IMG/VR virus record: IMGVR_UViG_3300035228_001001 | Coordinates: 1-37,852 of that record | Origin: a virus | Strand: one strand, 5' to 3' | Length of the DNA stretch: 37,852 nucleotides | In this document: positions 1 to 37,852 of the stretch, piece by piece | Numbering within the stretch: position 1 is the stretch's first letter | How the letters are laid out: the number at the start of each line of letters is the position of its first letter | Program-made: the position numbers and the translations under genes | The notes under the pieces: generated by a model | What the model saw: only the letters and a program-made list of their open reading frames with translations | The model's database searches: none | Told to the model about the DNA's origin: nothing

Positions 1-38
1 GGTTACACATTCAGCGAGTTTGCTTAAGTTTCACACAG

Positions 39-68
39 TGAAGCGATTAACTAACACTAATCGCTTCA
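39..68 (+). other. Perfect 11-bp inverted repeat (hairpin)
   Basis: TGAAGCGATTA at 39-49 is the exact reverse complement of TAATCGCTTCA at 58-68, with an 8-base loop. It sits 12 bases after a possible upstream stop codon at 25-27. No run of T follows, so it is not a canonical Rho-independent terminator. It could be a 3'-end stabilising hairpin or a protein-binding site. Confidence 0.6.
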
Positions 69-195
69 TCACTAAATGATACCCAGGGCGGCTGACGCCC
101 TAGTTCACCCATACTAGCATCTCATGGCGCATTTTTCCATGCCTTATCTCCCTGTCGTGGGAGAGGGATCACTTTCCAAAGTGTCATACACAGGC

Positions 196-224
196 ATCAC
201 AGTCAAGGTCTTAGGCGCTATACT
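196..224 (+). promoter_or_regulatory. Sigma70-like promoter P1 for the first small gene
   Basis: TATACT at 219-224 matches the -10 consensus at five of six bases. ATCACA at 196-201, 17 bases upstream, matches the -35 consensus at four of six. The predicted transcription start is about 231, which is also an ATG. Confidence 0.5.
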
Positions 225-245
225 AACAGCATGGAAAACAAAACG

Positions 246-419
246 ATGACACGCACAGGTTTCTTTCTTCACAACGAGAACCCCTCCCCTATGATGCAGA
301 CAGTCATGGAGAAGATCCAACGTCAGCATCAGGCGGAGCATGAGTATCGCATGGCAGTGAGAGCAGGTCGCATCCAACCCAACCACTCTACGAACTGGAA
401 CATCAGCGACAGACACTAG
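246..419 (+). CDS. Small hypothetical protein, 57 aa (62 aa from the upstream ATG at 231)
   Basis: I do not recognise this protein. It is short and hydrophilic, rich in Gln, His and Arg, with a central helix-prone stretch (MEKIQRQHQAEHEYRMAVRA). It has no membrane segment or signal peptide. Two starts are possible. The ATG at 231 falls exactly where the promoter at 219-224 would start transcription, so using it implies a leaderless message. The ATG at 246 follows a 15-base A-rich leader very like that of the next gene (start at 459). I prefer 246 because a third neighbour (724) also has an unstructured AAAC-rich leader of similar length and only one ATG. It is probably an early or accessory phage gene. 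Confidence 0.55.
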   Translation: MTRTGFFLHNENPSPMMQTVMEKIQRQHQAEHEYRMAVRAGRIQPNHSTNWNISDRH

Positions 420-439
420 ACCCTGACCCTGTAGACTAA
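410..439 (+). promoter_or_regulatory. Promoter P2 with 19-base conserved element
   Basis: TAGACT at 432-437 serves as a -10, and CAGACA at 410-415 is a possible -35 with 16-base spacing. Bases 421-439 (CCCTGACCCTGTAGACTAA) recur exactly at 684-702 in front of another small gene. Upstream of the -10 this element has a CCCTG-A-CCCTG direct repeat, which could bind an activator. Confidence 0.5.
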
Positions 440-458
440 TCACATGAGAAACGAAACC

Positions 459-677
459 ATGATCCAAACCAAATGCATCGCCGTCATCGGTGGCACTGAT
501 TACGAGGGAGAAGCATTCCAAACCCTTCGCCTCTTTGATTGCCAATCCACTGCCGACCTTTACAAGGTAAAGCTCCAGCAGGACTATGATTACGTGATGA
601 TGGACGTTCGCGAGGTTTCTCAGTATAGCGCCATGATGGGAGGGACAATCGAGGCACTGGCACAGTTCGCCGCCTAA
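459..677 (+). CDS. Small hypothetical protein, 72 aa (77 aa from the upstream ATG at 444)
   Basis: This is an unrecognised small soluble protein. A hydrophobic strand followed by GGTDYEGE is visible near the N-terminus (CIAVIGGTDYEGE). A helix-strand pair follows (STADLYKVKLQQDYDYVMMD), suggesting a compact alpha/beta fold. There is no membrane segment. The alternative ATG at 444 lies exactly at the predicted transcription start, six bases after the -10. As with the preceding gene, a second ATG stands 15 bases further on, and I choose it for the same leader reason. The gene has its own promoter and ends just before the second copy of the 19-base promoter element. It is likely an early or accessory gene. 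Confidence 0.6.
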   Translation: MIQTKCIAVIGGTDYEGEAFQTLRLFDCQSTADLYKVKLQQDYDYVMMDVREVSQYSAMMGGTIEALAQFAA

Positions 678-683
678 TCTCTC

Positions 684-702
684 CCCTGACCCTGTAGACT
701 AA
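684..702 (+). promoter_or_regulatory. Promoter P3: second copy of the 19-base element
   Basis: This is an exact copy of 421-439, with TAGACT at 695-700 as the -10. I see no good -35 hexamer at normal spacing, which favours activator-dependent use through the CCCTGACCCTG part. The predicted start is near 707, leaving an unstructured leader of repeated AAAC units before the ATG at 724. Confidence 0.5.
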
Positions 703-723
703 GTTCAACAAACAAACAAACAC

Positions 724-951
724 ATGTTCGCAGTTCAACCCACATCCTTCGGCACCTTTGACGAGTACGGTGCAGACTACACACCAACGATTGCAGGTGC
801 CTACCGTATCGCTGCCATCCGTCAGCAGGAGCGAGAGGGTGATCAGATGATCTGGCGTCTCACCTCAGGGCAACCCATCCCATGGGTGAGGGTCTATGAA
901 GACGAGAACATCAGCAGTGTGACAGAGCAGGAGCTGGCACTGCTGGCATAG
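724..951 (+). CDS. Small hypothetical protein, 75 aa
   Basis: I do not recognise this protein. The N-terminal third is polar and aromatic (FGTFDEYGADYTPTIAGAYR). It is followed by a helix with IAAIRQQEREGDQMIWRL and an acidic C-terminus (VYEDENISSVTEQELALLA). It has no membrane segment or signal peptide. The single available ATG is preceded by a leader of repeated AAAC units without a Shine-Dalgarno sequence. That supports unstructured-leader initiation as the rule in this small-gene cluster. It has its own promoter (P3) and a 52-base gap to the next gene. Cyanophage genomes carry many such unnamed short genes. Confidence 0.6.
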   Translation: MFAVQPTSFGTFDEYGADYTPTIAGAYRIAAIRQQEREGDQMIWRLTSGQPIPWVRVYEDENISSVTEQELALLA

Positions 952-970
952 GCAACGGCATCACATCGAC

Positions 971-976
971 TAGAAT
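971..976 (+). promoter_or_regulatory. -10-like element P4 before the DUF7249-like gene
   Basis: TAGAAT at 971-976 matches the -10 consensus at five of six bases, 27 bases before the ATG at 1004. No good -35 is visible at standard spacing. The call rests mainly on position and on the pattern set by the three upstream genes. Confidence 0.35.
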
Positions 977-1003
977 TCAAGAGTACACAACACAGGACAC
1001 AGC

Positions 1004-1225
1004 ATGAACGGTTGGGCAAACCACGCAACATGGAACGTCGCTCTCTGGATAGGCAACGATGAGACCATCTACCGTCACGCCAAAGCAAACCAGAACCTGG
1101 GCTACCGCAAGTGGGCAAAGCGTTGGATCGATGAGTACGGTGAGTACATCACGGGCGACGGCATCAGCTGGTTGTCTGATGACGTAGACACAGATGAGAT
1201 GGATGCGATGCTGGCAGAACTGTGA
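1004..1225 (+). CDS. DUF7249-like small protein, 73 aa
   Basis: The N-terminus (NGWANHATWNVALWIGNDE) has the pattern N-x-x-T-W-N-V-A-L-W-x-x-N-D/E. I recognise this pattern from a family of short phage and bacterial proteins of unknown function (DUF7249, from memory). The middle is helical and basic (YRKWAKRWIDEYGEY), and the C-terminus is strongly acidic (SDDVDTDEMDAMLAEL), so the charge is polarised. A weak GGA stands a few bases before the ATG. The stop overlaps the GTG start of the downstream HicA-like gene (GTGA), so the two are probably translated together. Whether this protein is a functional partner of the HicA-like protein is unknown; it does not look like HicB. Confidence 0.7.
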   Translation: MNGWANHATWNVALWIGNDETIYRHAKANQNLGYRKWAKRWIDEYGEYITGDGISWLSDDVDTDEMDAMLAEL

Positions 1226-1392
1226 ACGACAAGCAACTCAAACGCCTCGCCCGTGTCCATGGGTGGGTTAAGCACCGCAACGGCGGCAGTCATGAGATAT
1301 GGAGACGAGGGACAGGGGAACAGATCACCATCCCATACCGCTGCAGGTCCTTCGTTATCAAGAACATCGCCAAGCAACTGACAGCAGCATGA
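1222..1392 (+). CDS. HicA-type mRNA-interferase-like protein, 56 aa (GTG start)
   Basis: The protein has the layout of the HicA/YcfA toxin family, which folds like a double-stranded-RNA-binding domain. An N-terminal helix (KQLKRLARVHGWV) is followed by a basic turn and GGSHEIW, with His25 where HicA has its catalytic histidine. A strand with QITIP and a C-terminal helix (FVIKNIAKQL) complete the fold. Its length of 56 aa fits the family. HicA proteins cleave mRNA and are normally held in check by HicB encoded next to them. No HicB-like frame is visible here. The GTG start overlaps the stop of the preceding gene by four bases, indicating coupling. Assignment rests on pattern and motif reading only. 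A HicA-like fold without RNase activity is possible. Confidence 0.65.
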   Translation: MNDKQLKRLARVHGWVKHRNGGSHEIWRRGTGEQITIPYRCRSFVIKNIAKQLTAA

Positions 1393-1502
1393 CAGTATAG
1401 CACAGGGGGTGGACTGTATATTGCCCCCCCTTGCCCCCTAGGCGATGCGCCAAGCGAAAATCCATGGGTCCCTCCTAACCTACAAAAGTATCCAGACGAG
1501 CA

Positions 1503-1509
1503 CTAAATA
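1503..1509 (+). promoter_or_regulatory. T4-type late promoter motif (CTAAATA)
   Basis: CTAAATA resembles the late sigma (gp55-type) promoter of T4-like phages and stands at the start of the structural gene block. Transcription would begin a few bases downstream, at the edge of the leader hairpin at 1511-1533. Confidence 0.5.
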
Positions 1510-1510
1510 T

Positions 1511-1535
1511 TTTTGAAAATGGTTTTTTCAAAACC
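1511..1535 (+). other. Leader hairpin with two competing folds
   Basis: TTTTGAAAA at 1511-1519 is complementary to TTTTCAAAA at 1525-1533. An alternative stem pairs GGTTTT (1521-1526) with AAAACC (1530-1535). Placed right after a late promoter, it would lie at the very 5' end of the late message. It may stabilise that message or act as a switch. Confidence 0.45.
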
Positions 1536-1566
1536 TTAAAACCCAAAAAATTTTCCCAGCAAAAAA

Positions 1567-1818
1567 ATGCCTGAAAAAGTTGACTTTAAAGATTACGACG
1601 CAATACTAGATAACTTTGATAATTTTTGTGATGAGTTTGAAAGTCGTGCGAGCAATGCATTCATGAGAGGAGATCAAAACGATGGAAGAGTTACAAAAGC
1701 AGCAGCAGAGCATGGAGCAGGTCCTCCTAAAGCTGTCCGAGAGGTTGACGCACCTGGACCAACGGATATCGCAGTTGGAGCGCCCCACCTTGATGTACCG
1801 CCGCCCATCGGGACGTGA
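1567..1818 (+). CDS. Hypothetical protein whose second half overlaps the next gene in another frame (83 aa)
   Basis: The first 39 residues look like real protein, acidic and aromatic (KVDFKDYDAILDNFDNFCDE), and start at the first ATG after the late promoter. From about residue 39 the frame runs through the downstream coiled-coil gene in a different phase. There it reads as a Pro/Gly/Ala-rich chain typical of out-of-frame translation. The overlap is 137 bases. Either the gene is really 83 aa and overlapping, or the N-terminal part is joined to the next frame by a +1 shift, or an indel has extended it. No Shine-Dalgarno is visible before the ATG. Function unknown. Confidence 0.45.
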   Translation: MPEKVDFKDYDAILDNFDNFCDEFESRASNAFMRGDQNDGRVTKAAAEHGAGPPKAVREVDAPGPTDIAVGAPHLDVPPPIGT

Positions 1819-1909
1819 TCATGAAAGTCTCTCAGAGACTTTAGATTATTTGCATAATAATATTGAAGGTATCAAGCAAGACCTAGTAAAAGTTTCCAAA
1901 GCAGTCTAA
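1682..1909 (+). CDS. Small coiled-coil protein, 75 aa
   Basis: This is a highly charged helical protein. Residues about 2-34 show leucine/isoleucine heptads (QVLLKLSERLTHLDQRISQL), and a second helical stretch near the C-terminus (LDYLHNNIEGIKQDLVKV) suggests another coiled-coil segment. The start is supported by AGGAG about eight bases before the ATG. The stop shares a base with the next ATG (TAATG), so it is coupled to the 309-aa protein. Its place among spike and baseplate genes suggests a small virion or assembly protein, but I do not recognise the family. Confidence 0.7.
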   Translation: MEELQKQQQSMEQVLLKLSERLTHLDQRISQLERPTLMYRRPSGRDHESLSETLDYLHNNIEGIKQDLVKVSKAV

Positions 1910-2838
1910 TGCCCGTCGCAATTGTCCCCAACGAACAAGTCCTAGGAGCTGGAGCAGGTTTTGTATTAAACCCTGCACCGAACGTGGTATTATACCAAGA
2001 TATGATTCGGATGGGACCAAATCCCAACATGTATGAGTTAATCAATCCATCGATGCGGATTGATGTGGTAGCGACTGGCGGATGCCCCTTACCACTGGTT
2101 CCCGAGTTAATCACGGGTATATCCATTAAACCTGGGCATGGGCATCCCACGCCAGGTGGAGCAGGGTGCAGTGTTGCAACAATGATTGATATTGCACCAG
2201 CGCCAGTACCGAACATCCCTGAGATGCTAATGATTAGGGGTTTTAGCGAACCTTACATGGAATATGGAACAATCGCATCCCCACCTGTTCCAGCACTCTC
2301 ATTACCTTCGCCACTCATTGGATATATTTCAGAGAAATATTTTTATGATGCAGAGTTCATCTATGCGACATATTATGATCCATATGCAGATGTCATACCA
2401 GATACCTTCCCAATCCAGAAGCAGAACCGTATGACAGCGATTTCTTTATTAAATGGGAAGCGTAGTAGGTTATTCAGTGAATTTGACAGTGGGTTAGATC
2501 AGGTCACCGATGCTATGTTTGGGACGGGGGCACCGATACCATTAAATGTTATAACTGATGAAAGTGCATTACTACCGAATTTAACAGGTGTGCAGAATAC
2601 TTATGGTAATGATTATCTAAAGAGTGTAATACCAGAGACATCATTCTGGATTAAATTCAAACCATCGTTTATAAAGACGATGATATTTTACTACACTGTT
2701 GTTGTAACTCATACATGTCCACCATATGTGACTACATTCTTAGGTCAAATGACGGTACATAATGGATGGACCCCTTTTGCGAACAGGCTTGCATACTACA
2801 TAGATAATCAAGTAGGATTTTTGGAGGCACCAGTATGA
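1909..2838 (+). CDS. Unrecognised 309-aa protein coupled to the PAAR gene; probable virion or spike-associated protein
   Basis: I do not recognise the family. The N-terminal 120 residues are rich in Pro, Gly and Met with repeated PxP turns (for example GPNPNMYELINPSMRI and IDIAPAPVPNIPEML) and two short Gly/Cys-bearing loops (GGCPLPLVP, GGAGCSV). That is the style of a beta-structured particle protein. The C-terminal 180 residues look more globular, with aromatic stretches (EKYFYDAEFIYATYYDPYAD) and a hydrophobic segment (TMIFYYTVVVTH) that is too short and polar-flanked to be a sure membrane helix. The gene is tightly coupled on both sides: TAATG upstream and ATGA into the PAAR gene. In T4 the PAAR protein caps the gp5 spike, so a spike or hub role is a reasonable inference, not shown. 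Confidence 0.7.
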   Translation: MPVAIVPNEQVLGAGAGFVLNPAPNVVLYQDMIRMGPNPNMYELINPSMRIDVVATGGCPLPLVPELITGISIKPGHGHPTPGGAGCSVATMIDIAPAPVPNIPEMLMIRGFSEPYMEYGTIASPPVPALSLPSPLIGYISEKYFYDAEFIYATYYDPYADVIPDTFPIQKQNRMTAISLLNGKRSRLFSEFDSGLDQVTDAMFGTGAPIPLNVITDESALLPNLTGVQNTYGNDYLKSVIPETSFWIKFKPSFIKTMIFYYTVVVTHTCPPYVTTFLGQMTVHNGWTPFANRLAYYIDNQVGFLEAPV

Positions 2839-3170
2839 GTAATCCCACAAGTATTACTGGAGCAGGTGCTGGTGGCACCCTACGACCCATCAGTCGTCTT
2901 GGAGATATTACGACTGGTCACCAATGCTGGGCACCCACAGTAGGCACCTCAGCGTCTCTTAACGTCTTCTGTAACGGTCAAGCAGTACATATGGTAGGAA
3001 ATACCTTTACACCTCATACATGCGGCACAGACGTTCACCCAGACATTGCTGCAAAGGGTTCAACTAGCGTTAGAGTAAATGGAATGGATATTATGAGGTT
3101 AGGGGACATTTTAGCACCTGGAGGAGCTCTAATGGCACAAAGCACATTTAATGTGTTTGCCAAATCCTAA
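2835..3170 (+). CDS. PAAR-motif tail-spike tip protein (T4 gp5.4-like), 111 aa
   Basis: PAAR proteins form the sharpened tip of contractile-tail spikes. They fold as a small cone with a zinc ion held by His and Cys near the apex. The family pattern is visible: an early strand (ISRLGDITTGHQC), Gly-rich loops, and the repeat-like segment INVxGxxxxRxGD, seen here as VRVNGMDIMRLGDIL near residue 82. Candidate zinc ligands are His and Cys in GHQC, in TPHTC, and in DVHP. Length of about 110 aa fits T4 gp5.4. The gene overlaps its upstream neighbour by ATGA. Expected position is the end of the tail spike, under the baseplate hub. Confidence 0.88.
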   Translation: MSNPTSITGAGAGGTLRPISRLGDITTGHQCWAPTVGTSASLNVFCNGQAVHMVGNTFTPHTCGTDVHPDIAAKGSTSVRVNGMDIMRLGDILAPGGALMAQSTFNVFAKS

Positions 3171-3184
3171 GGGTGTGATATAAT
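3157..3184 (+). promoter_or_regulatory. Strong sigma70-like extended -10 promoter inside the structural block
   Basis: TTGCCA at 3157-3162 (five of six) and TATAAT at 3179-3184 (six of six) are spaced by 16 bases, and TG stands one base before the -10 (extended -10). This is the best housekeeping-type promoter in the window. It sits at the end of the PAAR gene, 25 bases before the 49-aa basic gene. It would let host or early polymerase transcribe 3209 onwards. Confidence 0.65.
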
Positions 3185-3208
3185 AGTATAGTCAATCAAA
3201 TTTGAATT

Positions 3209-3358
3209 ATGGCAAAGAGCAGAGTTGGATTATCAGGTGCTGACACAATCGAGTCAATTCCAAAGCGTACTCGTCAAGGACGTGGTAAGCACACCAAGTA
3301 CACACCAACATCACGTAATGCTGCTAAGAAGCGTTATAGAGGACAAGGTAAAGGATGA
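3209..3358 (+). CDS. Very basic 49-aa protein
   Basis: The product has 7 Lys and 7 Arg against 2 acidic residues, concentrated in the C-terminal two thirds (IPKRTRQGRGKHTKYTPT, AAKKRYRGQGKG). It is Gly-rich and probably unfolded until bound, consistent with binding DNA, RNA or an acidic protein surface. I recall similar short proteins from other cyanomyoviruses but know no function. The start ATG lies about 18 bases after the predicted start of the sigma70-like promoter and has no Shine-Dalgarno. The stop overlaps the next ATG (ATGA), so the two are coupled. Confidence 0.7.
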   Translation: MAKSRVGLSGADTIESIPKRTRQGRGKHTKYTPTSRNAAKKRYRGQGKG

Positions 3359-4020
3359 ATTTAATTTGCAATCTTCCTGCAGAGAAAGTTTGGGTTCGTA
3401 GGGAATACTTACGAGATCATCAAGATGGACATGGGGAGTTTGTTGAGGGCGTCTGGGTTGCTGCTAAAAGCATACCTGGACGTGCTTTTTACTTTGAGAC
3501 ATACTTACCACAATATGGTGCAATGTATGATAAACTACCCATTAGTGCATTTGTACGATCCCCCGAAACCCCAGTCATAGACATGAGTTTGGAGAATTTA
3601 CAATTCTGGAATTGCATGGACTATGGCGTTATGGCAATTAATAAAGGGTTTGTTTCATCCATGGATTGTGAAGTCTTCACTAGAGACCATGGTCTTATGA
3701 GAGGACAATACTTGTTTACACTTGACAACTATCATGCAAATCCAGATGTAATAGATAATAATGTAAGTGAAGTGCCTCAAGAGCACAAATCACATAATTG
3801 CATCGCATTGAACAACGGTCAGTATGCATTGTATCCTAATAATAGGATGCGTCTGTACGACCTCTCTATAACCCCTGAGGAACCCAAGTTCCCTGACTTT
3901 AAAGTATCTACCATAGAATACCAAGTAGAGGCAGGAATTGACTGGGGACGCCTTGGAGACACTGATGATTATTTCTGGCAAACACAAAAGGAAAAAAACA
4001 ATGGGAAACAGCAGAACTGA
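3355..4020 (+). CDS. Conserved-type cyanophage protein of unknown function, 221 aa
   Basis: This is a soluble protein of about 26 kDa, rich in Tyr, Phe and Trp, with beta-strand and turn character (EGVWVAAKSIPGRAFYFETY; FWNCMDYGVMAINKGFV). There is no signal peptide or transmembrane helix. The C-terminus is short, basic and polar (KEKNNGKQQN). Proteins like this often lie just before gene 25 in cyanomyoviruses, as far as I recall, but I cannot name a domain. The context (between spike-tip and wedge genes) suggests a virion or assembly role. However, it lies downstream of a sigma70-like promoter as well as in the late block. It overlaps the following small gene by 20 bases. Confidence 0.75.
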   Translation: MNLICNLPAEKVWVRREYLRDHQDGHGEFVEGVWVAAKSIPGRAFYFETYLPQYGAMYDKLPISAFVRSPETPVIDMSLENLQFWNCMDYGVMAINKGFVSSMDCEVFTRDHGLMRGQYLFTLDNYHANPDVIDNNVSEVPQEHKSHNCIALNNGQYALYPNNRMRLYDLSITPEEPKFPDFKVSTIEYQVEAGIDWGRLGDTDDYFWQTQKEKNNGKQQN

Positions 4021-4174
4021 TAAAAGTGAGTCATTCAAAGAATCTGGAATGACTCTTATTACCGAAGTTGAAAGCGACAAGTATCTGCGTAAAGCAGGTA
4101 AGCGTAAGAACATGCAAGAAGGTGAGTTATTTGATAATCAAGAGGAGTGGGCAGATGGTTTCTGTGGTAAGTGA
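4001..4174 (+). CDS. Small charged hypothetical protein, 57 aa
   Basis: I choose the ATG at 4001 rather than the longer frame from 3938. AAAGGA stands at a good distance before it, and the longer version would overlap the 221-aa gene by 83 bases instead of 20. The product is hydrophilic, with a basic middle (KYLRKAGKRKNMQ) and an acidic, Trp-bearing end (EEWADGFCGK). No family is recognised. The gene ends right at a late promoter motif that begins the wedge operon. Confidence 0.6.
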   Translation: MGNSRTDKSESFKESGMTLITEVESDKYLRKAGKRKNMQEGELFDNQEEWADGFCGK

Positions 4175-4180
4175 TAAATA
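4173..4180 (+). promoter_or_regulatory. T4-type late promoter (GATAAATA) of the wedge operon
   Basis: GATAAATA lies 24 bases before the ATG of gene 25 and overlaps the stop region of the preceding small gene. It is one base from the T4 late consensus TATAAATA and would drive genes 25, 6 and the giant 7-like gene as one late unit. Confidence 0.65.
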
Positions 4181-4204
4181 GATTCAGCCTATTGCTGTGT
4201 CTTA

Positions 4205-4597
4205 ATGCCCACGTTCCAGACGTTTAAAGACTTGAGCGTTACGTTTAAGAAGCATCCTGTAAACGATGATATCGTAGCAGTGAAAGACAAGGCAGCTATC
4301 GTTCAAGCGATTACTACCTTGCTTCTTACTAGAAAGGGTGAACGACCATTTCAACCAGATCTGGGTTGTGGTATTTACGCTACGTTGTTTGAACCACTTG
4401 ATTATGCCACTGCTGGTATGATTAAGAATGAAGTTGTAACCGTTTTAGCACAATACGAACCACGTATCGTCGTTAACGATTGTGTTGTATCTCCTGATGA
4501 ACAAAACAATGGTTATGAAGTAGAGTTGTTTTTTACCATTGTTGGTAGAGATGACACACCAGTGGCAATAGACTTCTTCTTAGAGCGTACACGATAA
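4205..4597 (+). CDS. 25: Baseplate wedge protein gp25 (GPW_gp25 family), 130 aa
   Basis: gp25 is a core piece of the contractile-tail baseplate wedge. It is the structural equivalent of TssE in type VI secretion and helps start sheath assembly. The family hallmarks are present: the segment TRKGERPFQPDLGCGI around residues 43-58, the LFEPLD helix start, and the EPR motif in QYEPRIVVNDC near residue 95. Length (130 aa) agrees with T4 gp25 (132 aa). No Shine-Dalgarno is obvious. The gene follows a late promoter directly and shares a base with the next start (TAATG), so it is coupled to gp6 exactly as expected for proteins of the same wedge complex. Confidence 0.95.
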   Translation: MPTFQTFKDLSVTFKKHPVNDDIVAVKDKAAIVQAITTLLLTRKGERPFQPDLGCGIYATLFEPLDYATAGMIKNEVVTVLAQYEPRIVVNDCVVSPDEQNNGYEVELFFTIVGRDDTPVAIDFFLERTR

Positions 4598-6393
4598 TGC
4601 CATATACCCAGGTAGCAAATTTAGACTTTGAAGATATCAAAGCAGCTCTGAAGGATTACCTTAGAGCTAATTCAGATTTTACTGATTATGACTTTGAGGG
4701 ATCAGCATTATCGACACTGATCGACACACTCGCCTATAATACGTATTATACGGCGTTTAACACTAATATGGTAGTCAATGAACTATTCATTGATAGTGCC
4801 ACCTTGAGAGACAACGTAGTAGCAATTGCGAAGCAATTAGGGTATAGACCCAAAAGCGTTACGTCTCCAACAGCAAGTATTTCATTTTCGGTCACATATC
4901 AGAACCCAACATTCGATACTGAGATTATCCTGAAGAAAGGTTCTGGTTTTATTGCATCGTTTGACAACACAATCTATCAGTATGTAACTCCATCTGATAC
5001 TACTGCACAAATTATCAATGGCGTAGCAACATTTGAAGATGTTACTATTCGTGAAGGCACAGTACTGACGAATACATTTACTGTCGATAATTCATTAACA
5101 AGTCAAAGATACATTCTTGATAATGTAGGAATTGATACAAATACAATTAGAGTTCGTGTATTCCCTAGTGGTGGTAGCTTTAGCGAACCTTTTGTACTTG
5201 CAGATAATATTTTAGGTGTAGATGGCACTTCCAAAGTTTTCTTTATTGATGAAATTGAAGATGATCGTTTTGAGATCATCTTGGGCGATGGTGCCTTAGG
5301 TAAAAAAGTTGAAAGTGCATCAAGAATTGAAGTTTCTTACTTGACGACTTCTGGTCCTGTATCAAATGGTGTTAAAACTTTTGTCTTCACAGGTGTTTTA
5401 GAAAACCCTGATGGTATCTCACCTTCTAACTTTGACGTTAACATCTTGTCATCAGTTCGTTCTGCTGGTGGTGAGGATAAAGAGACTACTAAACAGATCA
5501 AGTTCAATGCACCCAAGTTATATGGCGCACAAGACCGTGCAGTGACTTCAGGAGACTACGAAGCAATCGTTAGGAAGATCTACCCCTCTACTAGTGATAT
5601 CATCATCTACGGCGGCGAGGATGCAGTTCCACCTCAGTATGGTAAGGTATTCGTTGTCCTTAAACCTAACGATGCATCGTATCTGACTTCATTTACAAAG
5701 CAAGAGATTAGGAAAGAACTCAAGAAGTATGTTGTTGCATCGGTAGAACCAGAAATTATTGATCCATCTGTACTGTTTGTAGAGATGACAAGTAAAATTT
5801 ACTATAATCGTGGTATGACTGATAAGACACCTGCACAGATTAGAGACCTTGCAATCAACTCAGTACAGCAGTATATCGATAATACTGATACCGAAAAGTT
5901 TAATGGTAAGTTTAGATATAGTAAATTTGTAGGTGTTATTGATGATGCAGATAGATCAATTAATTCAAATTTAACAAGCGTTACAATGCGAAAGGATTTC
6001 TATCCTTCACTTAACTCAAGTTTTTATTATGAGATCTGTTTCCAAAATGAATTTGATAAGGATTGTGACGAACCAGTTCTGTCGTCAACTGGATTTAGAG
6101 TAACTGAGTACCCAGAATTTGATGTATACATTGAAGACAGGGATGGCAAAATTGTCCTATATAGACTAGACGCTGTAACTGCTGAAAAAGTTGTACTGAA
6201 CAGCGATATTGGCGATATTAATTATGCTAAGGGTGAGTTGCAAATGTATAACTTGACTATTATCAAAGGATCATTCTTTGACAATAGAATTTCTGTAAGG
6301 GTAAAACCACTTCGTAATGACATTCAAGCCCTCCGTGAGGTTTACCTCGATGTTGATGTGGCAAATTCCAGTTTCACTGCATACAAAGAGTAA
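4597..6393 (+). CDS. 6: Baseplate wedge protein gp6 (Baseplate_J family), 598 aa
   Basis: gp6 forms the inner ring of the T4 baseplate with gp25 and gp53, and also binds gp7. Visible hallmarks are the N-terminal helical part with DTLAYNTYYTAFNTNMVVNE and LRDNVVAIAKQLGYRPKS (residues about 45-90), then the Baseplate_J beta domain. The conserved segment RAVTSGDYEAIVRKIYPS with IIIYGGEDAVPPQYGKVFV lies around residues 313-355. The C-terminal region (about 440-598) is beta-rich. Length is close to T4 gp6 (660 aa). Its ATG overlaps the stop of gene 25, and the 7-like gene starts five bases after its stop. Confidence 0.95.
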   Translation: MPYTQVANLDFEDIKAALKDYLRANSDFTDYDFEGSALSTLIDTLAYNTYYTAFNTNMVVNELFIDSATLRDNVVAIAKQLGYRPKSVTSPTASISFSVTYQNPTFDTEIILKKGSGFIASFDNTIYQYVTPSDTTAQIINGVATFEDVTIREGTVLTNTFTVDNSLTSQRYILDNVGIDTNTIRVRVFPSGGSFSEPFVLADNILGVDGTSKVFFIDEIEDDRFEIILGDGALGKKVESASRIEVSYLTTSGPVSNGVKTFVFTGVLENPDGISPSNFDVNILSSVRSAGGEDKETTKQIKFNAPKLYGAQDRAVTSGDYEAIVRKIYPSTSDIIIYGGEDAVPPQYGKVFVVLKPNDASYLTSFTKQEIRKELKKYVVASVEPEIIDPSVLFVEMTSKIYYNRGMTDKTPAQIRDLAINSVQQYIDNTDTEKFNGKFRYSKFVGVIDDADRSINSNLTSVTMRKDFYPSLNSSFYYEICFQNEFDKDCDEPVLSSTGFRVTEYPEFDVYIEDRDGKIVLYRLDAVTAEKVVLNSDIGDINYAKGELQMYNLTIIKGSFFDNRISVRVKPLRNDIQALREVYLDVDVANSSFTAYKE

Positions 6394-6398
6394 AGTAA

Positions 6399-9300
6399 AT
6401 GGCTGCTAAGACTAAGAGAATTTCTACTCTAATCGAGTCACAACTACCTGAGTTTATTAATACCGAGTATGAATTGTTTGGTCAATTTATACAAAAGTAT
6501 TATGAGCAGCAGGAAGTACAGGGTGGCGTCTTAGATATTGCTAATAATTTTTTAAAGTATCGTGACATTGACTTTTACGAGAAGAAGCTTCTCAAAGAGA
6601 ACGATACTCTAGTTGATGGTATTAATAAAACTGATGATACTATTGTTGTACTGGATGCTACTTCATTCCCAGAGTACAATGGTTACATTAGAATTAATGA
6701 TGAGATTATTTTTTATGAAGAAAGAAATGAAACTACCTTCTTCAATTGCTCTCGTGGTGTAAGTGGAAATACTACATTAGGTGATCTATATGATCAATCT
6801 AATTTTGAAGGAACAGATTCTGCTTCCCACAATCCAGGTTCTACTGTACATAACATTAGTAACCTATTTTTGTATGCTTTCATCAAAAGTTTTGAAACCC
6901 AGTATCTAGGTTCTTTTCCAGAGAAATATCTCAGAGGAGAAGTTGATAAGAGAACTCTTATCAAAAATATTCAAAAATTCTACAAATCGAAAGGAACTTC
7001 TAGTTCAATCAAGTTTATCTTCAATACCGTTGTCACAACAGACATCGAAGACAAACCAGAAGTATATAATCCAAAAGATTTTACTTATAAAGCATCATCA
7101 TCTGATTGGGTTAATGTTTATGCTCTAAAGTGCAAAATTGTATCGGGTGATCCAAAATCATTAATTGGAAAGAAAATTGTACAGGAACCTACTACAGAGT
7201 ATGGTTATGCTTCTGCTACTGTTGATAATGTAAGAGCAGATGGAACAAAAGATAACGAAGTAATTTACAATATTATCCTTGCTCCAGAAACTGTTAATGG
7301 AACGTTTGGTGTTTCAACCAAAACTCTGCTAGAGAAAGATCTATTATCTGCTGCTGCAGAAGGAAATAGAATTAACGTTAATTCAACACTAGGTTGGAGT
7401 AAAAAGGGATCGATCCTTATTGATGAAGAGATTATTGAGTTTGATGATAAGACAACAACTCAGTTTGTTATCAAAAACAGAACATCACCTGTGCTACATT
7501 CCAAAGGTGCGTCTGTATACAAACCAGTTAATATTATTGGAAAAAATGTTGTTTTATTGAGCCTTGGTGTTGTATATAATGCTACTGTAAAGAATGGTCA
7601 ACCTTTCTCTGCTATTGGTGATAAACTGCAAGTATCAAATCCTGGATTTGAAACATCAGATGTAAAGATTGTTGAGACTGGAACTAATACTCCTAGGTGG
7701 AACTTGAATGTTTTACCAAGTATTTCTACTACTACAAATCAAAATATTTCATCACAACTAGATGAGATCAAACCAAATGTATCTTCTATCTTTGGTGATG
7801 ATCAATATTATTACATCACTAGTTCCAGTTTCCCGTCGCACAATATTTTAGATAAGACTGCAAGACAAACTGATACTGTAAGAGATCAAAAACTATTAAG
7901 GATTATCAGAAAAAGTCCAATTGCAACAACTGAAAGATACAAAACCCCAAATAGAGATGTTGGTATTTTACTCAATGGTGTTCCTGTTTATAGTCATAAG
8001 GACTTTAATGAAATTCAGTATGGGCAATTAACAAAAATTACTGTTGGTAACAGAGGAAGGGGATATACTTCCGCTCCATATGTTCTTGTTAATGGTTTAG
8101 CAAATAGAGCAAAAGCGTATCTAATTGGTTCTTCTATTGACAGAATTGAGTTAAAAACAACCAATTCATATACTAACATGCCTACATTGGAAATCACTTC
8201 TGGTAGAGGTGGTGTAGGTAAAGCTATCGTAACTGATGGTAAGATTACTAGCATTCAAATAGAAAATCCTGGTAAGTTTTATTCTTCTCCCCCAATTGTT
8301 AGAATTACTGATATTCAAGGAAAAGGTCGTTTCGCAGATTTTAGTGCTGTTGTAGATGCTACTGGACAAATTACAGATATTGTTCAAAATGCTCCTGGTA
8401 ATCTATACACACAACAAAATGTTCGAGTTGATATTATTGCTGTTGGACAAGATGCATCTGCTGTCCCGACTTTAACTACTTGGACTTTCAACCGCTACGA
8501 AAGACTAAAGTTTCAATTAGATACCAGTAATGGACAACTATTTGAGAACTATAATCCAACACTATATTTTGGATATGGTTGTGTTGCAAACCCAACTTCT
8601 CTGCGTACATCTCTGAGTGACAACATCACTGGTACTGGATTAGAAACTGCTACGTTAACACACTCTCCTATTCTTGGATTTGCATACGACGGCAATCCAA
8701 TTTACGGTCCATATGGTCACAGTGATCCTACTGACCCTTTATCTGCTATCGCTAGAATGACTACCAGTTATGCGATTAAGGATAATCGTCAAGGTGGTCC
8801 GTCTGTAACAGAATATCCAATTGGATTATTTACTCAAGACTATCAATACGAGCATAGATCTGGTTCTCTAGATGAGAATAATGGTAGATTTTGTATTACT
8901 CCAGACTATCCCGAAGGAACATATGCATATTTTGTAACAATTGATGCGTCTCTTAATCCTTCTTTCCCATATACAGTTGGAGATAACTTCTACTCTCTTC
9001 CTGTAGATAGCAACTACAATTCCAACATTACTCAAAACGACGTTCCAAAAAACTCCAAGAGGTTGTTTACTCCTGGTATGCAGGGAAATGGAGAAGGATT
9101 ACTTGCAACCGTTGACACTGTAAAAGCAGGAACTGTACAGGGTGTTCAAGTAGATAACTCTTCTCCAAATTTTTCAGTTAACTCTAAAATTTTCTTCAAC
9201 AATGATGAAACAGAAGGATTTGATGCTGAAGCAATTGTTTCTTCTGTTGAAGGAAAACCAGTCTCATATCTACAATCAAAAGAAGATAAGGTAGTAAAGC

Positions 9301-12300
9301 TTGTAACAATTCAAAGTGCATACTTATTTGAAGATGATTTTCTAAGACAACCATCTTCTAATGCATCTGGTCAAATTGTTGGTACTGTACAAAATGACAA
9401 TTTAATTGTTCTCAAGAACGTTGTTGGAACATTTGACAATACGGGAACATTCTCTGCCGATATTAAAACCTTTACTTTATTTTTGGATCAAGATAGCACA
9501 TACACTAAAGGTGCTACTATCAGTCTCACAGATGGCATTAATGACCCAGTTGCAACAGGTGAGGTTCTAGAAGGAACTAGCAGACAAAACTCTGTTTTAA
9601 TTAAAGTCCTCAGTGGTACTTGGATTATTGATGATACTTATACTTTAAGGTCTGATGATCTCTTTAACACTGTAGGATCTAGAATTGTCGTATTCACTTC
9701 TTTAAGTGATAATCTCAATCCATTTGATGTTAACCAGAGTGTTGCTTTAATAGAAACTACCGATAATCACGGATTGGGTATTGGTGATAGAGTAACTATT
9801 GATGTCAATCCAGACGATGCTCTTAAGACCAAGACTTACTATCTGAGAAAGAGACTATTCCAAAATGTAACATTTATTACACCAAGTGAAAACACATCAA
9901 TAACAGATACGGGTGTTGGAAGATTTAATATCTTAAATGGTGGTGCTTTCTACACTGAAGATAACTACACAAATGTTGCTTTAACTGGTGGATCGGGAAC
10001 TGGTGCAAAAGCAACAATTCGTGTTTCTGCTGATGGTATTGTAAATCTCATCACTATTACAGATAAAGGATCAGGGTATAAGAGAGGAGAATACTTAGGT
10101 GTTGATGATGAGAGTTTAGTAAGATCTCAGGGTAATGATGCCATAGCAAGTACACAGAGACTTATTGTTTATATTGCTCACGTTGGTTTTGCTAAAGGTG
10201 AAGTGATATTGAATGTAGATAATAGTGATGGATTTGTTGATAATGACTTAATTCAGATTGGTGAAGAAGTTGTCAAGATTACAGACATTAGTGGAAATGC
10301 TTTACTAGTAGAAAGAGCACAGGAAGGATCATCAGACATTGACCACTTTGATGGTGAAAGTGTATCTCTCTACAAACCAAGATATCACTTTACACCAAAC
10401 TACGAGATCTCTCCTGGAAACGCAGGATCTGGATTTATTAAGTCGTATGATCTTGAGACACAGAATGCTTTAATTGAGTATAATTATTCTGCTACCCCAC
10501 AAAATGCATCAGTTCTAACTACTGGACAAAGATTTTTTGATCCTGGCAATCCAAAAAGACTTGTAACAGTAGCAACAGCTTCTGATCCTGTTTACAAGTA
10601 TGAATTTTCTGAAGACGATGTAACTTTCGTCACCAATCCAAATATCAAAATTCAAGAATTTTACAAGTACATTTTTGATACTTCACACCCATCACTAGTA
10701 GGAACTTTCTTTGAGTTAAGTCCAAGTACAGGTTATTCTCTATTGACCTTAGAAAAAAACGATTCTAATATCCTTCCTGGAAACTTAGGTTCTTTCAGTG
10801 ACGTAAAGTTTGGTTTTGGTCCTAGAACTGCTAATAATAACTATTCAGAAAAAGTAGGAACAAGTTATACAAATTTCTATTACTTTGATAAAAATGGAGT
10901 TGTAGATTCAGAGAGGCAATATCTGTCTATAATCAATGATCCATTACAAGGAGAAAAAACAGTAACTTATGTTACTAGAAACAGATTTGTCTATGATGTA
11001 ACTTCCACACCACTATTTGATGGTTCGGGTACTATTTCATATACAACCTCTGGACAGTTTGCTGTTGGAAATATTAATTCTATTGGTGTAATTAATCTAG
11101 GAAACAATTATAAGAAACCACCAATCATTCTTGGTGCAAATCCATCAGCACCATTTAAAGCTGAAGCGACTATTTTATTTGATGATTTGGCAAATATTAT
11201 TACTGGAGTTCGTATTGACACATTTGGTTTAAATTATTCAAAACCAATTGCGTTAGTTTCTGGTAATGGAACTGGTGCTAATTTGCAAGTAACGACCAGA
11301 AATGATGGAAGTCTATTTGCTATTAATATTATTAGTGCGGGTAGGGGATATACTAAGGCACCTACAATTGAAATTATTGAAAGTGACGTTAATTTATTTG
11401 TTGAAAGTGACAACATTGGTGTTCCTTCAAGTGTATCAATTCAAAACAATGGTGGAGCATATCATTTAGATAATACCGTAGCATCTAGCGTTACTTCCAA
11501 GTACACTATCTCAACATCAAATAGATCTCAGAAAAAATTTATCGAAGGTGAGAAGGTAGTACAGAAAATTAATGGTGAAATTGTTCTTAGAGCGGTTATC
11601 TCAGAGATTACTCCAGGATCAAATCTAATCAAACTAGAACAAGTTCGTGGAATTGTTAGAGAGGGTGTTAAAGTTGACGGTTTAGTCTCTCAATCTTTTG
11701 CTGTTGTTAAGTCAGTCTTTGTAACAGAGTTTAATACAGAAATTAGTAGTTTCTATGATAACATTGGATATTATACTTCTGATAGAGGTAGAGTTAGTAC
11801 ACAAAACCAAAGACTAACTGATAGTTTCTTCTATCAGGATTATTCGTATGTTGTCAAGTCAAAGACATCTATTGAACAGTGGAGAGACTTAATTAAATCC
11901 ACTACTCACCCTGCTGGATTTAAACTGTTTGGTCAAGTTGATGTTGAGACTGATAGTTCAATCACAATGCCAGATGGCAAGAAAAACAAGTCATCATCAT
12001 TCTCAACAATTGAACTATGGGATCCAAACAAGAACAAAATTACTGTAGAACACAGAAAACGTGTTATTACAAATACTATTGTTAAAACAGAAAATACTAG
12101 AATTCGTAAAACTAGTGGATCTGCTGCATCTTCCGAATTTAACTTTACGGAGATGAGTTCGTTTGATGTCAGAGTTTACAACACAACTCCTGGTTACTAT
12201 GACAGCGTTACTAATCCACCAGCACCATTTCTTCCCAAACCATGGTGGACGAAAAATCCATTTACTGGCATTGCTGCAGAAGATGTCTTAAATTCTAACG

Positions 12301-15300
12301 ATAATGTTGGAATTCTAGGTGATACCACTTTCCAATTGAGAGATAATAGAGATCAACCATTTACTCCATACAGTTCAGAAAATTTAATTATTAGTTTAGA
12401 TGGTATCTTACAGGAACCTGGAGTTGCTTATACTGTAAGTCAAGATAAAATTATTTTCTCAGTACCTCCGTTGGGAACGTATAAAAAACTGACTGGAGCT
12501 AATCAAACTGCTCTGTCTGAGTATGTGGGTGTAACTGCTACTATAAGATACATCGCATTTAAAGATAGTCAGTATAACGATAGGTTCTTTAGAAAAATCA
12601 GAAATATCTTCCAACGCAACGGAAGGTGGATTGATGCTGCAAACCAGATTGACAGAAACATTGACTTTATTGTTAACGAATCTGTTGGATATGGTAGAGA
12701 AAAGTATCCAGATTTAGATTGGAGCACAAAACTTGATGATTATCAAGAAGCCGTTCGTTATGTTGCTCAATCGTTCGACCATGATCTAAGATTTGGCGGA
12801 AACACTAAAACCACCAATTATGGAAGTGCTTTAGCAGAACTTCAGTATATTTCTAGAAACAAAGAAGCATCACTTGAGATTTTTAAATATGCATCCAAGT
12901 TATCAAATCTCGCTATTAGAAATTGGGATACAACTCAAGCGGTATCATATATTACAGGATCAACTACGGTAACTGTTGCCAATAGCAATGATCTAGTTAT
13001 CGGTATGCACATCAGTTCTGGTAGATCTTTTCCTGATGGAACTAAAATTACAGAAATTATTGATAGAACTACTATCAAAGTTTCTAGAGCTCCGTTCGTA
13101 AACTCAGGTGGTGCTGGTGGTGCTACATTTGGGAACACCAGTTTAAGTGGCGAAACCAACGGAACTCAGACATCAATTCCCACGAGCATTGGTGTTATTG
13201 AACCAGGAAATCAATTTGCTGTTACTCCTGACGATACCTTTACAGTACCACTATCTTTTGCTGGAACAGCAGAAGCAACATTCTACTTAAGTGGTATAAA
13301 CAACGGTACATTTTATGATGCTGCAAATCTAATTGAAACAAACAAAACATATATCCAAAGTGAAGTTAGTAATTTCACTTGGGACAACTACCCTGCTTTA
13401 GCATCTAATAACGTTTCTCAAGAGAAATGCTTCAGGGACATTGGTTATTTGGTTGATGCTATGGTACACCACCTCAAGTTTGGTGGTAACGAGAGAGTTG
13501 TTAAATTTGGACAACTATATTATACACAAGGATTATATCCTTATGGAGAGGATCTAACGTATCTTAAGACTGCATTAGAGCAAGAAGCTGCTGATTATGC
13601 TTGGGATTTAGTTGGGGATCTTGCTGTCAAAGCAATGAAAAACATCCTCCCAAGTGCAACTTATGGAACTTCGCCTGCTCCTGTAGTTGATAATGATGTT
13701 GCCGTAGATAGTCAATTCCCATACTGTGTCGAAGTAGAAAGTGCTATCAATAATATGGTCACTATTGTCAAAGATATTATTGACAATGGTCCTGGTAGTA
13801 TTATTCCTACTGCAGTAAATGAGAACAAATCAGGAAATTGGACACCAACTAAAACATACTCCAATTATGCAATTATCGCAGATCCAGAGTTACCAAATAA
13901 TGAGTGCAATGATGTAATATCTGCACTGGAAAATTTATACGATAACTTAACGGATGTAATTTTTGAAAGAACTGTTAATGTTTCTAAACCTGATTTTATT
14001 AACGGCGAAGAAAAAGTATTTGATCTTTATTGGGAAAACGGAGATCCTGTAATCACAGAAAAAGATGAAAACATTCTATTGACTGTTAACGCTGTTCTTC
14101 AGCAAACTAAGTTTACTCCAAACTATCCTGGACAAGATGCTTACTATATTAATAGAGAAACTAATCCAAACCAAATTGTATTTGACACAGCACCAATTTG
14201 GGATCAAGATCTTGGTGCTAGAACTCTTGGGGAACCAACTAATGTTGAGAAAGTCAATGGTCATGGTATAGGAAACTATAAGAGACTTACTCTCGATGCT
14301 GCTCTTATTAATAACAAGAGAAAAGGTCCTTTCTTAATTTTAGATCTAGAAGATCTAACTGTGCAACCAATTGATGATCCAGATTTCTTACTGGTCTTTA
14401 TTGACGGTGTTTTGCAGCAACCTGTAAAATCATATAGTGTCTCTGGTCCAAGTATTTCATTTACTTTCCCAATCACTACTCAAATGAAAGTAGACATGAG
14501 ATATGTTTACGGTAGAGATATTGGACAGATTTTAAGAATATTTGATTATGAAAAAGGAAGATTATTTGCCAAGTCTACTCTAAAATTTACTGCTACTGGT
14601 GGTTTAAGTGAATTTATGACTGGATTATGGAGAGAGAATAGCAGAGGACTTCCTTTACAAATATATCAAATTCGAGATAATGGATTTTACAATTTCCTAG
14701 GTCAAATTACTGGTAGTCGTATTAATGGAAATAATTGTCAATTCTTGCTGTTTGGCAATAAAGCAGAAGTATTGACAGATAGACCATTTACATTTACTGT
14801 AAAGGGCGATTATAGTTCAACAATAGACATTTCTTTTACTGACGCAACGTTGGATTATGAACTAGATGCAGATGGCAAGATCTTGATGAGTGGTAATGAT
14901 CAATTGTGGTATGGAACTCGTAGAAGATTTGATTATAAAACACCGTTTGTAAATCTTGCAACTGGCGATGTTATCAAAGTTGATGGTGAAGATAAGTTCA
15001 GACGAATTAAAGATTTGCCAACAAAGGCAAGAAGTAAAGATGAAAGACTGAACAGCAACTCGTCTGATGTTGTATATGGCACTGTAGAAATTGATAATTA
15101 CAACGGTATCACTAGAGGTGAAGGTTTATCTGTAGTTGCAACTATCGAAAATGGTATCGTTGTAGACTTAACTTGGAACCAACGTAGTTATAATCCTATT
15201 ACGCAACCAACTGCTTATCAATATTACACTCCCCCTGTACTGCACTTCATTCCAAAAAATGGAAGCGGTGGTGGAGCAAGAGCTGTTGTAATTGTAAGTA

Positions 15301-17723
15301 AAGGTCAAGTTCTTAGTGTTGATCTTGTTGATGGTGGTTCTGGATATTCAGTAGCACCCGATGTTGTTGTTGCCAGAAGATATGTTGTTTACACTGAACG
15401 AGATATTGCAGTATCTGGAGTAGGTCTTAATATTCAGAAAGAGATTAAGCCCTCTCTAAATGTAATTTCTACCGTTTCTGTACTTGGTAATCAGCGTCCT
15501 GGAATTAACACCTTTACTTCTATTCTGTTTAGAAGTCCAATTGAACATGATCCAACAACAAATCAAAAGATTACAGCGATCATTCAACTACATGGTTTAG
15601 GAAGAAACGTTGGTAATAGTTTAAGTGGTGGATTAGATGAGATCTTACAGAAGCGTAACGAGAACATTATAGTTGAAGCGTTTGATCTTCGTCATCAAAA
15701 TACTGAGATTAGCATCTCTCTTGCTACTCCTGCAAGTGATATTGTTGATATCTTATCTACTTCTACCCTCAGAAGGGCACATTATGATAGTGTTCAGGTT
15801 ACAAACACTGTAACAAATGTAATTAACAACGCTCAAATTAGTGATGTCAGTCAGTTTGCTCCTGGAGCATACTTGGATATTGATCTAGATCCAACCGACA
15901 ACGTGGTTTACATTCCAGATACATCACAGTTCTCCAGAACTGGTGAGATCATGGTTGGTGATGAGATTATCAAGTATTATCTCAAGCTTGGTGATCGTTT
16001 CATGAAACTTCGCCGTGGTGAGAAAGGAACTACTGCGAAGTTCTGGCCAGCAGGAACATTCATCAGACAACTACCTGTAGAGTTGATTGTCGGCACTGCT
16101 ATTGCTGGTGTAGTAACTGTACAGTCTGTAGCAGATGTAACATCACTCAAGGCAGTTTCTGAAGTTGGTGGTAGTGAACAGACCAATACCAGAAGATTTG
16201 AAGATGTATCTGTAACTATGAGTGAAACAACTCGTAGAAATATTACAGCAGAACTACAAATTGGTATTGATCTTGTATCGATCAGCGAAGTAATATTTAA
16301 GAATGATACTAAGTACGAACTTCGTGCTAGAGCAATTGAAATGTCTGATGAGACTGTTTCTGTAGTTGAGACAGATATTCAGCGTGAATTACTAGTAGAT
16401 ACAGAACCCGTTGTAACTGTTCTAAGTGCAAGAATTCATCCTGCTGTACTCACTGAGGTTGCTTCTTCGTCTACTATTAGAACTGAGGCTATATCTGTAA
16501 TTCCTTATGAGAGTGTCTTCTCTGTAGATTACACTGAGCATAAAGAAACAACTATTAAAGGTGAACTTCAAAAGTTATTAACAGCTAATACATTTGAGGT
16601 AACATTAACAATCCTAGATGTTACGGTAAGACCAACTGTTACATCAACTTCCGAAGTCACTATTGTAAATGAGATTACATCTAAAGTTTCTACTGAACCA
16701 CTAGAAACAGCATTTGAAACATTAGCTCATAAGGAAACGTTCATTAAGTTTGAGAGAGATCGTTTTAGCAGCAGCGAAGATAATCTTCAAGGTGTCATCA
16801 CATTTAAATTTGAGGTTACTGAAACTAATGTTGGTGTTAAAGTTGAACCATCAATTCAGACAACCACGTTTATATCACATACAAGTGAATTTGAGACATC
16901 AGTAAAACAAGAACCTACCGTAGTATCAATTACAGAAATTGAAGTTTCTAACTCTATAGATCTCCAAATTCAAACAGTACATTCTGAATTCACAATGAGA
17001 AAGAACCAACTTGAGGTTCTTCTATTCACTCCACCATCTGGTGTAATTGATGGATATGTCGAGAGTGTACTAATTGACGATCCAATAAATACCAGAAATA
17101 ATGGTTTTGTTGATATTGCTGGACCTCCTACATACAGTGTAACCAAACGTAATTCTACTGTTGTCATAGTTGAAAATCAGTCAACTGGATCTGATACTGG
17201 ATACTTTGGAACTTATGAAAAAACAAATGTAGGACACACTATCAGTCACTTCAACGGTATCTTCGATGACGGTACTTCAAGAGTTTCTGGATTATCACTC
17301 CAAGAAGTTGACTTCTACTATGCATCTCTAACACTTAGAGACTTTGAAGAAAGAGCAGATTCAAGTTACACTCTATCTGGCAAGTATTTCCGCCTTGTGC
17401 CACCATCAATACAAAACCCTGTTCAGATAGCAACAAGTACTTCCGCAATCCAAGACGGAAGTTATGGAGGAATTGATGATTTCATCTCCGTATCTTCCAC
17501 TCTATACTACCCAGATTCGGGTACATTGATGGTATACACACCATATATTAATGCTACCCTTGGTGGCGGTGGTATTCAACTAATTACATACGAATCTAAG
17601 ACTGCGACTTCGTTTAACGGATGTCGTGTTGTTGATGAAATTGGTATTGAACCTGGATCAGGATCAACAATAGGTGGATATATACTGCTGGATTCAACGG
17701 AAATTCACCCCTATGCAACTTAA
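6399..17723 (+). CDS. 7: Giant gp7-like baseplate wedge protein with multiple inserted modules, 3774 aa
   Basis: Position between genes 6 and 8 and sequence signatures point to gp7, the largest wedge protein, but T4 gp7 is about 1030 aa. Residues 1-230 resemble the C-terminal part of T4 gp7: LIESQLPEFI, then VDKRTLIKNIQKFYKSKGTS and SSIKFIF (T4: ADKRDAVARFF...YSTKG..ASYKFLF). The following T4 segment with SYYV...W...HPVGF recurs about 1,600 residues later as SYVVKSKTSIEQW and HPAGF (His near 1837). Between them lie DEII modules, GSGY beta repeats (from about 545), a YHYH-like domain (about 755-870) and a cupredoxin-like FDTSHPS segment (about 1425). After them come DGxLQxP modules (about 1996, 2555, 2667), two DAANxI/GGN helical modules (about 2079, 2303), more GSGY, a Thr/Glu/Val-rich stretch (about 3245-3535) and a beta-rich tail. 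The frame is unbroken for 11.3 kb. Confidence 0.8.
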   Translation: MAAKTKRISTLIESQLPEFINTEYELFGQFIQKYYEQQEVQGGVLDIANNFLKYRDIDFYEKKLLKENDTLVDGINKTDDTIVVLDATSFPEYNGYIRINDEIIFYEERNETTFFNCSRGVSGNTTLGDLYDQSNFEGTDSASHNPGSTVHNISNLFLYAFIKSFETQYLGSFPEKYLRGEVDKRTLIKNIQKFYKSKGTSSSIKFIFNTVVTTDIEDKPEVYNPKDFTYKASSSDWVNVYALKCKIVSGDPKSLIGKKIVQEPTTEYGYASATVDNVRADGTKDNEVIYNIILAPETVNGTFGVSTKTLLEKDLLSAAAEGNRINVNSTLGWSKKGSILIDEEIIEFDDKTTTQFVIKNRTSPVLHSKGASVYKPVNIIGKNVVLLSLGVVYNATVKNGQPFSAIGDKLQVSNPGFETSDVKIVETGTNTPRWNLNVLPSISTTTNQNISSQLDEIKPNVSSIFGDDQYYYITSSSFPSHNILDKTARQTDTVRDQKLLRIIRKSPIATTERYKTPNRDVGILLNGVPVYSHKDFNEIQYGQLTKITVGNRGRGYTSAPYVLVNGLANRAKAYLIGSSIDRIELKTTNSYTNMPTLEITSGRGGVGKAIVTDGKITSIQIENPGKFYSSPPIVRITDIQGKGRFADFSAVVDATGQITDIVQNAPGNLYTQQNVRVDIIAVGQDASAVPTLTTWTFNRYERLKFQLDTSNGQLFENYNPTLYFGYGCVANPTSLRTSLSDNITGTGLETATLTHSPILGFAYDGNPIYGPYGHSDPTDPLSAIARMTTSYAIKDNRQGGPSVTEYPIGLFTQDYQYEHRSGSLDENNGRFCITPDYPEGTYAYFVTIDASLNPSFPYTVGDNFYSLPVDSNYNSNITQNDVPKNSKRLFTPGMQGNGEGLLATVDTVKAGTVQGVQVDNSSPNFSVNSKIFFNNDETEGFDAEAIVSSVEGKPVSYLQSKEDKVVKLVTIQSAYLFEDDFLRQPSSNASGQIVGTVQNDNLIVLKNVVGTFDNTGTFSADIKTFTLFLDQDSTYTKGATISLTDGINDPVATGEVLEGTSRQNSVLIKVLSGTWIIDDTYTLRSDDLFNTVGSRIVVFTSLSDNLNPFDVNQSVALIETTDNHGLGIGDRVTIDVNPDDALKTKTYYLRKRLFQNVTFITPSENTSITDTGVGRFNILNGGAFYTEDNYTNVALTGGSGTGAKATIRVSADGIVNLITITDKGSGYKRGEYLGVDDESLVRSQGNDAIASTQRLIVYIAHVGFAKGEVILNVDNSDGFVDNDLIQIGEEVVKITDISGNALLVERAQEGSSDIDHFDGESVSLYKPRYHFTPNYEISPGNAGSGFIKSYDLETQNALIEYNYSATPQNASVLTTGQRFFDPGNPKRLVTVATASDPVYKYEFSEDDVTFVTNPNIKIQEFYKYIFDTSHPSLVGTFFELSPSTGYSLLTLEKNDSNILPGNLGSFSDVKFGFGPRTANNNYSEKVGTSYTNFYYFDKNGVVDSERQYLSIINDPLQGEKTVTYVTRNRFVYDVTSTPLFDGSGTISYTTSGQFAVGNINSIGVINLGNNYKKPPIILGANPSAPFKAEATILFDDLANIITGVRIDTFGLNYSKPIALVSGNGTGANLQVTTRNDGSLFAINIISAGRGYTKAPTIEIIESDVNLFVESDNIGVPSSVSIQNNGGAYHLDNTVASSVTSKYTISTSNRSQKKFIEGEKVVQKINGEIVLRAVISEITPGSNLIKLEQVRGIVREGVKVDGLVSQSFAVVKSVFVTEFNTEISSFYDNIGYYTSDRGRVSTQNQRLTDSFFYQDYSYVVKSKTSIEQWRDLIKSTTHPAGFKLFGQVDVETDSSITMPDGKKNKSSSFSTIELWDPNKNKITVEHRKRVITNTIVKTENTRIRKTSGSAASSEFNFTEMSSFDVRVYNTTPGYYDSVTNPPAPFLPKPWWTKNPFTGIAAEDVLNSNDNVGILGDTTFQLRDNRDQPFTPYSSENLIISLDGILQEPGVAYTVSQDKIIFSVPPLGTYKKLTGANQTALSEYVGVTATIRYIAFKDSQYNDRFFRKIRNIFQRNGRWIDAANQIDRNIDFIVNESVGYGREKYPDLDWSTKLDDYQEAVRYVAQSFDHDLRFGGNTKTTNYGSALAELQYISRNKEASLEIFKYASKLSNLAIRNWDTTQAVSYITGSTTVTVANSNDLVIGMHISSGRSFPDGTKITEIIDRTTIKVSRAPFVNSGGAGGATFGNTSLSGETNGTQTSIPTSIGVIEPGNQFAVTPDDTFTVPLSFAGTAEATFYLSGINNGTFYDAANLIETNKTYIQSEVSNFTWDNYPALASNNVSQEKCFRDIGYLVDAMVHHLKFGGNERVVKFGQLYYTQGLYPYGEDLTYLKTALEQEAADYAWDLVGDLAVKAMKNILPSATYGTSPAPVVDNDVAVDSQFPYCVEVESAINNMVTIVKDIIDNGPGSIIPTAVNENKSGNWTPTKTYSNYAIIADPELPNNECNDVISALENLYDNLTDVIFERTVNVSKPDFINGEEKVFDLYWENGDPVITEKDENILLTVNAVLQQTKFTPNYPGQDAYYINRETNPNQIVFDTAPIWDQDLGARTLGEPTNVEKVNGHGIGNYKRLTLDAALINNKRKGPFLILDLEDLTVQPIDDPDFLLVFIDGVLQQPVKSYSVSGPSISFTFPITTQMKVDMRYVYGRDIGQILRIFDYEKGRLFAKSTLKFTATGGLSEFMTGLWRENSRGLPLQIYQIRDNGFYNFLGQITGSRINGNNCQFLLFGNKAEVLTDRPFTFTVKGDYSSTIDISFTDATLDYELDADGKILMSGNDQLWYGTRRRFDYKTPFVNLATGDVIKVDGEDKFRRIKDLPTKARSKDERLNSNSSDVVYGTVEIDNYNGITRGEGLSVVATIENGIVVDLTWNQRSYNPITQPTAYQYYTPPVLHFIPKNGSGGGARAVVIVSKGQVLSVDLVDGGSGYSVAPDVVVARRYVVYTERDIAVSGVGLNIQKEIKPSLNVISTVSVLGNQRPGINTFTSILFRSPIEHDPTTNQKITAIIQLHGLGRNVGNSLSGGLDEILQKRNENIIVEAFDLRHQNTEISISLATPASDIVDILSTSTLRRAHYDSVQVTNTVTNVINNAQISDVSQFAPGAYLDIDLDPTDNVVYIPDTSQFSRTGEIMVGDEIIKYYLKLGDRFMKLRRGEKGTTAKFWPAGTFIRQLPVELIVGTAIAGVVTVQSVADVTSLKAVSEVGGSEQTNTRRFEDVSVTMSETTRRNITAELQIGIDLVSISEVIFKNDTKYELRARAIEMSDETVSVVETDIQRELLVDTEPVVTVLSARIHPAVLTEVASSSTIRTEAISVIPYESVFSVDYTEHKETTIKGELQKLLTANTFEVTLTILDVTVRPTVTSTSEVTIVNEITSKVSTEPLETAFETLAHKETFIKFERDRFSSSEDNLQGVITFKFEVTETNVGVKVEPSIQTTTFISHTSEFETSVKQEPTVVSITEIEVSNSIDLQIQTVHSEFTMRKNQLEVLLFTPPSGVIDGYVESVLIDDPINTRNNGFVDIAGPPTYSVTKRNSTVVIVENQSTGSDTGYFGTYEKTNVGHTISHFNGIFDDGTSRVSGLSLQEVDFYYASLTLRDFEERADSSYTLSGKYFRLVPPSIQNPVQIATSTSAIQDGSYGGIDDFISVSSTLYYPDSGTLMVYTPYINATLGGGGIQLITYESKTATSFNGCRVVDEIGIEPGSGSTIGGYILLDSTEIHPYAT

Positions 17724-17748
17724 TAAATAAGTCGTATAAATATAAATA
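17722..17748 (+). promoter_or_regulatory. Tandem late promoters of gene 8
   Basis: Three late-type motifs are packed together: AATAAATA at 17722-17729, and two copies of TATAAATA at 17735-17742 and 17741-17748 that share two bases. The first overlaps the stop of the giant gene. This is the densest late promoter cluster in the window, and it precedes gene 8. Confidence 0.7.
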
Positions 17749-17792
17749 ACCTTGGCACACTTACCCCCCCCAATATCGGAAAGGAAAAACTC

Positions 17793-19637
17793 ATGGCTGC
17801 AATTATCTCAGATAAATTTCGCATTTTTAATGCGAAACAATTTCTAGAATCACTTTCGGAAGGACCAACTGTTAATCCTGACCAGAGTGACGAACGTACA
17901 AGAATGTACTTTTTCGTGGGTCGCCCACAACCTTGGAAATCTTACTTGGAGATTTACTCCAATAGTGGCGGAAATTTTACGGTAGGTAACGAAGTATATG
18001 CTGGAACATATAACACATTCCGTGGAACCATCGCCGCAGTATATGATAGTGCCCTCCTCCTGACCGATATTTTTGGTGCTAACGGTGTTGGATCTACTTC
18101 TACTGCTGGATCCACACTAATTGAAACTGCTGACGGGGGAGCTAGCGGAACTGGTGTCACTGCTAAAACTGGGGTATACCGCTACGCTACAGAAGAAATT
18201 CCTCCTTTCCCTCTCGACAACCTCACGGAGAAGAGAGCACTATATGATGAAATTATTGCAGCAAAACGTATCTATGATACTCAGGCAAGAACTGTAATTC
18301 GTCGTTATAACTACGACTTCAGTGTCAATCCTAAGTTTGATATGTGGAAACCCGATTATTCGGAAACCCTAGCAACTTCGGGTCGTATTGGTAAGGCTGC
18401 TGCTACTAGTGCAGAAAGCATCGCTGATGCTAAGTTCTATGTAATGAACTCTGATTACGAAGTATTTAAGTGTCTTTATAACGGTGAGAACCCAACTAAC
18501 CTTTCTGGTCAGAACGTAAGTGAGCAACCTAGCAGAGCAGGTGCTAACTACAACTCAACCACTGGTATCTATACTGAAACCACTGGTGCTGGTTACATCT
18601 GGAAGTTTATGTATAAGATTGAGACGAATGACGTTCTCAAGTTCCTCTCTTCGGACTTCATGCCAATCGCACTTCCTAGCGATACAGCATCAGGTCGTCC
18701 TGCTGTTACTGCTGCCGCAGTTGCTGGTGCAGCTGACGTTGTTCTAATCGAAGATCCAGGTGCTAACTTCCCTGCAGGTGAAACTCTATACACACCAATT
18801 CTAGGTGATGGTTCTGGTGGTGTTGTCGAATTCACTACTGATGGAACCACTGGTGAAATCACTGGTGCTAGTGTTGTTGCTCGTGGATCGGGTTACACCT
18901 ACGCTAACATTCTCCTAATTAACGGTAACGTTTATGAGGAGCAAGCACTTTCTACAACTTCTTCTGTTGGTGGAACTGCTACTGGTGCTCTAGAAATTGT
19001 ACTTCCTCCTCAGGGTGGTCACGGTGCAGATCACGAAACTGAGCTTAACGGCAAGCGTGTAATGACCAACATCCGCCTAACCTATGATGAAGGTTCAGGT
19101 GACTTCCCTGTTGATAACGACTTCCGTCGTATCGGTATTATCCGCGATCCTAAGGTCTGGGGTGGTTCTTCTTTCCTAGTTGACGACACAGCAACTAACC
19201 TAAGAGCTCTCAAAGTTGATAGTGCTACTGCAGACTTCATCCCTGATGAAGTAATTACGCAGACCGTAACTGGTGGTACTGCAAAAGGAACCGTTGTTTC
19301 CTGGACACTAGACGAAGGATCCACAACTGCTGGTGTTCTTAAGTATATCCAGACTACTGATGCACATACCGATCAAGGTGTTGTAAGAGGATTTGAAAGC
19401 AACGGTGTCAATGCTGTCTCTGGCGAACTTTCCGCTGCAGCGGGTAACGTTGACATTGACTACTTTGGTCCTCTATTAGGTGTTGAGTTCCCTGGAACCG
19501 ATGCTGGTAGCGCAACTGGTATTGCCAACCCTGAGATCGAGAACAACTCTGGTGACGTTATCTACATTGAGAACCGTCGTCTGATCACTCGTGCTCCTGA
19601 CCAGATTGAAGACATCAAACTAGTCATCGAATTCTGA
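17793..19637 (+). CDS. 8: Baseplate wedge protein gp8 with an internal beta-repeat insertion, 614 aa
   Basis: gp8 is the dimeric wedge protein that bridges gp10, gp7 and gp6 in T4. T4 gp8 (334 aa) signatures appear in order. The N-terminus has SDKFRIFNAKQFLES and YFFVGRPQPW (T4: SKFR..., ITFGRSEPW). KFYVMNSDYEVFKCL and YIWKFMYKI (near 268) follow. Then come MTNIRLTYDEG with FRRIGIIRDP (near 420-450), and the end has VIYIENRRLI and DQIEDIKLVIEF (T4: MIYMENRPPI, DQTEEINILFTF). The extra length comes mainly from residues about 300-410, which carry the GSGY-type beta repeat found in the neighbours (VLIEDPGANF; VVARGSGYTYANILLING), and from a second variable stretch. AAAGGA precedes the start. A terminator follows 20 bases after the stop. 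Confidence 0.93.
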   Translation: MAAIISDKFRIFNAKQFLESLSEGPTVNPDQSDERTRMYFFVGRPQPWKSYLEIYSNSGGNFTVGNEVYAGTYNTFRGTIAAVYDSALLLTDIFGANGVGSTSTAGSTLIETADGGASGTGVTAKTGVYRYATEEIPPFPLDNLTEKRALYDEIIAAKRIYDTQARTVIRRYNYDFSVNPKFDMWKPDYSETLATSGRIGKAAATSAESIADAKFYVMNSDYEVFKCLYNGENPTNLSGQNVSEQPSRAGANYNSTTGIYTETTGAGYIWKFMYKIETNDVLKFLSSDFMPIALPSDTASGRPAVTAAAVAGAADVVLIEDPGANFPAGETLYTPILGDGSGGVVEFTTDGTTGEITGASVVARGSGYTYANILLINGNVYEEQALSTTSSVGGTATGALEIVLPPQGGHGADHETELNGKRVMTNIRLTYDEGSGDFPVDNDFRRIGIIRDPKVWGGSSFLVDDTATNLRALKVDSATADFIPDEVITQTVTGGTAKGTVVSWTLDEGSTTAGVLKYIQTTDAHTDQGVVRGFESNGVNAVSGELSAAAGNVDIDYFGPLLGVEFPGTDAGSATGIANPEIENNSGDVIYIENRRLITRAPDQIEDIKLVIEF

Positions 19638-19642
19638 TCACA

Positions 19643-19650
19643 GATAAATA
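19643..19650 (+). promoter_or_regulatory. Late promoter motif directly in front of a terminator
   Basis: GATAAATA lies six bases after the gene 8 stop. With the next bases it repeats 12 bases (ATAAATAACCTT) of the gene 8 promoter region at 17742-17753. Transcription from it would start near 19656, at the base of the terminator stem, and should yield only a very short RNA. Confidence 0.4.
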
Positions 19651-19656
19651 ACCTTA

Positions 19657-19688
19657 AATCCCCTGAGATACCTCGGGGGATTTTTTTT
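19657..19688 (+). terminator. Rho-independent terminator after gene 8
   Basis: An 11-bp stem (AATCCCCTGAG at 19657-19667 with CTCGGGGGATT at 19672-19682, one G-U pair) closes a four-base loop and runs into eight T at 19681-19688. It is the only clear intrinsic terminator in the window. It separates the wedge operon from the 2712-aa gene. Confidence 0.92.
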
Positions 19689-19693
19689 ATCTC

Positions 19694-19701
19694 TATAAAT
19701 A
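19694..19701 (+). promoter_or_regulatory. T4-type late promoter (TATAAATA)
   Basis: This is an exact match to the T4 late consensus, just after the terminator and 35 bases before the ATG at 19737. It starts a new late unit covering the 2712-aa structural gene and probably the genes behind it, since no other clear terminator follows. Confidence 0.8.
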
Positions 19702-19714
19702 CTAAGGACAAAGA

Positions 19715-19753
19715 ATGCTAGTATTTGGCGGAGACCATGCCACAAAAGACTAA
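19715..19753 (+). CDS. Possible 12-codon upstream ORF overlapping the start of the 2712-aa gene
   Basis: ATG at 19715 is preceded at ideal spacing by AAGGA (19704-19708), the best Shine-Dalgarno in this stretch. It opens a frame of 12 residues (MLVFGGDHATKD) ending at TAA 19751-19753, just after the ATG at 19737 of the large gene. It could couple or limit translation of the large gene, or simply be a chance frame. Confidence 0.3.
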   Translation: MLVFGGDHATKD

Positions 19754-22700
19754 CCTTAACGTTTTTCCTTACTACGAGGATTTTGACGCCAATAAGAATT
19801 TTTATAAAATTCTTTTTAGACCAGGATATTCTATCCAAGGTAGAGAATTAACTCAACTTCAGTCTATTTTACAGAACCAAGTAGAAAGCTTTGGTAAATA
19901 TGTCTTCAAACAAGGAGACTTAGTTATCCCAGGTGAAGTTGGTCTTAATACTAAGTTGGACTTTGTAAAACTTTCATCTGTATCCGAAGTTGCGGTTTCA
20001 GAAGGAGATGATATTGTATATAAAAAATATGATATTACGCAGTTAATCAACAGACAAATTCGTGGTCTCAGTTCTGGTGTTACTGCAACAATCCTAAAAA
20101 CTAAACTAGCAACTGAAGCGTCTGCAGATACATTATATGTTAACTACTTAAACAGTGGTGATTCTAACACTGAAACTACTTTTAGACAGGGTGAAACGCT
20201 GGAAGTAATTGATGGTGTTAATACTCCATTGCTTGTCGTTGGAACTGATGGTAGTGTTCTTCCTACAAGTATTCTTATTAGAAATCCAGACAACGGAGAG
20301 ACAAATTCTCTAGAGAGCCCTGCAATGGGATATGCTTCTGCTGTAAAAGTAGAAGAAGGTATTTATTTTGTAAATGGTTTCTTTGTAAAAAATGAATCTA
20401 GTCTTCTTGTAATTGATGACTATTATAATAGACCATCCGCAAAGGTTGGATTTACTATTAAAGAAGATATCATCACTCCAGAACAGGATTCTTCTCTTTA
20501 TGATAATTCAATTGGCAGTTCTAACTACACTGCTCCTGGCGCTCATAGATTAAAAATTTCCTTAGAACTTAAGAGGTTCGATTTTGGACAGTCCACAGAT
20601 AGGAATTTTATCCAACTAATTACTGTCTTTAAAGGATCTATCCAAAAGAAAGTAAATCCAACTGATTACAACTTACTAGAGCAGACTTTAGCAAGAAGAA
20701 CCTTTGACGAGAGTGGAGATTACATCGTCGAAGACTTTGCTATCGATGTCAGAGAGTACGCTCAGAAAGACGGTAACAGGGGTCTATATGGGTTAGATGA
20801 CTTTGGTACGTACAATGGTTTAAGTGCCGTTGAAGCTACTAGGAAGATGGTTGTGAGCGTAGGTCCTGGTAAGGCATATATCAGGGGTTATGAAATTGTT
20901 AATAAAGAGACAAAGTACCTAGAAATTAGCAAAGCAAGAGAAAGTCTTAAGAGCGATAATAAAACTCTTAAGATTAGAGGATTGCCAACGTTCACTATCA
21001 CAAACTTGTATGGTAGTGTTCCTCTAAACAAAGAAGGTGCTGAACTAACTGCTTTTCCAAATATTAATCTATATCAAACATTCAATGATGGATCTATTGG
21101 ATATAGTGATGGAGAACTGATAACTGATGCAAAACAAACTAGTGATAGAAGAGGTAAGTTTTTCACTTCAGATGATGCTTTAAAGACTGTTACTCTTGAT
21201 GTTATTAGTGCTGTTCAACCTCTTTCTAACTTAACTACAACTAACTGGGAAAGCATAATTTCACAATTATTCTTTGTTAAGCAAAGAGATACTGATGGTG
21301 GCGCAGTAAGCACATCATCATTTAAAGTTTTATCATATGCTAAAGTATCCAAACCTTTAATTTCAGCTGACCCCGATAAGAAATACTTAGAGGTCACTCT
21401 CATGGGTGCCAAAGATGACCTAATGAGAATGGTTGATTATGATTTGGGAGAACCAAACTCAACTGGCACGGCAAATAGTGTCAGAAGAAGAAGATTTTAC
21501 ATAACTGATGGTGCTGCAAAAGCACAGACAGATGCTTATGGAGAAATCATTGATTATAAAGATGTCATCACTCCCCTAGTTGGTAGAGTAAAACCAAACA
21601 ACTTCTTTCTTAAGAAAAGAGGTAGTGGGTTTAATTCAGACGCAGACATTGTTCTATCCAGAGGAAGAAACCAAGAAGGAAGTGATCGCTACAATGCGAT
21701 GTTTGGACTATCTTACTTTGATCCTCAGTTCTTTACTAGAATTAAACTTGAAGAGTATGATGTACAAACTGGTGCATTTGCAATTGGCAAATATATCTTT
21801 GGTTTAACCAGTGGAGCATATGGCGTCGTCGAAGGTGGCGCAAGTGGTGTATATTCATTTGGAACAGATCTGTTTATTAAAACAATTTCTGGTAGGTTCC
21901 AGTCTGGTGAATCAATCAGAGATGAAGACGACAACACTGCTCGTATCAGAAAAAACAATACAATTTCACATTTTATTGTACAAAACAAAGGTAATGGATA
22001 CGAAGATGGTTCTACTTTAATTATCAATGGTGTTGAATTTGATCAAGCAAAAGTAGAAGCTGCTTTTGAAGGAACATCTGGTATTGTAAGAATTAACATT
22101 CGTAATAGAAATTCTTTAAACAATACTGAGTATTCACAACCACCCGCTGTTACTGTTAAGCAAACAGAAGCTGGAGCTCCTCCAACAGTTGGAGCTGCTA
22201 TTCTTCCTGTATTGACAAGAAATGCAGTTACTACATATACTCCTTCAAATGTAAAATCATTTGGTGCTGCTTATGGTTCTGGTGGTAGTAACGTATTTAC
22301 AGCAGACGCTGTTGTCAATGACACTGCAGAAGCAGAAATCGTTCCAGTAACAGACTTCACATTTATTGGAACTGCTAATACTGATTTCATTGAAAACACA
22401 AGTTTCAGTGGAGATGCCAGTGTTCTATTGCAGCAAGGCGATATTGTTCAGTTTGTTGATACTGATAATACTCTTATTCGTTCTACGGTTCAATATGCTA
22501 CAAAACCAGAGGGTGTATTTAAATCAAGAGTTTATTTAGATACAAATCTTCCTGGAGAAGTTGTTAATACTAGTATTATCCGTCTTCGCCCTAGAGTAAA
22601 AAATGCAAATAAGGGATCTCTAATTTTCCCAACGGGAAGTAAGCAAGTCAGTAAGATTGTTGATACTCAAGAAAATAGTAACATTAAGTTCTATATTCGT

Positions 22701-25700
22701 AGAGACTTTATTACTACTGCATCTACTGGTGGTGGTATTATTACTTTTGCGGCTCAGTTACCATTCGGAACTCAGAGGTTTGTAACATTCACAGAGGAAA
22801 ACTCTGTCGTAACTGTGCTTGATCCTGGCGATTCTTCTCTCTTACAAAAAGGAGATGTTGTCTACATTAACCCTGATAATGTAGTAACAAGTTCTGCTAC
22901 AGATACTGCAAGTGGATTGACTGCTGGTAGCATCGAGCTCCAATTGCCATCAACATATTTTGGAACTATTCCAGAAAATGGAACATATCCAAAACTTAAG
23001 TTGTCTGCTACTTTAGAGGTCAATGATGCAAAACCAAGACTTAAGACTGCTATTTCCAAAAGAATTATTATTGAAACTAGTGGCGACAGAGTAATTCCTT
23101 TACGTGGAACTGACTATGATAATGACGTTGTAGAAGTATTAACATATTCCGATGCATACAAACTTAAGTATGTCTATGAGGGTTCAACTGTTGCGCCACC
23201 AACTGTAGATAGAGATGGAAATCTTGTAAACGGTACAGATGTAACTGACAGGTTCACATTCGATAATGGTCAGAGAGATACTCTATATGACGTATCTAGA
23301 TTAGTATTGAAACCAGGTTTTAATCAAACCACAGGACAACTTGTAGTTGCTTTTGATTACTTTGAGCACAGTGCAGGAGACTTCTGTGTAATTGATAGTT
23401 ATATTCATGAATCTGGAATTACAGAAGATAAAATTCCAACATTCAACTCCGCTGTTCATGGCGTTGTTAATCTTAAGAATGTACTCGACTTCAGACCTAA
23501 AGTTGACAGTAAAGCAATTATCTCTGGTTTCCAGGATATATCATTGTTATCTGATACTAGAGGATCTTTCTCTGGTCAAGGTGCAATTGTTGCATCTTCT
23601 CCTGCTCCAGATATTAACTTAGAATATACATTCTCATTCAGTCAAGTAGAATATCTTGATAGAATTGATGGCGTATTCTTGAGTAAAAAAGGACAGTTCT
23701 TAGTTAAGGAAGGTAACTCATCTCTCAATCCAACAAAACCAGATCCAGTTGATGATGCTATCCCTCTGTTCTATGCATATATCCCTGCATATACACAGAC
23801 AAGTAAGGATGTAAGAATTACTCCAGTTGACAACCGTCGTTATACAATGCGCGATATTGGTAAACTAGAGAAGCGTATTGAGCGTCTTGAGTATTACACT
23901 ACCTTAAGCATTCTTGAGCAGCAAGCTCTTAATATGCAAGTTAAAGATAGTGTTGGATTTGATAGATTTAAAAGTGGATTTATTGTAGATAATTTTGAAG
24001 CTCATAGAACTGGCAACTTACAATCTCTGGATTATCAATGTGCTGTTGATGCACAGCAATCTGTTCTTCGTCCACAATCAAAAGAAGATTCTTTCAGACT
24101 TGTAGAGATTAATGAAAGAGAAGATCAGAGAGTTGTTTCTGGATATAAGAAGTCTGGTGATGTTATCACACTTCCATACAGTGATCTAAAAGTTATCGGA
24201 AATGATTTTGCATCTAAGACGCTAAATCCAAATCCATTCGTTGTTCTGCAGTATGTTGGTGATGCTTCTATTACTCCAAGCATTGACCAGTGGTATGATC
24301 AATCAGAAGAACCAATTGTTGTAGATACTAATACTGATCTTTACAAAATTTTCTTAGCAAAGACAGATACTAAAGAAAGTTTCTCTAGTTTCTATAATTC
24401 ATTCATTACAAACTGGGTAGGTGCTGCTCCAAGTTTCACCTCAATCAATTCTTTGGGTGAGACTAACTCAGAAGTAGTTGCATCAACAGTTGCATCTGCA
24501 TCTGTTTCGAGTTCATCTAACGTAAGTCCACAAAATAATGAAGTTGGTAAAGGAGTACAGAAAAAAATCGTAAGAGGAAATTCTGTTTCCACGTCTTTAC
24601 AATTTTTTGCTAGATCCCAACCAATTAAGTTTGTTGTAAGAAGACTTAAGCCTAATACTACACTTTCTGTCTTCTTAGAAGGAAGAAATGTTAATCGTTG
24701 GGTTGTACCCGATCAAAGGTTTACTGGTATAGCTGGCAATTCACTATCAGCTTTCAATGGTGTAGTAACCACAGATGATAATGGTGATGCTAGTGGTATC
24801 ATCCTTCTTCCTGCAGGTTATGCTCCAAATAAAAATGCTTCTTGGACAGGAGATATTGATACTGTAGATTATGATACATCATCCGAATCTTTCAGTGTCC
24901 CAACTGGTATCAAAACTTTTAGATTTACATCTAGTTCTACTGATGAAGATAAACTAAATGTAGATACTTATGCTGAAGTTAAGTACTACGCAACTGGTAT
25001 TCTTCCAGAGAACCCAGTAAGTATTATTTCTACAAAACCAGCATTCTTTAAGGCAAATGAAGGTGTTCAGTTTATTGATAGTAATACTGACAATCCGATC
25101 AGACCTAACCCATTAGCACAAACCTTTAAGGTTGAAAACTATGAAGGTGGCATGTTTGCAACTGGTATTGATTTGTTCTTTAATACGAAGAGTTCTACAA
25201 TTCCAGTCAAAGTATACTTAACAAATGTAGATGCTGATAAACCTGGTAAAAATATTGTTCCTGGATCAGAAAAAGTTTTATCGCCATTCTCATTCATTAA
25301 ATTCTTTACAAACTCAAATGTATATGTAACTAAAGGAGAAGTTGTAACTGGTTCATCTTCTGCTGCTACTGGTCCTATTGCAAAAATTATTGATAAGAAT
25401 GGTATCGAGTTGACTGCATCTTCTACTGGAAGATACTTACTTACCAATGAGCAAGTATATACAATGGTTCTTGATAACAACAACGGTAGATCATTTATTC
25501 CAAATGAGAACCTTTCTATTCCTTCAGTTATCGTTGCTAACAATACAGAAGGAAGATCTGGTCAGGTAACCATCGCTAAAGATAGTGGAAGAGTTTCTAA
25601 GGTTAAGATCCTAAACCCTGGTCTAAATTACGATAGTGCAATCTTAACTATCGAAAGTCCTCAGTTGCCAGGTGGTTCTGTTGCTACTGCTAGTGTTGAT

Positions 25701-27875
25701 GTTTCAACTGGTCAAATTTATAATTCAGAAATTCAACTATCTGGATTTGGTTACACTGAAGCACCATCTGTAGTTATCAAAGGAATTGGTAACGGTGCAG
25801 CAGGTGCTGTTATTGAAACCGTAGTTGAAATTGATACACCAGCAGTTAGAATGGGTGTTGCTGTTGATCAAGAAGGAATTACTCAGTCTACCGTTCCAAC
25901 ATTATTCAAATTTGATTATCCCGTATATCTTCAGAATGATACAGAATACGCGATTACGGTGGAGACAGATTCTATTGACTATGAAATGTGGGCTTCCAGA
26001 CTTGGAGAAATTGATGCTTCTACAAGCACAATTATTACAACACAACCATCCCTAGGTTCTGTATACAGATCACAGAATATTGACAACTGGACTGAAGACA
26101 TCTTTGAAGATATTAAGTTTACTCTTTATAGAGCAGAATTTGATATTTCTCGACCTTGTGAACTTCTTCTTACGAACGAAGATCTTGGTTACGAGCTTCT
26201 CAATAATAACCCATTTGAGACAGACGGTTCTTCAAACTCAAATGCAGATGCTCTTCTCTACAAGAACAATAATAAAATTATTAAAGTCAATCATCGCGAC
26301 AATGGATTTGAAGATACTGGAAAATCATATGTATTCTATAAATCTGCTGCAGCAACAGGAGGAATTACTTCTGATGTATTGAATAACAGTCTTTTTAGAG
26401 TTTCCAACTCTGGTGTAGACGGATACAATATTACTTCTAATATTCCTTCTGCTCTTAATTCTGTTGGTGGTGGAAATGTCGTATATTCTTCGTACAATAG
26501 AAAATTTGAAGTTCTATATCCACAAGTTCAATACTTGTCATTCACACAAACTAAGATTGATACATTAGTCCAAACACTAAATGTAGTTCCTGTAGATTCT
26601 TCTACAACGAACTATACTTCATATTCAGAAAAAGAATATGAAAAAACTTTCCTCAATGAACCACATTACTTCACTAATCAGAAGTTTATTGCTTCCAAGA
26701 TCAATGAAATTCAAAATGATGTAAGTAGATCACTTACTTACAAGATGAATTTATCATCAAGTGTCTCATATTTGTCTCCAGTAATTGATCTATCTACTAC
26801 TAGTGTTAAAACTATCACTAATAGAATTGAAAATTCATCTGGTAAAGAAAACAGATTTGGTAGAAGAAATCAGATCCTTACATTCTATCCTGTATATGCT
26901 TTCTCCGTTGCTAACACCAACAGCATTGAAATCTTCAATGATCAAAAAGTCAAAGGATTAACATCTGGTGCTCTTGGTCAAGTTTGTAAAGTTGATGAAA
27001 ATGAAGTTTATATTAAGGTCAAGACTACTCAGTTATTTCAAAAAGGTGAGGTAATTGAGTGGGAACAAGCTGCATTGAACAGAGAAAATACCGAAGTATC
27101 TCCTGCTACTAAGGTTGATAGTGTACCATCACAGACTACATTTGATTTTAATACAGCACAAACTTTAACTGCTAGAAATCCATCAACTCCAACAACTGAT
27201 TATAATAATGTTATTTTTGGTAATGTTATCATCTGGAACTCTGAAACTCAAGAAGCAATCATGAGGAATGATACGAGACCGATTGATGATAATTATACCA
27301 GTAGAATTATTGACGGTGCATCTTTCACTAGACAAGCAGATAGTTTAAATCAATCTCGTGACATCTTCCGTGTTGGAGATATCATAGGTTATCCAAACCA
27401 ACCAACAGATGAAGTATTATTCTTAGAGGTAGGATCCCTAACATATACTGACGGAACTGATTTTGTTGCAGAAAACACTTCCAAGAATAGTTCTGGAATT
27501 GCTAAGTATGTAACTAAAGAAGTATTCATTAGTAGTCCTGCTACATCAATCGATGTACATTTGACTATGAATGTCAAAGAAATTTCAGACATTAAAGTTC
27601 TCTTCAAATATAAGAGAGCATCTAGTCAAGAAAACTTTGAAGATTTAGATTGGGAATACTTTAATGGCAGTGGACAACCAGATATACTAGAAGTTGCTAC
27701 ACCAGAAAATACATCATCTGGTGTTATTGAAAAACAATCTTCTTATCAAGATATCACATATAGCATAGAAGATATTCCAGAATTTTCTTCGTTTGCTATT
27801 AAAATTGTCATGAACGGAGTTGATCCAACTATTGTACCAAAAGTACAAGATATTAGAGCAGTTGCATCTTTCTAA
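19737..27875 (+). CDS. Large virion structural protein with DUF4815-like N-terminus, 2712 aa
   Basis: The N-terminus (MPQKTNLNVFPYYEDFDANK followed by NFYKILFRPGYSIQGRELTQ and LQSILQNQVESFG) is the signature of a large family of marine myovirus structural proteins, which I associate with DUF4815. I start at ATG 19737, preceded by GGAG, rather than at TTG 19725. Later landmarks are GKAYIRGYEI near 385, GSGY-type beta repeats near 750 and 1955-2010, and a short coiled coil (GKLEKRIERLEYYTTLS) near 1374 followed by DRFKSGFIVDNFE. A carbohydrate-binding-like or jelly-roll-like segment opens with NPLAQTFKVENYEGGMFATG near 1791. Its place after gene 8 corresponds to T4 genes 9-10, so an outer baseplate or fibre-attachment role is likely. 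The frame is intact over 8.1 kb. Confidence 0.85.
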   Translation: MPQKTNLNVFPYYEDFDANKNFYKILFRPGYSIQGRELTQLQSILQNQVESFGKYVFKQGDLVIPGEVGLNTKLDFVKLSSVSEVAVSEGDDIVYKKYDITQLINRQIRGLSSGVTATILKTKLATEASADTLYVNYLNSGDSNTETTFRQGETLEVIDGVNTPLLVVGTDGSVLPTSILIRNPDNGETNSLESPAMGYASAVKVEEGIYFVNGFFVKNESSLLVIDDYYNRPSAKVGFTIKEDIITPEQDSSLYDNSIGSSNYTAPGAHRLKISLELKRFDFGQSTDRNFIQLITVFKGSIQKKVNPTDYNLLEQTLARRTFDESGDYIVEDFAIDVREYAQKDGNRGLYGLDDFGTYNGLSAVEATRKMVVSVGPGKAYIRGYEIVNKETKYLEISKARESLKSDNKTLKIRGLPTFTITNLYGSVPLNKEGAELTAFPNINLYQTFNDGSIGYSDGELITDAKQTSDRRGKFFTSDDALKTVTLDVISAVQPLSNLTTTNWESIISQLFFVKQRDTDGGAVSTSSFKVLSYAKVSKPLISADPDKKYLEVTLMGAKDDLMRMVDYDLGEPNSTGTANSVRRRRFYITDGAAKAQTDAYGEIIDYKDVITPLVGRVKPNNFFLKKRGSGFNSDADIVLSRGRNQEGSDRYNAMFGLSYFDPQFFTRIKLEEYDVQTGAFAIGKYIFGLTSGAYGVVEGGASGVYSFGTDLFIKTISGRFQSGESIRDEDDNTARIRKNNTISHFIVQNKGNGYEDGSTLIINGVEFDQAKVEAAFEGTSGIVRINIRNRNSLNNTEYSQPPAVTVKQTEAGAPPTVGAAILPVLTRNAVTTYTPSNVKSFGAAYGSGGSNVFTADAVVNDTAEAEIVPVTDFTFIGTANTDFIENTSFSGDASVLLQQGDIVQFVDTDNTLIRSTVQYATKPEGVFKSRVYLDTNLPGEVVNTSIIRLRPRVKNANKGSLIFPTGSKQVSKIVDTQENSNIKFYIRRDFITTASTGGGIITFAAQLPFGTQRFVTFTEENSVVTVLDPGDSSLLQKGDVVYINPDNVVTSSATDTASGLTAGSIELQLPSTYFGTIPENGTYPKLKLSATLEVNDAKPRLKTAISKRIIIETSGDRVIPLRGTDYDNDVVEVLTYSDAYKLKYVYEGSTVAPPTVDRDGNLVNGTDVTDRFTFDNGQRDTLYDVSRLVLKPGFNQTTGQLVVAFDYFEHSAGDFCVIDSYIHESGITEDKIPTFNSAVHGVVNLKNVLDFRPKVDSKAIISGFQDISLLSDTRGSFSGQGAIVASSPAPDINLEYTFSFSQVEYLDRIDGVFLSKKGQFLVKEGNSSLNPTKPDPVDDAIPLFYAYIPAYTQTSKDVRITPVDNRRYTMRDIGKLEKRIERLEYYTTLSILEQQALNMQVKDSVGFDRFKSGFIVDNFEAHRTGNLQSLDYQCAVDAQQSVLRPQSKEDSFRLVEINEREDQRVVSGYKKSGDVITLPYSDLKVIGNDFASKTLNPNPFVVLQYVGDASITPSIDQWYDQSEEPIVVDTNTDLYKIFLAKTDTKESFSSFYNSFITNWVGAAPSFTSINSLGETNSEVVASTVASASVSSSSNVSPQNNEVGKGVQKKIVRGNSVSTSLQFFARSQPIKFVVRRLKPNTTLSVFLEGRNVNRWVVPDQRFTGIAGNSLSAFNGVVTTDDNGDASGIILLPAGYAPNKNASWTGDIDTVDYDTSSESFSVPTGIKTFRFTSSSTDEDKLNVDTYAEVKYYATGILPENPVSIISTKPAFFKANEGVQFIDSNTDNPIRPNPLAQTFKVENYEGGMFATGIDLFFNTKSSTIPVKVYLTNVDADKPGKNIVPGSEKVLSPFSFIKFFTNSNVYVTKGEVVTGSSSAATGPIAKIIDKNGIELTASSTGRYLLTNEQVYTMVLDNNNGRSFIPNENLSIPSVIVANNTEGRSGQVTIAKDSGRVSKVKILNPGLNYDSAILTIESPQLPGGSVATASVDVSTGQIYNSEIQLSGFGYTEAPSVVIKGIGNGAAGAVIETVVEIDTPAVRMGVAVDQEGITQSTVPTLFKFDYPVYLQNDTEYAITVETDSIDYEMWASRLGEIDASTSTIITTQPSLGSVYRSQNIDNWTEDIFEDIKFTLYRAEFDISRPCELLLTNEDLGYELLNNNPFETDGSSNSNADALLYKNNNKIIKVNHRDNGFEDTGKSYVFYKSAAATGGITSDVLNNSLFRVSNSGVDGYNITSNIPSALNSVGGGNVVYSSYNRKFEVLYPQVQYLSFTQTKIDTLVQTLNVVPVDSSTTNYTSYSEKEYEKTFLNEPHYFTNQKFIASKINEIQNDVSRSLTYKMNLSSSVSYLSPVIDLSTTSVKTITNRIENSSGKENRFGRRNQILTFYPVYAFSVANTNSIEIFNDQKVKGLTSGALGQVCKVDENEVYIKVKTTQLFQKGEVIEWEQAALNRENTEVSPATKVDSVPSQTTFDFNTAQTLTARNPSTPTTDYNNVIFGNVIIWNSETQEAIMRNDTRPIDDNYTSRIIDGASFTRQADSLNQSRDIFRVGDIIGYPNQPTDEVLFLEVGSLTYTDGTDFVAENTSKNSSGIAKYVTKEVFISSPATSIDVHLTMNVKEISDIKVLFKYKRASSQENFEDLDWEYFNGSGQPDILEVATPENTSSGVIEKQSSYQDITYSIEDIPEFSSFAIKIVMNGVDPTIVPKVQDIRAVASF

Positions 27876-27884
27876 TTTCCGCGC

Positions 27885-28091
27885 ATGAGTTATATAAAAG
27901 TTGAAGGGCATGATGGTCTCGTCAGGGACAAGACCACAGGTGCCATCTTGAATTACGACAATTCTGCAATGGAAGCTAGGAGGAAATCCAAAGCCTTAAA
28001 TTCCGCGTTAGACGACATAAATATGTTGAAGGATGAAGTCTCGGAAATCAAATCCCTACTTAGAGAGTTAATAAAAAATGGCAGTAATTAA
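27885..28091 (+). CDS. Small coiled-coil protein, 68 aa
   Basis: The N-terminal half (SYIKVEGHDGLVRDKTTGAI) is a pattern I recall from short conserved proteins found between large structural genes of marine T4-like phages. The C-terminal half is a predicted coiled coil with regular hydrophobic spacing (LDDINMLKDEVSEIKSLLRE). The first ATG is used; no Shine-Dalgarno is visible. It starts nine bases after the stop of the 2712-aa gene and overlaps the next gene by 14 bases, so all three are probably expressed together. A trimerising or adaptor role in fibre attachment is possible but not shown. Confidence 0.8.
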   Translation: MSYIKVEGHDGLVRDKTTGAILNYDNSAMEARRKSKALNSALDDINMLKDEVSEIKSLLRELIKNGSN

Positions 28092-31000
28092 TGTCGCACG
28101 TACTGATACCTTTGAACAGCAGAGGTTGAAGATTAATGAGATGGGAAGTCAACTCTTCAACATCTCAGCAGGCGGATCAGATTTATCCACAGGTAATTTA
28201 AAACTTGGTGATGGAACCGTAAGTTCACCAAGTCTATCTTTTGTCAATAATGGTACTCTTGGTTTATACAAATCTTCTCAAACGGGATTTGGATTTGTAT
28301 CAGAGAATAAAAATATCATTAATTTCTCTGAAACAGAAGTTGTTTCATTCAAAGATATTCTGATTAGACAGAAAATCTTAACAACGGCAGGCATTTCTAC
28401 GCTCAATGGTGGGTTAGGATTTGATCCTGGGACTTTTACAAATATTACTCTAACAGGTGGTAGTGGTCTAGCAGGTACTGCTAATATTGAGGTCGTTGGA
28501 TTTGAAGGATCTATTACTAATAATGGTAATGGATACCTTGTTGGCGTATTTGAAGAAATTGCTCTAACAGGTGGAAATGGTACTGGAGCTATTGTATCTT
28601 TTGATGTTTCTGGTATTGATGGTGTAGTTACAAATGCTGGTTCTGGATATACCGATGATAGTTACGCAGACTTAGCAGTAACTAACGTATCAGGTAGCGG
28701 CACTGGTGCTACAGTCAACCTTGATGTTGCAGAAAACATAGTAACTACTGCTACATTTACTGGTGGAAGTGGATACAATCAAGGTGATGTTATTTCTGCT
28801 GCTATTCCTGGTGGTAGTGGTTTTGAATTTACAATTACATCAAACCCAACTCAAGTAACAGAAGTAATATTTTCTGACTATGGATCTGGTTATCAATCAG
28901 GAGATACTTTAGGTTTTCCACCAAACTCGTCAACGTATACCAATATTAGTGTTAGTGGATCGGTATCTTCTGTTGCCACTACTCTATCAACTGGATCTGC
29001 TAACATTACTGTTCCTGATACAACTGGTATTCTTGCTGGTGCAGAAATTCTTGTTGACGAAGGTCCTGGAGAACTTCCAGATAACACTACAGTTCAGACT
29101 GTTGTTAACGGAACAACATTAACACTGAGTGCAAATCCAACTGTTGCTGGTGCTGCTACACTAACATTTGAAACTGGAGTTTCAAGGGAACTAACAGGAT
29201 TTTCAGATGTTACTGGTATTGAAGTTGGACAAACAGTATTTGTAGTTAGTGGTAGTGCGGTTATTGGAGATGGAGTAACTGTTCAATCTGTTGATACAGA
29301 CGAAAATATTGTTGGATTAGATTCTGATGCTGACGTAGCTGGTGTTGCATCAATTCAATTTGGATCTCCAATGGGAGATCCTGCTCAAGATTTTGAGTTT
29401 ACTGTTGGAGATCTTGGTGTTATTTCGAGCATTGAAATTTCAAATGGTGGTAATGGATATTCTGCTGGAGATAATCTAAGTCTATCACCTCAGGATCTTG
29501 TAATTCCAACTACATTAGAAGTTACAGCAGAATTTCAACAAGACATAGTATTCGCTCAAACAATTGCAGCAGGAACTATTAGTGTTGGCGATAACATGGT
29601 TACCCCTGCAGGAGCAATTTTATCTCCTGTGGTTATACAACAATCTAGTGATATTGCTGGTGAAGCAGACGCCGTTTATACTGTAACCGTTGCTGGAGCA
29701 TCTGGAACAGGAGCTCAATTTAGAATTGTAAGATCGGATAGTGGTGAAGTTGAGGAGATAGAAGTTTTACAAGGTGGTTCTGGTTATGAAGCTGATGAAG
29801 AGTTAACAGTAAATGGATCTGCTGTTGGTGGATCTAATGGACCAGACGACATTGCTATTATTGTTAGCAGCGTTACTGAAGCAGGAGAAGATATTGCTGT
29901 AGACAGGGTAGAAACATCTAGCGGAAACATCACTTCAGTAACTTTAAGAACTAGTGATTTAGAAGCAGGTGCATCTTTAATTCTTTCTGGAACCGCATCA
30001 CCAGTATATGGAGCTAATACTGTATCTGAAGGATATACAAGATTTTTTATCGACGGTGTTATCTATCCAGACTTAACTCTATACTCTGGTGATACATATA
30101 TTTTTGATTTAGCTGGTGCAGTTGGTGAAGGATTTGCATTATCAGAATTTCCAGATGGATCAAATTCACCCTCAAACATTACAGGAAGAACATCTACTTT
30201 AGCGGCTCTCTCTACTTCGTTTGTTGTCAATGATCCTAGTGGTATTGTACCTGGAATGCTAATTTCAGTTTCGGGAGGAACAGGATCTCTAGCTCCAAAT
30301 ACTATAGTATCTGATATAACTGGAACTACAATTACTATTGATCAACCAGCAACTGTATCTGGTCTTGTAGTTTTGGACTTTGTTGGTTATGAATATGTGA
30401 ATGGTGTAACAAGAACTGCAGGTACTTTATCACTGAAAGTATCAGATGTTACACCAGATCTTTACATTTACAGCACAACTCCTGGTAGTAACGATTATGG
30501 TGGACCAGATGGATCAGAAGGTCTTTTAACTACAGACAATAATAATCCAAGAGTATTTGGTCAGGGTGCTGCTTTCCTAGTAAACGCAGTTTCTTCATCT
30601 GACATCATTACGAGTGATGTAGAAACTGGAGCATTCTATGCTTCTAGTATTAGTAGTTCATCTCTCAACACAAATAATGCTACAATTGCAACTCTAGATG
30701 TAACCACTATCAATGGCGGTTCTTTATCAGTAAATTCAATTACATCTGACTATGATCTAGATATCAATACTGGCGGAACAGTTGATATTCAATCTGGTAA
30801 TTTGGATGTAGGTGACTACTTACAAGTTACTGGAGCAGATGGCAATTTAACTACTAGTGGTATTATCAAAACTACTAATAAATTTAGTTCTAACGACAAG
30901 TTAGAAATTTCAGAAAATAAAATTAGTACAGTTCCTGGTCAACAACTTCTATTAGAACCAGGCGGTCAGTCTGAACTAGTAAAAGTTATTTCCACAAGTT

Positions 31001-32538
31001 CACTTGTAATTCCTTCAGGTGATAACAACCAAAGACCATTAACTGGTGTAAATGGTGCAATTCGTTTCAACACTGTAACAAACCAATATGAAGGTTACTC
31101 AGAAAACTCTAGTTCTTGGTCTTCTCTTGGTGGCGTCAGAGATCTAGATGGAAATACAACAATTCTTGCTGAAGAAACTGTTGGAGCAAATGATAATACA
31201 TTGTGGTTCTACAATGATGGTGTTAACACAATTAAGGTCACACCAGAATATCAAGAGTTTGTAAATGTCAAGAAGATTAGATCTACGAACGTTAATGCTC
31301 CTTCCTATGAAGAGTTTAGAGCAAACGCACCAGTTGACCTTGGTGACTATCTCAAGTATAGAAATAACATCTATGAAGTAACACTTGCTGGTACTACAGG
31401 AACTTCTGGTAATGAACCAACTCATACTACAGGAGCAGAAACTAACGGAACTGCTGAACTTACTTTTTGGGGATCTGCTGTTTCCTCTCTAACTTTTGAA
31501 GAAATTGATGAACTACGTGTTGACCCACTAGGTTTTACAGATCTTGTTGTTAACAACGAGCTTCGTTTATCACAGGCAGAAATTTCTACAAATACCAGTG
31601 ACTTAACTTTAAGACCAAATACTGGTCAAAAAATTATAGTTCAAGCAACAACATCACTAGTAATTCCAGTTGGCGATAATAACTCTAAAGGAAATCCTTC
31701 TCAGGGATCTATCAGATATAATACTGATGATACAACTTTTGAAGGATATGATGGTACTCAGTGGGGTTCTCTTGGTGGTGTCAAAGATATTGATGGCGAT
31801 ACGTTAATCAGACCAGAGAGTTCTCCTGGTGCAGATGAAGATACTTTATTCTTCTTAAATGCTAACAATAATACGTTGCAGATCAATTCCACGCAAATGG
31901 AATTCTATTCTATTGATACCATTGCATCAATGTCATCAAATGTATTTAATATTAATGCAGCAACAGTAGGATTTAATAATCTAGATACAACATTAGATAA
32001 TACTAGCACGACAAGTTCATTCTTATTCTCAACTAAAGAGAATTTTGATCTAGGTCTTTCTTCTGGATTAAATACCGATCCCCTACTCAGACTTACTGAT
32101 ACTGGTGACATTTTCTATAATCTAGGTTTTGGAACAGGAACTTATAGTGGTGTCAAACTATTTGATACCGATCTAAAAGTTCTAGAACTTGCTGATTATA
32201 AAATTTCCACCAACGATGTATCTCTAGAGCAGGGTGGTATTGCTTCTGGAGCTTCAAGTCTATATAATGCATCAACTGAAACAGCAGCAAAGGTTACTTT
32301 AGTTGCTAACAACACCACGTCAGGACATAAAGAACTCATTGAATTCTCTGTTATCAATAAAGGTTCTGATGTGTATTATACAGAAATTGGAAATGTAGTG
32401 AGTGGAGCAACTCAAATTGGTTCTGCTACATTCGATATCAACGCATCAAATGAAGTGAGAATAACATTTGTTCTGGATGTAGATCTAGCAAATGGTGATG
32501 ATGTAAGTGTTACAACTGTTACCCACGTCATTAAGTAA
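28078..32538 (+). CDS. Tail-fibre-like / baseplate appendage structural protein, 1486 aa
   Basis: The N-terminus (INVARTDTFEQQRLKINEMG) resembles the trimeric attachment segments of T4 gp10-like and fibre proteins, but only weakly. Residues about 115-285 hold GSGY beta repeats rich in GGSGTGA. Three copies of a GxxIxxGxGxLPxxTxV module follow (about 305, 374 and 712). A degenerate cupredoxin-like segment spans about 654-815 (RFFIDGVIYPDLTLYSGDTY to LYIYSTTPGSNDYGG). The C-terminal part contains two copies of the fibre motif G-x-I-R-F/Y-N-T...EGY...W-x-SLGG (about 995-1030 and 1210-1240). An AGTTGTSGNEPTH segment is also present (about 1107). No chaperone or peptidase domain is visible at the end. 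It is likely a host-facing fibre or appendage. Confidence 0.8.
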   Translation: MAVINVARTDTFEQQRLKINEMGSQLFNISAGGSDLSTGNLKLGDGTVSSPSLSFVNNGTLGLYKSSQTGFGFVSENKNIINFSETEVVSFKDILIRQKILTTAGISTLNGGLGFDPGTFTNITLTGGSGLAGTANIEVVGFEGSITNNGNGYLVGVFEEIALTGGNGTGAIVSFDVSGIDGVVTNAGSGYTDDSYADLAVTNVSGSGTGATVNLDVAENIVTTATFTGGSGYNQGDVISAAIPGGSGFEFTITSNPTQVTEVIFSDYGSGYQSGDTLGFPPNSSTYTNISVSGSVSSVATTLSTGSANITVPDTTGILAGAEILVDEGPGELPDNTTVQTVVNGTTLTLSANPTVAGAATLTFETGVSRELTGFSDVTGIEVGQTVFVVSGSAVIGDGVTVQSVDTDENIVGLDSDADVAGVASIQFGSPMGDPAQDFEFTVGDLGVISSIEISNGGNGYSAGDNLSLSPQDLVIPTTLEVTAEFQQDIVFAQTIAAGTISVGDNMVTPAGAILSPVVIQQSSDIAGEADAVYTVTVAGASGTGAQFRIVRSDSGEVEEIEVLQGGSGYEADEELTVNGSAVGGSNGPDDIAIIVSSVTEAGEDIAVDRVETSSGNITSVTLRTSDLEAGASLILSGTASPVYGANTVSEGYTRFFIDGVIYPDLTLYSGDTYIFDLAGAVGEGFALSEFPDGSNSPSNITGRTSTLAALSTSFVVNDPSGIVPGMLISVSGGTGSLAPNTIVSDITGTTITIDQPATVSGLVVLDFVGYEYVNGVTRTAGTLSLKVSDVTPDLYIYSTTPGSNDYGGPDGSEGLLTTDNNNPRVFGQGAAFLVNAVSSSDIITSDVETGAFYASSISSSSLNTNNATIATLDVTTINGGSLSVNSITSDYDLDINTGGTVDIQSGNLDVGDYLQVTGADGNLTTSGIIKTTNKFSSNDKLEISENKISTVPGQQLLLEPGGQSELVKVISTSSLVIPSGDNNQRPLTGVNGAIRFNTVTNQYEGYSENSSSWSSLGGVRDLDGNTTILAEETVGANDNTLWFYNDGVNTIKVTPEYQEFVNVKKIRSTNVNAPSYEEFRANAPVDLGDYLKYRNNIYEVTLAGTTGTSGNEPTHTTGAETNGTAELTFWGSAVSSLTFEEIDELRVDPLGFTDLVVNNELRLSQAEISTNTSDLTLRPNTGQKIIVQATTSLVIPVGDNNSKGNPSQGSIRYNTDDTTFEGYDGTQWGSLGGVKDIDGDTLIRPESSPGADEDTLFFLNANNNTLQINSTQMEFYSIDTIASMSSNVFNINAATVGFNNLDTTLDNTSTTSSFLFSTKENFDLGLSSGLNTDPLLRLTDTGDIFYNLGFGTGTYSGVKLFDTDLKVLELADYKISTNDVSLEQGGIASGASSLYNASTETAAKVTLVANNTTSGHKELIEFSVINKGSDVYYTEIGNVVSGATQIGSATFDINASNEVRITFVLDVDLANGDDVSVTTVTHVIK

Positions 32539-32543
32539 TCCCA

Positions 32544-33053
32544 ATGCCCAACCAACTTAAAACCCTAGATTCAGTAGGTGGTTTTTCCATTGATAAAACC
32601 GTTCTTGTAAATGAGACAAAAGATATTAAGAATGTGAATTCTTTAGAAGTAAAGAATTCTTTTTTTGATGATAGTTCTACATCACATTATATTTTGAGAG
32701 GTATCAATACTTCAACTCTGTCATTAGATGACTCTAATAGTATTATTGAGTTACCATCAAATACTATCAATTTTGTGGAATCCCAGATTATTGCAGTCAA
32801 TGATAATGCGTCTGGCATTCTGTCACAAAAGTTGGAAACAGCATTATCAGTTGATGCTTCTGGAATAGTTACAGAACTATCTGGAATGACAACTGTTATT
32901 AGAGATGGTATTCCACTTGGAGAGACTTGGAATATTACTCCATTTACAGTAGGTGTGGCAAATCGTTTTAGTTATACCACAACTAGAGCAGGAACAATCC
33001 GTACAGTAAAGTGGGTGGCATACGTAAAAGTTGTTAGCATTGCCTGGGCTTAG
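32544..33053 (+). CDS. Small virion-associated protein, 169 aa
   Basis: The protein starts six bases after the 1486-aa gene. It opens with LDSVGGFSIDKTVLVNETKD, followed by beta-strand-rich sequence with repeated short polar turns (SHYILRGINTSTLSLDDS; ASGILSQKLETALSVDASG). It closes with a hydrophobic, aromatic segment (TVKWVAYVKVVSIAWA). The style matches small fibre or fibre-accessory proteins that sit beside fibre genes in marine T4-like phages. I do not recognise a named domain. There is no signal peptide. A late promoter motif overlaps the region just after its stop. Confidence 0.75.
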   Translation: MPNQLKTLDSVGGFSIDKTVLVNETKDIKNVNSLEVKNSFFDDSSTSHYILRGINTSTLSLDDSNSIIELPSNTINFVESQIIAVNDNASGILSQKLETALSVDASGIVTELSGMTTVIRDGIPLGETWNITPFTVGVANRFSYTTTRAGTIRTVKWVAYVKVVSIAWA

Positions 33054-33055
33054 TG

Positions 33056-33062
33056 CTAAATA
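33056..33062 (+). promoter_or_regulatory. Late promoter motif (CTAAATA)
   Basis: CTAAATA lies 38 bases before the ATG at 33101, in a 47-base gap that also contains AATATAGTCA. It would start a separate late message for the last, incomplete gene. The same CTAAATA form occurs at 1503-1509. Confidence 0.5.
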
Positions 33063-33100
33063 GAGAAAGGGAATAATATAGTCAGCAGGCTGGATAGAAG

Positions 33101-36100
33101 ATGAGCTTTAAGTTTAATTCTGACAAAGAGCAAATTAGGGCTAACGCACCTTCTGTGCTTGGAGATAGTCAATTCACTATAAGATCTGGAACCAGTTCAG
33201 ATGAAAAAGAGGTATTAAGAACCCTCTTAGATCCAACAACGAAATTACCTCGTGTTGGTATCAATAGAACTGGTAGCAGAATTGATAGAATTGCCGTAGT
33301 CAACCAAGGAAGTGGGTATACGGTACAACCAACCGTTACTATTTCTGCTCCAACTGATGTTAATGGCGTTCAAGCTTTGGCATCAGCTTCTTTATCTGCT
33401 GAGGGAAGACTTGCTGGCATCCTAATTGATAACCCTGGAAATGGATATACTTCTGCTCCTGCAATAAGTATTACTGGCGGCAATGGTGCTGGTGCAACTG
33501 CACAAGTATTTCTAGATACTGTTGACTTTGAACTTGATATCAACGGTGCTATTAGAACATCTACGTCTATCATTTCTGATACGGCGCGAATTCTAAACCT
33601 GGATATCGATAACCTCGTTACTCCAGACGCTCAATATAGAGCACCAAACTTAAAAACATTTGTAAACAATACTGGTACTCCTTGGTCTCCAGATAGACTG
33701 ATTCAACAAAATACGTTTGTTTACCGTGGACCAAACGTATACCAAGCAATGACGGTTGGTACTACATCATCCGACCCACTTGATCCACCACTCCATATTG
33801 ATGGAGAAGTAATAAACGGTAATGCATTAGACGAACCAACTCCTGGTGTACTTTTTAAACACGTTGGTTTTCGTGTAAGCGATGAAAACGAAGTATACTA
33901 CAATGAAACTGGTCAAGCAGGTCTCTATCCAAGATCTATCACTCCGCTATTAGGTGATAAGTCTGACAAGATTGCAACCACTGAATACGTCCTGAACCTA
34001 GCAACAAATGACGTTGGTGGTCGTATCTACGTTTCACAACAAATTGGTAATGACGAGAACGATGGTCGTTCGGCAGTTGCTCCCGTTAGAACAATTAAGA
34101 GAGCATGTCAGTTGGCATGGGCAACTCCTGGTGTCAAGGAGACCGTTATTGTTTCTGGCGGTGATTACACAGAAAACAACCCAATTTCAATCCCACCAGA
34201 TGCATCTGTTGTTGGTGACAACCTACGTTTGGTTATCATCCGCCCTTCCAATCCAAGAAAGCATATATTTAAATTTGGCGATAAGAACTACGTTACTGGT
34301 GTAACCTATCGCGACCAAGTTGATTCTGATGGTTTCTCCACATTTACGTGGGACTTTGCTATGGTCTTTGACGACAAGCAAAGAGTTACATATGATTATG
34401 ATACTAACGGAGATTTCAAAACTCAATTCCCAATCGGTCACCAAGTTTTTGGTGATAATATTTTCCGTGCAACTTACCAGTCAAATGGTGGTCTAAACAA
34501 CTTAGTTGCTGGATTGGAACTTAGAGGTGTTAATGCTGGTGGTATTGTTAGAACTCAAGCTGTTGCATATAACGAAACTACAGGAAATTCAGCATTTCAG
34601 TCAGGTACTTTCGATTATGTACTAGTTTCTGGTTCTGTAACAGCTGGTGAAACTTTAGTATTTGGTGGTGCAAATAGTGAAAGATTCCAACCAAATACTG
34701 CATATGAGATTGGAACTATTGTCTGGACAGAAGAGCATGTCTACAATGTATCCGTTGCAGGTACTTCTGGAGAGAATAACCCAACTCACGATTCTGGTGG
34801 AGCAAATAATGGACCAGACACCCTGGAGTTTACTTACATAAGAGATACATACTCTCTTGTCACAACTGACATCCTATCAATTAGAGCTGAGGGTGAGGTT
34901 GTTTCTGTTGATGAAGATATCATATCAGTTCTTCCTATTACCAGAATTGATTTCTCATTGCAAGGAGATCCAAGCGTTGCTACTGGTGGTTTTGGTGATA
35001 ATGGAAGCCCTGAAGATCTAGGTGGTATCGTCTTTTACACAAACCCACTAGTAGAAGATGATAACATTCATGACTTTAAAGAAGGTCAAGAAATCGAGAT
35101 TGCTGGTTTATCTACGAGTTCTCCCGACCTATCATTCTTGATGGGTAAGCATAGGATCTATAAAGTTATTGAAGATCCCGATGGTAGATCTAGACGTTTT
35201 GTTATTCCAAAGAAAGATCTTAGTCTAACAAACAACAACTATGATCCTGGTCAGTTTGCACAGGTAACAAACTATTCCAAGTCTGTAACTCTATCTCTGC
35301 TCAACTCACCATTCAAATTCAACGAAGCAACACCAGTTGCCAGAAGATATCAGGATGCTGTAAACCAGATCAGAAATAACAGAGAATTTATTGCTGACGA
35401 GGTTGTCTCCAAGATCAATGATCAGTTTAAGAAAGAATATTATTCAATCTATGATATTGGTGGTGGTGGTGGATTTGACTTCAAGATTTTCCTTGGCACG
35501 TCTAGATTTGTCCACACTTACGTCAGTGGTGGCACTGTAACTTATGGCGCAACCACATATAATATCACAAATTTTGTATATGATAATTTTATTACTGGCA
35601 CAGCAACGGTAACTATTGACAATGGTCTTGCTGTAGCAGTCGAAGATGATATTGTTCAGATTGCAGATATCTTACTTGAATGTAGTATTGATGGTGTAAC
35701 AACTCAAAAAGTATATCCAAGTTTCAGCATTCCTGTAAGTGATGAAAAGTGCCGCAGAGACGTTAAGCACTTTATAAATGCTATCACTGCTGACCTTGAA
35801 TTTGGTAGCAACCATAATGTAATCAATGCTGCTAAGAGATACATTGATGGTACAAATACAGAAATTGACTTTGTAAATAATGAGATCATTCAAACTGTCC
35901 GTGCTTTAGAATATGCACGCGAGTTAATGATTTTCGCTATGAGGAAGTGGAGAACTGCTGATGGTCTAGTAACAGATCCAATTTATACTCCAGTATACTC
36001 TAGCGTACCACGGTATTTTGACCCAACTGTTATTGATGATTTGTCTGTTGGTGGTGCATGTAATAATGTTAAATCTTCAATCGACACACTTGCGTATCTA

Positions 36101-37852
36101 TTTGTAGATGTTCTTGCAAACGATGCTTCTGGAACATATCTAGATGCTGCATATCTAATTGCTAGAAATAGAGATCATATTGCTGACGAGGCATATAGAT
36201 CTGCTATTGTTCAATACCCATCACTGGGTCTGTCTAACATTGATGAGCGTAAGTGTCGTAGAGATATCAACTATATTCTCAATGGTTTACTAAGAGACCT
36301 TGTTCTTGGTGGTAATTTTGGTATTGTTAATGCAGCAGAATCTTACTATACAGGAACTCAACTTACAGGTGTTCCACAGAGTGAGCTTGGTCCCACAATT
36401 TATGCATTCAATCAGGTAAGAGACCTCTGTATTGAAGCAATGAGGAACTGGAAGACAGCAACTGGAAACCCAGTTACTGCTACATACACACCAATTCCCC
36501 AGTTTACTGATGCTACCATCTTGGCAAATCCTGATGGAACTCCCATCAAGACTATAACTCCAACTGATGCTACTTATGATCCCGCCAATGGCGATTTTGT
36601 AATGACATTTGCCAATGCTCATGGAATAACCACAAGCGATTTTATTAGACTTCAATTAGAATCTTTTGTGTTCACCTGTGGCATGGATGGTGACAAGACA
36701 GAGCACTACTTACCAGAAGCAGATCAACCAGCTGGAACACAATTACTACAAGTTCAATCAGTAACCACAAACACAATTACTCTTGATGTAGGTACTTCTG
36801 GACCAAATGTTACATTTGATCCAACTGATGCTACTTATGATCCTGCTACTGGCAATTTTACAATTGAGATTGGTACTCACACACTTTCTGCTGGGGAAGG
36901 TGTTGTTCTTGCTGACAATAGCTTCACGTTTGAGTGTGCTATGGATGGATATGATTCTCAGAAAACATATCCACGTCCTGGAATTGATCCATTTGCAGGA
37001 AGATCTATTCCGATCTCAACAGCAACTGAAACTTCAATTACTCTTAATGTAGGTGCTTCTGGTCCTAATAAGTATTTCACACCAACTGCAGCAGACTACA
37101 GTCCCACGACAGGTTTGATGACCGTCACTGTTGGTCAGCATGGTCTTGGTGTTGGACGTAGTGTTGTTCTTGAGGACAACTCGTTCACCTTTACCTGTCT
37201 AACTGATCCTGCTGATCCTAAGACATATCCACGTCCTGGACAAGATCCATTTGCTGGTAAGTCTATTGCTATTACTAGTGTTGGTTCCACTCAGCATACA
37301 GCAACTGATGCTCCTTACGATGCTACCAGTGGCGTTATCACATTCACTGTTGTTGGACATGGTTTCTCAAATGGAGATTATGTTAAAATTGATGATGGAT
37401 CTCTTACATATACTTGTGATTTAGACGGCAACACTGTTCAAAAGTCTTATCCTCGTGCTGCTTACGATTATCCATCAGGTCGTTGGATGGAGATCTCTGG
37501 AGTAACTACAGATACGTTCCAAATTAATGTTGGACCTTCTCCTTACACTGGCGCACATGCATTCGTAAGTGCTCTTCCCAATGGTATTGATCGTCAAGAT
37601 GGAACGTTTACATTACAGGTTGGTACATCTTCCGATACCACTGACCACACATTTGTAAGTGCTACCACCAACGCTATCAAGCATGAACCACAATCTGTCC
37701 ATCAGTTTGTAAATGCTTCTGCTGCTGCGGTAATACATTCGCCACAATCCAACCATACATTTAGGCGTGTCACAGAAAACAATGTAGTTGCTGCATATTC
37801 TTCGGGTACATCTTCTCAATGTGCAAACGTAGAAGCATCTATTGCAACATCA
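33101..37852 (+). CDS. Beta-helix / tail-fibre-like structural protein, N-terminal 1584 aa (runs off the window)
   Basis: The frame is open from ATG 33101 (MSFKFNSDKEQIRANAPSVL) to the last base, with no stop. Residues about 60-140 hold two GSGY repeats (NQGSGYTVQPTVTI; NPGNGYTSAPAISITGG). At about 305-430 a parallel beta-helix-like domain begins with IYVSQQIGNDENDG, APVRTIKRA and GDYTENNPISIPPD, the pattern of phage pectate-lyase-like fibre domains; no catalytic residues can be assigned. An AGTSGENNPTH segment is near 553. Two helical modules (DAVNQIRNNREFIADE at 752 with EKCRRD; DAAYLIARNRDHIADE at 1015 with RKCRRD) repeat modules of the gp7-like protein. Four tandem YPRPG-type repeats cover about 1154-1482. 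It is probably a host-facing fibre or appendage. Confidence 0.82.
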   Translation, partial: MSFKFNSDKEQIRANAPSVLGDSQFTIRSGTSSDEKEVLRTLLDPTTKLPRVGINRTGSRIDRIAVVNQGSGYTVQPTVTISAPTDVNGVQALASASLSAEGRLAGILIDNPGNGYTSAPAISITGGNGAGATAQVFLDTVDFELDINGAIRTSTSIISDTARILNLDIDNLVTPDAQYRAPNLKTFVNNTGTPWSPDRLIQQNTFVYRGPNVYQAMTVGTTSSDPLDPPLHIDGEVINGNALDEPTPGVLFKHVGFRVSDENEVYYNETGQAGLYPRSITPLLGDKSDKIATTEYVLNLATNDVGGRIYVSQQIGNDENDGRSAVAPVRTIKRACQLAWATPGVKETVIVSGGDYTENNPISIPPDASVVGDNLRLVIIRPSNPRKHIFKFGDKNYVTGVTYRDQVDSDGFSTFTWDFAMVFDDKQRVTYDYDTNGDFKTQFPIGHQVFGDNIFRATYQSNGGLNNLVAGLELRGVNAGGIVRTQAVAYNETTGNSAFQSGTFDYVLVSGSVTAGETLVFGGANSERFQPNTAYEIGTIVWTEEHVYNVSVAGTSGENNPTHDSGGANNGPDTLEFTYIRDTYSLVTTDILSIRAEGEVVSVDEDIISVLPITRIDFSLQGDPSVATGGFGDNGSPEDLGGIVFYTNPLVEDDNIHDFKEGQEIEIAGLSTSSPDLSFLMGKHRIYKVIEDPDGRSRRFVIPKKDLSLTNNNYDPGQFAQVTNYSKSVTLSLLNSPFKFNEATPVARRYQDAVNQIRNNREFIADEVVSKINDQFKKEYYSIYDIGGGGGFDFKIFLGTSRFVHTYVSGGTVTYGATTYNITNFVYDNFITGTATVTIDNGLAVAVEDDIVQIADILLECSIDGVTTQKVYPSFSIPVSDEKCRRDVKHFINAITADLEFGSNHNVINAAKRYIDGTNTEIDFVNNEIIQTVRALEYARELMIFAMRKWRTADGLVTDPIYTPVYSSVPRYFDPTVIDDLSVGGACNNVKSSIDTLAYLFVDVLANDASGTYLDAAYLIARNRDHIADEAYRSAIVQYPSLGLSNIDERKCRRDINYILNGLLRDLVLGGNFGIVNAAESYYTGTQLTGVPQSELGPTIYAFNQVRDLCIEAMRNWKTATGNPVTATYTPIPQFTDATILANPDGTPIKTITPTDATYDPANGDFVMTFANAHGITTSDFIRLQLESFVFTCGMDGDKTEHYLPEADQPAGTQLLQVQSVTTNTITLDVGTSGPNVTFDPTDATYDPATGNFTIEIGTHTLSAGEGVVLADNSFTFECAMDGYDSQKTYPRPGIDPFAGRSIPISTATETSITLNVGASGPNKYFTPTAADYSPTTGLMTVTVGQHGLGVGRSVVLEDNSFTFTCLTDPADPKTYPRPGQDPFAGKSIAITSVGSTQHTATDAPYDATSGVITFTVVGHGFSNGDYVKIDDGSLTYTCDLDGNTVQKSYPRAAYDYPSGRWMEISGVTTDTFQINVGPSPYTGAHAFVSALPNGIDRQDGTFTLQVGTSSDTTDHTFVSATTNAIKHEPQSVHQFVNASAAAVIHSPQSNHTFRRVTENNVVAAYSSGTSSQCANVEASIATS
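36560..37545 (+). repeat. Four tandem in-frame repeats (about 87 codons each) in the last gene
   Basis: Repeat starts, marked by CCAACTGATG or its variants, lie at 36560, 36821, 37082 and 37301. The first two intervals are exactly 261 bases (87 codons) and the third is 219 bases. Bases 36560-36582 and 36821-36843 are identical. At protein level each unit has YDPxxG, HGxxxGxxVxLxDxSFTFTC and a YPRPGxDPFAGxSI core (weaker in unit 1 and shortened in unit 4), ending in ITLNVGxSGP. Confidence 0.85.

Follow-up and report, generated by a model that had tools for sequence, protein, structure and literature searches.

The locus described here raised the question of whether the core of a T4-like gp7 baseplate wedge protein can be split in two by a very large insertion at a single place. 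The window, a 37.9-kb IMG/VR virus record, contained a baseplate gene cluster of T4-like cyanophage type on the plus strand, and a first-pass annotation had proposed such a split in one of its ORFs.

Identity of the giant ORF

The cluster consisted of a homologue of the sheath initiator gp25 (4205..4597; phrog_261, baseplate wedge subunit, E 3e-54), found at the same place as g25 in S-RSM4; a homologue of gp6, the wedge partner of gp7 (4597..6393; phrog_219, E 1.7e-204; Gp6-like helical domain PF21379, E 3.4e-18); a single unbroken ORF of 3,774 amino acids (6399..17723; PHROG phrog_4406/2885); a gp8 homologue (17793..19637; phrog_438, E 1e-162; PF09215, Phage-Gp8); and two more large structural ORFs. 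These four genes were all on the plus strand, and the giant ORF, between gp6 and gp8, occupied the position of gp7 in the order gp25-gp6-gp7-gp8. The first-pass annotation had ended this ORF at 11940 (residue 1847), but the frame stayed open to 17723. In a DNA comparison of the gp25-gp6 stretch, the closest named relatives were S-CAM4, ACG-2014j, and ACG-2014i. An architecture nearly identical to that of the giant ORF was found in the S-RSM4 protein (55% identity over 3,365 amino acids) and in 16 or more complete viral-contig ORFs; chance or an assembly artefact was ruled out, because the same ORF and spacing recurred in many independent contigs and in isolates.

The two T4 gp7 signatures were located at residues 184-208 (KRTLIKNIQKFYKSKGTSSSIKFIF, with KGT at 198) and ~1816-1841 (SYVVKSKTSIEQW...HPAGF, with HPAGF at 1837). 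They appear in the same order in T4 gp7, KGT corresponding to KGI738 and HPAGF to HPVGF884, and were separated by 1,639 residues in the window vs 146 in T4 (K738 to H884), close to the T4 spacing of ~150-200 assumed initially. Using window-anchored profile-profile alignment (hhalign), in which the profiles combined window-type and short relatives but not T4, residues 185-322 aligned with T4 gp7 725-841 (97.7%, E 2.2e-12) and residues 1802-1854 with T4 gp7 851-901 (72.6%, E 3.2e-5). Under a 50% column rule, the match of the N-terminal profile widened to T4 639-836 (99.0%, E 7e-18). The scores of the two segments were 101.6 and 39.6, respectively, vs maxima of 26.1 and 21.8 for 100 column-shuffled T4 profiles, and control profiles of T4 gp6, gp8, gp9, gp10, and gp11 gave a probability of 1.1% or less. 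Both signatures were therefore where the first-pass annotation had put them: each segment resembled T4 gp7, the order was consistent, and the controls failed.

When a profile of residues 1-355 and homologues was searched against 177,635 distinct PDB sequences, T4 gp7 (5.1e-9) and KP1 gp7 (3.1e-10) were recovered, with no other match below 0.02; profile A4, also compared with PDB, aligned to T4 gp7 647-833. Profiles were required for this, because direct phmmer searches of PDB with the whole window protein and with Cr30 gp7 found no gp7; similarly, plain BLASTP between T4 gp7 and the window protein returned the two segments with E values of only 0.02 and 8, so that single-sequence evidence was insufficient. 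By tblastn, the two gp7 segments matched 479 and 473 phage records, respectively, and the N-terminus also matched phages of Sinorhizobium, Pelagibacter, Methylophilales, and Caulobacter. In PHROG and GenBank annotations, both segments were associated with genes called 'gp7 baseplate wedge initiator'. A resemblance of the KGT motif (HCHKGTIGAI) to that of P2 gpI, noticed by eye, failed in hhalign against the single P2 sequence (0.2%).

A split and conserved core

Four anchor HMMs (referred to as H, K, V, and C), with no T4-type proteins among their sequences, were used to lay out the protein; all coordinates below are on the plus strand. Anchor H (residues 5-58; 6411..6572) was the counterpart of the T4 helical domain (T4 ~643-694), seen with the anchor HMM, for which the T4 match was weak, and hhalign. 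It was followed by an insertion site of ~100 amino acids (residues 59-159; 6573..6875) containing one M2 module (77-135; see below), and then by anchor K (residues 160-214; 6876..7040), which includes KGT and corresponded to T4 722-754 (KGI738; E 1.5e-8 with the HMM lacking T4). Anchor V (residues 215-318; 7041..7352) corresponded to T4 domain V (T4 766-835; HMM E 8e-4 in T4): hhalign placed window residues 215-322 on T4 ~755-841, and the Pfam family Gp7_5th covers T4 766-861. The main insert (residues 319-1775; 7353..11723), delimited by the anchors and hhalign, started at the end of domain V and replaced ~9 T4 residues (~836-843) with ~1,458. Anchor C (residues 1776-1865; 11724..11993; YQDYSYVV...HPAGF) corresponded to T4 844-912 (HPVGF884) by HMM and hhalign, and was followed by a C-terminal extension of 1,909 amino acids (residues 1866-3774; 11994..17720), mapped using repeat HMMs.

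The helical domain and KGT/KGI of the gp7 family were found by both hhalign and the PDB-wide profile, and the HPxGF segment lay after domain V, again with its score (39.6) above the null maximum (21.8). Taken on its own, the resemblance of anchor C to T4 was weak (72.6%; HMM E 0.0024), while its position, its order, and the controls agreed with the assignment. The C segment also matched PF23786 (Baseplate_wedge; profile positions 206-278) with 17.7-18.4 bits, below the gathering cut-off of 27, whereas short relatives gave 31-49 bits and all 30 members of A3 matched at E<=0.01.

The split at one main place proposed in the first-pass annotation was borne out by the profiles, synteny, the fold match, and the series of 96 homologues described below, while its extent needed correction. 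An insertion of ~1,600 residues (~211-1811) had been suggested; it was indeed very large, but part of what lies between the signatures, residues ~215-318, belongs to the core as the equivalent of T4 domain V. Nor was the extension confined to one loop as had been supposed: the V-C link was the main site, but a second insert of ~100 residues and a C-terminal extension of ~1,900 residues were also present.

Two parts of T4 gp7 were missing. The anchor HMMs placed the start of the core at residue 5, with no counterpart of T4 gp7 1-640 in the window protein, and no Pfam match to Gp7_6th (T4 domain VI) was found in it. Because T4 gp7 is also much larger than the short relatives and XM1 gp17, both parts were treated as additions of the T4 group and not as defining features of the family.

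For fold comparison, a natural short relative from an IMG/VR contig (L105, 602 amino acids) was modelled with AlphaFold (mean pLDDT 72.9, pTM 0.44), the N-terminal helices having a low pLDDT of ~40-50. In a Foldseek search of 350,542 PDB chains, the only matches below E 1e-3 were T4 gp7 (5IV5, 5e-7), KP1 gp7, and T4 gp7 (5HX2). TM-scores were low (0.12), because the match spanned only ~235 columns and the relative placement of the domains was not modelled; together with the low N-terminal pLDDT and the pTM, this makes the match a local one. Sequence and fold comparison thus showed that the core comprises four ordered segments (the helical N-terminus, KGT helices, domain V, and HPAG) homologous to T4 gp7 ~643-912.

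These results conflict with published comparisons. A study on pelagimyophages stated that pelagi- and cyanomyophages lack T4 gp7 and have VrlC in its place (PMC7029224), and in a comparison of cyanophages by Sullivan et al. in 2010 the non-cyanophage core was the only one to include gp7 (PMC3037559). With these statements and the empty phmmer search of PDB on its side, a coincidental resemblance between T4 gp7 and the window protein might be considered, but we regard it as extremely improbable in view of the PDB-wide profile match (E 5e-9), the four ordered anchors, gp6-gp7-gp8 synteny, and the fold match of the short relative; furthermore, P-HM2 and HTVC008M have a separate gene annotated as VrlC downstream. 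The conserved core contradicts the published absence of gp7 from these phages (PMC7029224), which is wrong for the core, and the listing in PMC3037559 is explained by a core that is both split and diverged. Several cyanophage GenBank records already name the protein gp7. The assignment of ORF 6399-17723 as the gp7 wedge subunit of a marine T4-like cyanomyophage, including the insertion point, is well supported.

Modules and a graded series of relatives

A beta-repeat of ~40 residues (R1) was detected in eight copies in the insert by iterated HMM searches (E values down to 4e-14). From its N-terminal side, the insert contained three R1 repeats (residues 547-661; 8037..8381), a YHYH domain (residues 753-851; 8655..8951), two R1 repeats (1176-1254) followed by two M2 modules (1267-1384; together 9924..10550), and three more R1 repeats (residues 1562-1687; 11082..11459), all on the plus strand. 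M2 is a beta module of ~55 residues, and M2 and helical H modules recurred in the insert or the C-terminal extension; the latter had H modules at 2063-2141 and 2293-2370, one clear R1 repeat, and M2 modules. A possible relation to Phycobilisome at 2064-2106 was rejected, the Pfam match being weak, below the cut-off, and overlapping with a helical H module. R1 was also present in the window's other large structural proteins. In a model of residues 538-960, the first ~160 residues (window ~538-695) were beta-rich with pLDDT of ~90, while the YHYH region gave no usable model; Foldseek with this model gave no match below E 0.3.

The YHYH domain (Pfam PF14240, E 4.5e-28) matched profile positions 91-185 of 193 with 99 bits, against a cut-off of 25. 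It has been predicted to be a metal-dependent hydrolase with a zinc site of three conserved histidines and an aspartate (PMC7824862). Among 32 gp7-borne copies, only one invariant histidine (H755) was shared, with D764, so that the three-histidine zinc site (PMC7824862) is unsupported for the domain in gp7. The tblastn search with YHYH yielded 463 phage records (Synechococcus 372, Cyanophage 61, Prochlorococcus 24, Marine 5, and Actinomycetia 1), with names that were cyanobacterial or marine in every case but one, a count of records and not of gp7-borne copies; the counts for Synechococcus, Cyanophage, and Prochlorococcus equalled those obtained with the gp7 N-terminus, and phylogeny is confounded with host in this distribution. 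The gp7 of the freshwater phage S-CRM01, with an insert of 990 residues, had no YHYH, and the domain is therefore not required.

Among 100 gp7 sequences taken from isolates and viral contigs, 96 had all four anchors, and the order of these was the same in all 96, a count that describes the architecture and is not an independent test of detection, because the anchor HMMs were partly built from the same sequences. The gap between V and C ranged from -1 to 2,698 residues, increasing in the order Ochrobactrum phage OC (-1), pf16 (136), DLP6 (237), HTVC008M (420), phiM19 (706), S-CRM01 (990), the window protein (1,458), P-HM2 (2,246), ACG-2014b (2,617), and P-TIM40 (2,698). Within the clade of the window, the spacing was nearly constant (1,452-1,577). 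At the second site, between H and K, most short relatives had 5 amino acids and ACG-2014b and P-TIM40 had ~610; the P-TIM40 protein reached a total of 7,351 amino acids. There were one to four copies of R1 in most short relatives and six to ten in most large ones. A large insert at the link is general in cyanomyophages, reaching up to ~2,700 residues, and the window protein is part of a continuum. Sequence and fold comparison also identified the V-C link as the principal growth site of the gp7 family, which has three or more. One insertion point in the conserved wedge core thus accommodates anything from no residues to ~2,700 in phages found in nature.

This series also bears on the direction of change. 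Most of the sampled relatives outside the T4 group had some insert, as expected if a large loop were ancestral and had been lost in T4, but we find this unlikely: forms with zero insert occurred in two distant lineages, T4-type phages and Ochrobactrum phage OC, and the content of the insert was very different between lineages.

A possible peripheral arm and comparison with known systems

The gp7-like part of the wedges of contractile injection systems has been described as an evolutionary hotspot for re-engineering, to which different fibres bind (PMC8894135), and in phage XM1, a 242-residue gp7 orthologue holds the tail spikes through an internal loop and through its C-terminus (PMC10457771). 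On the basis of the T4 wedge and these two reports, we read the insert and C-terminal extension as putative arms at the periphery that would serve adsorption or the docking of fibres; by analogy, the insert may project and bind hosts or fibres. The gp7 core would still assemble with two gp6 chains, as (gp6)2-gp7 does in T4. The V-C link would be situated on the outer margin of the wedge, which would allow the chain to exit from the core, fold into a large beta-rich arm, and come back. This arm and the C-terminal extension may jointly serve adsorption and fibre docking, functions for which the T4 equivalents would be gp7 residues 1-640 and separate peripheral proteins. The arm may have been built up in steps, as ~40-residue beta-repeats multiplied and modules such as YHYH were captured. 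As a whole, a gp7 with a split core, a peripheral adsorption or fibre-docking arm, and stepwise growth is the best explanation of the data, and we consider it probable.

The main rival to adsorption and docking is a purely structural role, in which the insert forms a covalent second layer or scaffold that braces the wedges and stands in for T4 gp10, gp11, and gp12, with no host contact. Most of the insert is indeed made of repetitive beta modules common to the neighbouring large structural proteins, T4 gp7 1-640 lacks a counterpart, and domains of T4 gp7 contact gp10 and gp9 (PMC3004832). On the other hand, the insert carries a YHYH domain, gp7-like parts elsewhere bind fibres or spikes, and the absence of gp10-12 was judged from this window alone; a structural layer appears less probable than an adsorption or docking arm.

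Processing is known for some very long structural chains. If the giant chain were cut by a protease after assembly, the insert would leave the core or stay bound in pieces; the ORF was intact in many genomes, and we regard such cutting as rather improbable.

Returning to the docking arm, we tentatively suggest that the ~9-residue link might be a general growth point, at which T4-like phages added one module after another to give a covalent baseplate periphery of up to ~2,700 residues within a single polypeptide, and that this periphery might replace the separate peripheral wedge and short-fibre proteins of T4 in marine cyanophages. The window protein carries the published idea of a gp7-like hotspot to an extreme size. 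The insertion point gives a concrete prediction for cryo-EM of cyanophage baseplates, and its residue numbers can guide work on the docking of marine phages to Synechococcus and Prochlorococcus; gp7 is moreover located in cyanophages and pelagiphages, where a published comparison has it absent. No description of a split-core gp7 was found in the searchable, non-subscription literature.

Among known systems, the S-RSM4 homologue (CAR63348, 'structural protein') and other cyanophage genes named 'gp7 baseplate wedge initiator' had the same whole architecture; cyanophage clades differed in the size of the insert (1,450-2,700) and its modules, and the annotation was silent on the split core. The short gp7 proteins of Caulobacter phage Cr30, Pseudomonas phage pf16, Ochrobactrum phage OC, and Pelagibacter phage HTVC008M (PF23786) shared the core, the insertion point, and some R1, but had a V-C gap of only -1 to 452 residues and lacked YHYH. 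The gp7-like part of Alg12 (an eCIS) and gp17 of the simple myophage XM1 have been described as a re-engineered wedge part holding fibres or spikes; they have small loops, not kilo-residue inserts, and are likened here by description, at the level of the wedge part. T4 gp7 itself (PDB 5HX2 and 5IV5; PF21428 Gp7_helical, PF21427 Gp7_5th, and PF21456 Gp7_6th) shares the four ordered core segments and the gp6 and gp8 neighbours. In T4, the core is preceded by ~640 residues, the V-C link measures ~9, and ~120-145 follow anchor C, whereas the window protein starts at the core and has ~1,458 residues at the link and 1,909 after anchor C: gp7 of the T4 group was enlarged at the N-terminus, and that of cyanophages at the link and the C-terminus.

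Modules in other large structural ORFs

The long ORF at window positions 33101-37852 (at least 1,584 amino acids), which runs off the window end, contained GxGY beta-repeats together with helical "DAA..I..N..FI" modules, resembling modules of the gp7 C-terminal extension; such modules appear to be common to large structural genes. The 2,716-amino acid ORF at 19725-27875 (phrog_358; Pfam DUF4815) occupies the position annotated as VrlC in P-HM2, and R1, the ~40-residue beta-repeat of the gp7 insert, was also found there. Further upstream, homologues of a 221-amino acid ORF (3355-4020) carried clashing annotations (ferredoxin, 2OG-Fe(II) oxygenase and phosphoribosylaminoimidazole synthetase), and a Pfam search with this ORF gave no match at an E-value of 0.1.

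Annotation and division of gp7 in other phages

The Pelagibacter phage HTVC008M ORF (L005:3748-6798) annotated as "head closure Hc2", a label also carried by the phrog_3465 and phrog_460 matches, is gp7, as identified from the anchors and synteny. Two ORFs make up gp7 in Aeromonas phage CC2 (L183:98-859 and 913-3600), and "gp7b" of Aeromonas phage 65 is also present in BFVD. The N-terminal part of T4-type gp7 may be separable from the core.

Giant gp7 of P-TIM40 and ACG-2014b

As annotated, gp7 of P-TIM40 consists of 7,351 amino acids (22,056 bp; NC_028663.1 65082-87137; L267:583-21501), corresponding to nearly 12% of the phage genome, and all four anchors were present with their order kept. 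gp7 of ACG-2014b consists of 6,422 amino acids (L265:1969-21237); at the second insertion site, ~610 inserted residues separate its helical domain from the KGT segment, and P-TIM40 gp7 carries an insert of this size there too.
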